Shown here piece after piece: positions 1 through 64,000 of a DNA stretch of 64,000 nucleotides. The notes beneath the pieces were generated by a model. It did not search any database. It was not told the origin of the DNA and worked only from the letters and a program-made list of their open reading frames with translations. The position numbers and the translations under genes are program-made. Position 1 is the stretch's first letter. The number at the start of each line of letters is the position of its first letter. This DNA is from Thermoplasmata archaeon (lineage in GTDB: Archaea > Thermoplasmatota > Thermoplasmata > Lutacidiplasmatales > UBA184), in the NCBI GenBank assembly GCA_022750435.1, contig JAKIVS010000010.1, positions 1 through 64,000 on the forward strand, written 5' to 3'.

Positions 1-1699
1 CGTCGACGACGAGGTCCATCGTCTCGTTGAGGTTCTGGATCCCCTTCGTGACGTCGAACAGGATGTTCGTCCCCTCGACGGCCGTGATCCCCTTCGCCTC
101 ATCCCGGGAGATCCCGAGCTCGACCAGCTTCGCGACGAGGGTCTTCGTGTCCTTGAACGACTTCCCCTGCGGGATCTCGCCTTCCTTGAGGGCGCGGACG
201 ACCCCGACGGGGAGCCCCTCGACCTCGAAGTAGAACTTGTTGTGCTTGTTGGGGGACTTTCCCTCGAAGGGACCGCCGGGGCCCTTGACGGTCTCCCGGT
301 AGACGACGATCGGCTTCGAGGATTGGATTTCGACCTTGTAGTCGTTGATGATCCGGTACTGGGTGATCTCCAGGTGGAGCTCGCCCATGCCCGAGAGCAG
401 GTGCTCGCCGGTCTCCTGGTTGATCTCGACCTTGAGGCTCGCGTCCTCCTTCCCGACCTTCCGCATCGTCTCGATGAGCTTCGGGAGGTCGCCCATGTGC
501 TTCGGCTCGATGGCGACGGTGACGACGGGTTCGGAGACGTGGCGGATCTCCTCGAACGGCACCATGTCCGGGACGTTCGACATCGTGGTCCCGGCGAAGG
601 CGTCGGAGAGGCCGATGACGGCGGCGATGTTGCCAGCCTGGACCTCCTCGACCATCAGCCGCTCGGGGCCCATGTAGAGCGACACGTGCTGGATCCGGTT
701 CTTGATCTTCGTCCCCGCGATCTGGAGCTCCATCCCTTTCTGGAGCCGACCCGAGAACACCCGGCCCGTCGCGATCTCCCCCGCGTTCGGGTCCATCGTA
801 ATGTCGGTGACCATGAACGTGGTGGCGGCCTCGGGGTTCGTGGCGACCATCGCCTGGCCGACCGCGGAGGCCGGGTCGCCCCGCCAGATGTTCGGGATCC
901 GGTACTTCTGGGCGGTCGCCGGGGTCGGCAGGTGCTTGACGACCATGTCGAACACGACGTCGTTGATGCGGGCGCGTTGCGCGATCTCCTTCGACCGGCC
1001 CGTGGAGACGAAGTCGAAGATGTCGGGGAACTTCACGCCCGTCTTCTGCATGTACGGGACGCTGATCGCCCAATTCTCGTAGCCGGACCCGAAGGCGACC
1101 GACCCGTTCCGCGGGTCGACCAACCAGTGCTCGACGAACTCCTCCGGTGCCATGCGCCGGATCAGTTCGTTCACCTCACTGATGATCGTGGTGAACCGCT
1201 TCTGCATCGATTCGGCGGTGAGCTTGAGTTCCTTGATCGCCCGGTCGACCTTGTTGATGAAGAGGACCGGCTTGACCTTCTCGCGGAGCGCCTGCCGGAG
1301 CACGGTCTCGGTCTGGGCCATGACGCCCTCCACCGCGCAGACGACGACGACGGCCCCGTCGACGGCCCGCATCGCCCGGGTGACGTCGCCGCCGAAGTCG
1401 ACGTGGCCCGGGGTGTCGATGAGGTTGATCAGGAACTGCTGGCCCTCGTACTCGTGGACGATCGTCACGTCGGCGTTGTTGATGGTGAGGAGCCGGGCCT
1501 GCTCCTGCTCGTCGAAGTTGAGGTAGAGCTGCTTCCCCGCGAGGTCGTTCGAGATCATTCCGGCGGCGGCGAGGAGGTTGTCGGAGAGGGTGGTCTTCCC
1601 GTGGTGGATGTGGGCGACGATCCCGATGTTCCGAACCTTGTCGAGGTTCTTCATCATGCCCGGGATGGCGGCCGCCAGTTCTGCGCGGACGTGGGTCAT
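1..1699 (-). CDS. fusA: Translation elongation factor aEF-2, C-terminus truncated by window edge
   Basis: Minus-strand translation starts MTHVRAELAAAIPGMMKNLDKVRNIGIVAHIHHGKTTL and contains LIDTPGHVDFGGDVTRAMRAVDGAVVVV, FINKVDR and GEHLLSGMGELHLE. Followed downstream-to-upstream by S7 and S12 (str operon). The real frame is missing from the ORF track because it runs off the edge. Confidence 0.95.
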   Translation of the reverse strand, partial: MTHVRAELAAAIPGMMKNLDKVRNIGIVAHIHHGKTTLSDNLLAAAGMISNDLAGKQLYLNFDEQEQARLLTINNADVTIVHEYEGQQFLINLIDTPGHVDFGGDVTRAMRAVDGAVVVVCAVEGVMAQTETVLRQALREKVKPVLFINKVDRAIKELKLTAESMQKRFTTIISEVNELIRRMAPEEFVEHWLVDPRNGSVAFGSGYENWAISVPYMQKTGVKFPDIFDFVSTGRSKEIAQRARINDVVFDMVVKHLPTPATAQKYRIPNIWRGDPASAVGQAMVATNPEAATTFMVTDITMDPNAGEIATGRVFSGRLQKGMELQIAGTKIKNRIQHVSLYMGPERLMVEEVQAGNIAAVIGLSDAFAGTTMSNVPDMVPFEEIRHVSEPVVTVAIEPKHMGDLPKLIETMRKVGKEDASLKVEINQETGEHLLSGMGELHLEITQYRIINDYKVEIQSSKPIVVYRETVKGPGGPFEGKSPNKHNKFYFEVEGLPVGVVRALKEGEIPQGKSFKDTKTLVAKLVELGISRDEAKGITAVEGTNILFDVTKGIQNLNETMDLVVD

Positions 1700-1721
1700 G
1701 GAATCCTCTCAGGCGGGGGGC

Positions 1722-2384
1722 CTACCGGGCCGACTGCGCGACCCGCTCGACCTCTTCCTTCCGACCGACGGCGTAGCTCGTCAGGTCGCCCTTCGCCGCG
1801 AGACCGATCTCGGTGGCGAGACAGGAGTGGATCGACTTCGTCGACTTGTGCGACGCCGTGATGGCTCCCTGGGCGAGGTTCCGGATCGCCACGCCGGCCC
1901 GGCGGGCCGGGGAGGCGTCCACGGCCCGCGGGACCGAAATCCCTCCGAACTGGAGTCGGGTGACCTCCTCGCGCGGGGCCGCATTTTCGATGGCGTTGAC
2001 CAGGAGCTGGAGAGGGTTCTTCTTCTCGCGCTCGGCGAGCTCGTCGAACGCGAGGCGCACGGTCTGGAGCGCCTTCGACTTCTTTCCTGTGAACTTGCCA
2101 CCCTTCATCAAGTGGTTCGCGAGGCGCTCGACCACGTGCATGTGGCTCTTCATGAACGGCCGCCCGGAGAGTTTCCCCTCGGAGTGCGGCGCGTAGATCG
2201 GGTGCAGGTAGAGGTACGGGAGGAGGCCGGGGTCGTGGACCTCGATCCCCTCGAACGAGTATTTGCCGAACAGAGGGGGCAACGGGAACGGAGGCGGCGG
2301 CGGGGCCGCTGGGCGCTGCACGATCGGACCCGCGTCCATCGGCGATTCGGCGGGCGGCAGCATGGATTCCCGGTTCCCGCTCAT
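1722..2384 (-). CDS. rps7: 30S ribosomal protein S7
   Basis: [22 protein letters not shown]...[29 protein letters not shown]...[27 protein letters not shown]...; conserved str-operon position. Confidence 0.96.
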
Positions 2385-2815
2385 CGCTGCGGCTTCTCCT
2401 TGCGTCCGCGCACGAGCTCGTCAAGCGACGTGCCGTTGACCTGGATCACCTTGTACCGGACACCGGGAATGTCGCCGTACGACCGACCCATGCGCCCCCC
2501 GATCCCCTCGACGAGGACCTCGTCGTGCTCATCGATGAAGTTGATGGCGCCGTCGCCGACGGCGAAGGCGGTGATCTGGCGGCCATTCTTGATCAATTGG
2601 ACCTTGATGCACTTGCGAATGGCGGAGTTTGGCTGCTTCGCCTCGACCCCGACCTTCTCGAGGACGATGCCGCGGCCCTGGGGAGCTCCTTCGAGGGGAT
2701 CCGAGCGTTCCTTGAGGTGGAGCGTCCGCCGCTTGTAGTAGCGATCCGACCAGCGCCGGCGCTGGCGGAGGGCAGAGAGTCTACCCGCTGTGTAGAGGCC
2801 GGACGGAGGCGCCAT
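2381..2815 (-). CDS. rps12: 30S ribosomal protein S12
   Basis: In-frame start at 2815: [30 protein letters not shown]...[36 protein letters not shown]... Confidence 0.96.
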
Positions 2816-2953
2816 CGGTCGGAGGTTCGGTGCCACCGGGCCTCGGTATTTAAGAATCGCCCCGTCGTGGCCGCCGACGGCCGGCGCCGCTCGTTTCGGC
2901 CCCCTCCGGGGCCCGATCAGGGCAGCGCGGGGCGCGATTCGGAGGAGCTCGGG

Positions 2954-3541
2954 ATGGGGGCAGCGGCGCGTCCGACTTCGGTCGGGACCTCGACACCGGA
3001 ATGGGCCCGACTCTCCGCGGAGATCCGTGGTTGCACGCTGTGCGAACTCCACCGGACCCGGACGCAGGCCGTGGTGTACCGGGGCGGGGCGCATCCTCGG
3101 GTCGTCTTTGTGGGGGAGGCGCCGGGGGCGGAGGAGGACCGGCGGGGGGAACCGTTCGTCGGCCGATCCGGGCACCGACTCGACGAAGGGATCGCGACCC
3201 TCGGCTTGTCCCCCGAGGAATTTGGCATCGTGAACCTGCTGAAGTGCCGGCCGCCGAAGAACGTCTTCTCCCGAACTTCGTCCGTCACCTGCCGGCCGTA
3301 CCTCGACCGCCAATTGGCCCTCCTCGCCCCGCCGTTCATCGTCGCGCTCGGAGCCCACGCGCTTCGCCAGCTCGACCCGGGGGCCCCCCGGATCACCGAC
3401 GCGGCGGGGGTCCCCCGCTCCGGGGGCGGGTGGACACTCGTGCCTCTCCTGCACCCTGCCGCGACGTTCCGGTCGCGTCGGAACCTCGAACGGTGGACGC
3501 ACGACCTCGCCGCGCTCGGTTCGATTCTCGCCGGCGGATGA
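2954..3541 (+). CDS. Family 4 uracil-DNA glycosylase (4Fe-4S)
   Basis: [40 protein letters not shown] and LLHPAA motifs; four cysteines. Confidence 0.9.
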
Positions 3542-3575
3542 AACGGCTAATACCCGCGTCCCGGTCCGGGACGCC

Positions 3576-6035
3576 GTGACCCAGTACGAGCTGTTCCTCC
3601 TCGGGGGTTCGTACCAGCGGGTCGGCGACGACCCCGTCATCGAGTTGTTCGGACGGAGTCGTACCGGCGAGCCGGTCGTTGCCCGGTACGAGGGATTCCT
3701 CCCCTACTTCGTGCTCACAGACCCCACGGCCGAGACGCTCGAGCGGCTCCGCGCAGACCGGCACGTCGTCTCCCTGACAGAGGAGACGAGCTGGGTCGCC
3801 GGCGCCGACCGTCGGGCGGTCCGAGTCACGATCCACTCGCCCTGGACGGTCCCGGAATACCGCGAGCGGTACCGGAAGCCGAACGACGAGTCGAGTGTCC
3901 TCGCCTGCGACATCCCGTTCGTCCACCGGTTCCTCTACGACAAGGGGCTCGGACTGACCATCGGGTTCGAGGCCGAACCCGTCGCGGAGGACGTCCGCCG
4001 CGGCTACACGGTGCCAACCGTCGTCCGCGTCGTCCCCGACCCGGAGGGTCGGCCGGACATCCGGCCCGTCGACCCGTTCCGACCGCCGATGACGACCCTC
4101 TCCTTCGACATCGAGAACTCGATCCGGACCCGGACGATCTTCACGATCTGCGGCGTCGTCCAGCGCGCGGACGGGACCCGAGGGACGTTCCGGCTCGCCG
4201 ACCCGGACGAACGGAAGATCCTCGAGGGATTCGTCCGCGTCGTTCGCGAAGAGGACCCGGATGTCATTACCGGCTACAACATCGGCGGCTACGACCTGCC
4301 GCTGATGCTGGAACGGGCCGGGGTGCTCGGCCACCTTCCGCTGGCGTTCGGCCGGGACGGCTCCGTCCCGCGCGAGGCCGGCGAGCGGCTCTGGAGAATC
4401 CCAGGCCGGGTCGTGGCGGACGCGTGGTGGTCGGCCCGTCGTGAGCTGCGACCGAAGCAGGAGTCCCTGGAATTCGTCAGCAAGCTCCTCCTCGGCGACA
4501 AGAAGCTCGACGTCGACCGCCGCAACATCGACGCGGCGTGGGCGGCAGACCGGGAGAAGGTCATCGAGTACTGCGAACACGACGCGGACCTCGCCCTCCG
4601 GATCGTGCAGAAGCTCCGCTCCGTCGACAAGGCGGCGGACATGGCCACGGTGGCCCACCTGCCCCTCGAGGAGGGCCTCAACGGCCGAACCTCCCAGTTC
4701 ATCGACGCGATGCTGATCCCGCGCGCCGACCGCCGTCACGTCGGCGTGCCGCCCACGCAACGGATGCGCCGCGACAACCCGATCGAGGGGGGCTACGTGC
4801 ATGCGATCCGGCCCGGGATCTACGCCTGGGTCGTCGTGCTCGATTTCAAGTCGATGTACCCGTCGATCATCATCGACCGGAACATCTGCTTCACGACCCT
4901 CAATCCGCAGGGGACCTCCATCAGCCCCTCGGGGGCCCGGTTCGTCTCCGCGGACGTCCGTGTCGGCCTTGTTCCGGAGATCCTTCGCGAGCTGCTCGCC
5001 GACCGGGACCGATTCCGCCGCCAGTTGGCGGAGGCGACCACCCCGGACGGGAAGCTCTACTTCGACGGTCTCCAGAACGCGGTCAAGATCCTGATGAACT
5101 CGTTCTACGGCGTCCTCGCCTCGAGCTTCTACCGGTTCACGGACAAGGAGATCGGCGCGGCGATTACGTCGTTCGCCCGCGAGGAGATTACCTCGATCAT
5201 CCGCGCGCTCGAGGCGGACGGCAGCGAGGTCGTCTACTCCGACACCGACTCGGTGTTCGTCCGGTCCCCGACGCCGGGGTTGGAGGCGTCCCGGGCCTTC
5301 GGCGAGTCGATCTCGAAGCGGTTCACCCGCTCGGGGGTCACCTTCGAGTTCCAGTCGGTGTTCGAGGCGTTCTTCTCGCACGGGGCGAAGAAGCGGTACG
5401 TCGGACGGACCGCCTGGCCGAAGGAGGAGATGGTCATCCGCGGCTACGAGACCCGGCGGACCGATGCGTTCGACTTCCAGTCCGAGGCGCTCCTCGAGGT
5501 GTTCGACCTCGTCCTCGCGGGGAACACCGAGAAGGCCGTGCAGCGCTCGCGGGAGCTCGTCCAGCAGTGCGCCCGGGGTGAAGTCCCTCCGGAGCGGCTC
5601 GTTATCGCGCGCTCGGTGCGCGCGGAGTCCGAATACAACGAGGGGACGAAGGACGCCCTCCCGTTCCTCCGGGTGTTCAAGCAGCTGAAGCAAGAGGGGT
5701 ACGACGTGATCCCGGGGATGAAGGTGGCGTGGATCGTCACCGACGCCCGGCGCAGCCCCCAGGAGATCGAGCCCTGGCGCGCTGGTCGGCCCTCCCTCAA
5801 GCCTCCGGACTACGCCTACTACGCCGAACGAGTCGCGCAGACTCTTGCCCGGGTGACGGAGGTCTTCGACTGGGACGCCGCCGCCTTGCTCCGGGGGAGC
5901 CATCAGCGCCGGCTCGTGGAGGAGACTCCGGCCGCCCCGGCGAGTCCGGAGGCGGCGACCCTCGACACGCCGGTCGGGGATGCGGCGAAGGCGCCGAAGC
6001 GCCGCCGCCCCACGTCGCTCGCCGACTTCGGCTAA
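3576..6035 (+). CDS. polB: Family B DNA polymerase with 3'-5' exonuclease domain
   Basis: Exo motifs [15 protein letters not shown] and YCEHDADL; polymerase motifs [19 protein letters not shown] and YSDTDS; GTG start. Confidence 0.96.
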
Positions 6036-6997
6036 GCCGGCCCGGCGGGCGGCTCCACCGCCGTTGCCGTCCCGTAGGTCCGGGTCCAGGCAGGATGGGC
6101 GCCTTGCAGGGCGAGGATCGCCCCCACCACGGCCAGCGGGATCCCGACCAGGGCGAGCAGCGGCGGCACCTCCCGGAACAACGCCGCCGACAGGAGGAGC
6201 GTAAAGACCGGGATCGTCGCCATCAGGACCGCCGGGAGAACGATCCCGGCTTCCTCGATCGCCCGGAAGTAGAGAGCCGGCGCCACGAAGAAACTTGTCA
6301 ACCCGAGGGCAGCCAGGAGGAGACCGGCCGTGACCGACGGGATTCCCAGACCGGGCAGGCCCCCGGGAACGAAGGGCAGGACGAGGAGCGCGGCCAACGC
6401 CGCGAACACGGTGGCGTGCGCGACCACGGCGGAGGTCGGGAGCCGGCGATTCTCCTGCGCCGCCGAGAGGAAGTACACGGCGACAACGAACGGCACGAGG
6501 ACCGCCACGGCGGCGGCCGCGTCCGTGAGGGGCCGTACGGTCCCGCTTGCGACAATCGTCAAGGTCGCACCCAGGGTCGCCGCGACCACGCCGCCGAGGA
6601 ACCACGGGTCCCGGGCGCGGTGCCGCCCCTCGTTCAGGGCGACCATCACCAGGAACGGGGTGATCACGACGTCGCCGAGGAGCGACAGGAGCGAGGTGTC
6701 GACCGGCCCGGCGAGAAACGTCTCGGCGAGGACGGCGAGCTGCATGGTGAGGAGCAGAGCGACACGCGCCCAGGCCGAGGGCGAACGGAACAGCTGCCGA
6801 AACGCCGCGCCATGCTTCCCGGCGATGACCCACGTGAGGTAGCCGAGGCCCCCGAAGGCGAACGGCCAGAACAGCAGGCCGGATGGGGGGATCCCGGGGG
6901 AAAGGCCGAGGACGAAGGCGTAGTAGGCGGCCCAAAGGAACGCGGAGATCAGGGACAGCCCGACCGCCAGCAACCGGCGTCGGAGGTCGGCGTCCAC
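6032..6997 (-). CDS. EamA/DMT-family transporter
   Basis: About 10 hydrophobic helices in two halves; C-terminal LYFRAIEEAGIVLPAVLMATIPVFTLLLSAALFREVPPLLALVGIPLAVVGAILAL. Confidence 0.8.
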   Translation of the reverse strand: MDADLRRRLLAVGLSLISAFLWAAYYAFVLGLSPGIPPSGLLFWPFAFGGLGYLTWVIAGKHGAAFRQLFRSPSAWARVALLLTMQLAVLAETFLAGPVDTSLLSLLGDVVITPFLVMVALNEGRHRARDPWFLGGVVAATLGATLTIVASGTVRPLTDAAAAVAVLVPFVVAVYFLSAAQENRRLPTSAVVAHATVFAALAALLVLPFVPGGLPGLGIPSVTAGLLLAALGLTSFFVAPALYFRAIEEAGIVLPAVLMATIPVFTLLLSAALFREVPPLLALVGIPLAVVGAILALQGAHPAWTRTYGTATAVEPPAGPA

Positions 6998-7047
6998 GCG
7001 CCGCCGACGAAGGTCGGTGCGATAACGGTTCGCGGGGAGGGGCGGAC

Positions 7048-8097
7048 TCAGCTGTAGCCCGCGTACTCGAGGCCGAGGTGGGGGAGGGAGACACCGCTCC
7101 CCCGCACGACCCGACCGAGCACCTGGGCACGTCCCGCACGGGCACGGAGGAGAACCCGGCGGGTGGCGTCCACCGCGCCGGGAGCGACGACGATGACGAA
7201 GCCGATGCCCATGTTGAACGTCTGGTACATCTCCTCAGGCGCGATCGCGCCCAGCTCCTGCACCCACCGGTAGATTCCGGAGGGGGCGGGCCACCGGTCG
7301 AGCTCGAAGCGGACGTCCGGGCGAAGCCGGACGAGATTGCGCACGCCGCCGCCCGAGATGTGGGCGAGGCCGTGGGTCGAGGCCGCCGAGGCGACCGCTT
7401 CCGAGGCCGAGACGTAGATTCGACCGGGACGGAGCAGCTCACGGCCGACCGGGAGGCGCGCCCCAGGACGGGGGCGCTGGAGGTCGATCGAGCGTTCTCT
7501 CAGGAGACGACGGACCAAGGTGAAGCCGTTCGCGTGGAACCCGGCGGCCGGGAGACCGAGAACGACATCGCCCGGTCGGACCCGCCGACCCGTCACCGGT
7601 CGGCGGCCTCGAGGGAAGAACCCCACGGCGGTGCCGCCGAGGTCGATTCCCTTCACGATCTCCGGAACCACGGCCGTTTCGCCTCCGGCGAGCGCGATTC
7701 GGCCGGCCCGGAGTCCGCGGCCGAGGCCGCGGCCGATGGCCGCGAACGCCGTGGGGTTGGGCGTTTCGCAGAGGACGCAGTCGACGAGCACCGAGGGGCG
7801 GGCGCCAACGGCCGCGAGGTCGTTGACGTTCACCTGGACGATGTCCTCGCCCACCCCCTCCCAGTCCCCGAGCTCCTCGGCGAGTCGGACTTTCGTCCCG
7901 ACCGTGTCCGTGGTGATGGCGAGCGTCTCGCGTCCGATCCGAACGAGGCCGGCGTAGTGACCGGGGAGGTCGAGAAGGCGGCCGGACGTCGCCGGCGGCC
8001 GGTACTTCGTCCCGGCGAGAAGCGCCCGCAGGGATTCGGAGACCGAACCCCGGTCGACGCCGGAACGTGCGTAGGTCCAGCGGCGTCCGCGGGCCAT
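7048..8097 (-). CDS. purM: Phosphoribosylformylglycinamidine cyclo-ligase (AIR synthetase)
   Basis: TTDTVGTKVRLAEELGDWEGVGEDIVQVNVNDLAAVGARP, GGETA, HISGGGVRNLVRLRP, MYQTFNMGIGF. Confidence 0.92.
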   Translation of the reverse strand: MARGRRWTYARSGVDRGSVSESLRALLAGTKYRPPATSGRLLDLPGHYAGLVRIGRETLAITTDTVGTKVRLAEELGDWEGVGEDIVQVNVNDLAAVGARPSVLVDCVLCETPNPTAFAAIGRGLGRGLRAGRIALAGGETAVVPEIVKGIDLGGTAVGFFPRGRRPVTGRRVRPGDVVLGLPAAGFHANGFTLVRRLLRERSIDLQRPRPGARLPVGRELLRPGRIYVSASEAVASAASTHGLAHISGGGVRNLVRLRPDVRFELDRWPAPSGIYRWVQELGAIAPEEMYQTFNMGIGFVIVVAPGAVDATRRVLLRARAGRAQVLGRVVRGSGVSLPHLGLEYAGYS

Positions 8098-8185
8098 CGT
8101 ACTCGACGGTCGAGCGGTGGGTCGCCTAAGAGCCTTGGCGTCGCGGGCGGCGCGAGGCTTAATCTCCCGCGTCCTCCGGCCGTCG

Positions 8186-9508
8186 ATGCCGGGCGACTTC
8201 GAGCGGGTCGTCGTTGGACGAAGCTGGATGCGGGGAACGCTCCAGAACGTCGAGATCGGGATTGACCAGGACGGCCGGATCCGGCGCATCGCGAAGGACC
8301 TCCGGTCGAGTGGCGACCGGGTGGACTTGGGCGAAATGGTCGTGCTTCCTGCCGCGACCGACCTCCATGCCCACTTCCGCGACCCCGGAGGACCGGAGGC
8401 CGCCGAATCGTTCGCCACCGGGACGGAGGGCGCCGCGCTTGGAGGAGTCGGGACCGTCGTCGACATGCCCAACACGGTGCCCCCCGTCACGGACCGGGAG
8501 CGCTGCGAAGCGAAGGCGTCCCTCGCCCACGGACGGCTCGCCGTCGACGTCGTCCTGTTCGGTTCCGCCCGGAGCGCGCGGTCGATCCGCTCCCTCGCGC
8601 CGGTCGCGGGCGGGTTGAAGCTCTACCTCAGTCCCACGACCGAGGTCGACGACGGATTCGACCCGGCCCACCTCCCCGAAGTGCTGGAGGCCGCGGCCGC
8701 CTCGGGCCTTTCCCTGTCGGTCCACGCCGAGTGGCCCGCCGCGTTCTCGCACGACCCGACCCCTCCGACCTCGTCCGAGGACTGGAACCGGGCGCGTCCG
8801 CCCGCCGCGGAGACGGTGGCGGTCGAGCGGGTGTGTCAGGCATCCTCCGCCCTCCGACTTCACATCGCCCACGTGACGCTCGGGAAGAGCGCGATCCGGA
8901 TCGCCGAGGCGAACTTCTCCTGCGAGGCGACGCCGCATCACCTCCTCCTGGCGACCCGTTCCGACGACTCCGCCCTCCGGAAGACGAACCCGCCCCTCCG
9001 GTCCGAGACCGACCGCGCTCTCCTTTGGGCGGAGTTCGTCGCCGGCCGCATTCCGATCCTCGCCAGCGACCACGCCCCGCACCATGCGAACGCGAAATCG
9101 CTCCCGTTCGACAAGGCTCCGAGCGGAGTCCCGGCCGTGGAGACGATGCTGCCCCTCTTCCTCGACCTCGCCCGCTCGGGCGCCGTCCCGCTTCCCGTCG
9201 TGATCGCCGCCGCGATGGAGCGCCCGGCCCGGTGGCTCGGCCTCCCCGTCGGCCGGATCGCCCCCGGACACCGCGCGAACCTGATCGCGGTCGACTTCCG
9301 TTCGCGACGGAAGATCCAGGGAGCCCGCCTGCGGTCCCCGGCCGGCTGGTCCCCGTTCGAGGGACGGTACGCGGTGTTTCCGCACTGGCACGCCCGCGAC
9401 GGTGTCACGATCGTCGACGGCGGCGAGTGGGTCGGTCGGCCGACGGGTCGGGTGGTCCGGCCGGAGTACGCTCCCGTCGCCCCGCCGACCCGAATCCGGA
9501 CGGCGTAG
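8186..9508 (+). CDS. pyrC: Dihydroorotase
   Basis: ATDLHAHFRDPGGPEAAESFATGTEGAALGGVGTVVDMPNT; SDHAPHH; CEATPHHLLL. Confidence 0.92.
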   Translation: MPGDFERVVVGRSWMRGTLQNVEIGIDQDGRIRRIAKDLRSSGDRVDLGEMVVLPAATDLHAHFRDPGGPEAAESFATGTEGAALGGVGTVVDMPNTVPPVTDRERCEAKASLAHGRLAVDVVLFGSARSARSIRSLAPVAGGLKLYLSPTTEVDDGFDPAHLPEVLEAAAASGLSLSVHAEWPAAFSHDPTPPTSSEDWNRARPPAAETVAVERVCQASSALRLHIAHVTLGKSAIRIAEANFSCEATPHHLLLATRSDDSALRKTNPPLRSETDRALLWAEFVAGRIPILASDHAPHHANAKSLPFDKAPSGVPAVETMLPLFLDLARSGAVPLPVVIAAAMERPARWLGLPVGRIAPGHRANLIAVDFRSRRKIQGARLRSPAGWSPFEGRYAVFPHWHARDGVTIVDGGEWVGRPTGRVVRPEYAPVAPPTRIRTA

Positions 9509-9562
9509 GAGCCGCCGAAACTCCCTTAAGCCCGGGGAGAACCGGCGACGTGGAACGGACCG

Positions 9563-10243
9563 ATGACCGACGACGTGGTGGTCGAGGGACGCGACGTGTG
9601 GAAGACTTACGGGACCGGCGAGACGGCCGTCACGGCGCTCCACGGCGTCGACGTCCAGATCCGGCGCGGGGAGATGGTCGCCATCATGGGGCCTTCCGGA
9701 TGCGGCAAGACGACGCTCCTGAACTGTTTCTCCGGGCTCGACGACATCACGAAGGGCACGGTCACGCTCGAAGGCGTCAACATCCATGCGATGAAAGACC
9801 GCGAGCGGAGCGGCTACCGGGCGAAACGCTCCGGCTTCGTGTTCCAATCGTACAACCTCCTCCCCATCCTCTCCGCCGTGGAGAACGTCGAGATGCCCCT
9901 CCTGATCGCCGGCGTCCCCTCCAAGGAGGCCCGGGCGCGGGCGACCAAGATTCTGGAGGAGCTCGGGCTGGGCGACCGCCTCGAACACCGCCCCACGGAG
10001 CTTTCCGGGGGCCAGCAGCAACGCGTCTCGCTCGCGCGGGCCCTCGTCGGCCGTCCCGCGATCGTCTGGGCGGATGAGCCGACCGGAAACCTCGACGCCG
10101 AGGGGTCCCAGCAGGTCACGAACCTCCTGCGGCAGCTGAACCGGGAGTACGGTCAGACCATCGTCGTCGTCACCCACGATGCGGAGGTCGCGGCCGGTTG
10201 CGACCGCACGCTCCGGATGAGCGACGGGCATTTCGTCGACTGA
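9563..10243 (+). CDS. ABC transporter ATP-binding protein (MacB/LolD type)
   Basis: Walker [10 protein letters not shown], signature [15 protein letters not shown], Walker [13 protein letters not shown]. Confidence 0.95.
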
Positions 10244-10258
10244 CGTCGGTTCCCGGCC

Positions 10259-13186
10259 ATGGCCATCTCCGTCCTCCTCGTCGTTCCGCTGGGGCTCCTC
10301 GGCATCGTCCTGGGGATCTCCGGGCTCCTCGCCGCGACGCACCGCCTCACTTTCCGCATCGCGATGCGGAACGTCCGACGGGGTGGCAGTCGCACGGTGC
10401 TCGTGCTGCTCGGGCTCCTCGTCGGAACCACGATCATCTCGGGCAGCCTCGTCGTCGGCGACACCGTCAACGCGGTCAACGTTCACGGCACCTACCTCGC
10501 CTACCAGGGCGTCGACGAGGCGATCTACAACCAGTCGCTGGTGACGGGCGACTACCAGTTCCTCCCGTACTCGACGTACCTCTCGGTCGCCCACGCCGTC
10601 TCCCAGGATCCCGGGGTCTCGGCGGTCACACCGATGATCCTCGGGACCGCCACGGTGTTCGACCGGACCACCGGCTTACCGCAGCCCGGGCTCAATCTCG
10701 TCGGGGCCGACCCGAACTCGAGCGGAGCCCTCGGCGACTTCCACGCCGACGACGGCGCCGTGGTGACCGGGCCGAACCCGGGCTCGGTGATCCTCGACGA
10801 CGTCGCCGCCTCGGACCTGAACGCGTCCGTGGGCGACCACGTGCGGGTCGTGGGCCGGGTCGGCGTGGAGCTGACGGTCCAGGCGATCGTCTCGGACAAC
10901 TCCCGGGGCCTCTTCCTGTTCGGCAGTGACGCGTTCGTGGACCTCGCGGCGGCCCAGGCCATCGAGAACGTCTCGAGCGAGGTGAACGTCGTCGCGGTCA
11001 CCAACTCCGGCGGCGCTATCGACGGCGCCGCGAACTCTCCGAACGTCAGCGCGGCGGTCAACACGACCCTCGCCGGCCTCGGGCTCGGCTCCACCCTGAG
11101 CGTCCACGACTGGCTGTCGAACAACCTCAGCCAGGCAGTGCAGTCCGGTTCCTCGCTCGTCACCCTGTTCCTCGTCCTGGGCCTCTTCTCGATCGTCGCC
11201 GGGGCGATGCTGATCGTGGGCATCTTCGTCATGATCGCCGAGGAGCGGAAGGGCGAGATGGGGATGCTCCGGGCGATCGGGCTCGACCGTCGTCAGCTCG
11301 TCTACACCTACTACTTCGAGGGGCTCGCCTACTCGCTCGGCAGCGCCCTCGCGGGGACGATCCTCGGACTCGGGGTCGGCTTCGGGATCGTCTACGCCTT
11401 CGCGACGATCTTCAGCGGCGGCTCGGTGAGCGCGCTGACGATCCTCGATTCGTTCACGGTCCAGCCCTCCAGCCTCGTGATCGCCTACGTTTCGGGGTTC
11501 CTCCTCACTCTCGTGACGGTCACCGTGGCCTCGAGCCGGGTGAGCCGCCTCAACATCGTCCGCGCGATCCGGTCCATCCCCGAGCCGCCGCCGACGCTCC
11601 GGATCTACACCTACCTCGCCTACCTCGGCGTCCTCGTCACGGCCGTGGGCGGCGTACTGTTCGCCACCACCTTCCAGGGAACCAGCGACGTCACCGACCC
11701 GACGATCGGCGGGGGCCTCCTGATCCTCGGGGGGGCGCTCGTGGCGTCCCGGTTCGTCCCGAACCGCGCCGCGTTCACCGGGATGGCCGTCGCGCTGCTC
11801 CTCTGGGGCGGCCTCGAGCCGCTCCGCCGCGCGATCCTCGGCAGCCACCACTCGGGGACGATCTTCGTCTTCTTCGTCGAGGGGATCCTGATGGTGCTCG
11901 GCGCCGTCCTCCTCTACAGCTTCAACTCCGACGTCGTCGTCGAGGGCGTCGCCCTCCTGTTCCGGGGACGGCCGCGCAGCGTCCCCGTCGCCCGGATCGG
12001 CCTCTCCTACCCGAGTCGCCGGCCGTTCCGGACCGCGATCAACCTGACGATCTTCGGACTCGTGCTCTTCACGATCGTCGGCGTGGCGACGATCGGCTCG
12101 TCGATCCAATCCGGTCTCGACGCGACGATCCAATCGGAGTCGGGAGGGTACACCTTCTTCGCCTACTCCCAGAACCCGATCCCCGACCTCCCCGGGGCGA
12201 TCGCGAACAATTCCACCCTCGCCCACGAGTTCTCCACCGTGGTGCCGCTGGACGGCGGCGCGCTCTCCGCGACCATCCCGGGGTTCGCGGGACCGTTCGT
12301 TGACGATGCGTTCGCCGCGCCGCCCGGCTTGCCGGTGAGCGAGACGATCGCGGGCACCGCGAAATTCAACTTCACCGCCTCGGCCAACGGGAGCTCGTCG
12401 GCCGCCGTGTGGGCCGACCTCGCGGACCAGCCCGGCAGCGTGGTGGTCTCCAACCAGTACAACCCCGGCGGATTCAGCTTCAGCGGCGGGGGCCCGCACC
12501 CGTCCACCGCCCTCGGGTCCCAGTTCGTGCTCGCGAACCCGGACACGGGCGTCCAGACGACCCTCACGGTCATCGGGATCCTCTCCGAGAGTTTCGTCAG
12601 CGGATTCTTCCTCAACCCGGCCACCGCGGCGAAGCTCGGCGTGAACCAGACGAACGCGTTCTTCCTGACGACCTCGGCCGGGGTCTCGGCCGTGACCGCC
12701 GCGCAGCACGCCAAGGCGGCGTTCTTTGCGTTCGGGCTCGTGATCCTCGACTTCGTCCAGGTCCTGCAGTCGAGCATCGCCTCCACGGAGGCGATCATCG
12801 GCCTCCTCGAGGTGTTCGTCGCCCTCGGCCTCGGGGTCGGCATCGCGGCGATGGGGATCCTCGCGCTCCGGGCCGTCGTCGAGCGGCGCGCCGAGATCGG
12901 GATGCTGCGGGCGACGGGGTTCACGCAGGGGATGATCCTGCGCGCGTTCCTGCTCGAATACTCGTTCGTCGCCCTGCTCGGCATCCTCATCGGCACCGCC
13001 CTCGGCATCGTACTCGACTGGGATGCGAGCCAGGGGGCGATCGGCTTCCTCACCTTCGCCGTCCCGTGGGCGAACCTCGCCACGGTCGTCCTGGCCGCCT
13101 ACGCCCTGACGCTGCTCGCGATCCTGGGTCCGTCCCTCAGGGCGGCGCGTCTTCCGCCGGCCGAGGCGATCCGCTACTCCGAGTGA
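10259..13186 (+). CDS. ABC transporter permease, FtsX/MacB-like, two FtsX domains
   Basis: 975 aa; IAEERKGEMGMLRAIGLDRRQLV and VERRAEIGMLRATGFTQGMI motifs; follows its ATPase. Confidence 0.9.
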   Translation: MAISVLLVVPLGLLGIVLGISGLLAATHRLTFRIAMRNVRRGGSRTVLVLLGLLVGTTIISGSLVVGDTVNAVNVHGTYLAYQGVDEAIYNQSLVTGDYQFLPYSTYLSVAHAVSQDPGVSAVTPMILGTATVFDRTTGLPQPGLNLVGADPNSSGALGDFHADDGAVVTGPNPGSVILDDVAASDLNASVGDHVRVVGRVGVELTVQAIVSDNSRGLFLFGSDAFVDLAAAQAIENVSSEVNVVAVTNSGGAIDGAANSPNVSAAVNTTLAGLGLGSTLSVHDWLSNNLSQAVQSGSSLVTLFLVLGLFSIVAGAMLIVGIFVMIAEERKGEMGMLRAIGLDRRQLVYTYYFEGLAYSLGSALAGTILGLGVGFGIVYAFATIFSGGSVSALTILDSFTVQPSSLVIAYVSGFLLTLVTVTVASSRVSRLNIVRAIRSIPEPPPTLRIYTYLAYLGVLVTAVGGVLFATTFQGTSDVTDPTIGGGLLILGGALVASRFVPNRAAFTGMAVALLLWGGLEPLRRAILGSHHSGTIFVFFVEGILMVLGAVLLYSFNSDVVVEGVALLFRGRPRSVPVARIGLSYPSRRPFRTAINLTIFGLVLFTIVGVATIGSSIQSGLDATIQSESGGYTFFAYSQNPIPDLPGAIANNSTLAHEFSTVVPLDGGALSATIPGFAGPFVDDAFAAPPGLPVSETIAGTAKFNFTASANGSSSAAVWADLADQPGSVVVSNQYNPGGFSFSGGGPHPSTALGSQFVLANPDTGVQTTLTVIGILSESFVSGFFLNPATAAKLGVNQTNAFFLTTSAGVSAVTAAQHAKAAFFAFGLVILDFVQVLQSSIASTEAIIGLLEVFVALGLGVGIAAMGILALRAVVERRAEIGMLRATGFTQGMILRAFLLEYSFVALLGILIGTALGIVLDWDASQGAIGFLTFAVPWANLATVVLAAYALTLLAILGPSLRAARLPPAEAIRYSE

Positions 13187-13832
13187 ACTTCGGGGGAAAT
13201 CCCGGCGTCACGACGTGGCGCCAGAGGAGTGCGACGTACAGGACGAGACCGACGAGAACGGCCACGGCAACGTAGTCGAGGACACGGAAGGACGCCTCGA
13301 GCTCCGACCAGTGGTGCCCGAGGACGTACCCCGCGTAGATCAGGGCGCCCGTGAAGGGAACCGCCCCGAGGGTCGTGTAGGCCCCGAACTTGGCGGGCGA
13401 CATGCGGGCCGTCCCCGCGGGGTAGGAGATGTACGCGCGGACGATCGGAAGGAGTCGCGCGACCCCCACGGTCGGTTCGCCGTGCCGGGCGAACCAGCGG
13501 TCCATGGCGGCGAGATGCTTCGGGTCGAGCCGGAAGCCTCCGGTGCCCGAGCGCTCCAACCACGAGCGCCCGAAGCGACCGAGAGCGTAGGCGCAGAACG
13601 CTCCCGTCACCCCTCCGGCCAGTGCGGCGAGGAACGCCCCCTCGAACGAGTAGACGCCGGAGGCCACGAGAAACCCGGCAAACGGGAGGATCACCTCGCT
13701 CGGCAAGGGAGGGATCCCAAGGCTCTCCACGACCATCAGGGCGAACAGGGCCGGGAGGCCCCCGGCGCGGAGGATGGCCGTCAGAACCCCGACGAGCGTC
13801 TCCAGGATTGGGATCGAGAGCACGCCGGGCAC
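13137..13832 (-). CDS. DedA-family membrane protein
   Basis: VVESLGIPPLPSEVILPFAGFLVASG...GRF...RLLPIVRAYISYPAGTARM; convergently overlaps the permease 3' end. Confidence 0.88.
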   Translation of the reverse strand: MPGVLSIPILETLVGVLTAILRAGGLPALFALMVVESLGIPPLPSEVILPFAGFLVASGVYSFEGAFLAALAGGVTGAFCAYALGRFGRSWLERSGTGGFRLDPKHLAAMDRWFARHGEPTVGVARLLPIVRAYISYPAGTARMSPAKFGAYTTLGAVPFTGALIYAGYVLGHHWSELEASFRVLDYVAVAVLVGLVLYVALLWRHVVTPGFPPKFTRSSGSPRPAEDAPP

Positions 13833-13850
13833 CGCCTCGTGGGTCCGGGG

Positions 13851-14108
13851 TCAACCCGGGGCGGAAGCGTCGAGCACGAGCCGGTACGGGACGCGGAGGG
13901 CGGCATTGGTCCTTGCCGGGACCCCCTCGAACTCGAGCGGGGTCTGGCACCCGCCGCACGCGACGGCGGGGCGCCGTCGACCGAGCGCGATCGAGAGCGA
14001 AATTCCCGCCTCGATCTCCTTCACGCGGCCCGGCGCTTCGGAGAGGTCCCGATGGAGCTTCGCGAGGAGGGCCTCCTCGGCGGTCTCCGGGACGGACGGG
14101 CTGGTCAT
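13851..14108 (-). CDS. Small hypothetical protein
   Basis: 85 aa MTSPSVPETAEEALLAKLHRDLSEAPGRVKEIEAGISLSIALGRRRPAVACGGCQTPLEF...; fits between neighbours. Confidence 0.55.
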   Translation of the reverse strand: MTSPSVPETAEEALLAKLHRDLSEAPGRVKEIEAGISLSIALGRRRPAVACGGCQTPLEFEGVPARTNAALRVPYRLVLDASAPG

Positions 14109-14161
14109 CGTTCCGTTTCACTCCGTCGGGGCGTATAACACCGAGCGCCGCCCGGGGCCAC

Positions 14162-14698
14162 CTAGTTGTCGGCCGCCGCTTCCCCGGCGTCGGAGCCGCC
14201 GCTCGGGGGGCCCTTCTTCCCGGGGCCGCGCTTGAGGATCTCGCCGCTGATGCGGTCGAGCTCGCCCATCAACGAATCGATATCGCCGGGCTCAGCCGCC
14301 GCGCCGGCCGCCGCACCGCCCGCCACGGCCGCCCCCGTCGCCGCCCCGACGTCGTCGGGGGTCTCCAAGTACGGGGGGGCCTCGGCGGGGGCCGGGGACT
14401 CGGGCGATGTGCCCGACCACGCCGCGACGCCGGCGCCGCCTCCGGCCGATGGCGGGCCGCCACGGCGTCGTTGGAGGATGATGGCGATGGCGACAATGAG
14501 GATGACCGCCGCGAGGAGGGCTCCCAGGCCCCACGTGAGCGCGCTCGGCCCGCTGCTGGGGCAGGTTCCATACTGGCACGAGGCCGACGCCGACACCACA
14601 CCCGTCGCCGGTCCGAGGGCCGCCGCAAGGACGACCGCGAGCATGGCGAGGGCCAGAACGAGGGGGACGGCGGATGGTCGTCCCCGGAGAACGGTCAT
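14162..14698 (-). CDS. Single-pass secreted/membrane protein, Ala/Gly-rich
   Basis: Signal-like N-terminus MTVLRGRPSAVPLVLALAMLAVVLAAALG, then TM ALLAAVILIVAIAIILQRRR and a low-complexity tail. Confidence 0.65.
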   Translation of the reverse strand: MTVLRGRPSAVPLVLALAMLAVVLAAALGPATGVVSASASCQYGTCPSSGPSALTWGLGALLAAVILIVAIAIILQRRRGGPPSAGGGAGVAAWSGTSPESPAPAEAPPYLETPDDVGAATGAAVAGGAAAGAAAEPGDIDSLMGELDRISGEILKRGPGKKGPPSGGSDAGEAAADN

Positions 14699-14823
14699 GT
14701 CAGCGTGTGGGCCCACGTCGAGGCCCAGATTTACAGGGCCGGGTGGTGTATGTAAACCCTTCGCGGCTCTCGACGGTGTCGCGCGACGCACGCCGACCGG
14801 CCGAGCGGCGACGGAGCCGAACG

Positions 14824-15120
14824 ATGACCTCGATCCCGTACCAAGCGGTGTTCCTCGCCCTGCTCGCCGTCTACATGCTCTATTCGGGGGCGGCGGGGCT
14901 GAATCCCCGCTGGCCGGTCTACGGCGCTCTGCTCCTGCTGCTGGCCGCCGCCGTGGCCGACGGGCTCGGGGCGACCAATGCGGCCAACCAGCTCGCGCTC
15001 GACGTGGTGTTCCTGCTCGCCGCGGGGGTCGGCCTCATCGCCTTCGACCAGCGGCGCCGGGGACCCCGGTCAGCCGGCACGGTTCCGGCGACGGACCCGC
15101 CAGGAACCGACGCGACGTAA
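14824..15120 (+). CDS. Small membrane protein, three predicted TM helices
   Basis: MTSIPYQAVFLALLAVYMLYSGAAGLNPRWPVYGALLLLLAAAVADGLG... Confidence 0.6.
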   Translation: MTSIPYQAVFLALLAVYMLYSGAAGLNPRWPVYGALLLLLAAAVADGLGATNAANQLALDVVFLLAAGVGLIAFDQRRRGPRSAGTVPATDPPGTDAT

Positions 15121-16602
15121 CAGGGTGAGCCGACGGCCGAGCATCCGCTCGACCACCTCGAGGGCGAGGGCGTCCCCGTGGTCGACGCTGCCGGTGAGCA
15201 GCACGACGAGAACGAAGAACCCGGCGATCGCAAGGCCGATCAGCGGTAGGTACAGCCCGGTCGGGGCGACCGGGACGAGGAAGAACAGGGCGGCGACCGG
15301 GACTCCCGTCAGCGCGACCGGCAGCAGATAGTGGCGCCGGAACGGGTGGACGCCCTCGAAGTACGCCAGTTCGATGATCGAGAGGAGTGGGTTCAACGCG
15401 TTCGCCGAGGCCCACGCGATCGCCGCTCCCACCGCCCCGTAGGTCGGGACGAGGGCAAAGGCGAGGACGACGTCGACCGACGCCGAGATGACCGCGTTGT
15501 AGACGAGGAGGCGGGTCTGCCCAAACGACACCTGCGTCGCCGCGGCGGGTCCGACCAGGGTCGAGACCATGGACCCGGCGACGAGGATCTGGAGGTCGAG
15601 GGGCGCGCCGCTGTACTGCGAAGAGTAGACGAATCCGAGCGATCCGACCGGGAAGAAGAAGAACAGGAAGAACAGCGGTAGGGCGGTCAGGGCGACCCAT
15701 TTCGTGGCCGTGGCATAGGTCAGCTGGACTCCCTCGACGTCGTGCTCCCGGACGAATCGGGTCGCCACCGGGAGGAAGATGTACGAGAGCGACCCCATCC
15801 CGATCTGGAGCAGCCGGGCGAGCGTCAGCGTCGCCGAGTAGCTGCCGACCGCCGAGTAGTGGAAGGCGCTGAGGATCAGCAGGTCGGCATTGCCCGTGAC
15901 GAATCCCGCGACGCCGACGACGAACAGCGGGATCGCGAACAGGTAGAGCTTGCGCGCGGCCGCCGGAGCGCGCGGGCCGGGGGGGAGATGGGCCGCCAGG
16001 TGGCGCCGGACGTAGAGGGCGAGTCCGGCGATCATCAGGGAGTTGGCCGCGACATAGCCTCCCAGAACCTCCGTGAACGCGGCGGACCCTTTCGAGACGT
16101 GGAGGACGAGGAAGACGAAGAGGAAGAACGCGGCCGGGTTCAGGATCTGAACGTAGACGACGTTCGGCCGGACGTCCTCGAACCCCTGGAAAACGGAAAT
16201 GACGAGGGTGCTGACGATCGAGCAGGCGACGGCGACGCTGAACGCCTCCAGCGTCCCGGCGAGCGCCGGGTCGTGGTAGTAGCCGCCGAGCACGTCGCCG
16301 GTCACGAACATGCCGACCCCGAAGCCGACCGCCGAGCCGACGAGGAGGCGCGAGGCGCTCCGGACGATCGTGCGGCGCTCGTCGTTCCCGGGCGCGAACG
16401 GCAGGCTCCGCGCCACGGCCTGGGGGAGCCCGAGCGTTCCGAACGAGGCGAGGAGCCCCGCCAGCGCGACGGCGAAGGCGAAGTCGCTCCACTCGGTGAG
16501 AGAGAGGGTCCGAACCAGGTACACCCGGGTGAGGAACGTCGCGCCGACGTAGACGAGGGTCCCGAGCAGCATCAGAACGGTGCCGCGGGTGACCGTGTGC
16601 AA
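15070..16602 (-). CDS. Polysaccharide/oligosaccharide flippase (MATE/Wzx-like)
   Basis: Multi-TM; LTEWSDFAFAVALAGLLASFGTLGLPQAVAR, ANALNPLLSIIELAYF. Start uncertain; TTG at 16602 is one candidate. Confidence 0.82.
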   Translation of the reverse strand: MHTVTRGTVLMLLGTLVYVGATFLTRVYLVRTLSLTEWSDFAFAVALAGLLASFGTLGLPQAVARSLPFAPGNDERRTIVRSASRLLVGSAVGFGVGMFVTGDVLGGYYHDPALAGTLEAFSVAVACSIVSTLVISVFQGFEDVRPNVVYVQILNPAAFFLFVFLVLHVSKGSAAFTEVLGGYVAANSLMIAGLALYVRRHLAAHLPPGPRAPAAARKLYLFAIPLFVVGVAGFVTGNADLLILSAFHYSAVGSYSATLTLARLLQIGMGSLSYIFLPVATRFVREHDVEGVQLTYATATKWVALTALPLFFLFFFFPVGSLGFVYSSQYSGAPLDLQILVAGSMVSTLVGPAAATQVSFGQTRLLVYNAVISASVDVVLAFALVPTYGAVGAAIAWASANALNPLLSIIELAYFEGVHPFRRHYLLPVALTGVPVAALFFLVPVAPTGLYLPLIGLAIAGFFVLVVLLTGSVDHGDALALEVVERMLGRRLTLLRRVGSWRVRRRNRAG

Positions 16603-16726
16603 CCCGTCCCGGGCCGTTCGCGCGCCGTCGTCCAAGGGTGCCCAAGGCTCGACGGGTGACCCCGGCAGAAAAGCGTACCGTCCGACGGGAAGGCGGTCTA
16701 AAGACCCCCCAGCCCCATCGGCGGCT

Positions 16727-18784
16727 GTGACCGTTCCGGGCCCCGGGTTCGGGCCGTGGGCGGTCGGGCTCCTCCTCTTCGCCGCGGCGTCGGCGCTCGC
16801 CGGGGGCGCGGTCCGAACCGCGCTCGTCCGGTTCCTTCCCTCCTGGCGGACGCTCGGTCCGGTCGAACGGCTCCTGCTCGACCTGTACCTCGGAGGTGGG
16901 GCGGTGTACGCCCTCGCCATCCTTCCCCTCGGACTGTTCACCGCCGCCACGTTCCCCCTCGTGGTGACGCTCGGGGCGGCGTACCTGCTCTACCGGGCGG
17001 CGCGCGCCGGACGGGCGACGACCCGGGCGGCGATCGAGCACGCCGTTGGCGAGTACCTGGCCTGGGGGCCTGGGGTCGCCCTCGCGACGGCGGGCGCGCT
17101 CGGGCTCCTCGAGCTCGCGCTCGCCATTGGCGTGCCGACAGGGAACACCTACGACGCGAGCCAGCTCGCGACCTACACGAGCCTCCTGATCCAGCACCGC
17201 TCGGTGCCCACGAGCCTCGCCGGTGTCGGGCTCTCGGTTCCGGTCGTCTACCCGCAGGGAACGGCCGTCTGGATGGGGAGCGCCCAGCTCCTGTTCGGGC
17301 TGCCGGCAGCCCGCACTTCGGTGCTCGTCACACCGATGTTCTTCGGGCTCGCCCCCCTCGGCGCCTACGCGCTCGGTGACCGCTGGCTCGGCGGGGCGAG
17401 AGCTGGCGCCACCCTCGCGGTCACCTTCCTCCTGCTGGCCACGTGGACCCGCCTCCAGGTCTCCGGGAGCTACGATTTCGTGGCGGCGTTCCCCCTCGTC
17501 CTCCTCCTCATCGCCCTCTCGAAGGGCTGGCTGGGGCCGACCCCGCTCCTGTGGCGGGAGGCCGTCGCCTTCGGCCTGCTCGCCGGGTATGCGGCGGCGC
17601 TGAACCCGGTCGGTGTCGGCTGGTGGCTCCTCGCCCTCCCGGTGGCGGCGGGCCTGACCGCCGGGGTTCGGTGGGCCGGGAGCGCCCGCCGATGGTTCGC
17701 CCGGTTCGGCGCGGCGCTCGCGGCCTCGGCGGTCCCGATCCTACCGTCGCTGGTCGCCATCCTCGGGGGACTCGGGCACCTCGGGTTCGCCCGGGGCGAA
17801 CCGGGCGTGGGCACGATCGCTCCGGTCGGTCTGACCGGACCGGAGGTGGTCGGGTACGTCGACCCGTTCCTGTTCCGTCCGAACGACATCTGGCTCTCCC
17901 CGTTCCCGTCGCTCCGACTCGAGCTCGCCGTCCTGTTGGTGGTCGGGGCGATGCTTCTGCTGCTAAGACCGTCGTTCGCCGGCGACCGCTCCCTCCTGGC
18001 CCGGTTCGCGGTGGCCGGCGGTCTCTCGACCACTGCGTGGTTCGCCCTCGAGTGGCTCGCCTCGACCGGCCTACGTCCCCTCGATGCCCTCGCCCCTCTC
18101 ACGAGCGGGGGAGAGCTCGCGGAGATGCTGTTCACCCTGTTCGTCGTCGTGGCCGCCCTGCCCATCGTGCTTCTCGTCGACCGACGATGGACGCCCGCCT
18201 CGGACGGCCGCCCACCCGAGGGAGCCCCGGCGCGACGCTGGCACCGGGATCCGCTCCCCGCGCCTTCCGTCGCGCTCCTCCTCGCCCTCCTGCTGTTCGT
18301 TCCCGCCGTCGCCGTCACGGCGACCGAGCTCCCGCCGACCGTCCAGGGAGCCTACGCGTCGTTCGGCAACGTCAGCGCGGCCGACTTTGCGCTCCTCGCC
18401 TGGGCCCCCGGCCACCTGCCGGCGGGAGCCCGCGTGGTCGTCTCGCCGGGGAGCGCGGCGGAGTTCCTGCCCTCGTACGCCCCCGCCGTCCGAGTCCTCT
18501 ACCCGATGGTCGTCGGCTTCGCCTACCCGAACGCGACGTACCGGGACTTCGTGGAGGAGCTGACGAACGGGACGACGATGCCGAATGCGACGCGGGACCT
18601 TCAGATCCTCAACGCGAACTTCCTCGCCGTCACGGGCACCAACTCGGTGCTGGGCGACCCGTTCGACCCGGCCCCGTTCCTCGCGGACCCCGCCGACTTC
18701 CCCCTCGTCTTTCACGACGGGGACGCCTACGTGTTCGCGGTCGACCTGCCGTCGCCGTTCGAGCCGTCGGGCGGGCTCAGATGA
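16727..18784 (+). CDS. Large multi-pass membrane protein, glycosyltransferase-like (GT-C?)
   Basis: Many TM helices plus a C-terminal extracytoplasmic domain (WAPGHLPAGARVVVSPGSAAEFLPSYAPAVRVLYPM...); GTG start; divergent from flippase. Confidence 0.65.
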   Translation: MTVPGPGFGPWAVGLLLFAAASALAGGAVRTALVRFLPSWRTLGPVERLLLDLYLGGGAVYALAILPLGLFTAATFPLVVTLGAAYLLYRAARAGRATTRAAIEHAVGEYLAWGPGVALATAGALGLLELALAIGVPTGNTYDASQLATYTSLLIQHRSVPTSLAGVGLSVPVVYPQGTAVWMGSAQLLFGLPAARTSVLVTPMFFGLAPLGAYALGDRWLGGARAGATLAVTFLLLATWTRLQVSGSYDFVAAFPLVLLLIALSKGWLGPTPLLWREAVAFGLLAGYAAALNPVGVGWWLLALPVAAGLTAGVRWAGSARRWFARFGAALAASAVPILPSLVAILGGLGHLGFARGEPGVGTIAPVGLTGPEVVGYVDPFLFRPNDIWLSPFPSLRLELAVLLVVGAMLLLLRPSFAGDRSLLARFAVAGGLSTTAWFALEWLASTGLRPLDALAPLTSGGELAEMLFTLFVVVAALPIVLLVDRRWTPASDGRPPEGAPARRWHRDPLPAPSVALLLALLLFVPAVAVTATELPPTVQGAYASFGNVSAADFALLAWAPGHLPAGARVVVSPGSAAEFLPSYAPAVRVLYPMVVGFAYPNATYRDFVEELTNGTTMPNATRDLQILNANFLAVTGTNSVLGDPFDPAPFLADPADFPLVFHDGDAYVFAVDLPSPFEPSGGLR

Positions 18785-19676
18785 ACTCGTCGAGGAGCGA
18801 TTCGCGGCCCTTCAGGCCGGCCGACTGCAGGGCGAGCGGGCCAGCGGAGAGGACCTCCTCGAGGTCCTCGTACGTCGGCTTGTCGACCTTGTAGATGAGG
18901 CCCGTCGGAATCTTCTCCCCCCACTCGATCGCCCGCAGCCACGCCTGGCCGATGTCGCTCGGGTCATGGCCCGAGTTCTCGAGCTTGTAGACCCGCTGGC
19001 GGAACCAGTCGAACGTGTTGATCTTGTTGTACGTCACGCACGGGCTGAGGGCGTCGATGAAGGCGAACCCCTTGTGCTGGATGCCGCCCGCGATCAGGTC
19101 GGCCATCTGCTTCACGTCGCCCGAGAACGCCCGGGCGATGTAGGTCGCGCCGCTCGCGAGAGCGAGAGCGAGCGGGTGGATCGGGTTCTCGATGACCCCC
19201 TCGGGGGTCGACTTCGTCTTGTGGCCCATCATCGAGGTGGGCGACGCCTGGCCCGTCGTGAGGCCGTAGATCTGGTTGTCCATCGTGACGTACGTCAGGT
19301 CGACGTTCCGCCGCATGGTATGGACGAAATGGCCCGCGCCGATCCCGAACCCGTCGCCGTCGCCACCGGTCGCGATGATGGTCAGGCCGTGGTTCGCCCA
19401 CCGGATCCCTTCCGCGATCGGAAGCGCCCGGCCGTGGATCCCATGGAAGCCGTAGGAGGAGAGGAAGTGTGGGAGGTTCGAGGAGCATCCGATCCCCGAG
19501 ACGATCACCGTCTGGTGGCTCGGGATCTTGAGGCGCTTGAGCGCCATCTCCACCGCGGCGACGACGCTGAAGTCCCCGCATCCGGGGCACCACGTCGGCT
19601 TCGTGTCCGACTTTCCGATCAGCGGCAGCAGCGTCCCGACCGCCGGAGTGACCGGCGGAGCACTAATTCCGGCCAT
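18777..19676 (-). CDS. 2-oxoacid:ferredoxin oxidoreductase, beta subunit
   Basis: TWCPGCGDFSVVAAVEMAL, GIGCSSNLPHF, GIHGRALPIAEGIRWAN, GGDGDGFGIGAGHF, DNQIYGLTTGQASPT. Confidence 0.95.
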   Translation of the reverse strand: MAGISAPPVTPAVGTLLPLIGKSDTKPTWCPGCGDFSVVAAVEMALKRLKIPSHQTVIVSGIGCSSNLPHFLSSYGFHGIHGRALPIAEGIRWANHGLTIIATGGDGDGFGIGAGHFVHTMRRNVDLTYVTMDNQIYGLTTGQASPTSMMGHKTKSTPEGVIENPIHPLALALASGATYIARAFSGDVKQMADLIAGGIQHKGFAFIDALSPCVTYNKINTFDWFRQRVYKLENSGHDPSDIGQAWLRAIEWGEKIPTGLIYKVDKPTYEDLEEVLSAGPLALQSAGLKGRESLLDEFI

Positions 19677-21417
19677 GACCGAGGACCTCCACGGCTTTCG
19701 CGACGATCTCGTGCGGGTAGAACGGCTCGCCGTCGTACTTCAGCAGCTTGTGCGGGAATGCCCGGCCCGTCTCGGCGCGGATGAGCCGCCCAAGCTGGCC
19801 CGAGTAGTTCGCCTCGACGAGCAGCGTCGACTTGGCGTGTCCGAGCGCCGCGTCCACGACCTCGGCGTGCAGCGGGTACACCGTGCGAACGTGGAGCAGG
19901 TTCGTGGCGACGCCCTTCGCCGCGAGGAGCAGCATCGCATCGCGGACCGCACCGGCCGTCGATCCCCAGGCCACGAAGGTCAACGGCGCCTCGGCGGGTC
20001 CCTCCAGGACCGGAGGCTCGGTCGCCCCGGCAAGGCCCTCGAGCTTCCCCATCCGCTTCTGCATCATCCGAGCCCGCTCGGCGACCCAGACCGGGATTCC
20101 CGACTTGACGTCCGAGATCAGGTGGCCCTTCTCGTCGTGCTCGTCGGAGCCGGCGATCCACTGCAGGCCGGCCTGGCCCGGCAACGAACGCGGCGACACG
20201 CCGGATTGGGTGTATTGGTAGCGCTTGTACTCGTGGCCGTTCGGCTGCAGTGTGTACAGCGACGGGATGTCCACCGCCAGGTCGATGTCCGACCGGTCGA
20301 CCGTCATGTAGTTCTCCGACAGGTGCAGGTCGCTCGCGAGCAGGATCGGAGTCTGCCAATCCTCGGCGAGCTGGAAGGCCCGGATCGTCGCCCGGTACGC
20401 TTCCACGCAGTTGGCCGGAGCGAGGATCGCCCGCGGGAATTCGCTCTGGCCCGCGCCGAGCATCAGGTTGAGGTCGCCCTGCTCGGTCTTGGTCGGGAGC
20501 CCCGTGGAGGGGCCCGCGCGTTGCGACTCGACGACGACGAGGGGGATCTCGGCCATTCCGGCCATCCCGAGCGCTTCGACCATCAGGCAGAATCCGCCGC
20601 CGCTGGTGGAGGTCATCGACCGGACCCCGCCGAAGGAGGCTCCGATCGCCATGTTGATGGCGGCCAGCTCGTCCTCCGCCTGCTTCACGACGATCCCGAG
20701 GTCACGGGAGTGCGCGGCGAGCCAGTGCATGATCGTCGAGGCCGGGGTCATGGGGTACGCGGCGATGAACTTGCAGCCGGCGGCGGCCGCGCCGAGGGCG
20801 ATGGCGGCGTTGCCGGTCATCAGAAGCTTCGGGGCTCCCGCCTTCGAGATCGCGTGGTCGTTCACCGAGGCGTTCGCCTGGGCATGGGCGTATCCATCGG
20901 CGGCCGCGCCGAGGTTCCAGTCGACGACGTCGCCCTTCTTCTTGCCGAAGGAATCCGTGAGCGTCGCCTGGAGCACGTCGAGCGGAATACCGGAGAGGAA
21001 CGCCGTGGCCCCGAGGCCCCCCGCGTTCTGCAAGATCGACTGGGAAGTGTACTTCCGGGCAATGGCGAGCGTCGGGACCGGCAGCGCCTTCGTCCCGGCG
21101 GGGAGCGAGCTGGTCGGGATGTCGAACTTCTCCGGGTCGAACACCACCGTACCACCCCGGGAGAGGCTCGGCAGGTGTACGTCCGCCGTCTCCTTGTTCA
21201 TCGCGTAGAGCACGTCGCACGCGTCCCCCTGCGAGTGGACCGGGGAGGGCGAGGCGCGGGCCTGGAACCAGACGTGGCCGCCGCGGATCACCGATTGGTA
21301 GGCGTTGAGCCCGAAGACGTTCAGGCCCATCCGAGAGAGCGACTTGGAGAGCGTCTCGCCGACCGATGCGATGCCGTCCCCCGCGGCTCCTCCCGCGCGG
21401 ACGGAAATCTCTCCCAT
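19663..21417 (-). CDS. 2-oxoacid:ferredoxin oxidoreductase, fused gamma-alpha subunit
   Basis: N-terminal GGAAGDGIASVGETL...SVIRGGHVWFQ; AAYPMTPASTIMHWLA; MTSTSGGGFCLMVEALGMAGMAEIPLVVVESQRAGPSTGLPTKTEQGDL. Confidence 0.95.
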   Translation of the reverse strand: MGEISVRAGGAAGDGIASVGETLSKSLSRMGLNVFGLNAYQSVIRGGHVWFQARASPSPVHSQGDACDVLYAMNKETADVHLPSLSRGGTVVFDPEKFDIPTSSLPAGTKALPVPTLAIARKYTSQSILQNAGGLGATAFLSGIPLDVLQATLTDSFGKKKGDVVDWNLGAAADGYAHAQANASVNDHAISKAGAPKLLMTGNAAIALGAAAAGCKFIAAYPMTPASTIMHWLAAHSRDLGIVVKQAEDELAAINMAIGASFGGVRSMTSTSGGGFCLMVEALGMAGMAEIPLVVVESQRAGPSTGLPTKTEQGDLNLMLGAGQSEFPRAILAPANCVEAYRATIRAFQLAEDWQTPILLASDLHLSENYMTVDRSDIDLAVDIPSLYTLQPNGHEYKRYQYTQSGVSPRSLPGQAGLQWIAGSDEHDEKGHLISDVKSGIPVWVAERARMMQKRMGKLEGLAGATEPPVLEGPAEAPLTFVAWGSTAGAVRDAMLLLAAKGVATNLLHVRTVYPLHAEVVDAALGHAKSTLLVEANYSGQLGRLIRAETGRAFPHKLLKYDGEPFYPHEIVAKAVEVLGHGRN

Positions 21418-21541
21418 CGGGGCAGTTCGAGAGGGGGTGGCTATTAATCGGTTGTCTCTCGCCGACCGACACCCCCCAGGGATTCTGTCGTCGGTGGGCG
21501 CGGCCGAAACCGATTAGCCCGCTCCGGAGGTCCTTGGGCGG

Positions 21542-21799
21542 ATGCGCGGGGTGGTTCAGGTCCGACTGTACGCCACGGCCCGCGAGGCGGCCGGAATAGC
21601 CACGATCCACCGGCCCACGGGCCCGGACGGCGTCGTCCTCCGCACCCTCCTCCGGGAACTCGCGTCCAATCGACCTCAACTTGCCCTCGTATTCCGCCAC
21701 GCCCGGTTCGCCCGGAACGGGACGTACCTCCGCGGACTCGGCGCTCGGCTCCACGCCGGGGACGAGCTCGCGGTCCATCCTCCCTACAGCGGGGGATGA
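21542..21799 (+). CDS. moaD: MoaD/ThiS-family sulfur carrier
   Basis: Beta-grasp-size protein ending ...ELAVHPPYSGG, diglycine C-terminus; adjacent to moaE. Confidence 0.85.
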   Translation: MRGVVQVRLYATAREAAGIATIHRPTGPDGVVLRTLLRELASNRPQLALVFRHARFARNGTYLRGLGARLHAGDELAVHPPYSGG

Positions 21800-21802
21800 A
21801 CC

Positions 21803-22279
21803 GTGGAGGTCCAGCTCACCCGACGGCGACTCGACGTCGCTCGCGCCTACCGAGAGCTTGCGGACGACCGCTCGGGAGGCGTCGCCCTCTTCGTAGGCCG
21901 GGTTCGGCCGGACCGCGGGGAGGGCGGTGTCATTCGCGCGCTCTGGTACGAGGCCGACGAGCGGATGGCCCTTCCTCAGCTCCGGGCGCTGGTCGTCGAG
22001 GTGAGGCGTCTCCACGAGGCGCGTCGAGTCGTCGTGTGGCACCGCCTGGGCGAGATTCCTGTCGGTGAGGTCTCGGTAATCGTCGGCGCCGCGACCGGGC
22101 ACCGGGCCGAGGCGTTCCGGGCGGCGCGGTTCCTCATCGAGGGGGTGAAGCGCGGCGTGCCGATCTGGAAGACAGATCGAGCGCGACCCGCGCGTCGACC
22201 GCCACGACGCCCTCGCCCATCGGTCGGACGATCAGCGGGTTCAGGTCGAGCTCCGCGACCTCGGGGCACTCGACGATGA
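21803..22279 (+). CDS. moaE: Molybdopterin synthase catalytic subunit, C-terminally extended
   Basis: GGVALFVGRVRPDRGEGGVIRALWYEADERMA...VWHRLGEIPVGEVSVIVGAATGHRAEAFRAARFLIEGVKRGVPIWKTD; GTG start. Confidence 0.88.
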   Translation: MEVQLTRRRLDVARAYRELADDRSGGVALFVGRVRPDRGEGGVIRALWYEADERMALPQLRALVVEVRRLHEARRVVVWHRLGEIPVGEVSVIVGAATGHRAEAFRAARFLIEGVKRGVPIWKTDRARPARRPPRRPRPSVGRSAGSGRAPRPRGTRR

Positions 22280-24320
22280 GCTGGCTCACCCGCTCGATCG
22301 CCTCGTAGAGCGCGGGAAGGTCGCCGGGCGGCTCGCCCCGGACCCCGCGCAGCATCGCCGCCGACCGGACGGAATCGACCATGTGAACGGCGGAGAGGGG
22401 ACGGATCGGCGCCAGCCGGAAGGTGACGTCCTGCAGGACCTCGACGTAGATCCCGCCCATGCCGAAGACGACGACCGGGCCGAACGTCGCGTCCCGTTGG
22501 GCCCCCACCAGCACCTCGTGGCCCCCGCGGACCATCGCCTCGACCTCGAAACCTTGGATGTGCGCCTTCGGTGCCCGGCGGGCGAGCCCGGAGCGCATCG
22601 TGGTCCAGGCGGCGCGGAGGGTCGCGGCGTCGCCGAGGTTGGTCGCGACCCCGCCGACGTCGGTCTTGTGGGAGATGTCCGGGGAGGCGACTTTCAGCAC
22701 GACCGGATACCCAATCTCGTCGGCCGCCGCGATCGCGCCCTCGAGCGTGGTCGTTCCGCGGGACGGAGCGAACTCGATGCCGTACGCCTCCACAAGGGAG
22801 CGCGCGGAGTACTCGGGCAGGACGGTCGTCCCGCTCCGCCGCGCCGCCGCGATCGAACGACGGACCGCCGCCCGGTCCACCGGGAACGCCTTGGTGCGGG
22901 TCCTGGGGCGCGTCCTCCACGCCCGGTAGCGGGAGAGGGTGGCCAAGCCGGAGACGGCCTCCTCGGGGAACGTGAACGTGGGCACCCCGGCGTCCTCGAG
23001 CTGGCCGACCTCTCGGCTCAGGTCGGTCAGCCCAAACAGGCAGGCGGCGACCGGTTTCCGGCTCCGGCCGCGACCGGCGAGGATCGCGGCCGCGGCGGCG
23101 TCGCCGGAGAGCGTCCCCGTCGGGGTCGCGATGACGAGGGCGCCGTCCACGTCGGAGGAGGCCAGGAGTCGGGCGAGGGCGGACGAATACTGCGGGCCCC
23201 CGGCGTCCGCGGTCATATCGACCGGGTTCCCGACCGACGCGGAGGGGGAGAGCAACCTCCGCAGGCCGTCGGCGACGCGCGCATTTGGGCGGGGGAGTTC
23301 GAGGCCGAGACGGGCACACGCGTCCGCGGCGACGATTCCCGGACCCCCGGAGTTCGTCAGGATCGCGAGACGGGGTCCCGCGAGGGTTAGTCCCGCCCCG
23401 TGGACCTTTGCGGCCCGGAAGAGTTCGCCGATCGAATCGACGCGGATCACGCCCGACTGCTCGAACAGGGCGTCGTACAGCTTGTCCTGGGCGGAGTGGG
23501 CGAGCGAGCCGGTGTGGCTGCGTGCGGCCCTCTCTCCGGCGGGCGACCGACCGCTCTTGATCACGAGCACCGGCTTCCGCTCCGTGACCTCGCGCGCGGT
23601 CTCGAGGAAGCGATGCCCGTCGGCGAGGTTCTCGACGTACAGCAGCACCACCCCGGTCGCCGGGTCGTCGGCGAGGCAGCGAAGTAGGTCGTTCTCATCG
23701 ACCCCCGCCCGGTTTCCGATCGAGACGAATCGGGAGAACCCGATCCGCTCCGCGATCCCGTAGCGCAGGATGCCCGCGCAGAGCGCTCCGCTCTGGCTGA
23801 CGAAGGCGATGTGTCCCCGGGGGGGCAGCGTGTCCGAGAAGGTGGCGTTCAGCCCGACCGTCGGGTCGGTGTTGAGAAGGCCGAAGCAGTTCGGACCGAC
23901 GAGCGACATCCCATAGTGGCGGGCGCGATCGACCAGCGCCGCTTCGAGGGCGACCCCGGCGCCACCGACCTCGCGGAATCCCGCGGAGATCACGACGACC
24001 CCCCGGGTGCCCTTGCGGCCGAGCTCGTCCACGACGCCCGCTACCTGAGGGGCCGGGACAATGACGACAGCCAACTCCGGAGTCTCCGGAAGTTGGTCCA
24101 CCGACGGGTAGCACCGCACCCCGCTCACGCTCGGCCATCGCGGATTGACCGGATACACGACCCCTTGGAAGCCGGCGCCGAGAATGTTACGGAACAGGCT
24201 CGCCCCGACCGCGCCCGGGCGATTGGAGGCGCCGACCACCGCCACCGAGTGGGGCCGGAACAGTTCGTCGTGCCCCGGCAGCGATCGGTCGCGCACGCGT
24301 CGGACTCTCCGATTCGCCAC
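22134..24320 (-). CDS. Acetyl/acyl-CoA synthetase (ADP-forming), fused alpha-beta subunits
   Basis: CoA-binding SVAVVGASNRPGAVGASLFRN; GPNCFGLLN; VSQSGALCAGIL; ATP-grasp YPVVLKVASPDISHKTDVGGVATNL; AELDLNPLIV. Confidence 0.93.
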   Translation of the reverse strand: MANRRVRRVRDRSLPGHDELFRPHSVAVVGASNRPGAVGASLFRNILGAGFQGVVYPVNPRWPSVSGVRCYPSVDQLPETPELAVVIVPAPQVAGVVDELGRKGTRGVVVISAGFREVGGAGVALEAALVDRARHYGMSLVGPNCFGLLNTDPTVGLNATFSDTLPPRGHIAFVSQSGALCAGILRYGIAERIGFSRFVSIGNRAGVDENDLLRCLADDPATGVVLLYVENLADGHRFLETAREVTERKPVLVIKSGRSPAGERAARSHTGSLAHSAQDKLYDALFEQSGVIRVDSIGELFRAAKVHGAGLTLAGPRLAILTNSGGPGIVAADACARLGLELPRPNARVADGLRRLLSPSASVGNPVDMTADAGGPQYSSALARLLASSDVDGALVIATPTGTLSGDAAAAAILAGRGRSRKPVAACLFGLTDLSREVGQLEDAGVPTFTFPEEAVSGLATLSRYRAWRTRPRTRTKAFPVDRAAVRRSIAAARRSGTTVLPEYSARSLVEAYGIEFAPSRGTTTLEGAIAAADEIGYPVVLKVASPDISHKTDVGGVATNLGDAATLRAAWTTMRSGLARRAPKAHIQGFEVEAMVRGGHEVLVGAQRDATFGPVVVFGMGGIYVEVLQDVTFRLAPIRPLSAVHMVDSVRSAAMLRGVRGEPPGDLPALYEAIERVSQLIVECPEVAELDLNPLIVRPMGEGVVAVDARVALDLSSRSARRASPPR

Positions 24321-24358
24321 CGCGCCCCCGTTAAATACGATGGCCCGGCTTCGAGCCG

Positions 24359-25231
24359 ATGGCCGAACCGACGGGGGCCGCGGTGCCGCACGGCCCGTCC
24401 TCTCCGCCCGGCGCCGCGCCCGCGCGCGGACGTCCCGGTGGCGTCCTCCAGAAGATGGGGAAGGGTCAGATTACCCACGTGGTGGCCGTCGGTTCGGGCA
24501 AGGGCGGCGTCGGCAAGTCGTCGACCACGGCCCTGCTCGCCGCCGAACTTCGCCGGCGGGGCCTCGCGGTCGGGCTCCTGGACGCCGACGTCACTGGACC
24601 CTCCATCCCGAAACTGTTCGGCCTCTCCGGCCCGCTCGTCGACAAGGGCGAGGGGATCGAGGCGACCCGCAGCGCGGGCGGCATTCCGGTCGTCTCCTCG
24701 CAGTTCCTCGTCGAGGACGAGCAGGCACCGGTGATCTGGCGCGGACCCCTGGTCACCCGGCTCATCATGCAGTTTTTTGGCGGGGTGAACTGGGGGAAGC
24801 TCGACTACCTCCTGATCGACATGCCGCCTGGGACGAGCGACGTCCCGCTGACCGTGTTCCAAACCATCCCGATCGACGGGATGGTGTTCGTGTTCACCCC
24901 GCAGGACCTCGCCGCGATGATTGTGAAGAAGGCGATGAACATGGCCCGGGACCTCCACGTGCCGCTCCTCGGCGCCGTGGAGAACATGAGCTACCTCGCC
25001 TGCCCCCACTGCCACGAGCGGATTCGCCTGTTCGGCGCCGGCGGGATCGACAAGATCGCCGAGGAGTACGGCATCGCGGTCCTGGCGAAGTTGCCCGTCG
25101 ACCCGGCGCTTTCGGACGCCGCCGACCATGGCGGGATCGAAGGGTACGCCTCGCCCGAGGTCGCCGCCCTCGGGGACGCGTTCCTCGCCGCCGTCGCCCG
25201 TCAGACGAGCGACACCGTCACGACGTTGTGA
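24359..25231 (+). CDS. Mrp/ApbC/NBP35-family P-loop ATPase (Fe-S carrier)
   Basis: VGSGKGGVGKSSTTALLAAEL, LLDADVTGPSIPKLFG, DYLLIDMPPGTSDVPLTV, ENMSYLACPHC. Confidence 0.94.
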   Translation: MAEPTGAAVPHGPSSPPGAAPARGRPGGVLQKMGKGQITHVVAVGSGKGGVGKSSTTALLAAELRRRGLAVGLLDADVTGPSIPKLFGLSGPLVDKGEGIEATRSAGGIPVVSSQFLVEDEQAPVIWRGPLVTRLIMQFFGGVNWGKLDYLLIDMPPGTSDVPLTVFQTIPIDGMVFVFTPQDLAAMIVKKAMNMARDLHVPLLGAVENMSYLACPHCHERIRLFGAGGIDKIAEEYGIAVLAKLPVDPALSDAADHGGIEGYASPEVAALGDAFLAAVARQTSDTVTTL

Positions 25232-25919
25232 CCGTTCGCAGCTGCGCGAAGGCGACTGTTTCCGTCGGCACGCCGCGCCGGTGGAGCGCGTCGGCGAGCC
25301 CCCGGACGTGGGCGTCCCCAACCACCGCGGCGACCCGCCCGTAGCCGTTGCGTCGCGCCTCGGTGAGGCGGGCGGCCATGTGCTCGTTCCGCTCGTCGAG
25401 CAGGACCCGGGCCACGCCCGGGTACGCCTGGCGCAGCTGCCCGACATAGTCGTCGGGCGCCTCGGCGTACCGGTCGATCTCCGTCCGGACGAGGCGGGAG
25501 GGGATCACGAGCCCGACGATGCTTCCCACCACGAGCAGGATCCGCTCGCGGAACGACAGCGACCCGATCAGGTGGGCGACGGTCTCCCGGATCGGGTCGT
25601 CGATGAGGAGCAGCGGGATCCCCCGCTCCTTCGCGAGGGTGGCCGCGCTGCGCATCTCCGCGCCGGCGATGCCGGCGCCCAACTCGCCGCCGAGACGGCG
25701 CTGGACGACCGCCCACAGGCGCAGGAAGAACGGCCCGCCACCCGCGGGGGCGGCGGGGGTGCCCTCCGTGAGGAGGGCGCGGGCCCGCTCGTCGTCCAGC
25801 TCGACGGCGATCGCATCGAGCGTGCGGCCCTGGAGCGTCGCGCGGATCGGCCCCTCGAGGTCGACCACGTGCGCGGCGCCGAGGAGGAGGACCGGCGCCT
25901 CGAGGGTGCTGGAGTACAC
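25218..25919 (-). CDS. TraB-family protein
   Basis: GAAHV, AIAVELDDERARALL, VLLDERNEHMAARLTE, VAAVVGDAHVRGL motifs; GTG start. Confidence 0.8.
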   Translation of the reverse strand: MYSSTLEAPVLLLGAAHVVDLEGPIRATLQGRTLDAIAVELDDERARALLTEGTPAAPAGGGPFFLRLWAVVQRRLGGELGAGIAGAEMRSAATLAKERGIPLLLIDDPIRETVAHLIGSLSFRERILLVVGSIVGLVIPSRLVRTEIDRYAEAPDDYVGQLRQAYPGVARVLLDERNEHMAARLTEARRNGYGRVAAVVGDAHVRGLADALHRRGVPTETVAFAQLRTVTTS

Positions 25920-25998
25920 GGGGGCTCGACCCCCTGCTCGCAGATGGGGGTTGCGGCCTCGCGGCAGGGTTTTCGGCCCCCTTGGCCTCCGGCGGTCG

Positions 25999-27081
25999 AT
26001 GGCGAGCCCGTTTCCGCCGCCGCAGGACCCGAAACCGCCGACGGGCCGCACCCGGCACCCGTTCTTCATGCACGCCATGGTTCGACGCCAGCAGGTGGCG
26101 GTCCAGGCGACGCTCGCCGAGGCGTCGACGTTCGCGGGAGCCCCCTTGCTCCGCGACCCGGGGGCTCGGCTCCTCACCACGGGCATCGGCACGTCGTTCC
26201 ATGCCGCTCTCGCCGTCGCCGCCGCGGCGCGGGCGGCCGCTCCCGGTCGGTTCGTCGAGGCGCGTCCCGCCTTCGACCTCTTGGATTCCCCGGAGAGCGT
26301 CACGGCCGACTACGCAGTCGCCTTCTCGGAGTCCGCGGAGACGTTCGTCACCGTCCGCGCCCTCGAGCTGCTCCGGGAGCGCAAGGTCCCGACCCTGCTG
26401 ATCACCGCCGCCCCCAAGGGAGAGGGGCGGGAGGTCGCGAGCAGCACGTTCGAGACCAAGTACTCCCGCGAGGACTCCTGGACCCACACGGTCAGCTACG
26501 CCGCGGGCGTGGCGGCGGGATGGGCCCTCGTGCGGGCCGCGCCGGACCCGGTCGCGGATGCGACCGTCGTCGGGGCCATCGGCGACACGCTCGACCTGGA
26601 ACCAAAGGTGATGGAGGCGGTGGAGGCAATCGGCGACCGGGACCGGTTCGTCGTCGTCGGCTCGGGAAGCGCCGAGGCGACGGCGCGCGAGGCGGCCCTC
26701 AAGATCCGCGAGGCGACGGGTCGGTTCGCGACCGCGGTCGGGGTCGAGGAGCTGCTCCACGGGATCCTCCCCTCGGTGAACGGGAAGACGGCGGTGCTGG
26801 CGGTCTCGGGCACCGCGTTCGAGCGACGCCGGGCCCTCGAGGGCCTCACCGCGTCCCGGCATCTCGAGGCGTTCCCCTGGCTGATCGACACCTCGGGGGC
26901 GCCCACCGTCGAGCAGGGACTCGCCCTTCCGCCCGTACCACCGTCGATCGCCCCGGTCGTTCAGGGCATCCCCTTCCAATGGCTCGCCTACTGGATCGCC
27001 GTCTCCGACGGACGCAACCCGGACATCATGGGCCTCGACGACCCCAAGGTGCTCGCCGCCCGCCGGAGTTTCGGGATCTGA
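25999..27081 (+). CDS. SIS-domain isomerase, GlmS isomerase-domain-like
   Basis: GIGTSFHAALAVAAAAR...ARPAFDLLD; FVVVGSGSAEATAREAALKIREATG; VEELLHGILPSV. Confidence 0.83.
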   Translation: MASPFPPPQDPKPPTGRTRHPFFMHAMVRRQQVAVQATLAEASTFAGAPLLRDPGARLLTTGIGTSFHAALAVAAAARAAAPGRFVEARPAFDLLDSPESVTADYAVAFSESAETFVTVRALELLRERKVPTLLITAAPKGEGREVASSTFETKYSREDSWTHTVSYAAGVAAGWALVRAAPDPVADATVVGAIGDTLDLEPKVMEAVEAIGDRDRFVVVGSGSAEATAREAALKIREATGRFATAVGVEELLHGILPSVNGKTAVLAVSGTAFERRRALEGLTASRHLEAFPWLIDTSGAPTVEQGLALPPVPPSIAPVVQGIPFQWLAYWIAVSDGRNPDIMGLDDPKVLAARRSFGI

Positions 27082-27149
27082 CGGGTTGCCGGACCACCGA
27101 CGGTCCCCGTCCGCCAAACCCCAAATAGGGTCTCTCGGTCGCGCCGCCG

Positions 27150-27449
27150 ATGGCGTGGACGATCTTCGAGGTGCCGAGCGCGCGCCGCACCGAACTCGAC
27201 GCCGCCCTCAACGACGACGTTGTCTCCCGGCAGAGCCAGAAGATCCGGGACGCCGCGACCCAGGGCGGGGCGGCCGGCCAGCTGTTCGTGGTCATCTCCG
27301 GGTCGGACGACGGCGTGGCTCGCGCGAACGAATTGATGGCCCCGCTCGGACGCAAGCTGCCCCCCGCGGACGCCGAGGCGCTCCACAAGAAGCTCCAGGA
27401 CGAGGACGACTCGGCCTCGGCCGGAATGGGGCTGTTCTTCACCGAGTGA
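27150..27449 (+). CDS. Small hypothetical protein
   Basis: 99 aa MAWTIFEVPSARRTELDAALNDDVVSRQSQKIRDAATQGG...GMGLFFTE; own intergenic space. Confidence 0.65.
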   Translation: MAWTIFEVPSARRTELDAALNDDVVSRQSQKIRDAATQGGAAGQLFVVISGSDDGVARANELMAPLGRKLPPADAEALHKKLQDEDDSASAGMGLFFTE

Positions 27450-27455
27450 GCGGAC

Positions 27456-28247
27456 CTACGGCTCGCTCGGACCCTGCGACGGCTCGAGGTCTTCGCCGCC
27501 GGCGAAGTTCTGCTGGAGCGACCGGTACAGCGGTTCGAGGCCCACGCCGGACCGCGCCGACGTCGGGATCAGCGTCGCGAGCGGGGCCATCGCCTCCATC
27601 GCACGGAACAGCTCCGTCGAGAGCTGCAGGTCCGGCGTGGCCGTCTCGCGCGTGACCGCGTCGTAGAGCCGACCGGGCTCCTCGCCCCATCCGAGGATCT
27701 CCTCGAGGCGCGCCGGGTCGAGCAGGTCGGTCTTCGTGAGAATGTTCAGCGTCGGGAGGCGGAAGCGGAACTCGACCGTCGCCGAGAGCAGGAGGAGGGA
27801 GACGAACCCGTTCGGCGTCCGCGCGAGGGCCGGGTCGAACAGGAATGCGATGGTGGACCGCTCCCCGCTGAGCGCGTCGACGATCGCCCGCGACGCCTCG
27901 CGGAAGGCGAACAGCTCGATCTGGCCGGGCGTGTCGACCAGGACGTAGTCGGACTTGAACTCCGAGAGCGCCTGCTTGACGTCGAACACCTTGAGCGCGA
28001 TCATGTCGGCCGCCGCCACCTGCGCGCCGTTCGGACCGAGGTTGTGCTCGGCCATCACCTCCGGGAGCTGGACCCACTCCCGGATGTCGACGTCCGGCTC
28101 CAGGTCGACGCTCTCGTTGCCCGGGTCGAGGTTGAGAATCGTCGCGTCGTAGCCGGCGCCCTTCAGGTAGGCCCGGAAGGCGTGGACGAGGTTCGTCTTC
28201 CCGGCGCCGGCGGTGCCCGTGAAGTAGACGGTCCCCGGCTCCTCCAT
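27456..28247 (-). CDS. GPN-loop GTPase
   Basis: FTGTAGAGKTNLVHAF, LDPGNES, LVDTPGQIELFAFRE; GPN motif region HNLGPNGAQ. Confidence 0.95.
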   Translation of the reverse strand: MEEPGTVYFTGTAGAGKTNLVHAFRAYLKGAGYDATILNLDPGNESVDLEPDVDIREWVQLPEVMAEHNLGPNGAQVAAADMIALKVFDVKQALSEFKSDYVLVDTPGQIELFAFREASRAIVDALSGERSTIAFLFDPALARTPNGFVSLLLLSATVEFRFRLPTLNILTKTDLLDPARLEEILGWGEEPGRLYDAVTRETATPDLQLSTELFRAMEAMAPLATLIPTSARSGVGLEPLYRSLQQNFAGGEDLEPSQGPSEP

Positions 28248-28547
28248 CTACCGCTTCCCCCCCTCGGCGTGCCGTTGGGACAGCGCCGTGGCGAGCTGGC
28301 GGAGGAAGGCGGTCTTGGTGACCCCGGCCTTCTTCGCGATCCGAACCCGGCCGGCGTACGCGTGGACCGCGCGGGGATACTGCTTGTCCGGCTCGCTCGT
28401 CGCCGTGAAGCCGAGGGATTGAGCAACCTCGACGATCTCCTCGAGCGTCGTCTCCGCGACCGCCACCGGTTGGGCGACGCGACGACCGAGGGCGCGGGTG
28501 GTGCCGCGGCTCACGTAGGCCGGGTAGACGAAGAAATGGTCCGGCAT
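28248..28547 (-). CDS. srp19: Signal recognition particle protein SRP19
   Basis: FFVYPAYVSRGTTRALGRRVAQPVAV...PRAVHAYAGRVRIAKK. Confidence 0.85.
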   Translation of the reverse strand: MPDHFFVYPAYVSRGTTRALGRRVAQPVAVAETTLEEIVEVAQSLGFTATSEPDKQYPRAVHAYAGRVRIAKKAGVTKTAFLRQLATALSQRHAEGGKR

Positions 28548-28566
28548 CCGCGCCCCCGTTCCGGGG

Positions 28567-28965
28567 TCACTTCGATGCCGTGCGTTCGCCGATGCGCACC
28601 GCGTTGACGACGCCGTCCTGCCCCGGGCGCGACCGGACCCGGACGAGTCCGAGCTCCGTCTCGAGGATGGCGCCCTTCGTGATGATGTTGCGTTGAACGA
28701 AGTTCGGGTTCGCGGGGTTCTCGCGGACGGTAACGATCTTCGTGACCTTCGAGGCCTTCGTCGCGGGGTCGTAGACGTTGGCCATCTCGACGGTCAGGAT
28801 CCGGATCCGCTGGGAGCCCCCGCGGGTGCGGTACGGCTTGACCGTCCCCGGTCCGAGGGTCGCCTGCTGGAGCTCGCGGCCGATCTCGAACCGACGCTTC
28901 TTGCGGATGGGCCGAAGCCGACCTCCCGTCCGCTTGCGCCGTGAGCGACCTTGCCAGACCCCCAT
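28567..28965 (-). CDS. rps8e: 30S ribosomal protein S8e
   Basis: MGVWQGRSRRKRTGGRLRPIRKKRRFEIGRE...NPANPNFVQRNIITKGAILETELGLVRVRSRPGQDGVVNAV. Confidence 0.96.
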   Translation of the reverse strand: MGVWQGRSRRKRTGGRLRPIRKKRRFEIGRELQQATLGPGTVKPYRTRGGSQRIRILTVEMANVYDPATKASKVTKIVTVRENPANPNFVQRNIITKGAILETELGLVRVRSRPGQDGVVNAVRIGERTASK

Positions 28966-29056
28966 AGTTCCTCGTCGAGGGCGCAGCGAGCGGGGTTCGG
29001 TATTTGACGTTTCGCGGCCTCGGCGACGGCCCCCGGGCGGACGCGGGCCGTCGACG

Positions 29057-29947
29057 CTACAGGTAGGCGTGGAGGAGGCCACGGAGCGGGTCGAACTCCG
29101 CCATCACCGCGCGTTCCTCCGCGGCCGTGAGCGCTTCGTACGGCGCCCGGAATCCGGACGACGCCCCGCGGACCTGGGAGACGAGGAACTTCGTGGCGGA
29201 GGGGAACGGGCCGGCCCGCATCGCCCCCGCGACCCGGTCGACCAGACCCTGGAGCTCGGAGGCCCGGGCCGTCTCGTGGGCGAGCGCGGCGCGGACGAGA
29301 GCGACGGCGAGCCTCGGAACGACGTTCGCCGTCTCGAGCAGGGCCCCGCCCGCTCCCCTCCCGATCGCATCGGCGGCGAGGCCGTCGACTCCGGAGAAGA
29401 CGGCGAACCCCTCTGGCGCGCCGCCGAGGAATCCCTCCACGCTCGTGAGGAATCCCGCCGCGTCGACGACCCCGTCGAGGACCCGCTCGCGGGCCAGCCG
29501 GTGCACGAGCTCCGGGGCAAGGGAGTACCCCGCAAACGCGGGGAGGTTGGCCGCCAGCAGCGGGATCTTGCTCCCGTCTCGGAGGGCCCGGTAGTAGTGC
29601 GCGACCGCCTCCGACGTCGGATGGAGGAAGTACGGCGGAACGGCGACGAGCGCCCCCGCGCCTCGCTCCTCCGCCGATTGGGCAAACCGGACGGCGAGTC
29701 GCGTGCTGGGAGCACCGACGCCCACCCAAGCGTCCGATTTCCCCGTCAGGCTCTCGATCGTGGACTCCAGGAGGAGGCGTCGCTCGGCTTCCTCGACGGA
29801 CGCAATCTCGCCGACCGCGCTGAGCACGAAGACGTGGTCGACGCCGGCCGCGGAGATCCCGCGGACGAACGGCCCGTTGCGTCCTGCGTCGAACTCTCCC
29901 TCCTCCCCGAACAGCGTCGGGACGGGGACGACGAGCCCGCGGAGCAT
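29057..29947 (-). CDS. DapA/DHDPS-superfamily protein with atypical active site
   Basis: VPVPTLFGEEGEFD...GVDHVFVLSAVGEIASVEEAERRLLLE...WVGVGAPSTRLAVRFAQ...GALVAVPPYF... family signature; catalytic Lys/Tyr positions altered (see finding). Confidence 0.85.
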   Translation of the reverse strand: MLRGLVVPVPTLFGEEGEFDAGRNGPFVRGISAAGVDHVFVLSAVGEIASVEEAERRLLLESTIESLTGKSDAWVGVGAPSTRLAVRFAQSAEERGAGALVAVPPYFLHPTSEAVAHYYRALRDGSKIPLLAANLPAFAGYSLAPELVHRLARERVLDGVVDAAGFLTSVEGFLGGAPEGFAVFSGVDGLAADAIGRGAGGALLETANVVPRLAVALVRAALAHETARASELQGLVDRVAGAMRAGPFPSATKFLVSQVRGASSGFRAPYEALTAAEERAVMAEFDPLRGLLHAYL

Positions 29948-30001
29948 CGACGGGGAAGGCGACTCGCGCTTATGGGGTGCGCGCCGTACCCGCTCCCACC
30001 G

Positions 30002-30700
30002 ATGGGGCGCGCCACCCTCGCCTCTCCACCACCCCCGCCGGTGGGCGCGGTCCTCGGCATCGACGAGGCGGGGCGGGGCAGTCTGGTCGGCCCCCTCGTG
30101 GTCGGCGGGTTCCTCGTCGACGCCGAACGGATCTCGGAGTTGACCGAACTCGGGGTCCGGGACTCCAAGCGGCTTACCCCCGCGCGGCGCGAGGAGATCT
30201 TCGCCGCGCTCCCGTCCGTGGGCCGGTGCTGGGCGGTCCCACTCCCTCCGCGCACCGTCGACCGGGCCGTCCACAAGGGACAGCTCAACGGTCTCGAGCT
30301 CGACGCCTTCGCGTCGATTGTCCGCAGCGCCCGGCCGGACATGGCCTACGCGGACGCCTGCGACCCGGTCGCCGAACGGTTCGGCCGTCGGCTCGGCGAG
30401 GCTTCCGGGAACATCTGCCTCGTCCATGCCCGTCACAAGGCCGACCGGGACCTGCCGGTGGTCGGCGCGGCGTCGATCGTGGCGAAGGTCCACCGCGACC
30501 GCGCCCTCGGCCGCTTGCGCGCGAAGCTCGGCGACGACCTGGGGAGCGGCTACCCGTCCGACCGAGGGACCGTCGAGTTCGTGCGCCAGGCGATCTCGGG
30601 AGGCGGCCCGCTCCCCTCGTGGCTGCGGGCGTCGTGGGCGACGACGGAGAGACTTATTCAACGGCGGACGGCTCGACCGCTCGAGGGCTTCGGGCCATGA
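30002..30700 (+). CDS. rnhB: Ribonuclease HII
   Basis: GIDEAGRGSLVGPLVVGG, RDSKRLTPARRE, AYADACDP, ARHKADRDLPVVGAASIVAKVHRD. Confidence 0.95.
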   Translation: MGRATLASPPPPPVGAVLGIDEAGRGSLVGPLVVGGFLVDAERISELTELGVRDSKRLTPARREEIFAALPSVGRCWAVPLPPRTVDRAVHKGQLNGLELDAFASIVRSARPDMAYADACDPVAERFGRRLGEASGNICLVHARHKADRDLPVVGAASIVAKVHRDRALGRLRAKLGDDLGSGYPSDRGTVEFVRQAISGGGPLPSWLRASWATTERLIQRRTARPLEGFGP

Positions 30701-31029
30701 TCGAGGAGACGCTCGCCGGCGTCGTCGAGCGGTTCAACCGCCACGGGGACCGCAACCCGGCGGTCCGAGCCGAGCTCGAAGGGTTCGAGCGTACCATCCG
30801 GATCCACCTGACCGATGAGGGGACCTACGCGGTCGACCTGCACGGAGGTCGTCTCACGAACCTCCGCAGCGACGGCACCGGGAAGGCCGACATGACGATC
30901 ACGACCGACCGCGCGACGCTCCTCGGCCTCGTCGCAAAGGAGATTGGACCCATGAAGGCCCTGGTGACGCGGAAGCTCGCCATCGACGGCAGCCTCGAGG
31001 ACAAGCTGCTGTTCCGCAAGCTGCTCTAG
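30697..31029 (+). CDS. SCP2 sterol-binding-like domain protein
   Basis: 110 aa; YAVDLHGGRLTNLRSDGTGKADMTITTDRATLLGLVAKEIGPMKALVTRKLAIDGS; ATG/TGA overlap with rnhB. Confidence 0.75.
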   Translation: MIEETLAGVVERFNRHGDRNPAVRAELEGFERTIRIHLTDEGTYAVDLHGGRLTNLRSDGTGKADMTITTDRATLLGLVAKEIGPMKALVTRKLAIDGSLEDKLLFRKLL

Positions 31030-31042
31030 GCAGCGACCGTCG

Positions 31043-31543
31043 CTACGGCAGGAAGACGCAGGCGGCGATGCAGACGCCGTAGTGGTCCATCGGGATCACG
31101 AGCTCTTCCGTCCGGTAGTGGATCCGCCGCAGCTCCACGCCGCGGAAGTGGGCGATCTCCTCCATCCGCCAGCGGAGGAACTCCTTCAGCGACTTCTGCG
31201 TCCCGTGCACGTGGCCCTCGGCGACGTAGCCGCCCTGGCCGTCCGTCCGGAACCCGTAGGCGATGCCGGAGCTGATGACCTCGCCCTCGCCTCCGCCCAT
31301 CCGCGCGAGGACGCAATGCGTGATGGCGCCGCGCGAGATCGCGAGGCGGTCGACCTGCCGGATCCCGATCGGCAGCACCGAGGAGACGCTGACCAGGTTC
31401 TGCTCGCCGATGCCGGCCTGGAGGAGCGCGAGGTCGAACGCGTTCAACTCGCTGGTCTTGTTGATCCCCTTCCCGCTGGTGGCGAAGAATCGGGTCGGGA
31501 TTGGGACGAGGGTCCCTTCGCGAGCCTCGGCGCGACGTGGCAC
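31043..31543 (-). CDS. pdaD: Pyruvoyl-dependent arginine decarboxylase
   Basis: IPTRFFATSGKG...NLVSVSSVLP (Ser-Ser processing site)...GEVISSGIAYGF. Confidence 0.93.
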   Translation of the reverse strand: MPRRAEAREGTLVPIPTRFFATSGKGINKTSELNAFDLALLQAGIGEQNLVSVSSVLPIGIRQVDRLAISRGAITHCVLARMGGGEGEVISSGIAYGFRTDGQGGYVAEGHVHGTQKSLKEFLRWRMEEIAHFRGVELRRIHYRTEELVIPMDHYGVCIAACVFLP

Positions 31544-31638
31544 GAGGGGCGGGGAGCGGTTTCGCGGCTTAACCTTTCGGTCGAGAACGGCCCGTCGGGA
31601 CCGATTCGGAGCGCCCGCGCGGGCCGGCGACCCGCCGA

Positions 31639-32211
31639 CTAGACCATGATGGCGTGGCGGCGGCGCATGGACTCTTCGCTCTCGTGGCGCACGCGCATCA
31701 GCTCCGCCACCAAGGCGTCCGTGAGTCGGAGGGCCGCCGACTCGAACAGGGTCCCGAGGGGAGCGATCCGGATCCGGTCGGCATCTTCCGGAAAGTCGAG
31801 GGTGAGGAGGAGCGTCGCCGCGTGGGCGAGCTTGGAGGTCGAGCGGGCGGTCAGGACGATCAGCTCGGACCCCTCGCGTCGGACGATATTCGCCGTCGCG
31901 ATCGACGACTGGCTCTCGCCGGCCCCGGAGAGGATGAACACCGCGTCGCCGCGCCGAACGATCGGGGTGACGCTCTCGCCGATCACGTAGGCGGTGAGAC
32001 CGATCTGCACGAGCCGCATCGCGAAGGCGCGGCCGATGATGCCGGAGCGGCCGGCGCCGTAGACGAACGTGGCGGGCGCCTTCGCGAGGATCGCCACCGC
32101 GCGGTCGATGGTCGCCGGGTCGAGCTGGTCGAGCGCCTCGCTGACGCGTCGACCGATGTAGGCCTGGGCCCGGGAGAACACCGGGCCGTCAGTGCTGCCG
32201 GCGTCGGTCAC
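31639..32211 (-). CDS. SIS-domain sugar-phosphate isomerase, 6-phospho-3-hexuloisomerase-like
   Basis: FVYGAGRSGIIGRAFAMRLVQIGLTAYVIGESVTPIVRRGDAVFILSGAGESQS; GTG start. Confidence 0.85.
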   Translation of the reverse strand: MTDAGSTDGPVFSRAQAYIGRRVSEALDQLDPATIDRAVAILAKAPATFVYGAGRSGIIGRAFAMRLVQIGLTAYVIGESVTPIVRRGDAVFILSGAGESQSSIATANIVRREGSELIVLTARSTSKLAHAATLLLTLDFPEDADRIRIAPLGTLFESAALRLTDALVAELMRVRHESEESMRRRHAIMV

Positions 32212-33379
32212 GTCCGGACCTCTTGGGGGTCGGCGCGCGGGAGGGGAGGCGGGCCGCGAGCGCCTGCCGCGGTCGCGCCGTCGCGAGGGACGGCGTGCGG
32301 ACGACGGTCTTCGCCGGAGTCCGCGGGACCACGGTCGGCGCGACACGCTTCACGGCGGCGTTCGCGGGTGCGTGCTTCTTCGCGTAGCGCTTGGAGAGCG
32401 AGCGCTCGTAGAGGAGCTTCATGTACATCGCGTCGTGCTCGAGGAGCGGAGAACTCGAGATCACGGTCACGTCGTACTCCCGCTCGCTGAACAGTTCGGC
32501 GACCGGGTCGAACCGGGCCTGGCCGCGTTTGATCGGCGTCAGCCGGAACTCGCCGGGGCCGTAGAACTCGACGCCGGCGAAGTTCATGTACAGTTCGCCG
32601 CCGCTCGCCTTCACGAACTCCTCGACGACCGGGCGCAGATCGTCCGGGGTGTCGAAGGTCCTCCGCTCGCGGGCAGAGATGTGCGGCAGGTTGAGGACCG
32701 GGACCACGCCCTTCACCTGGTGAGCGATCTCGAGGATCTCTTCGCGGGAACCGAACACGTCGGGGTGACCGGACGGCTCGATCGCGAGACGGACGGTGCC
32801 GTGGGAGTATTCCTTCAGCCAGTCGGAGAGCTCGTGGGCGACGCGCGTCAGTTCCTGGACGCTGTCGGACCGCGTTCCGGGTCCGTAGAATCCGAGATGC
32901 GTGACCGCCATGCGCGCCCCGAGCCCCTCGGCGAGCACCGAGGCCCACTGGATCTGTCGGAGGGAGCGTTCCCGGGCCTCCTGGCTCCCGAAGAAATCCA
33001 CGTAGTACGGGGCGTGGAGCGTGAGGTCCACGTCGAGGGCGCGCGCGAGCGCGCGGGTCTGCGCGAGGTCCGCGTAGTCCTTCGCGAGGCTCCACGTGAG
33101 CGCGGTGATCGAGTCCTTCCGGCCGACGGGCGTCACCATCCGGGCCGCCGTTGGGATCGCGGAACCGGTCCCCGGGCCGACGCCGACGATGAGCTGGAGG
33201 GCGATGTCGCGCGCGGTCTTGCCGATCTCCTCGTCGAGGACGACGCGCGTGAGCGGATTGACCTTGATGAACTGCACTTCCATCGCGGTCAGGCCGAGAT
33301 GGTGGACGTCGGAGATCCCGTCGCGCAGGGTGCGTCCCTTACACGAAAGAGGGATCCCTGCAGGACCGAACCGAATCAC
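32189..33379 (-). CDS. Xylose-isomerase-like/endonuclease IV-like TIM barrel with long basic tail
   Basis: LHAPYYVDF, AVTHLGFYG, RLAIEPSGHPDVFG, LNFAG-type metal-site motifs; tail KRYAKKHAPANAAVKRVAPTVVPRTPAKTVVRT...; GTG start. Confidence 0.8.
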   Translation of the reverse strand: MIRFGPAGIPLSCKGRTLRDGISDVHHLGLTAMEVQFIKVNPLTRVVLDEEIGKTARDIALQLIVGVGPGTGSAIPTAARMVTPVGRKDSITALTWSLAKDYADLAQTRALARALDVDLTLHAPYYVDFFGSQEARERSLRQIQWASVLAEGLGARMAVTHLGFYGPGTRSDSVQELTRVAHELSDWLKEYSHGTVRLAIEPSGHPDVFGSREEILEIAHQVKGVVPVLNLPHISARERRTFDTPDDLRPVVEEFVKASGGELYMNFAGVEFYGPGEFRLTPIKRGQARFDPVAELFSEREYDVTVISSSPLLEHDAMYMKLLYERSLSKRYAKKHAPANAAVKRVAPTVVPRTPAKTVVRTPSLATARPRQALAARLPSRAPTPKRSGRDRRRQH

Positions 33380-33425
33380 AACTAACCGAACCTCAAAATA
33401 GGCGGGAGGGGGGGATTCGACGGCC

Positions 33426-34070
33426 CTATATATGGGGTGGGGCGGCGGCTCGAAGCGGCACGAAACGCACCGCCGGACCGACCACGGTGGACCCCGCGGT
33501 CCCCTTCCTTCGGAAGACGGTGAGCATCTGCCCCATGGCATGGCCCACCGGCGCCACCACCCGCCCGCCGTCCACGACGGCCGCGGGCCAGGTCGGGGAG
33601 AGCACGCTCGTCGCACAGGAGACGAGGACCGCGTCGAAGACGGGCCCCTCGGGGACCGCCTCGCGGCCGTCCCGGATGCGGATCGTCGCGTCGACTCCCA
33701 ATTGGGCGAGGGTCGCCCGGCTCCGATTGGCGAGGCCCGGGTCGATCTCGACTCCGACGAGGTGGCCGGACGGGCCGACGATCGCCGACGCGACCGCAAG
33801 GAGGTAGCCGCTCCCGCTCCCAATCTCGAGCAGGTTCGCGCCGCGATGGAGCTTCGCCAACTCGAGTTGGAGGGCGACCATGTGCGGCGCCGAGATCGAC
33901 GTAAAGTCGTCGCCGAGGGGGATCGGCTCGTCGTCGTACGCCCGGGCGAGGTACGCTCGGGGCACGAACAGGTGGCGCGGCACCGACCGCAGCGCCTTCG
34001 CGACGGCGGGCGGCATCGGCCCGAGGGCGCCGACCATGCGCGCCGCCGACTCGGCCCACGTCTCGGTCAT
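33426..34070 (-). CDS. pcm: Protein-L-isoaspartate O-methyltransferase
   Basis: SVPRHLFVPRAYLARAYDDEPIPLG, TSISAPHMVALQLE, NLLEIGSGSGYLLAV. Confidence 0.93.
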   Translation of the reverse strand: MTETWAESAARMVGALGPMPPAVAKALRSVPRHLFVPRAYLARAYDDEPIPLGDDFTSISAPHMVALQLELAKLHRGANLLEIGSGSGYLLAVASAIVGPSGHLVGVEIDPGLANRSRATLAQLGVDATIRIRDGREAVPEGPVFDAVLVSCATSVLSPTWPAAVVDGGRVVAPVGHAMGQMLTVFRRKGTAGSTVVGPAVRFVPLRAAAPPHI

Positions 34071-34675
34071 GGGGACGGAACGACCGGATGGAACCGGAGC
34101 CCGACGAGGTACAGCTCGCTCGAGCGCTCGCGCGACGCCGGGGGCTTCGTCCGCTGCCACCGGCGGAACGAGGGCCCGATGTCCCGGTCGAGCTCGTCGA
34201 GCATCTCGCCGGCGAACACCTTCGCCACGAACGAGCCGTCCTTCGCGAGGACCTCTCGGGCGAGGTCGAACGCGGACCGGACGAGCGCCACCGAGCGGGC
34301 GTGGTCGGTCGAGTAGGCGCCGCTGATCCTCGGCGACATGTCGGAGAGGACGACGTCGAAGCGCTCCGGACCGAGACGGCCAACAAGCCCCGGGGAGCCG
34401 ACCATTCCCCGGACGACCGTGACCCCGCGCGCCGGTTCGATGTCGCGCGGGTCCACGGCGACGACCGAGCCCTTCCGCCCCACGCGCTCGGCGGCGACCA
34501 AGGACCAGCCTCCCGGCGCGGCACCGAGGTCGAGGACCCGGTCGCCAATGCGGAAGATCGGGAAACGCTCGGCGAGGTGCTCCAGCTTGAACGCCGCCCG
34601 CGAGCGCAGACCCTCGGACTGCGCCGCCCGGTAGTACGGGTCGCGCCGCCGCTCCGCGACGAACCGCCGTCCCAT
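34067..34675 (-). CDS. RlmE/FtsJ-type 2'-O-ribose methyltransferase
   Basis: DPYYRAAQSEGLRSRAAFKLEHLAERF, VLDLGAAPGGWSLVA, DVVLSDMSPRISGAYSTDHARS, FVAKVF. Confidence 0.93.
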   Translation of the reverse strand: MGRRFVAERRRDPYYRAAQSEGLRSRAAFKLEHLAERFPIFRIGDRVLDLGAAPGGWSLVAAERVGRKGSVVAVDPRDIEPARGVTVVRGMVGSPGLVGRLGPERFDVVLSDMSPRISGAYSTDHARSVALVRSAFDLAREVLAKDGSFVAKVFAGEMLDELDRDIGPSFRRWQRTKPPASRERSSELYLVGLRFHPVVPSP

Positions 34676-34732
34676 CCGGTTCCCTACGCGAGGCCGGGCC
34701 TTAACCCGCTCGCGCACGACGCGGCGCCGGAG

Positions 34733-34807
34733 TGGGGCCGTCCGAATTTGAATCGGAGTCTCTTGCACCCCAAGCAAGAAGGATGGACCAAGCTACCCCA
34801 CGGCCCC
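34733..34807 (-). tRNA. tRNA-Pro(GGG)
   Basis: Minus strand GGGGCCGTGGGGTAGCTTGGTCCATCCTTCTTGCTTGGGGTGCAAGAGACTCCGATTCAAATTCGGACGGCCCCA. Acceptor GGGGCCG/CGGCCCC, anticodon stem CTTGC/GCAAG with 7-nt loop TTGGGGT, T-arm TCCGA-TTCAAAT-TCGGA, discriminator A. Confidence 0.95.
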
Positions 34808-34867
34808 GTCGGTCGCCGGGGCATCGGACCGAGGTGGGGAAGATAACCGTTTCCGGACCGACCCGAA

Positions 34868-35053
34868 CTACCGGTGGACAATCAGCCAACCGGCGGCCGC
34901 CACGACGATGAGGATCGCCGTCGAGACCGCCGAGAGCCAGAAGAAGGTCCAGAGGTCGGCCGACCCCTCCTCGGGGGAAACACCGACGCCCGGCGTGGAG
35001 CTTCCCGGGGTCGTGGTGTACGGATTGACGACGGTCGTCTCGGCAGGCGCCAT
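34868..35053 (-). CDS. Small single-TM protein
   Basis: 61 aa with C-terminal TM DLWTFFWLSAVSTAILIVVAAAGWLIVHR. Confidence 0.55.
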   Translation of the reverse strand: MAPAETTVVNPYTTTPGSSTPGVGVSPEEGSADLWTFFWLSAVSTAILIVVAAAGWLIVHR

Positions 35054-35103
35054 GGGGACAATCGGGTGTACGTCCCGGCCCGATTCTTAACGACTCGGTT
35101 CGT

Positions 35104-35817
35104 TCAGGCGGCGAACCAGGGGAGTCTCGCCGCCGGTCCGGTGGGCCGGAGGACGAGGGCATGGAGGTTCGATGCGGCGTCGCCGGGGGCGTAGGAGTCG
35201 CGCTGGGCGAGCTGGTAGAGCAGGAACAGCGCATCTTCGTCGGTGGTCACGCCGAGGGAGCGCTTCACGTCGATGTGGAACCGCTCGCCAAGGACCTCGA
35301 GGAGTTCGGAGAAGTCGACCGGGTTCTGGCCGCCCGAGGCGAACGCTCGGCGGAACATCCCGACCACGACGCCCGTGGAGAGTCGCAGGAGCGTCCGCCG
35401 GTCCACCACGATGGCGTGCCAGTGAGGCGTCTCGCGGCCGAGCCCACCCAACACCAGGATTCGGACCTCGCTGTCGATCTCCGCGCCGCCCACCGTCGCG
35501 ATGTGGTTCCACGCCGCTTCGGCCGCCATGTCGGTGCCGACGACGACGATGGCCCTTCCCCCGGCACCCTTCGCGGCGCTGCGCGCGAGGATGGGCGCCC
35601 ACGGGCCCTTCGCAGGACCCTCGGGGCTGTCGGGAACGAAGACCGGATACGTCCGCCGGGGAACGCCGGCTTCCTGCACCCAGAAGGCGGGGGGAGCCGT
35701 GACCTCGCGGCGTTGGGGCTCGACGCGGGAGTATCCGAGCCGACGAAGGGTCGACTCGGCCTCGCGCACGCGGTCCCGGTCGTCGTTCGAGGGCGCCCCC
35801 GGAGGCGTGCTCGTCAT
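35104..35817 (-). CDS. Hypothetical protein, no family recognised
   Basis: 237 aa MTSTPPGAPSNDDRDRVREAESTLRRLGYSRVEPQRREVTAPPAFWVQEAGV...; only plausible coding frame in the interval. Confidence 0.65.
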   Translation of the reverse strand: MTSTPPGAPSNDDRDRVREAESTLRRLGYSRVEPQRREVTAPPAFWVQEAGVPRRTYPVFVPDSPEGPAKGPWAPILARSAAKGAGGRAIVVVGTDMAAEAAWNHIATVGGAEIDSEVRILVLGGLGRETPHWHAIVVDRRTLLRLSTGVVVGMFRRAFASGGQNPVDFSELLEVLGERFHIDVKRSLGVTTDEDALFLLYQLAQRDSYAPGDAASNLHALVLRPTGPAARLPWFAA

Positions 35818-35877
35818 CGCCCTCCTAGCGGGACGACGTGGATAAGGGTGCGCCCACCGGTGGTCCGTGCGCGTTCG

Positions 35878-36804
35878 TCAGAACGGTCGCACTCCGAGGG
35901 CGGAGAGCCAGAAGTTCACGATCAGCACGACGATCACCGCGAGCAGGTACGGTCCCGAGCCGATGAACGCGCGCAGCGCGACCGGCTTATCGAACCGTTT
36001 CCAAAGCGGGATCGCGAGGAGGAGGTAGACCACGGACGCGGCGACGACGGCCACGGCGACCGGCCAGGCGAACGGGGCGACCCAGTCGAGGAGGAGCGAG
36101 GCCGGAAGGAGGAGGGCCGTCGAGACGACCACGACCCGGCCGGAGTAGCCCGGGTCGTCCATCTTCGGGAGCATCGGAAGGCCGACGCGGCGGTAGTCGT
36201 CCCGCAGCATGAGGGCCAGGCTCCAGAAGTGGGGGGGCGTCCAGAGGAACACGAGGAGGGCAAACGCGAGGACCGGAACGGTCCAGCTCCCGACCGCGGC
36301 CGCGCTCCCGGCCAAGGCGGGGGCGCTCCCGGCAAACCCGCCGACGACGATGTTCCAGTTGGTGCGGCGCTTCATCACGATCGTGTAGACGACGACGTAG
36401 GTCAGGCCGCCCAGGGCGATCGACAGGGCCGTCAGCGGGTTGAGCCACACATATGCGCCCCCGACCCCGAAGGCGAGGAGCCCCGTGCCCCCGAGGAGGA
36501 CGCCGCTGCTGTGCGCAATGCGAGCCCCGGGGAGCGGGCGGCTCTGGGTTCGCTTCATTCCGCCGTCGACGTCGCGGTCGAAGTAGTGGTTCAGCATCGC
36601 CGACCCCGCCGAAGCGAGGCCGCCGGTGAGCACGAGGAGTCCAAGGCGGGTGTAGTCGATGTGGCTCGGCAGCGCGAGGAAGTAGCCGGCGATCGCCACC
36701 ATCACGATCAGCGCGGTGATGCCGGGTTTCGTCAGCGTCAGAACGTCGCGCCAGAGCGCCCGCGCGGGAGCAGAGGCGGTCGGGGCCCCCGGTGCTTCGC
36801 TCAC
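35878..36804 (-). CDS. ctaB: Protoheme IX farnesyltransferase (heme O synthase)
   Basis: LTKPGITALIVMVAIAGYFLA, NHYFDRDVDGGMKRTQSRPLP, MKRRTNWNIVVGGFAGSAPAL, DDYRRVGLPML. Confidence 0.94.
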   Translation of the reverse strand: MSEAPGAPTASAPARALWRDVLTLTKPGITALIVMVAIAGYFLALPSHIDYTRLGLLVLTGGLASAGSAMLNHYFDRDVDGGMKRTQSRPLPGARIAHSSGVLLGGTGLLAFGVGGAYVWLNPLTALSIALGGLTYVVVYTIVMKRRTNWNIVVGGFAGSAPALAGSAAAVGSWTVPVLAFALLVFLWTPPHFWSLALMLRDDYRRVGLPMLPKMDDPGYSGRVVVVSTALLLPASLLLDWVAPFAWPVAVAVVAASVVYLLLAIPLWKRFDKPVALRAFIGSGPYLLAVIVVLIVNFWLSALGVRPF

Positions 36805-36832
36805 GATTGGTTCCTCGTCCCTCGGACGGCGT

Positions 36833-37408
36833 TCAGGGCTCGGCGGCGCGGGCGGGGGCTCCCGGGTCCCGTTGGCCCGACGGCGCGTCGCCCCGTTGCA
36901 TCCGGGCGAGCGTGACGCTCGCCGCCTCTTCGTCGGCCGCGGCTTCCGCCCAATCGGTCCAGAGTTTCGGAATCGACCTCAGGTTGGCCAGGAACGCGAT
37001 GACGAGCAGGATTCCAAGGAGGACCGTGGCGAAGACGAAGTGGAGGAGGACGACCATCGCCTGGAGGTCCGTCACCACTACGAGGCCGCCCAGGAACGCC
37101 TGGGCCAGCACCAACACCGCCGCCGAAACGGCGAGGCCGCGGAGCACCGGTCGTCGGCGCTCCGAGACGAGCCCGATCAGCGCCATCCCGGCGACGAGGA
37201 GACCCGTGACGAACGCGCTGACACGGTGGCTCCACTCGATGGCCGTCGCGCCGGAGAAGGGAGGCGCGAACGTCCCGTGGCAGCTCGGCCAATCCGGACA
37301 GGCGAGTCCGGCGTTGCTCGCGATGACATTCCCGCCGAGGACGATCGTCACGTAGGTGGCGAAGAACGCGGCGATGGCGAGGAGCCGGAAGATCGTGTGC
37401 TTCTCCAC
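36833..37408 (-). CDS. ctaA: Heme A synthase, compact half-size form
   Basis: GGNVIASNAGLACPDWPSCHGTFAPPFSGATAIEWSHRVSAFV...LAQAFLGGLVVVTDLQAMVVLLHF; 191 aa, about 4 TM. Confidence 0.9.
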   Translation of the reverse strand: MEKHTIFRLLAIAAFFATYVTIVLGGNVIASNAGLACPDWPSCHGTFAPPFSGATAIEWSHRVSAFVTGLLVAGMALIGLVSERRRPVLRGLAVSAAVLVLAQAFLGGLVVVTDLQAMVVLLHFVFATVLLGILLVIAFLANLRSIPKLWTDWAEAAADEEAASVTLARMQRGDAPSGQRDPGAPARAAEP

Positions 37409-37417
37409 GGACCTCTC

Positions 37418-39112
37418 CTAGGCGGTGACCGGGGACGACTCCGACGTCGCCGCCGCGACCGGCAGGCCGCGGGAGGACGGGAGCGGGGCGGGCTTGGGGC
37501 CGGTCATCTGCGTGGGTGCGGGCTCGCCCCACGGGTCGTCGCTCGTCACGCGGCGGCCGGCGAAGTAGCTGTAGATCATGTTGAAGGCGAACACCAGTTG
37601 GCCGAGCCCGAGGATGAGCGCGCCGACGCTCGAGACGAAGTTCCAGAACTGGAAATTCTCCGTCGGGAGGTAGGTATAGACCCGGCGGGGCAGCCCCTCC
37701 GCTCCGAGGATGAACATCGGGAACAGCAGCATGTTCACGCCGATGTAGGTCAGGAGGAAGTGGACGTGGCCGAGGGATTGGGAGTACCAGCGCTTGGTCC
37801 AGATCGGGTAGTAGAAGTAGATCCCGGCGAAGATCCCCATCAACGTCCCGCCCAGGAGGATGTAGTGGAAGTGGGCCACGACGAAGTACGTCCCGTGGTA
37901 CAGGTAGTCGATCGGGATCGAGGCGAGCAGGAGGCCCGAGAGGCCGCCGATGACGAAGCCGGTGATGAACGCCACGCAGAACCACATCGGGACCGCCATC
38001 CAGATCTGGCCGCCCCAGAGCGTCGCGACCCAGTTGAACGTCTTCACCGCCGACGGGACGGCGATCGCCATCGTCGAGAGCATGAACACGAACCGGAGGT
38101 CCGTGGAAATGCCGGTGACGAACATGTGGTGTTCCCAGACGGCAAACGAGAGGACCGCGAAGACGCCGAGCGAGACGGCCATCGCCCCGTAACCGAAGAT
38201 GTCCTTTCTCGCCAGTTTCGGGAGGACGGTCGAGATGATCCCGAACGCCGGTAACACCATCACGTAGACTTCGGGGTGCGCGAAGAACCAGAACATGTTC
38301 TGGTAGAGCAGCGCTCCACCGAGGGGAGTCCCGTTCGCGGCCGCCAGGATGTGCGTGCCGAAGTTCCGGTCCGACAGGACCATCGTGAGCGCGATCGAGA
38401 GGGACGGCAGCGCGAAGATCAGCAGGACCGAGTTGACCAGCGTCGCCCAGACGAAGAGGGGCAGGTTCCAGTAGTGGACCCCGGGCGCGCGGTGCTTGAC
38501 GATCGTGACGAGGAAGTTGATCGCGCCGAGCATGGAGGAGGCGGAGAGGATGTGGAGCCCGAGGATCCACAGGTCGACGCCGTGCGGGTTCGGTCCGTAC
38601 GCCTGGAGGGAGAGCGGGACGTAGCCGGTCCACCCGGCGTACGCGTTCGAGAGGATCAGGATGACGCCGGCGGGGGGAATCATCCAGAACGCGATTGCGT
38701 TGATCCGGGGGAGGGCCATCTCCTTCGCCCCGATCATCGACGGGACGAGGTAGTTGCCGAACCCCGCGAGGACGGGCATGATGAACATGAAGATCATCAG
38801 CACGCCGTGCATCGTGAACAGCGTCGAGTAGACGTCCGGCGTGATGCCGAGCGTCGTCTGGGGGTCGAGCCCTAGGCCCTGGACGAACCCGAGGTCCGTG
38901 CGGATCAGGACGGCGTAGATCCCCCCGATGAAGAAGAAGATCAGGCCCGTCGTGATGTACATCAGACCAATGCGCTTGTGGTCGGTGGTGAACAGGTAGA
39001 GCTTCGCCTTCCGGACGAACCAGTCGCCGTGGTAGCGGAGGACGAAGAGACCGAACCCGGCGAGCGCGAGAATGATCGCGAGTTCGGCGATGGGTCCTGC
39101 GAGGTCGTACAT
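37418..39112 (-). CDS. coxA: Heme-copper oxidase subunit I
   Basis: [69 protein letters not shown]. Confidence 0.97.
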
Positions 39113-39127
39113 CGGTTCTCTCCCCTC

Positions 39128-39526
39128 CTACATCAGCAACTGGGCCACGACGTAGGCGGCGCCTCCGAGGGCGGCCGCGACCACGAGCCAGCTCAGCAGG
39201 GTCGCCGTCCCCGACGGGGTGACCGGGCCCGGCGTGGCGGGCCGGAACCGGCGCCCGAGCGGCCAGGACCGGTAGGTCCGGTCCACGAGGTGGACGAGCA
39301 TCGCCCCCATCGTGAACATCGCCGCGACGGCGAGCCCGAAGGAGGTCTCGACCCCGGTCCCGACGAGGGCCCCGAGTCGGACGACGTAGACGAACAAGCC
39401 GACGATGCCCGCGATCATCAGCACGATGATCGCGTAGTAGAGCCGGAGCACCCGGGCCGCGGTCTCCGCGCGGTGCGCCTCGACGAAATCGACGCCGGGG
39501 TCGGAGGGAGCGGGGGTCTCACTCAA
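39128..39526 (-). CDS. Small membrane protein of respiratory cluster, possible oxidase subunit
   Basis: About 132 aa, three predicted TM, TTG start overlapping the next gene; between coxA and the cytochrome b gene. Confidence 0.65.
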   Translation of the reverse strand: MSETPAPSDPGVDFVEAHRAETAARVLRLYYAIIVLMIAGIVGLFVYVVRLGALVGTGVETSFGLAVAAMFTMGAMLVHLVDRTYRSWPLGRRFRPATPGPVTPSGTATLLSWLVVAAALGGAAYVVAQLLM

Positions 39527-39785
39527 AGAGCCGCACCTCCCGGTGAGGGACGCCGCGGAGCCGGTCGACCCGGTAGAGGATCCCGGTGAGGAGGAGCATG
39601 GCGATGGAGGCGACGAACGCGCCGCCCACGAACGCCGGCACGTCGAGGAGCCAGTTGCCGGTCGCGAACAGTTGGGTGAGCCCATAGACGACGAACGCGG
39701 CGGCGACGGTGCCGATCAGCAGGAGGATGGCCAGGACCCCCCAGAGCCAGCCGGTCCGGTACTCCGTCTTGGTCGGGTCAGTCAT
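39519..39785 (-). CDS. Small two-TM membrane protein of respiratory cluster
   Basis: MTDPTKTEYRTGWLWGVLAILLLIGTVAAAFVVYGLTQLF...VGGAFVASIAMLLLTGILYRV; overlaps both neighbours. Confidence 0.65.
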   Translation of the reverse strand: MTDPTKTEYRTGWLWGVLAILLLIGTVAAAFVVYGLTQLFATGNWLLDVPAFVGGAFVASIAMLLLTGILYRVDRLRGVPHREVRLFE

Positions 39786-41124
39786 GCGCTCGCGCCTCCG
39801 CAACGGCGGGCATCGAGGTGCCCGTAGGGTAGGCGCCCGGCCGCTGGGCCCCCATTCCGCTCTGCGCGGCGAGGCGGGCGCGGTAGCTCTTCTGATAGCG
39901 CCAGTAGAACAGACCGACGAACAGCGCGTTGAACGCGAACAGCGGGCCGAGCCGCTCCGCGACGAGCATCGGGGAGATCGACACGCCCGGCGTCAGGCCG
40001 CCCCAGACCGTCATCAGGACGAACATCTCGAGCAGCGAGCTCCCGATGAACAGGAACACGGGCCGGTCCCGCGGGTGAGTGCGCTTCGAGCGGTCGAGGA
40101 ACGGCAGGAACAGCACGTACAGGATGATCACCGTCGTCACGCCGACCGCGATCACCGGCGTGACCCCCTCGAAATCGACGAGCTTGAACACCCAGAGGAA
40201 GTACCAATCCGGTTCGGTGACCACCCCCGCGGCGCTCAGGTCCCCCGCGTAGGTCGGAAGGGTCCATGGCCAGAGGGCGGCGAGGCCGAGCAGGAGCCCG
40301 ATGTAGAGCAGGGCCCACTTGGTGATGTAGAAGAGAATGTGGGGCATGAACGGAACGTGCTTCTTGTCCTCCTCCTCAGTGAACCGCCGGCGCTGGAGCG
40401 GGTCGGAGGTCGCCGGCGGAGCGATACCGTGCGACTCGAACAGCGCGATGTGGGCGTAGAGCAGCGCGCCGAGCGCGAGCGGCAGCAGAAGGACGTGCGC
40501 CGCAAACATCCGCGATAACAGACCTTGTCCGGTTCCGTCGGAGAGGATCAGGGGACCGAGGAGCGGCCCGGCGTAGGGGAGTCGGATCGCCAGGACGAGG
40601 CCGACGTTGGTCGCGTTGAGGGAGATCTGCGTGTACGGGAGGAGGTAGCCCGTGAACCCCATGCCGAGGGTCACAAGCATGAGGAGCGAGCCGACCATCC
40701 AGGAGAATTCCCGGGGGGCTTTGTAGACGCCGAGGTAGTAGCCCCGGTAGAAGTGGACGAACGCGAGGAAGATCATCGCGTACGCGCCGTAGAGATGGGT
40801 GGACAGCAGCAGCTGACCCATCGGTACGGAATGGATGATGTAGTACGTGCTGCACCACGCGGCCGGCGACGAGGACAGCGTCCCGGCGGCCTGGCCGCAC
40901 GCCGTGTAGGTCGGGTTGACGCTCGGCTGGTAGTACAGCAGCAGCAGCAGGCCGGAGATCACCTGGTAGAGGAACGCGTTGACGACGAACGCGCCGGTCC
41001 AGTACGACGGCTTGAACGTGAACTCCGGTTGCGGTCGGAGCGCCCACTTGGGCATCCCGGTCCGGTCTTCGACGAACCCCCAGACCTGGTTCAAGGTCCG
41101 GTTGAACCAACGCTCGAACCCCAC
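39778..41124 (-). CDS. Cytochrome b of bc-type complex
   Basis: TGAFVVNAFLYQVISGLLLLLYYQPS, LLLSTHLYGAYAMIFLAFVHFYRGYYLG, FTGYLLP, FAAHVLLLPLALGALLYAHIALFESHG, EPDWYFLWVFK (PEWY-like). Confidence 0.95.
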   Translation of the reverse strand: MGFERWFNRTLNQVWGFVEDRTGMPKWALRPQPEFTFKPSYWTGAFVVNAFLYQVISGLLLLLYYQPSVNPTYTACGQAAGTLSSSPAAWCSTYYIIHSVPMGQLLLSTHLYGAYAMIFLAFVHFYRGYYLGVYKAPREFSWMVGSLLMLVTLGMGFTGYLLPYTQISLNATNVGLVLAIRLPYAGPLLGPLILSDGTGQGLLSRMFAAHVLLLPLALGALLYAHIALFESHGIAPPATSDPLQRRRFTEEEDKKHVPFMPHILFYITKWALLYIGLLLGLAALWPWTLPTYAGDLSAAGVVTEPDWYFLWVFKLVDFEGVTPVIAVGVTTVIILYVLFLPFLDRSKRTHPRDRPVFLFIGSSLLEMFVLMTVWGGLTPGVSISPMLVAERLGPLFAFNALFVGLFYWRYQKSYRARLAAQSGMGAQRPGAYPTGTSMPAVAEARAHD

Positions 41125-41137
41125 CTCGTCCCCTCCC

Positions 41138-41950
41138 TTACACGATGTTGCAGAGGCGGATCGGCGTCTGTTGCGAGAGCTGGCTCGAGTTCCCGACCGG
41201 GTAGTCGCCGCTTAGCGTGTCGAGGTGGCCGTTGACCGGCGGCCCGACTTCGTTGACCGCGTAGATCGTGTCGTCGGTCTGGTCCCACTCCAGGATCACC
41301 TGGGGAAGCGGCAGGACGGCGGGGCCCGTCAGGTTCGAGGCCCCATTCGTGACGTCGTAGGTCGACCCGTGGCAGGAGCAGTGGATGTAGAACGCCTTCC
41401 CGCCGGGAGTCTGCGGGCAGGTTCCCGCCGGGTAGTACGAGATTGCGGGCGCGGGGCAGCCGAGGTGCTGGCAGATCGCGCTGAACGCGACGATCGACTT
41501 CTGGGTCCCGATCCCGTTCAGGACGTTGGTCGCCCCGCTCCCGGACGAGGCACCCGAAGCGGGGGCGACGTTGATCAGGAAGTTGGGTTCGTTACGGAGG
41601 GGGTAGTTGAACGTCAGCACCGCGTTCGTGTCGGCGTTGTACTCCTTCTCGACCTTGGTGACGGTCAGCGGGGTGCCGTCAAGATCGAGGAGCTGGACGC
41701 GGGCGTAGCCGGTCGCCCCGATCATGGGAGGCTGGGCGTACTGCAGCGAACCTCCGACGAGGCCGCCCCCGGCCGCGCCAACCACACCGGCGGCGACGAG
41801 CAGCTTCAGCACGTTGCGTTTCGTCTCGTCGACCTCGCCCGTGGCGACCGGGTTCGCCGGGGCAAGCCGTCGGAGCTGGCCGACCGGAAAGTCGAGCGCC
41901 GCGGCGGGGGCTGCGACGAACGGACACGTGGAGGGGCAGTCGAGCTCCAT
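41138..41950 (-). CDS. Rieske iron-sulfur protein
   Basis: CQHLGCPAP and CSCHGSTYD cluster ligands; N-terminal KRNVLKLLVAAGVVGAAGGGL anchor. Confidence 0.94.
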   Translation of the reverse strand: MELDCPSTCPFVAAPAAALDFPVGQLRRLAPANPVATGEVDETKRNVLKLLVAAGVVGAAGGGLVGGSLQYAQPPMIGATGYARVQLLDLDGTPLTVTKVEKEYNADTNAVLTFNYPLRNEPNFLINVAPASGASSGSGATNVLNGIGTQKSIVAFSAICQHLGCPAPAISYYPAGTCPQTPGGKAFYIHCSCHGSTYDVTNGASNLTGPAVLPLPQVILEWDQTDDTIYAVNEVGPPVNGHLDTLSGDYPVGNSSQLSQQTPIRLCNIV

Positions 41951-42135
41951 CAGAGCGTCCTCCCGCGGGTGTCGATCTCCATGTCGTCCGCCGATCCCGC
42001 CGCGGGGATGGCCGCCTCGCCAGGGAGCTCCGCGCGGTCGCTCCCGTAGAACGCCGCCCAGGTGATCCCGAGGCCGGCGAAGATGAGGAGGATCTCGACG
42101 AGGGTGATCTGGTCGTCGATGGAGAGCGCGCTCAT
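41950..42135 (-). CDS. Small single-TM protein between Rieske and Tat genes
   Basis: MSALSIDDQITLVEILLIFAGLGITWAAFYGSDRAELPGEAAIP...; overlaps both neighbours. Confidence 0.6.
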   Translation of the reverse strand: MSALSIDDQITLVEILLIFAGLGITWAAFYGSDRAELPGEAAIPAAGSADDMEIDTRGRTL

Positions 42136-42509
42136 CGGAGTCCCGGACCCTCCAGTCCCGCGCCGGGAGTCGCCACCGACCATCGGTCGGGGCCGATCCC
42201 GAAGGAGCTCGCGGAGACCGAGGCGAACGCCGCGACCGGCGGCGTCGTCACGGCCACGGGGATCCCCGGCGTCTGCGAGCCGTCGTCGTACCCGAGGAGC
42301 GCCCCGCGGAAGGAGAGGACGTTCCCGTTCCGTGGGGACGGCAGGTCGGCGGCCCGGGTCAGCTCCCCGAGCAGCTCCTGCTTCAGCCGGACGAACCGAC
42401 CGTAGTAGCGGCCGAACTGGCGGAGGAGGGCCCCGCTTTCGCGGCCGAACAAGAGGAACGCCGCCACGACGACGATGATCATCCAGTCGATGTCGGAGAA
42501 CAGGGCCAT
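42132..42509 (-). CDS. Divergent TatA/TatB-like protein
   Basis: N-terminal TM then FGRESGALLRQFGRYYGRFVRLKQELLGELTR amphipathic helix; next to tatC. Confidence 0.65.
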   Translation of the reverse strand: MALFSDIDWMIIVVVAAFLLFGRESGALLRQFGRYYGRFVRLKQELLGELTRAADLPSPRNGNVLSFRGALLGYDDGSQTPGIPVAVTTPPVAAFASVSASSFGIGPDRWSVATPGAGLEGPGLR

Positions 42510-42515
42510 GCTAGC

Positions 42516-43346
42516 TCACCCCGCCACCGCGCTCGGACCGATCCGACGGGCGGTGGACCGGCGTTCCCAACGGCTCGCGAACCACGCCCCGCCGAAGTAG
42601 AGGGCGATCATCGGCGCCGCGATCAGCAGCATGGTGATGCCCGAGTTGTCCGGAGTGACCAGCATCCCGAAGACGAGCGAGCCGATCACGGCCCCGCGCC
42701 AGTGCTTGCGCCAGGTGGCGGCGCGAACCACGCCGAGTCGGGTGAGGCTGTAGACAAACACCGGCAGCTCGAACACGAGGCCGAAGGCGAGGGAGTAGAG
42801 CAAGGCGAACTGGACAAACTGCTGCACCCCGAGGACGGGGGCGAGGCCCATCGCCGCGACGTACAGGAACAGGAGGCGGAACGTGAGCGGGGTGATGAAG
42901 AACACACCGAGCGCGGTTCCCACGGCGAACAGCGCCGTCGCCGGGAGCCCGATGTGGCGGATCATCTCCCGCTCGTTGCGGCGAAGCGCCGGGACGAGGA
43001 ACGCGCCGACCTCGTGGATGATCCACGGCATCCCGAGGATCACGGTCAGCAGGACCCCGATCTCGATCTGGACCATGATCGAGTCGCCGACGCCCACGTT
43101 GAGCAGGACCACGTTCGAGGGGAGCTCCAGTTGGACGAGCGCCCGGAACGCCTGCGCGGTGACGTTGTAGAAGAGGTTCGGCCAAGGGTACGCGAACGGG
43201 ATCGTCCGCCCCAGCAGACGCAGCGGGAACGGCTTCAGCTCGAAGGTGATCAAAAACCCGAAGATCGGCGCCAGCACCATGGCGATGCGGACGAGGCGCC
43301 GACGGACCTCTCCCAGGATGGAGAGGACCTTCCCAATCTCCTGCAT
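42516..43346 (-). CDS. tatC: Sec-independent translocase TatC
   Basis: GEVRRRLVRIAMVLAPIFGFLITFEL...ARRNEREMIRHIG...FGLVFELPVFVYSLTRLGVV...TPDNSGITMLLIAAPMIALYFG. Confidence 0.92.
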   Translation of the reverse strand: MQEIGKVLSILGEVRRRLVRIAMVLAPIFGFLITFELKPFPLRLLGRTIPFAYPWPNLFYNVTAQAFRALVQLELPSNVVLLNVGVGDSIMVQIEIGVLLTVILGMPWIIHEVGAFLVPALRRNEREMIRHIGLPATALFAVGTALGVFFITPLTFRLLFLYVAAMGLAPVLGVQQFVQFALLYSLAFGLVFELPVFVYSLTRLGVVRAATWRKHWRGAVIGSLVFGMLVTPDNSGITMLLIAAPMIALYFGGAWFASRWERRSTARRIGPSAVAG

Positions 43347-43452
43347 GGCTCACGTCCACCAACCTCGCCCGAACGGTCGTTGACGGCTCCGGGACGGAGC
43401 CGGCGGGGCTTCGACCGGTCCGACGTTGCCCATCTCGCCTCGAGACCGCACT

Positions 43453-43653
43453 CTAGCGGGGGTCCGTCGACGGTACGGCCGTGGCCTTCGCCTGCTCGGC
43501 CTTCAGCTCCCGCTCGACCTCGAGCCGGCCGCGCTTGAACTCTCCAATCGAGCGACCCAGGCTGTGAGCGAGGGCGGGGATCTTGCTGGACCCGTAGAAC
43601 AGGACCAGTACCACGATGCCGATGATCAGCCAGTCGTCCAACGAATCGAACAT
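43453..43653 (-). CDS. tatA: Twin-arginine translocase TatA
   Basis: MFDSLDDWLIIGIVVLVLFYGSSKIPALAHSLGRSIGEFKRGRLEVERELK. Confidence 0.92.
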   Translation of the reverse strand: MFDSLDDWLIIGIVVLVLFYGSSKIPALAHSLGRSIGEFKRGRLEVERELKAEQAKATAVPSTDPR

Positions 43654-43689
43654 AGATTCTCGTCGACCACCGTCGGCGGGGGTATGTGG

Positions 43690-43731
43690 CGTTCGTACCG
43701 GGAAGTGCGACCCGTACGAACGGTCCGGACC
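43690..43731. promoter_or_regulatory. Inverted repeat plus 12-bp palindrome upstream of tatA
   Basis: cgttcgtac-N15-gtacgaacg (9-bp arms) directly followed by cggtccggaccg; TATA-like TTTAAGTA just upstream on the minus strand. Confidence 0.5.
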
Positions 43732-43747
43732 GTCGGTACTTAAACCC

Positions 43748-44788
43748 CTACGCGGGGGATGCGACGATCGACTCGTTTCCGACCGAGACGGCGCGGTCGA
43801 CCGCGACCTCCGCCAACGTCGAGAGGCAGGCGGCGCTCCGCTGCGCGGCGACCGTGGCGGCGTGCAGGCCCGTGCGGCGGGCGGTGACCCCCATCTTGTC
43901 CGCGGACTCTCCGGCGGCGACTCCGAGGGCGTTGAGCAGGGAGTACGCCTCGCAGGCGTCGGCGAGGGACGGCCGGATCAGCGTGTCGACCACCGCTTTC
44001 AATCCCACCTTCAGTTCGCCCAGGTGGAGCCGAAGGGCGGCGGTGTCGGCGGCCGGGCGCTCCCGGCCAGAGTCGAGCAGCTCCGCAATCTCCGAGAGGA
44101 GTCCGCCCAATTCCTGGAGCGCATGGACCACGACCCGCCACTCGAGGAGCTGCCGGGGGTCCGGGCTCCCAATCCGTCGGGCAAGCGACCAGTCTCGGCT
44201 GGCGAGGAACAGCTGCCGGACCAGCAGGGAGAGAACGCGCTGCGTCTCCTCATCGAGGGATGGAAGCCGCTTCGAGTGGCCCTTGCGGTCGAGGAGCGTC
44301 TCCGACTCCTCGAGGAAGGCGATCAGAATCATCTTCATCCGCTGGACCAGCTGCGGCAGCCCGTACTTCGACGGGTCGATGAAATTCTGGAGGACGATCC
44401 GGTTCGGCTCCTGTGCGACGACCGAGACGCCGATCAGCTTGCGCGCCGCGCTCAGCAGCTCCTCGACCCGCTCCGGCGGGAGGGGCGACTCGCTTCGGAT
44501 CTCGATGGCGTCGTGGCCAACGCGGTAGGCGCCGACGATCAGCCGCTCGAGGACGCCGGGCGTGTCGAACGACTGCGCCTGGACCAGGTAGGGGGTTCCG
44601 ACGACGGCGGTGCCCGCGACGGGGGCGGGCCGGAGGTAGAGCGTTCCGTCGTCGTTCTGGTCAAAGACGATGAGGTCCCCCGGACGCAGGTTCATCGCCT
44701 CCGCCCACGGTTTCGGCAGCGTGACCGCGATGGAGGAATGTCCGGCTTTCAGGACGCGGCGCTCACGACTCGGGACTCCCCATGCCAT
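43748..44788 (-). CDS. AbrB-domain/PhoU-domain regulator
   Basis: N-terminal RERRVLKAGHSSIAVTLPKPWAEAMNLRPGDLIVFDQNDDGTLYL (AbrB/SpoVT), then two PhoU-like helical segments. Confidence 0.85.
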   Translation of the reverse strand: MAWGVPSRERRVLKAGHSSIAVTLPKPWAEAMNLRPGDLIVFDQNDDGTLYLRPAPVAGTAVVGTPYLVQAQSFDTPGVLERLIVGAYRVGHDAIEIRSESPLPPERVEELLSAARKLIGVSVVAQEPNRIVLQNFIDPSKYGLPQLVQRMKMILIAFLEESETLLDRKGHSKRLPSLDEETQRVLSLLVRQLFLASRDWSLARRIGSPDPRQLLEWRVVVHALQELGGLLSEIAELLDSGRERPAADTAALRLHLGELKVGLKAVVDTLIRPSLADACEAYSLLNALGVAAGESADKMGVTARRTGLHAATVAAQRSAACLSTLAEVAVDRAVSVGNESIVASPA

Positions 44789-44806
44789 TGGAACGCCTTC
44801 GAACCT

Positions 44807-44823
44807 CCTACGAGGTCCGTAGG
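44807..44823. promoter_or_regulatory. Palindrome upstream of AbrB-PhoU regulator gene
   Basis: CCTACG-aggtc-CGTAGG, overlapping ggttggaacc, about 20 nt upstream of the start codon. Confidence 0.4.
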
Positions 44824-44880
44824 TTGGAACCTGACCGCCTTCTTAGACGTTGCGGCTCCGGTTCCTCGCCGGTGGGGAAC

Positions 44881-45567
44881 CTACGGCGCCTTCGGAGGTT
44901 GGGTCGGCGCGGGGGTCGGCTCGGGGTATCCGAGACGCTCCGGGGGCATCTCCTCGGCGGCCCCGCGACGCTTTCCCACGACGAATCCCAGGACGAGCGC
45001 GAGGATGACGAGCCCGACGATCGTCCCGGAGATGATGTAGACCGGGGCGCCCGGACCGTTCGCGGTCGAGAGGCTTCCCGGCGCCTCACCCGAGCCGAGG
45101 AGTCCCGACATCGAGGGGAAGTGGCCCGGCTCGGTGCAGACGTACTCGTAGACCCCGACGGCCGGGGCCGTGAAGTTCGCGTAGAACTTCGCGCCCGTCG
45201 TCGCGCCGACCTGGATGTTGACGATCGGCGCGTGGGAGGAGAAGTACGCGGTGAGGTCGCTCGCCGTGTCCGTGGTCGGGAAGGTGTAGCCCGCGGTCGG
45301 CGAGAGGGTGAAGGTGTGCGGGATCGTCCCGAGCTGAGTGACCGTGACGTGCACGGAGTCGCCGGGCTGGACCTCGCCGATGTTCGTCGTGAAGGCGAGC
45401 TGGTCGGAGACGCTCACGTTCAGGAAATCGACGCCGCTCGCCGCCGTGCGAACGCCGGAAGCCGGGAGGGCCGAGTGGGTCGGCGCGACGCTCGGCACGA
45501 GGGCGATCCCGAGGACGGCGGCAACGATCAGTAGCGCGGCGGCGGCACGTGCGTACGGCCTAGGCAT
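44881..45567 (-). CDS. Membrane-anchored blue-copper protein (halocyanin/plastocyanin-like)
   Basis: Signal peptide; IPHTFTL; EYVCTEPGHFPSM (C-x4-H-x3-M type 1 Cu ligands); C-terminal TM. Confidence 0.88.
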   Translation of the reverse strand: MPRPYARAAAALLIVAAVLGIALVPSVAPTHSALPASGVRTAASGVDFLNVSVSDQLAFTTNIGEVQPGDSVHVTVTQLGTIPHTFTLSPTAGYTFPTTDTASDLTAYFSSHAPIVNIQVGATTGAKFYANFTAPAVGVYEYVCTEPGHFPSMSGLLGSGEAPGSLSTANGPGAPVYIISGTIVGLVILALVLGFVVGKRRGAAEEMPPERLGYPEPTPAPTQPPKAP

Positions 45568-45711
45568 CGTGGAAACCCGGCGCGCGGAACGCGCGCTCGG
45601 GCGGCGGGACGGAGAGGCCGCTTCAAAGGGGTTTGGTACGAACCTCGGTGGAACCAGGGCCTGGGGATCCGCCCCCCGAAGCCCGGACGATCGGGGTTCC
45701 GGTACGTACGC

Positions 45712-45975
45712 GTGAAATATCAAGCGACGGACCTCCTTGCCGTCGTGCGCCCGAGGGCCCTCGCTCGCGCGCTCCTCGGGTGGGGCGCCGTCGCTGCATT
45801 CGCCGGCTCGACGGGGTTCGCCGCGGCGAACCCCACGAACCTCCAGGAGACAACCCCGTTGCTCTGGGTGATGATGGCGATCTCGGTCGCCGGGGCGATC
45901 GTCACCTACGCCTTCCTCGCCTACGCGATCTGGCGCTACCGCGACCCGCATACGAAGGGGCGGCGCTATGGATAG
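45712..45975 (+). CDS. N-terminal segment of split cytochrome c oxidase subunit II
   Basis: 87 aa ending LLWVMMAISVAGAIVTYAFLAYAIWRYRDPHTKGRRYG, like CoxII TM1; overlaps the CuA ORF by 8 nt. Confidence 0.7.
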   Translation: MKYQATDLLAVVRPRALARALLGWGAVAAFAGSTGFAAANPTNLQETTPLLWVMMAISVAGAIVTYAFLAYAIWRYRDPHTKGRRYG

Positions 45976-46435
45976 CACGCGTCGGATGGAATACGCCTGG
46001 ACGCTCGCCGTCGTGGCGCTCCTCGCCGGCGTGCTGTTCTACTCGACGATCCTGCTCTACGACGACACCGACGCCACGCCCTCCCACGTCGACGAATACA
46101 TCGACGTGATCGGCCACCAATGGTTCTGGGAGTTCTGCTACACCAACGACACGTGTGCCAACGCCACCTACAATCCCAGCAACAACACCGCAACGGGCGG
46201 GGCGATGTGGGTGCGTCCGGGCACCGAGGTCCAGATCAACGTCACCAGCGACGACGTGATCCATTCCTTCAACGTCCCGAGCCTCGGCGTCCGGCTCGAT
46301 GCGATCCCCGGCCGCGTCAACACGATCGCGTTCGCGGTCCCGGCGGCCCCGGTCGGGACGAGCTATCTGATCCAGTGCACCGAATTCTGCGGGACCTACC
46401 ACGGCATCATGCGGGCCTTCGTGGTCGTCACGTAG
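45968..46435 (+). CDS. coxB: Cytochrome c oxidase subunit II, TM2 plus CuA domain
   Basis: MEYAWTLAVVALL; GHQWFWEF; VIHSFNVPSLG; CTEFCGTYHGIM (CuA C-x3-C-x3-H-x2-M). Confidence 0.93.
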   Translation: MDSTRRMEYAWTLAVVALLAGVLFYSTILLYDDTDATPSHVDEYIDVIGHQWFWEFCYTNDTCANATYNPSNNTATGGAMWVRPGTEVQINVTSDDVIHSFNVPSLGVRLDAIPGRVNTIAFAVPAAPVGTSYLIQCTEFCGTYHGIMRAFVVVT

Positions 46436-49400
46436 GTTCTTCTTCGTACACCGGCAGCATCTCGGCGGGCTCCGGATCCTCAGGGGGGGCTCTCCCCCGA
46501 CCCGACCGCACCGCGATCACCGCCGCCACTCCCACGGCCACGGCTCCGCCGACGACGACGGCGAGCTCGACGAGGGGGATTCCCCTGGTTCCGCTCCCGC
46601 CCGGCACCGGCTGGAGCGAGACGGTCGTGTAGTTGCCCGCCACTCCCGTCGACACCGTCACGTTCGCCGCCTCGAACCCGGGGGCGGTCACGGAGACGTT
46701 GTAGGTTCCCGGGCCCGTCCCGAACGTGAACTCCCCATTGGCGTCCGTCGACCGGGTGCCCTCCCCACGGCCCGTCGTCGTCCACAGCGTCACCGACGCC
46801 GCGGTCAGCGGGCGTCCGGTGGCCGCGTCCACCACCACACCCCGGAGGGGGACCTCGGTCCGTGGGAGGGCGATGTTGTGCAGAACCGAGGCGCCGCTCA
46901 CCTGGATGGGGACCCGGACGGTCCCATACTGGATTGTCCCGTTGGTCGGATCGCTCGCCGTCAGCGTCGTCGTTCCGTTGGGGAGCTGCAGGCTGTAGGC
47001 GCCGTTTGCATCCGAGCGCGCCACCACCGTCCCGTTGTTCGCGATCGTCACCCCGGCCAGAATGCTTCCGGTGTCCCCGTCGGAGGTCACGCCCTCCACG
47101 AGGTAGCTCATCGCCAGGAGCGCGAAGTTGACGCCCGTGACGTTCCCGTGGACGAGGAGCGTCGTGTTCTCGGACCGATAGTTCGGCTCCCCGACGATCA
47201 CTTCCACGGTCCCCCAGCGCACCTCGAACCGGTAGTCCCCTCCGCCGCCGCTCACGGCCTGGGCGACGCGGCCGCCGCCCTCCTCCGCGACCACGAGGGC
47301 GTTGACGAGGCCGGTGCCGGTCGCCGCGGCCGTGACGACACCGCTCACGTTCTCGAAGACGTCCGGCGGAATCGGGGTCAGGACGAGGAGGCCCGCATGC
47401 ACGGTGCCTCCCGAGATCACGACGACCGTCTCGGACGCATCCGGATAGCCGGCGGCGGAGGCCGTGAGGGTGTTCGGACCCGGGGAGGCGGAGAGCACGT
47501 ACGAGCCGTTCGCGAGCGTCCGTCCGGCTCCGCTGCACGGCCCGGCGTACGTCGGGCACGGGAGCACGGTGGCGTTCCCGATGGGCGCCCCGGTGGAGTT
47601 GACCACCTCCCCCCAGACGTTCCCGTACGACTGGAGGAACAAGGTGCCGACGTCGAGATCCGCGCCCGGCGCGATCGCGATCGGGAACCGCGTGGCGTTG
47701 TATCCCGGAGCGTCGGCGTACAGGTAGTACGTCCCAGGGGGCGACTGCACCGAGAAGGTTCCGTTCGCGTCGGTGGTGACCGTCTCGTCCGGAAGGCACC
47801 CGCCCGGACCGCTGTACTTCGAGCAGATGCTCACGTTCGCCCCGACGAGGAGATCGCCGTGGGGAAGGCTCCGCACCACCCCGTGCACGGTGCCGAAGGT
47901 GAACACCGGCACGTTCCCGAGCTCGACGAACGAGTCGGGAGTGACGTTGACCAGCTTCGAGATGTTCGTGAGGTAGAGCGGGGAATCGACCGTCACCTGG
48001 TCGACGCCGGCGGCGGCGCCGATCCAGAACACCCCGGAGACGTTGGACTCCACATGGTTGAGGCACACCATCGTGCCGACCGGGCACAGCGAGACCGTCG
48101 CGTACGGGACCGAGACATTCCCCGGCTCGGCGACCACCGTCCCTTCGACCACGCCGTTCGCGGTCATGTTCAGCTGCGGGTCGACGACGTCGGTTCCGTA
48201 GGTCAGGTTCTCGTGGAGGGTGAAGGTGGAGTAGCCGAGCGCGGTGAACGTGATGTTCGCGGCCGACGACGGGAGCGCGGAGAGGTAGTACTGGCCGAGG
48301 TCGCTCCCGAAGATCGTTTGCGTGTGGATCCCGAGGGCGTTCTCCGCGACCTGCAGCCCGAGCACCGGGAGGTCGGTGGTGTTGTCGAACACGCCGGGGA
48401 CGACGGGGACCCCCACGGTGTTCACCTGCCGGCTCCGTACGTCGGCGTAGCCGTCTCCGGCCAGCGCCGCGACCGTGATGGGTCCGTACGCATCGGTCGT
48501 CCGATTCACCACGGTTGTGGTCCCGGTGAAGTTCGCGTAGGCGGGCGAGCCGGTGGTCAGGGTATCGTTGCCCGGGGGGGCCGACGTGTTGACGAAGCCG
48601 GTCCCGTTGGAGGGCGCAGAGCCGCTCAGGGGCCGGGACAACGGGCCCCCGAAGCCGCTCGCCTCGAGCTCGATGCCGGAGAGGGGGAGCAACGTCCCGA
48701 CTTCCCGGATCGTCGCCGTCACGAAGCCGAATTCCGACATGGCCACCGTCGGACCCGCGACCACCACACCGCCGTGCAGGGGACCCACGGAGGCGTTCGA
48801 GCGGGCGGGAACGAGACCCCCCGCCCCCGCGGAGACTCGGATCGACGACGCGCCGTTGGGGAGGAATCCGACGTAATACCCGCCGGGGCCGGTGACGAAC
48901 GAGGCGAGTCCGAGGACGGGTCCGCTCGACTCCACTCCGAATGTGGCGAAGAACGCGGGAGGTGAGGTGGCTCCCACGACCTCGGTGAGATCGCCGGCTT
49001 CGCCACCGAGGATCTCGAGGCCGGCCGCTCCGCCGGCCTCGGTGCCGTTGTAGCGGGTGTCGGGGATCGTGGCGGAGAAGACGAGGCGGCTCGTGTTGTA
49101 TCCCGGGAGGGAATTCCCGTAGCCGCTCGGCCCTCCGCCCGTCAGGAGGAGCGTGTCCGGCGCGCCATAGGGTGCGCTCACGTTGAAGAACCCGCCACTG
49201 TCGGTGGCCCCGGGCGGACTGCAGGCCCCCGACCCGTCGCAGGCGATGACCACGAGTTGGTCGGCCCCTTCCCCGTACTCGGCCCCCAACGAATCCCACG
49301 GGTCGATGAGGACGCGTCCCGCGACCCAGACGAGGGGGGTCAGGAGCACCGTGCCGACGTTGACGGTGCCGGCCACCGAGGCGTTGAGGAACACCCGCCC

Positions 49401-52151
49401 GGTCTCGTAGTGCGTCGCGTTGATCCAGATCTCATAGGCGCCGTGGACGGTGCTCAGGTTGAACTCCCCCCCCGGGAGGGTGAACGACGACGTGAACGAG
49501 CAGCTCCCGGTGGCGATCACGAGACAGACGCTCAACTGGGCGTTGCCGACCCCCAGCCCGGAGAGCGCGTCGACCGTCCGGCCGACGACCCAGGAGCCGG
49601 TCGTCGGGGCGGAGGAGTTCGCTCCGCGAGGGGCGAAGGGCGACGGCGCCCCGGAGGCGACCCCGACCGGGGGCAGCCGCATCGTCGGCGCGACCGCGGG
49701 GCTACCGGGGGTCAGGTTCAGGAAGGTGCTCTCGGGGTCGAATCCCGAGGCGGTGGCGGTGATCTCGACCGCGTTCGCGGGGAATCGGGTGACCGGTGCG
49801 GTCCCTTCGTACGTCCCGTTCGTTCCGCTCGTTTCCGTGCCCGGATAGCACGGTTGCAGCGGCGCGACGTTGCAGACCGTGACCACGGCCTGGAGGATCG
49901 GCAGGCCGGTCGTGGCGGAGACGAGGCGACCGGAGTACGAGGCGACCGGGCCGAGCTCGATCTCCCCCGTCGAGTTGTTCGCGGTGACGTCGATCCACGT
50001 GTAGTTGGTCCGGAATCCGATCTCGGAGGTCGTGACGACGTCCCACCCGAGCGGGGCCGGTGCGGAGAACGAGCCATTGGTCGAGGTGGCGGCGGTGAAA
50101 CACGTCGATTGGCTCGTCACCGGGCAGACTTGAATCGAGCCGGCCCAACCGCCGGGGGGCGCGTAGGTCGAGGGCGCCCCTTCGAGTCCGATCGACCCGT
50201 AGATCGCCCCGACGCTGAGGTCGAGCGGGAAGGTCCCGAGGTCGGTCGGGTGGTCTTCCTGCGCACAGCATCGGAACGGGACGGTCAGCCAGGTCCCGGT
50301 GTGCAGCGTCCCCCAGGTGATGTCGACCTCGTCCGGCCCGGGCGGGGCCGGGGCGCAGAAGGTGTACGGCCCGGTGGGGCACCCGGCCGGAATCGCCTGG
50401 TCCTGACCGCCCGAGCTTGTGGTTACGCCCGGGAGGCACTCCCCGGTCCGGACGCTCGAGCAGACCCCGATGGAGACCGGGACGTTCGTGTCGTTGGCGA
50501 GCGAGCCGGAGAGCACCACCGTCCCCGAGACGTAGGTTCCCGGGTCCGCGTCGAAGGCTCCCACCATCGTCACGTGGTCGGGGGTCACGTTGACCCAACT
50601 GATGTTGATGTACTGGAACGGCCACGGCGGCCACGGCTGGCCGCCGGGGAACGACAGCTCGGCGAGGGGGAAGCCATCCGGTTCGACGTAGGCGCGGTAG
50701 AGGAACAGGATGTTGCGCAGCGGCGCGACCGGGAACAGCTCCGTCTGTCCGAGCACCACGCCCGTACCGGTGCAGCTGGGGGGCAGGGTTTCGGCCCCGT
50801 TCGCGGGGAGACCGGTGTTGCTCCCGGAGAGGGAGCAGGCGATCACCGCGAGGCCCCCTCCGAGGGGGGGCAGCGAGCTCGGCCAGGAACCGTTCGGCGA
50901 GCCTCCCGTAAAATTGACGGTCACCTCGACCGTTCCGAACGGGACGAGCTCGACCGTGCCGAAGTCCACGACGCCCGAGGGCCCGGACGGAACGTCGGCC
51001 GTTTGGGTCACGTTGCTCACGTACCCGGCAGCGTCCACCCCGAGGAACCCGGGGCCGGCGATGGCGGAGAAGTTGACCACCCCGCCCGTCCCACCGCCCG
51101 AGGAGACGTTCGCAAAGAACGGTCCCAGGCACGTCAGGTCAATGCGGTCGGAACAGAACTTCAGGGTGGCGTTCACCGGCGCGCCCGTCACGCTGTCGAC
51201 CACGGTCACGGTCGAGTTGATCCCTCCCTCGAGCTCCACCGTGCCGACGTTGACGACGGCCCAGGGGGCGGGGGAGGCGTAGGTGGCGTTGCCCACGAAC
51301 TGGGGACCCGACCCGGGCGGTCCGACCTGCACCTCGATCGCGATCGGGTCGACCTCGAAGGAGAAGGTGCCGTTGGACAGCGACAGCGTCTGGTCCGGCC
51401 CCCCGAGCGCCCCGTCCCGGGATTCGCTGCTGAGGTTGGCGCCCGCCACCGGAGGGAGCCCCGGCAGGTCGGCGACGACCTTCCCGACGACGGTGGCGAG
51501 GTGGACCATCCGAATGTTGCCGACGGGGGTCACCACGCCGGAGGTGACGTTCGCGAAGCTCCGGTTCCCGAGGTAGTCCAGGACGGAGAACGTCAGGACG
51601 ACCGGTCCCGGATCTCCCTCGACCCGGAAGTATCCCGTCCCGTTCGTCGGGGTCGCATTCACCGTACAGTTCCCGCACACGCCGCTCGGGGTGGAGATGG
51701 ACACGAGAGCGCCGGCGATCGGCGTACCGTACACACTGTCGATGACGTTCCCCGAGACCCAGCCTCCGGCGACGCCCGGACGGCGTGTCGCCGGTGCCGG
51801 AGCCGCGGGTGGAGGATGCGCGCCCGCGGGGCTGGACGATCCGGCGAGCTGCGCGAGTACGGACGGGAGCGAGCCGCTCCACGAATGGTCCTGTCGATAG
51901 ATCGACGGCCCGTTGACAAATCGCCCTCCCCCGGACGCGCCCGCCAGGCCGACGACGGGCGAGTGCGTCGCCCCGCTCCGGGGGGAGACCGCAGCATGGG
52001 GACCGAGCGCCGGTGGGAGCGTCGCCGGCGTCGCGGAGACCATCGGTACCGCCGAGAGCACCAGCAGGGCGAGGATCAGGAGAACGGGGTGGCGCGCGGC
52101 CCTCGCCCCACGGAGCGGATGCCGGCGGACCGACCCGGACGCAGCAGCCAT
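46428..52151 (-). CDS. Giant surface protein A: CarboxypepD_reg-like repeats, C-terminal TM anchor
   Basis: Signal peptide RHPVLLILALLVLSAVPMVSA, repeated V.G.V...G.PI.GA.V...C...C...T..NGTF..(A)PPG...L.A..GY units, C-terminal VELAVVVGGAVAVGVAAVIAV + RSGRGR tail. True start about 52151, not 55385 as in the ORF track. Confidence 0.88.
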   Translation of the reverse strand: MAAASGSVRRHPLRGARAARHPVLLILALLVLSAVPMVSATPATLPPALGPHAAVSPRSGATHSPVVGLAGASGGGRFVNGPSIYRQDHSWSGSLPSVLAQLAGSSSPAGAHPPPAAPAPATRRPGVAGGWVSGNVIDSVYGTPIAGALVSISTPSGVCGNCTVNATPTNGTGYFRVEGDPGPVVLTFSVLDYLGNRSFANVTSGVVTPVGNIRMVHLATVVGKVVADLPGLPPVAGANLSSESRDGALGGPDQTLSLSNGTFSFEVDPIAIEVQVGPPGSGPQFVGNATYASPAPWAVVNVGTVELEGGINSTVTVVDSVTGAPVNATLKFCSDRIDLTCLGPFFANVSSGGGTGGVVNFSAIAGPGFLGVDAAGYVSNVTQTADVPSGPSGVVDFGTVELVPFGTVEVTVNFTGGSPNGSWPSSLPPLGGGLAVIACSLSGSNTGLPANGAETLPPSCTGTGVVLGQTELFPVAPLRNILFLYRAYVEPDGFPLAELSFPGGQPWPPWPFQYINISWVNVTPDHVTMVGAFDADPGTYVSGTVVLSGSLANDTNVPVSIGVCSSVRTGECLPGVTTSSGGQDQAIPAGCPTGPYTFCAPAPPGPDEVDITWGTLHTGTWLTVPFRCCAQEDHPTDLGTFPLDLSVGAIYGSIGLEGAPSTYAPPGGWAGSIQVCPVTSQSTCFTAATSTNGSFSAPAPLGWDVVTTSEIGFRTNYTWIDVTANNSTGEIELGPVASYSGRLVSATTGLPILQAVVTVCNVAPLQPCYPGTETSGTNGTYEGTAPVTRFPANAVEITATASGFDPESTFLNLTPGSPAVAPTMRLPPVGVASGAPSPFAPRGANSSAPTTGSWVVGRTVDALSGLGVGNAQLSVCLVIATGSCSFTSSFTLPGGEFNLSTVHGAYEIWINATHYETGRVFLNASVAGTVNVGTVLLTPLVWVAGRVLIDPWDSLGAEYGEGADQLVVIACDGSGACSPPGATDSGGFFNVSAPYGAPDTLLLTGGGPSGYGNSLPGYNTSRLVFSATIPDTRYNGTEAGGAAGLEILGGEAGDLTEVVGATSPPAFFATFGVESSGPVLGLASFVTGPGGYYVGFLPNGASSIRVSAGAGGLVPARSNASVGPLHGGVVVAGPTVAMSEFGFVTATIREVGTLLPLSGIELEASGFGGPLSRPLSGSAPSNGTGFVNTSAPPGNDTLTTGSPAYANFTGTTTVVNRTTDAYGPITVAALAGDGYADVRSRQVNTVGVPVVPGVFDNTTDLPVLGLQVAENALGIHTQTIFGSDLGQYYLSALPSSAANITFTALGYSTFTLHENLTYGTDVVDPQLNMTANGVVEGTVVAEPGNVSVPYATVSLCPVGTMVCLNHVESNVSGVFWIGAAAGVDQVTVDSPLYLTNISKLVNVTPDSFVELGNVPVFTFGTVHGVVRSLPHGDLLVGANVSICSKYSGPGGCLPDETVTTDANGTFSVQSPPGTYYLYADAPGYNATRFPIAIAPGADLDVGTLFLQSYGNVWGEVVNSTGAPIGNATVLPCPTYAGPCSGAGRTLANGSYVLSASPGPNTLTASAAGYPDASETVVVISGGTVHAGLLVLTPIPPDVFENVSGVVTAAATGTGLVNALVVAEEGGGRVAQAVSGGGGDYRFEVRWGTVEVIVGEPNYRSENTTLLVHGNVTGVNFALLAMSYLVEGVTSDGDTGSILAGVTIANNGTVVARSDANGAYSLQLPNGTTTLTASDPTNGTIQYGTVRVPIQVSGASVLHNIALPRTEVPLRGVVVDAATGRPLTAASVTLWTTTGRGEGTRSTDANGEFTFGTGPGTYNVSVTAPGFEAANVTVSTGVAGNYTTVSLQPVPGGSGTRGIPLVELAVVVGGAVAVGVAAVIAVRSGRGRAPPEDPEPAEMLPVYEEEPT

Positions 52152-52204
52152 CGTGGGGCCGAGCCGCGCGACACCCGGCGGCCGTAAGGCGCCTTCGACC
52201 GTCG

Positions 52205-55200
52205 TCAGGGCTCTTCGGCGGGCTCCGGCGTCTCGTACACGGGCAGCAGTTGCTCCGCCTCCGGGTCCTCCGGAGGCGCTCGACCGCGACCCGACCGCAC
52301 GGCGATCACGGCCGCCACTCCCACCGCGACCACGCCGCCCACGATCACGGCGAGCTCCTCGAGGGGGATCCCCCCGGCTCCTTTCCCGCTCGGTACGGGC
52401 ACGAGCGACACCGTCGTGTAATTCCCCGCCACTCCCGTCGACACTGTCACGTTCGCGGACTCGAACCCGGGCGCCGACACCGAGACGTTGTACGTTCCCG
52501 GGCCCGTCCCGAATGTGAACTCCCCGTTGGCGTCCGTCGAGCGAGTCCCTTCTCCCCGGCCCGTCGTCGTCCACAGCGTCACCGACGCCGCGGTCAGCGG
52601 GCGTCCCGTGGCGGCATCCACGACCACGCCGCGGAGCGGGACCTCGGTGCGCGGGAGGGCGATGTTGTGCTGGACGGAGGCCCCCGCGACTTGGATGGGG
52701 ACTCGGAGCGTTCCGTACTGGATCGTCCCGTTGGTTGGGTAGCTCGCCGTTAGCGTCGTCGTTCCGTTGGGGAGTTGCAGGCGGAAGGCTCCGTTCGCAT
52801 CGGAGCGGGCCACCACCGTGCCGTTGTTGGCCAGCGCGACGCCGGCCAGAATGCTCCCGGAGTCTCCGTCCGACGTAACGCCCGTCACGAGGTAGGTCAT
52901 CGTCGCCAAGGCGAAGTTCACCCCGGTCACGTTGGAGTGGACCATCAGCGTCGTGTTCTCGGACCGGTAGTTCGGCTCCCCGACGATCACTTCCACGGTC
53001 CCCCAGCGCACCTCGAACCGGTAGGCACCTCCGCCGCCGCTCACCGCCTGAGCGACGCGGCCGCCGCCCTCCTCGGCGACGACGAGCGCGTTGGGGAGGC
53101 CGGTTCCCGTGGCGGCCGCCGTCACGACCCCGCTGACGTTCTCGAACACGTCGGGCGGGATCGGGGTGAGCACGATCGGGCCCACGTCGACCGTCCCTCC
53201 GGAGACGACGTCCACCACGACCGACGTGTCCAGGTAGCCCGCGGCCGACACGGTCAGGTCGCTCGGTCCCGGGGAAGTGGAAAGCGCGAACGAACCGTTC
53301 GGCGGCGTCAGGGCCGCCGCGGTGCACGGGCCCGCGTAGGTCGGGCAGGGGAGTACGGTCGCGTTGCTGAGGGGGACCGACGAGGTGTTCACGACCTCGC
53401 CGAGCAGGATGCCGAACGATTCCAGGAACAGGGTGCCCACGTACAAGTTCGCCCCCGGCCCGACGACCAGGAGGAACCGAGATGCGTTGTACCCCGGCGC
53501 CTCCGCGTAGAGGTAGTACGTCCCGGGAGGGGTTTGGATCGAGAAGGTACCGTTCGCGTCGGTGACCACCGTTTCGTCGGCGAGGCACCCCCCCGGCGCG
53601 CTGAACTTCGAGCAGAGGCTGACGTTCACCCCCACCATCAGTTGGCCGTGCGGCAGCGCCCGCACGAGCCCGTGGACCGTCCCGAAGGTGAACACCGGGA
53701 CGTTCCCGAGCTCGGTGAACGAATCCGGCGTGACGTTCACCAGCTTCGAGATGTTCGAGAGGTAGAGGTCCGACTGCACCGACACCTGGTCGAGGCCCGC
53801 GGGAGCGGCGATCCAGAACACGCCGGTGGCGTTCGTTTCCACGGCGTTCGTGCAGGAGAGGTCGGTCACGGCGCAGACCACCACGTTCGCGTACGGGACC
53901 GACACGTTCCCGGGCTCGGCCGTGACGGTGCCCGCGAGGAGTCCGTTCGCGGTGAGATTGAGCTGAGGCTCGACGACGTCGCGGCCCGCGGTAAAGTTGA
54001 AATTTTGGTTGACCGGGGTGAACCCGAGGGCGGAGAAGGTGACCGTCGCGTCGGGCGAGGGCACCGCCTCCACGAAGTACTGCCCGAGGTCGTTGCCGAA
54101 GGCGGGGAGCGAGTTGACGCCGCCGGGGGCGTTCTCGACAACCTCCATCGCGTCGACCGGTCGTCCGGTGAGGTTGTCGAACCCGCCCGGGACCGGGGGA
54201 ACTCCGTCGGTGTTCACCTCCCGACTTCGGAGCGTCGCGAAGCCGCCGTTCGGGAGCGCCGTGAGGTTGATGGTGCCGATCGCGTCGGTGACGCCGCTCA
54301 CCACGTCGGTCAATCCGGTGTACGTCGCGTAGGCGACCGCGCCCGTCGAGAGGGCGTCGGCGCCGGGCGGGGCGGTGACGTTGACGAAGCCGAGACCGTT
54401 CGAGTCGGCAGAGCCGCTCAAGGTCACGTTGCCCGGCCCCCCGCCGAGGACATTCAGGGCGATCCCGAGAAGGGGGGCGTGAGTCACGGCGTCCTGCAAC
54501 GTCGCCGTGACGAAGCCGAACCGGGCGACCGTCAGGTTCGGGCCCGGCACGACGAGGCCCGGTTGGATGATTCCGGAGTAGGGGGTCGAGGTTCCCGGGA
54601 CAAGTCCGGACGCCGTGCCCGTCGCTCGGACCCCGGTCCAGCCGTCGGGGAGGAACCCGGCGTAGAACCCCGCGCCACCGATCCAGTAGCCCGTCGCGCC
54701 CCCGACGATCCCCGGAGCATTCAGGGCGTAGACGGCGAACGCCGCGGGTGGGATCGCGCTGCCGACCGACTCGTGGATGTTCCCCGTGAGGCCCCCGAGG
54801 ATCTTCAACGCGACCGAGTTTCCGGGTCCCGAGCCGTTGAGGGTGGTGAGCGGCGTGGAGACGTCCACGGCGAGGGCCGTTCCGTTGTAGCCGTTCATCG
54901 TGTTCCCGTACTGTCCGGCGGGACCGCCTCCCACGATGCGAAGGGTGTCCGGGCTCCCCGCGGGGGCGCTCAGGTTGAACGAGCCGTCGGAGGAGGTGCT
55001 GGCCAGCGGGCCGCAGAGCAGGGAGGGAGTGCAGGCCGTCAGGGCGACGCCGTTCGCCCCTTCTCCGTCCAGCCCGAACAGGGATTCCCACGGGTCGATG
55101 AGCACGCGGCCGGTAATGCGGTCGAGCGGAGCGATCGCAATCGCACCGAGGTCGACCGTTCCAGCGCTGGAGGCGTTCAGGTAGACGGAGTGGGCCACGT

Positions 55201-57913
55201 AGTGCGACCCGTTGATCCAGATCTCGTACGCCCCGTGCACGGTGGAGAGGTTGAACTCCCCCCCCGTCAGGGTCTGGAACGAGCTCAGGGCGCATCCCGC
55301 GGAGGCGACGACCTGGCACACGGTGACCTCGGCGTTCCCGACGCCGAGCCCGGAGACCGAGTCGACCGCGCGACCGATGACCCACGAGCCCGTCGTGGGC
55401 GACGAAGAGTTCGCGGCTCTCGGCGAGAGAGGTCCGAGCTGCGCGCCGCCGACCGTGCCGACCGGCGGCATCCGGATCGTCGGGATCTGGACGAACCCGC
55501 CCGGCGTGACGTTCACGAAGGTGGCCTCGGGGTCAAAGCCCGAGGCGGTGGCCAGGAACTCGAACGTCCCGGCGGGGAAGGGGAGGGCCGGTACGGTCCC
55601 GTTGTAGGTCCCGTTGGAGCCGGAGGTAGATGGACCCTGGTAACACGGATGCGGGTACGCCACGTTGCAAAGGCTGAGCGTCGCCTCGAGGACCGGGTCG
55701 CCGGTCACCGACGAGACCACCTGGCCGCCGAACGACGCCACCGCGGCGACTTCGATGAGGCCGGTACTGTTGTTCCCCGTCACGTCGACCCAGCTCGTGT
55801 TCGCCCGGTATCCCTCGCCGGCCACCGTGACGACGTCCCAGCCGAGCGGCGCGACCGAGGAGAACGCATCGCTCGTGGAGTTGGTGATCGCGTAGTCGCA
55901 GGACCCCTCGTCCCCGGCCGGACAGACGCTGACTCCCAGGTCCCACCCGTACGGAGGGGCGTAGGAGGCAGGCGCCCCCTCGAGGCCGAAGGTGCCCGTC
56001 ACCTCGCCGCCGCCGCTCGTGAACCGGAACACGCCGTCGAGGGGACCGAGGTTGGTCGGTCGATCCTCCTGGGAGCAACAGCCGAACGGGACGGAGATCC
56101 AGGTCGAGTTCCGGGTCCCGCCCCAGGTGACGGTCACTCGGTCCGGCCCCGGCGGGGCCGGGACGCAGAACGTCCAGGCGGCGGTCGGGCAGCCGTCGAC
56201 CGGCGTGCCGCCCGGACCGTTCGCGCTCGTCGAGACGGTCGCAAGGCATTCCGAGGCCCGGACGGTGGAGCAGACCTGGACCGTGATGCTCGCCGAGGCG
56301 TCGTTGCTTGGAACCCCGACGGTCCCGTACAAGTAAGTCCCCGCGCTGACGTTCATCGTCCCGACGAACGTGGACCGATCCGGGGTCACGTTCACCCACG
56401 TGTCGTTCGTCAGATTCGCGGACGGGAAGCCCATCACTCCCCCGCTGAACAGGACGGTCGCGACGGGGAATCCGTTCGGCACGTCGTACTGACGTTGGAC
56501 GACGATGAGGTCCCGGAGCGGTGGCGCGGGAACGAGTTCGGTGGTGCCGAGGGTGACGGCCGTGCCAACGCAGGAGGGAGGGACGACGCGGCCGTTGACG
56601 GACGCGCCCACGTTCATGCCGGAGAGCGAGCAGGCCCAGACGAAGAACCCCGGCCCGTCGACGGGGAGCGCGCTCGGCCAGGTGTCGTTCGGGGTTCCCC
56701 CGGAGAAGTTGAGACTGATCTCCACCGAGCCGAGCGGCAGCAGGCGGACGAGGCCGAGGCTCGGCACGCCGGTTGGGTCCGCCGGGACGTTGGCGACCTG
56801 GGTGACGTTGGTCACGTAGCCGCCCGCCGTCACGAGCACGACGCCGGGACCCGCGACGGTCGGGATCGTGAACGTCCCGTTCCCGGCCCCCGAGGGGAGG
56901 CACCCGAGGTCGATCCGGTCCGAGCAGAAATTCGCCTCGGCGGCCACGGGGAGCCCCGTGACGGAGTCGACCACGGTGAGCGAGGCGTTCTGGCCTCCCT
57001 CGAGATAGATCGTCCCGAGATCGACGACCTGCCAGGGGGTCGGGTCGGCGTACGAGGCATTCGGGAGGAACGCCTGGGTCGTCGTGAAGTCGACCTCGAT
57101 CGGGTACGGGTCGACGAGCAACGCGAACGATCCGTTCGGAAGCGTGTAGGTGAAATTCGGCCCTGCGATCTGGCCGTCGCGGGAATCGCTGCTGACGGAG
57201 ACGTTCCCGAGCGGCGGGCTCCCGGCGAGGTCGGCGAGGACGCGCCCCGTCACGGTCGCCAGGTGGACGAGCAGGACGACGCCGAGGCGCGTGGTCACAC
57301 CAGGGAGGATCGTCGGGAAGGTCTTGTTCACCAGGTAGTACGGGTCGTCGCGGAACGTCACCGAGGTGGAGCCGGCCGCGCCCTCGACCACGAACTGGCC
57401 CGTCGCGTTGGTGAATACCGCGGACGTACAGTTCGGACAGCTGGCCCCGCTGGTGTAGACCGACACGTTGGCGATGGGCGTGGCGTGGACGCTGTCCTCG
57501 ACCGTGCCGGACAGCCATCCGAAGCCGCTCGCGGGTCTTGCGGAGAGCGACGGGTGCGGTAGCCCCATCGGTGGCGTGAGGCGGACAGGAGGCGCCCCGG
57601 GAGGGGTCGTATGGTTCGAGACTCCGGTGGGTGAAAGGAACGAACGGTCGGTGCGGAAGAGCGCGGGAGCGTTGACGACCCGCCCGCCGCCCGCCGACCC
57701 GGGGAGACCCTCAGGAGAATGGGCCATCGGTGCGGCCTCCGCCACCGGGGCGCCCCGGTCGTGCGGCGGAGCCACGGGGACGGGGACGGACCCGGCAAGA
57801 TTTCCGGGCAGCGTGAGGACCAGAACGATGAGAACGGCGACAGCGACGAGCCCGCCGGAGGCGACCCGACGCCGCGGCGACCCGGCGCTCGGGCGACAGC
57901 AGGAGGCGTCCAT
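52205..57913 (-). CDS. Giant surface protein B, tandem paralogue of protein A
   Basis: Same architecture: SGGLVAVAVLIVLVLTLPGNLAGS signal, repeat units, C-terminal EELAVIVGGVVAVGVAAVIAVRSGRGRAPPEDPEAEQLLPVYE; near-identical C-terminal third. Confidence 0.9.
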   Translation of the reverse strand: MDASCCRPSAGSPRRRVASGGLVAVAVLIVLVLTLPGNLAGSVPVPVAPPHDRGAPVAEAAPMAHSPEGLPGSAGGGRVVNAPALFRTDRSFLSPTGVSNHTTPPGAPPVRLTPPMGLPHPSLSARPASGFGWLSGTVEDSVHATPIANVSVYTSGASCPNCTSAVFTNATGQFVVEGAAGSTSVTFRDDPYYLVNKTFPTILPGVTTRLGVVLLVHLATVTGRVLADLAGSPPLGNVSVSSDSRDGQIAGPNFTYTLPNGSFALLVDPYPIEVDFTTTQAFLPNASYADPTPWQVVDLGTIYLEGGQNASLTVVDSVTGLPVAAEANFCSDRIDLGCLPSGAGNGTFTIPTVAGPGVVLVTAGGYVTNVTQVANVPADPTGVPSLGLVRLLPLGSVEISLNFSGGTPNDTWPSALPVDGPGFFVWACSLSGMNVGASVNGRVVPPSCVGTAVTLGTTELVPAPPLRDLIVVQRQYDVPNGFPVATVLFSGGVMGFPSANLTNDTWVNVTPDRSTFVGTMNVSAGTYLYGTVGVPSNDASASITVQVCSTVRASECLATVSTSANGPGGTPVDGCPTAAWTFCVPAPPGPDRVTVTWGGTRNSTWISVPFGCCSQEDRPTNLGPLDGVFRFTSGGGEVTGTFGLEGAPASYAPPYGWDLGVSVCPAGDEGSCDYAITNSTSDAFSSVAPLGWDVVTVAGEGYRANTSWVDVTGNNSTGLIEVAAVASFGGQVVSSVTGDPVLEATLSLCNVAYPHPCYQGPSTSGSNGTYNGTVPALPFPAGTFEFLATASGFDPEATFVNVTPGGFVQIPTIRMPPVGTVGGAQLGPLSPRAANSSSPTTGSWVIGRAVDSVSGLGVGNAEVTVCQVVASAGCALSSFQTLTGGEFNLSTVHGAYEIWINGSHYVAHSVYLNASSAGTVDLGAIAIAPLDRITGRVLIDPWESLFGLDGEGANGVALTACTPSLLCGPLASTSSDGSFNLSAPAGSPDTLRIVGGGPAGQYGNTMNGYNGTALAVDVSTPLTTLNGSGPGNSVALKILGGLTGNIHESVGSAIPPAAFAVYALNAPGIVGGATGYWIGGAGFYAGFLPDGWTGVRATGTASGLVPGTSTPYSGIIQPGLVVPGPNLTVARFGFVTATLQDAVTHAPLLGIALNVLGGGPGNVTLSGSADSNGLGFVNVTAPPGADALSTGAVAYATYTGLTDVVSGVTDAIGTINLTALPNGGFATLRSREVNTDGVPPVPGGFDNLTGRPVDAMEVVENAPGGVNSLPAFGNDLGQYFVEAVPSPDATVTFSALGFTPVNQNFNFTAGRDVVEPQLNLTANGLLAGTVTAEPGNVSVPYANVVVCAVTDLSCTNAVETNATGVFWIAAPAGLDQVSVQSDLYLSNISKLVNVTPDSFTELGNVPVFTFGTVHGLVRALPHGQLMVGVNVSLCSKFSAPGGCLADETVVTDANGTFSIQTPPGTYYLYAEAPGYNASRFLLVVGPGANLYVGTLFLESFGILLGEVVNTSSVPLSNATVLPCPTYAGPCTAAALTPPNGSFALSTSPGPSDLTVSAAGYLDTSVVVDVVSGGTVDVGPIVLTPIPPDVFENVSGVVTAAATGTGLPNALVVAEEGGGRVAQAVSGGGGAYRFEVRWGTVEVIVGEPNYRSENTTLMVHSNVTGVNFALATMTYLVTGVTSDGDSGSILAGVALANNGTVVARSDANGAFRLQLPNGTTTLTASYPTNGTIQYGTLRVPIQVAGASVQHNIALPRTEVPLRGVVVDAATGRPLTAASVTLWTTTGRGEGTRSTDANGEFTFGTGPGTYNVSVSAPGFESANVTVSTGVAGNYTTVSLVPVPSGKGAGGIPLEELAVIVGGVVAVGVAAVIAVRSGRGRAPPEDPEAEQLLPVYETPEPAEEP

Positions 57914-57979
57914 CGGTGCGTGGGGGCGAACCCGCACGTCACCCAGCCGTAAGGAGACTTCGACAGGCGCGCGCCCCGC

Positions 57980-59041
57980 TCAGTGGTGGGGCTTCGGTGC
58001 GGGTGGGGGAATCCGACCGACCAGCGAGGCGACGAGGGCGAGGAGAATGCCGACCCCGAGCAGGGCGCCGGCCCCGGCGAGCAGCAGCGGTTCGACGATC
58101 GCGGTGCTCGGCGGCGCCACGGACGCGGGCACCGGCACGCCGACATACAGGTAGCCAAACATCCCGGCGGCGAAGTGACCCGGGATCTCGCACAGGTACT
58201 GGTAGACTCCGGCTTGCGGGATGGTGAAGTTCGCCCAGACGACCTGGCCAGGGGTCGTCGGGACGTCGACGCTCGCTGGGGACGGGTGCGCCTGGAAGAA
58301 CGTCGTGAAGTTGCCCGGGGTCAGATTCACGTTCGGCAGGCCGACCAGCGACCAGGTGTGGCCGGTCGAGCCGAGGTTCGACACCGCGATGTCGATCGTG
58401 ACCGGGAAGGTCGTGGCGTTCGCGCCCAGCGCCGCCGGGACGAACGCGAGTCCGGCGCCCGAGGTCTGTTCGGTGAGCTGGACGCCGGCCCCGGACGCCC
58501 CGCCGGTGACGTTCAAGAAGCCGAACATCCCGGCCTGGAACTGGTAGGCGACGAGGCTGACGAACTCGAAGCTGCTCCCGCTGGCGTTGGCCGGGATCGT
58601 GAAGTTGGCCCACGCGGAGGTTCCCGGCGCGACCGAGATGTTGGTCCAGGAACCGTTGGCATGGAAGAACGCCGCGAGGGACGTGGGAGACCAGCTCCGG
58701 TTCAGAGGGTGGTTGGCGACCGAGGAGACCGTGAAGGTGTGGGTGAAGTTCCCGGAGTTCGTCAGGTCGACGGCCATCAGGTCGCCGGCCGTCCCGGTCA
58801 GGGACGACGGGTCGAACGCGGGGGCGTCGGTGAGCGTGACGTTCGCCCGGATCGTCGCCGTGCCTCCGCCGGTGGGTCCGCCTCCGGAGGAGAAGGTCCG
58901 CGGCGCCGCCGAAGGCCGTTCGCTCGCGGTACCGACGAGCGCCGCCGCGAGCAGGACCACAAGGCCGAGCGCGGTCAGCGCTTTGGAGAGACGTCTCCAA
59001 CGCCCGGCGCGCCCGCTCCGGGGGTATGGAGGGACCGGCAT
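57980..59041 (-). CDS. Secreted two-cupredoxin-domain protein with C-terminal TM
   Basis: Signal helix; domain 1 GNFTHTFTV...QFQAGMFGFLNV; domain 2 GHTWSL...YLCEIPGHFAAGMFGYLYV; TM LLLAGAGALLGVGILLALVASLV. Confidence 0.87.
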   Translation of the reverse strand: MPVPPYPRSGRAGRWRRLSKALTALGLVVLLAAALVGTASERPSAAPRTFSSGGGPTGGGTATIRANVTLTDAPAFDPSSLTGTAGDLMAVDLTNSGNFTHTFTVSSVANHPLNRSWSPTSLAAFFHANGSWTNISVAPGTSAWANFTIPANASGSSFEFVSLVAYQFQAGMFGFLNVTGGASGAGVQLTEQTSGAGLAFVPAALGANATTFPVTIDIAVSNLGSTGHTWSLVGLPNVNLTPGNFTTFFQAHPSPASVDVPTTPGQVVWANFTIPQAGVYQYLCEIPGHFAAGMFGYLYVGVPVPASVAPPSTAIVEPLLLAGAGALLGVGILLALVASLVGRIPPPAPKPHH

Positions 59042-59109
59042 CGATCGAGCCGGTCGTCCGACCGAGGGTCGCTTGATATCCCTAGTGTACGAATCTGGCG
59101 GCTCGAGAT

Positions 59110-59955
59110 TCACGAGGAGGCGGGCGGAGAGCCGGGGGGTTCGTCGAGTCCGAACCGGCGGATCAGTTGCGTGGTCACTTCGAGGAGCGGATGGTGCGCG
59201 GCCCGGTCGATCTCGATATCGGCGAGTCCGTTCAGATGGTGCTCGCGGGCGACCCGCTCGAAGCCAGTCTCCTTCGCCGCGAACTCCTGCGGCTGGTCGC
59301 AGGTGAGGATGTACGCCTGGAGCTGGGCGAGCCCCATCTCCTGCGCGGCGAGGGCGCGGTGGTGGCCGTCGACGAGGATCCATTGGTCCCCCTTCTGGAC
59401 GACGAGGACCGGCTCGGCGAACCCCCGCTCGAGCTCGTAGCGCCGACCCTCGAGTTCGTCCTCGAACACCTTCCACTGAGTTGGTTTGAGGCGCGCGATC
59501 GGGACGAGTCCCCGTCGCGAGGAGAACGGGAGCTGGTAGCGCTCCGCGAGGAGGCTCTTCAACGTCTCCGCCTTCGCCGGGGACGCCCGCTCGAAATGGG
59601 AGCGGACGATGTCGAGATTGGAGATCACCCCGACGAGGCGTCCCGCCTCGTCCGTGATCGGCAGATCGCGGAGCCCGAACCGAAACATGATGCGGGCGAC
59701 GTCGTCGAGGGCCATGTCCGGCGTCGCCGTGTACGTCCCTTCCCGGATGATCTCCTTGAGCGGCGTGCCGCGGTGCTGGGAGTTGCGCAGGAGCTCCTTC
59801 GAGCTCACGAATCCCACGAGCTTACCGGAGCCGTCGGTCACGGGAAGGCCGTGGTGACGGCTGCGGGTGAGCCGGTCGATTGCCACGCCGACGCTGGTGG
59901 TCCCGTCGAGGTGCTCGACCTCGAGCACCATGTAGTCGCGGACGCGGACCGTCAT
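59110..59955 (-). CDS. Tandem CBS domains fused to ParB/SerK-like domain
   Basis: Two CBS repeats (SRHHGLPVTDGSGKLVGFVSSKELL; FGLRDLPITDEAGRLVGVISNLDIV) then ARLKPTQWKVFEDELE...WILVDGHHRALAAQEMGL. Confidence 0.85.
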   Translation of the reverse strand: MTVRVRDYMVLEVEHLDGTTSVGVAIDRLTRSRHHGLPVTDGSGKLVGFVSSKELLRNSQHRGTPLKEIIREGTYTATPDMALDDVARIMFRFGLRDLPITDEAGRLVGVISNLDIVRSHFERASPAKAETLKSLLAERYQLPFSSRRGLVPIARLKPTQWKVFEDELEGRRYELERGFAEPVLVVQKGDQWILVDGHHRALAAQEMGLAQLQAYILTCDQPQEFAAKETGFERVAREHHLNGLADIEIDRAAHHPLLEVTTQLIRRFGLDEPPGSPPASS

Positions 59956-60542
59956 CGCTCCGGCGGCGCCGGCGCTTCGTCGCGCAGGTACGCGGTGAGG
60001 ACGTGGCAGACGAGCAGGTGGACGTCCTCGACGTGTTGCATGGAATTCGACGGGACGACCACGGGAATCTCCACGGCGCCCTTCAGCTTCCCGCCGCCGA
60101 TCCCGGTGAGGCCGACGGTGCGGAGCCCCATCCGCTGCGCGACGTGCATCGCCTCGAGCACGTTCGGCGAGTTGCCGCTTCCCGAGATGCCGAACGCCAC
60201 GTCGCCGGCGCGCGCGAGCGTCGCGAGTTGCTCGCTGAACACCTTTGCGTACTCGGCGTCGTTCGCCCACGCGGTGAGCGTCTCGACGTTATCGACCAGG
60301 GCGGCGCACTTGAACCGACGGCTGTCGCCGCGGATCGTCGCCTTGCCGATGTCCGCGACGAAGTGCGAAGCCGTGGACGCGCTCCCGCCGTTGCCGAAGA
60401 AGTAGATGGTCCGGTCCGCTTCGCGGGCCGTCAAGAGGACCGGGACGATCTGTTCGATTGCCTTCGCGAGATACGGGTCGGACAACGCGGCGTGGGTCTC
60501 CTCCACGTAGCGGCGCACGTACGGGCCGATTTCCATCGTCAT
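59952..60542 (-). CDS. gmhA: Phosphoheptose isomerase-like SIS protein
   Basis: IYFFGNGGSASTASHFVADIGK...ALVDNVETLTAWANDAEYAKVFSEQL...GISGSGNSPNVLEAM. Confidence 0.87.
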   Translation of the reverse strand: MTMEIGPYVRRYVEETHAALSDPYLAKAIEQIVPVLLTAREADRTIYFFGNGGSASTASHFVADIGKATIRGDSRRFKCAALVDNVETLTAWANDAEYAKVFSEQLATLARAGDVAFGISGSGNSPNVLEAMHVAQRMGLRTVGLTGIGGGKLKGAVEIPVVVPSNSMQHVEDVHLLVCHVLTAYLRDEAPAPPER

Positions 60543-60546
60543 CGTG

Positions 60547-61524
60547 TCACCGGCCGACGAACAGGATGCGCGAACCCTCGGGGGTGATCCGTACCGGGAG
60601 CCGCCGCATCGGCGACAAAGCGCTCGCTATTTGAGACTGGCGTTCCGGCGGGTGCACGACGAGGAGAAACCCCCCTCCGCCGGCGCCGGTGATCTTCCCG
60701 CCCCACGCCCCGGCCGCCTTCGCCCGGTCGTAGGCCCCGTCGATTTGCTCGTTCGAGATCCCGGTCGCGAGAGTGCGTTTCCGCTGCCATCCTTCGTCGA
60801 GCAGAGCGCCTACGGCGGCCCAATCCCGGCGGAGGAACGCGTCGCGCGTCTGGTCGGCGAGTCCGACCATCGCCCGCAGCGCCTCGACGTTCTGGCTGGT
60901 GCGGGCGTCTTGCCCCTTCAGGACACCCTCGGCCCGACGCGTGAGCCCGGTGTAGAACAGCGAGAGGTGCTCGGAGAACCGGTCGCGCTCGGTTGTGGTG
61001 AGCGGGATGGGCGTCGTGCGGACTGTGTCATCGGTGTGGAACTGGAAGTGGCGCAATCCCCCAAACGCGGCGATGTACTGGTCCTGCTTCCCGAGCGTGC
61101 CGCCGAGATCTTCGATTTCGATCTGGCACGCCTCCTCGGCGAGCTCCGCGGGATCCTTCAGCACGCCCCGGTGGGCGTAGAGGGCGTTGAGGAGGCCCAC
61201 GGTGAGCGAGGAGGACGAACCGAGGCCGGTCCCCTCACCCGGGATGTCGGCAATCGTGTGGACTTCGAGGGAGTCGGTGACGCCGGTGCGACGCATCGCC
61301 TCGCGCACGAGGCCGTGCTGGAGCTCCTCGAGCCGGTCGACGTTCTCCGTCCGGGAGTACGCGATCCGGATCGACTGGTCGAACTTGTCGTTCACCAGGA
61401 CGTGCACGTACCGGTCGATGGCGGCGCTCGTCACCGCGCCGCCGCCGTGATGGCGGTAGAACGACGGGAGGTCCGTGCCCCCGCCGGCGAAGGAGATGCG
61501 AAGCGGGGTGCGGGTGATGATCAT
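60547..61524 (-). CDS. hddA: GHMP kinase, D-glycero-D-manno-heptose 7-phosphate kinase-like
   Basis: TPLRISFAGGGTDLPSFYRHHGGGAVTSAAIDRYVHVLVN; GEGTGLGSSSSLTVGLLNAL; GGKITGAGGGGFLLV. Confidence 0.88.
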   Translation of the reverse strand: MIITRTPLRISFAGGGTDLPSFYRHHGGGAVTSAAIDRYVHVLVNDKFDQSIRIAYSRTENVDRLEELQHGLVREAMRRTGVTDSLEVHTIADIPGEGTGLGSSSSLTVGLLNALYAHRGVLKDPAELAEEACQIEIEDLGGTLGKQDQYIAAFGGLRHFQFHTDDTVRTTPIPLTTTERDRFSEHLSLFYTGLTRRAEGVLKGQDARTSQNVEALRAMVGLADQTRDAFLRRDWAAVGALLDEGWQRKRTLATGISNEQIDGAYDRAKAAGAWGGKITGAGGGGFLLVVHPPERQSQIASALSPMRRLPVRITPEGSRILFVGR

Positions 61525-61555
61525 CGCTCGGTGTCCCGGGGGAGCGACGGAGCCT

Positions 61556-63565
61556 TTACGCCTTTCCCGACGCCGCCGGGGCGACCCGGTTCCAGCGCGC
61601 CCGCCGGCCGTAGAACGCCCGCGCGGTCGCGCCGAGGTCCCCGACCGGGGCCAATCCGGGCAACGCGGCGGCGAACGAGGCAGCGCGGCGGTCGAGGATC
61701 ACGCCGATCCCCCGGTCGTTCTCCGAGCGGATCATCCGGCCGAGCGCCTGGAGGATCGCTCGCTGGGCCGGCGCCTCGACGGCGTACTCCCACCCGTGGC
61801 CGACGGTCGAATCCAGGTAGGCGCGGAGCGCCTCGCGCTTCGCGCTCGGGCGCGGATACGGGATCCCGACGACGACCACGGCCTCGAGCTCATCGTCCGG
61901 GAAGTCCACCCCCTCCGCGATCCGGCCCCCGGTGACGCCCAGCAGGACGCCCCCGCCGGGCTCCTTCTTGAATCCCTCGATCGAGCGCCACAAGTCGCCC
62001 ATCGGGAGACGGCGGCTCTCGATGACGGCGGTCGGGGGCAGGGCCCCCGCGAGGCCGGCCGCGAGGACGCGTTCCATCAGGTCGAAGCTCGGGAAGAACA
62101 CCGCCGTCTTGACGGGCAGATTCAGCAGGACCTCCGCGAGCCGGTCCGCGATGTCGCCGATCGCGCCGGGGTCGGCGCGGAGTTCCTCGTAGCGGGTGGA
62201 GACGTTCGGGTCGAAGAAGACCAGCCGGTTCTCCGGAGGGAAGAACGACGGGACCGTCAGGAGCTTCGTCTCCTCGCCGAGGCCGAGGGAGTCCCGGTAC
62301 TCCTCCAGGGGCGCGAGGGTGCCGGACAGATGGACCGAGAGGTGGCAGGACCGGATCGGCTCGGCGGGGCCCCGCGCATCGAGCGCATAGGCCTCGAGGG
62401 CCCGGCGGGGCTGGCGCGCCGCGACTTTCACGTATTCCGGAGCCGAGAGCTGGGGCCAGGAGAGCAGAGAGAGGCCGACGGCGTGGACCCACGACCGCGG
62501 GAGGCGGCGTTGCCGGCGGCGTTCGTCCCGGAGCGTCTCGCCCCAGGAGACCAGGGCCCCCAGCCATGTGTCGAGCCGGTGGGACGTCCCGCCAATCTCG
62601 GAGAGGAGCGCGTCCTCGAGCGCGTTCGGTGGGAGGATGGTGTCGTCGTCGGGTCCGCACCGTTCGACCAGGAGCTCGATCGACTGGCTGACGATCTCGA
62701 GAAATCGACTCGCGCTCGGTCCGTCGGGGAGGGCAAAGTCCCCCCGCTCGGCGACCTCCGCGCGGGCGCGCCGGACCGACTCTTGCGGAAGGGAGACGGT
62801 GGAGAGGTCGCGGAGGTGGTCCGTGAGGTGGTGGGCCTCGTCCACGACGAGGTCGACCCGGTCGGGGCCGCCGCCCATCCAATCGAGCAGGGAGCGACGG
62901 ATGTGCGGGTGGAAGAAGAACGGGTACGGCGCCGTGACGAGACGCGCCCGCCCGGAGAGTTTCTTCGCGAGCTCGTACGGGCAGAGGTTCTCCTCCCGGC
63001 TGTACGACTCGAACTCGCCCGGCGACGGAAGTTTCTGCCCGAACTTGTCGGCGAGCTCCTCGATGTCCGTCTGGAGGACCCGAGCATAGTACGCGCACCC
63101 GTCGAGGTCGGTGAGGTCGACCGGCCCCTCCTCGGGAAGCTCGGTCGACGGCTCGATCGCCCCGCCCTCGGCGAACGACCGTTCCGTCGCCCGCTTTCGG
63201 TCGGCGCACAGCTTCCCGTGCTCCTCGGCGGTCGCCCCCTTCATCTCGGGGACCCCTTCCAACAGGAAACACCGGCGCTGGCGGCCCTGGAGGCCCATCG
63301 CGAGGATGGGATGGTCGAGGCGGTGGGAGATCGCCCGGACCTCGGCGAGGACCTGGACCTCCTGGGCATGGGTTCGGACGAGGTAGAGGATCCGATGGTC
63401 GGCTGCTTCGGCGTGCTCGATCAGCGGCGCGAGCGCCGCGACCGTCTTTCCGCTCCCCGTCGGGGCGTCGACAAGCAGCGCGCCGCCCCGTCGGGTCAAC
63501 TCCTGGACGGCGCCGACGATCCGTTCCTGGCCCGGACGGGGTCGGTACGGGAAGAGGGAGGCCAG
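61556..63565 (-). CDS. XPD/Rad3-family Fe-S helicase; start codon uncertain (CTG at 63565 or TTG at 63499)
   Basis: FPYRPRPGQ, DAPTGSGKT, VVDEAHHL, four cysteines (RRCFLL, KLCADR, GCAYYA, NLCPYE), GRMIRSENDRG. Confidence 0.9.
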   Translation of the reverse strand: MASLFPYRPRPGQERIVGAVQELTRRGGALLVDAPTGSGKTVAALAPLIEHAEAADHRILYLVRTHAQEVQVLAEVRAISHRLDHPILAMGLQGRQRRCFLLEGVPEMKGATAEEHGKLCADRKRATERSFAEGGAIEPSTELPEEGPVDLTDLDGCAYYARVLQTDIEELADKFGQKLPSPGEFESYSREENLCPYELAKKLSGRARLVTAPYPFFFHPHIRRSLLDWMGGGPDRVDLVVDEAHHLTDHLRDLSTVSLPQESVRRARAEVAERGDFALPDGPSASRFLEIVSQSIELLVERCGPDDDTILPPNALEDALLSEIGGTSHRLDTWLGALVSWGETLRDERRRQRRLPRSWVHAVGLSLLSWPQLSAPEYVKVAARQPRRALEAYALDARGPAEPIRSCHLSVHLSGTLAPLEEYRDSLGLGEETKLLTVPSFFPPENRLVFFDPNVSTRYEELRADPGAIGDIADRLAEVLLNLPVKTAVFFPSFDLMERVLAAGLAGALPPTAVIESRRLPMGDLWRSIEGFKKEPGGGVLLGVTGGRIAEGVDFPDDELEAVVVVGIPYPRPSAKREALRAYLDSTVGHGWEYAVEAPAQRAILQALGRMIRSENDRGIGVILDRRAASFAAALPGLAPVGDLGATARAFYGRRARWNRVAPAASGKA

Positions 63566-63682
63566 TTCCTGCGCGGTCCCCGACGTCGGCGTACGGTACC
63601 CTCGGACGCTCGGAGCGGGAAATCGTGGCTTGAAGCTGCGCCTCGACCCGAACGGCGGTTCCGCCGAGGGTCGTCCGACGGC

Positions 63683-63973
63683 TCAGCCGTAGGCGTAGCG
63701 GACGCCGTACGGGCCCCTCGGCATCGTCCACGTCACGGAGCCCTGGTCGCAGGCGATGTCGCACGCGCCGCATTCCACGCAGTCTTCGTACCGGAAGACG
63801 AGGCGTCCCTCGATCCGTTCGTAGCACTGCGCGGGGCAGACGTTGGTGCAGAACGAGTGGGGGCACTTCGCGCAGATGGGGGGCTTTACCGTGATGTGCG
63901 CATGGTCGGCCGAGTCGGTCTGGTACCGAAGGGTGGCGAGCCGCCGCTTGATCTCGACGTAGGCGACCGGCAC
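63683..63973 (-). CDS. FixX-like ferredoxin
   Basis: CAKCPHSFCTNVCPAQCY...YEDCVECGACDIAC; GTG start near window edge. Confidence 0.85.
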   Translation of the reverse strand: MPVAYVEIKRRLATLRYQTDSADHAHITVKPPICAKCPHSFCTNVCPAQCYERIEGRLVFRYEDCVECGACDIACDQGSVTWTMPRGPYGVRYAYG

Positions 63974-64000
63974 GCCGTGGTCGGCGGGGGCGTCGTCGGC

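Follow-up and report, generated by a model that had tools for sequence, protein, structure and literature searches.

Two adjacent giant genes in a Thermoplasmata genome encode anchored surface proteins of about 1,900 residues. Gene conversion appears to have preserved the likeness of their membrane-proximal parts, whereas their outer parts have diverged. We propose, with a probability of about one half, that these proteins, A and B, use a signal peptide for secretion and form anchored rods of about 18 prealbumin-like domains, with cysteine pairs and N-glycans, and that they act as a paired, probably co-assembling scaffold or spacer of the cell envelope, having a shared base and diverged outer faces. 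The DNA analysed was a stretch of 64,000 nucleotides, hereafter the window.

Results

The gene pair

The anatomy of the pair can be read directly from the DNA. Gene A (52205..57913, minus strand; ATG at 57913, stop at 52205) encodes 1902 residues and was delimited by its ORF, ATG, Pfam and domain-model matches, hydropathy and sequons. Its tandem paralogue, gene B (46428..52151, minus strand; ATG at 52151, stop at 46428), encodes 1907 residues and was delimited by ORF, ATG, Pfam and the domain model. The two are co-oriented, are separated by a gap of 53 bp, and have products that are 60% identical in a whole-length search. Gene calling based on codon usage returned the identical two frames with later start codons, and an ORF of 2985 aa for B was rejected as a chance upstream extension of the frame in DNA of 70% GC. 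By hydropathy, both N-termini have a hydrophobic segment preceded by Arg residues, which we take as the signal segment, and both proteins have a single C-terminal transmembrane (TM) segment followed by a short tail, RSGRGRAPPEDPE...LPVYE (RSGRGR...LPVYE). The TM of A lies at 52289..52357 (minus strand; about residues 1853-1875) and is followed by a tail of ~27 residues. Signal segment and TM are also retained in relatives. The tandem pair of anchored proteins of ~1,900 aa described in an earlier note on this DNA is thus confirmed in its ORFs, coordinates, orientation, signal segment, TM and tail.

The motif CGAAG-N3-CCTTAC occurs twice in the whole window, once upstream of A (TCGAAGTCTCCTTACG, 57948..57963, minus strand) and once in the gap between A and B (TCGAAGGCGCCTTACG, 52183..52198, minus strand). 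Both are putative promoter elements, and the second suggests that B may have a promoter of its own.

Relatives and subfamilies

In a survey of the genus, 30 of 78 genomes gave matches to the giant family at E <= 1e-3, and in about 26 the match was strong; 12 of the 25 good-quality genomes had one. At this threshold no match was obtained in G044, which is rated 100% complete, nor in several other genomes rated at 93-97%. Giants are also carried by other genera within the same Thermoplasmata family, and the sampled members of other families of the order and class yielded no long match; full-length relatives were thus detected in just one Thermoplasmata family. The nearest named record, Thermoplasmata archaeon isolate AcS13-54, was the sole full-length relative in the genome-contig search. 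Viral contigs contained no relative of A or B, and plasmids gave weak partial matches (~26%) in Priestia only. Neither the giant family nor the operon described below was found in the literature that we searched.

A third paralogue, 31% identical, is encoded on another contig of the window genome (G000:C4:2540-8332). In an unrooted tree it belongs to subfamily II, which is separate from subfamily I, the form found beside COX2, to which A and B belong (G023:C57 is a long-branch outlier). The survey of paralogues and copy number proposed in the earlier note thus disclosed a third paralogue, two subfamilies and tandem copies.

Giants of subfamily II show full-length homology to A and B and have the same domain order and most of the cysteine pairs. 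Unlike subfamily I, which lies outside the operon at a cupredoxin-COX2 site, they are mostly found in an operon, usually as its first gene, followed by a partner ending in GRFE, two anchored proteins and an ATPase. The first partner, of ~700 aa, ends in GRFE (or GRWE) and has a hydrophobic segment at its N-terminus only; partners 2 and 3 are related to each other, are ~650 aa long, end in RVTL/RITL and have a C-terminal TM. The ATPase, of ~1200 aa, consists of a block of hydrophobic segments and then two AAA domains, which match p97 and the archaeal VCP-like ATPase. Profiles of the operon partners, searched against the PDB, yielded no convincing match. We found this operon at L039:8350-18346 (G000:C4), L168, L152, L156 and L040, and its order is conserved in another genus (L168, G103); the operon neighbours are absent around the giants G071:C9 and G023:C57. 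Across the 78 genomes, the giant family and the ITL protein occur together in 21, are discordant in 5 and 4, and are both missing from 48 (Fisher p 1e-10, uncorrected for kinship). Because the operon is more widely spread, it may represent the ancestral setting, the tree being unrooted.

The GRFE-ending protein is itself a multi-copy family, with four matches in the window genome (among its loci are G000:C28:167084-169156, G000:C28:331553-333559 and G000:C18:49208-51070), up to 12 per genome, some of them split, and many in G078, G060 and G112. The copies in the window genome mostly lack an adjoining giant, and the family has no match in Pfam or NCBIfam. Near another subfamily II giant (L042:4829-15000, G024:C44) lie tandem anchored proteins of ~1,470 aa; the one tested has InlB-type (Flg_new_2) and BNR repeats.

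Domains, cysteines and sequons

Pfam CarboxypepD_reg (PF13620) matched A in eight separate stretches (E 5e-59) and B in seven (E 4e-63), scoring 197 and 210 bits against a curated cut-off of 32.3. With a domain HMM for the family, seeded from the last domain of A, 16 domains of A and 17 of B were recovered at significant scores. The positions left over (domain 4 of both proteins, domain 10 of A) fit by spacing and score weakly or not at all, so that the count of about 18 CarboxypepD_reg/prealbumin-like domains in each protein is partly inferred. Of the two domain types proposed before, CarboxypepD_reg stands, whereas the libraries give no Cna-B match in A or B.

This architecture is evidently fixed. 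The 26 full-length homologues are 1886-1989 aa long and only ~30% identical, and their domain order is nearly frozen. Subfamily I has 26 cysteine columns (13 pairs), 25 of them occupied in 13/13 sequences and one in 11/13, and most of these pairs are common to subfamily II. Ten of the 13 pairs are spaced by 6-9 residues, which suggests hairpin disulfides. Sixty-one columns are invariant across the 26 homologues (33 G, 10 C, 8 N, 4 P, 2 W and one each of L, T, D and F); with 59 of them G, C, N, P, W, F or L, and the rest one T and one D, they do not form a catalytic residue set. No enzyme family scored above its cut-off in A or B in Pfam or NCBIfam, in agreement with the original statement that no enzymatic domain is apparent.

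A and B contain 59 and 60 N-x-S/T sequons, compared with 15.6 +/- 3.5 and 14.6 +/- 3.4 in composition shuffles, that is, ~4 times the expectation and more than 12 standard deviations above it. As controls, NP[S/T] occurs 0 times in either protein, and the reversed motif [S/T]-x-N, with 17 occurrences in A and 9 in B, is at or below the shuffled level. The sequon richness claimed earlier therefore survives the shuffle test. Within subfamily I, 16 sequon positions are kept in 13/13 sequences and 23 in at least 9/13. The window genome encodes an STT3 oligosaccharyltransferase (28.4 bits, cut-off 24.5), and A and B are probably N-glycosylated. A pair of genes at 59952-61524 in the window, encoding a GmhA-like phosphoheptose isomerase and an HddA-like heptose kinase, stands beside the cupredoxin gene genus-wide; their scores lie under the NCBIfam equivalog cut-offs, and the pair is a possible source of heptose for surface glycans.

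The near-frozen length and domain order, the 13 cysteine pairs and the 16 sequons point to rods of set length. As far as the sequences can tell, the family is a structural protein of set length, neither an enzyme nor a repeat-variable adhesin.

The genomic site and the duplications

B converges with the gene for COX2 (cytochrome oxidase subunit II; 45968..46435, plus strand; PF00116, E 2e-20) and overlaps it by 8 bp (46428-46435); the same 8-bp overlap is present in G024, G053, G068, G070 and AcS13-54. Upstream of A lies the gene for an anchored cupredoxin (57980..59044, minus strand; PF00127, E 5e-5). As read from its sequence, the cupredoxin has two domains, of which the first seems to have lost its Cys and His copper ligands and the second retains CEIPGHFAAGM. 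A respiratory cluster at 36836-46435 comprises CtaA-like, COX1, cytochrome b, Rieske, TatC, cupredoxin and COX2 genes, together with short putative TatA-like ORFs.

The synteny of both neighbours is conserved. In every genome read (the window genome, G053, G054, G070, G077, G071, G078, G068, G007, G024 and G075, the last being AcS13-54, in which the site is split over two contigs), subfamily I is flanked by the anchored cupredoxin gene on one side and, on the other, by COX2, with which it converges. Relatives outside this 11-genome clade have the same neighbours without a giant (L107-L112, L114-L116). On a tree of CBS and COX2, presence at the site requires one change, and the giant is found in 11/11 clade members; by this evidence, subfamily I appears to have been gained once at the cupredoxin-COX2 site.

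Tandem pairs occur in the window genome, AcS13-54 and G053, and most clade members have a single copy. In the tree, A pairs with A′ and B with B′ of AcS13-54, placing one duplication before the split of these genomes and after G070 branched off, and the G053 copies are each other's nearest relatives. Tandem duplication thus appears from the tree to have occurred twice. The start of the AcS13-54 B copy is found at the 3′ end of contig L026, where a similar element, CGAAGGGTCCTTACG, precedes it.

Concerted evolution of the base

We compared A and B with the AcS13-54 copies A′ and B′. At sites 888-1500, 51 positions support orthology and 18 support concerted change, versus 0 and 40, respectively, at sites 1501-1902. 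Four-fold degenerate sites behave likewise: over 888-1500, differences within a genome equal those between orthologues (p 0.76), whereas over 1501-1902 they are fewer (p 0.003). The concerted segment covers residues 1501-1902 of A (52208..53413, minus strand; domains 15-18, TM and tail) and about residues 1510-1907 of B (46431..47624, minus strand; start placed by alignment). Its break point lies near the boundary of domains 14 and 15, and the outer two thirds of A and B diverge faster than the base. Only A and B share exact DNA runs of at least 40 nt with each other; these are 57 and 50 nt long and lie within this segment.

This pattern would be explained most simply by gene conversion, in the lineages of the window genome and of AcS13-54 alike, across the four membrane-proximal domains, TM and tail. 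Plain constraint as the cause of the C-terminal likeness was rejected, because orthologues resemble each other less in this part and the pattern recurs at synonymous sites. An assembly chimera was rejected for AcS13-54, in which the copies are only about 75-84% identical in the segment. The G053 pair shows no homogenised base; since most of the clade is also single-copy, pairing is not essential to the family.

Discussion

What might a pair of such rods do? That their bases are alike through gene conversion and their outer ends have drifted suggests that A and B contribute to the cell surface as a working pair, although tandem homology alone, without co-assembly, can suffice for gene conversion. 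In the model that we favour, both proteins would be secreted via their signal peptides, anchored in the cytoplasmic membrane by the one C-terminal TM, and would project outwards as rods whose prealbumin-like domains are stapled by the conserved cysteine pairs and bear N-glycans. The base (domains 15-18, TM and tail) would serve as a common docking or assembly interface, either on membrane machinery or on each other, and the diverged domains 1-14 would form different outward faces. A and B form a branch of the family that is specific to their lineage; its sister branch heads a conserved envelope operon that includes the membrane-embedded, p97-like AAA ATPase.

A family profile search of the PDB gave NOMO2 as the closest solved structure by sequence (E 7e-21). 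The match falls in two stretches, the best of which aligns profile positions 1637-1864 with NOMO2 267-496; at about 230 residues, it indicates only that the domain type is common to both. NOMO resembles A and B in its type I topology, its tandem prealbumin-like domains and its single C-terminal TM, and it is a glycoprotein, as A and B probably are; in contrast, it has about 12 domains, resides in the ER and is a subunit of the BOS complex, where its partners are Nicalin and TMEM147 (PMC11186639). Flexible and rod-shaped, with a length of about 27-30 nm, NOMO1 influences the spacing of ER membranes (PMC8327139), and one report has NOMO bearing force (PMC12262048). Scaling from ~12 to 18 domains, the rods of A and B might reach about 40 nm or more. 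The transthyretin-like domain of carboxypeptidases D, N and M likewise belongs to the CarboxypepD_reg family (E 3e-8 to 2e-3), but there it is a single domain on an enzyme, whereas A and B have tandem copies without one. AlphaFold runs on both halves of A, using three-sequence alignments, gave pLDDT values of 28 and 31 and no model of useful confidence.

The earlier note had seen in the pair a large investment typical of an S-layer, stalk or adhesion system; the third paralogue with its AAA-ATPase operon, the conserved position beside the oxidase gene and the concerted C-terminal evolution were beyond its view. A large, anchored, probably glycosylated and non-enzymatic pair of surface proteins is well supported; an S-layer as a general statement is not supported, given 30/78 genomes and the absence from G044. 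We think it unlikely that A and B make up the true S-layer of their clade as abundant lattice-forming glycoproteins covering the cell. Their size, sequons and C-terminal anchor would suit that role, and the universality of the COX2-linked form in the 11-genome clade makes a clade-specific surface coat possible. However, most genomes of the genus, one of them 100% complete, lack the giants, Pfam and NCBIfam returned no S-layer family or PGF-CTERM signature, and subfamily II is present in the same genomes, so that neither form is the only one there; S-layer status is unlikely across the genus. The faster divergence of the outer two thirds and the patchy presence across the genus would also be expected of adhesins or receptors whose outer domains bind partner cells, minerals or substrates, but the fixed length and domain number differ from those of repeat-variable adhesins, and no recognisable ligand-binding domain was found in Pfam or NCBIfam, and we consider this role rather improbable.

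The constant position between an anchored cupredoxin gene and COX2 might instead suggest that A and B keep cupredoxins close to the oxidase and so order the respiratory chain on its extracellular face. Against this, cupredoxin and COX2 adjoin without a giant in most relatives, the giant gene is convergent with COX2, subfamily II is located elsewhere, and no metal- or haem-binding family was matched in Pfam or NCBIfam. The absence of the giant from the site in most relatives led us to reject this as the main reading, and we regard it as very improbable. A bolder and tentative idea extends the scaffold to the whole family, which might be the leading part of an archaeal envelope machine that is driven by ATP and as yet undescribed, comprising a fixed-length rod of ~18 domains, a secreted GRFE partner, two R(V/I)TL-tailed, C-terminally anchored paralogues and a polytopic p97-like double AAA ATPase. 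The pair in the window would then be a relocated and duplicated version, its shared base evolving in concert because it still docks on the common machinery; we hold this to be doubtful, if possible.

The proteins of the Picrophilus S-layer are still unidentified (PMC10354927), and the coverings of Thermoplasmata cells are largely unknown. Less expected among the results were how fixed the architecture is, the pattern of conversion, and the operon with the AAA ATPase in the sister branch. To the picture of these cell surfaces the giants add a well-delimited family of anchored, probable rods of set length, a tandem pair with one part kept alike and the other diverging, and a conserved operon that joins such putative rods to a membrane p97-like ATPase.
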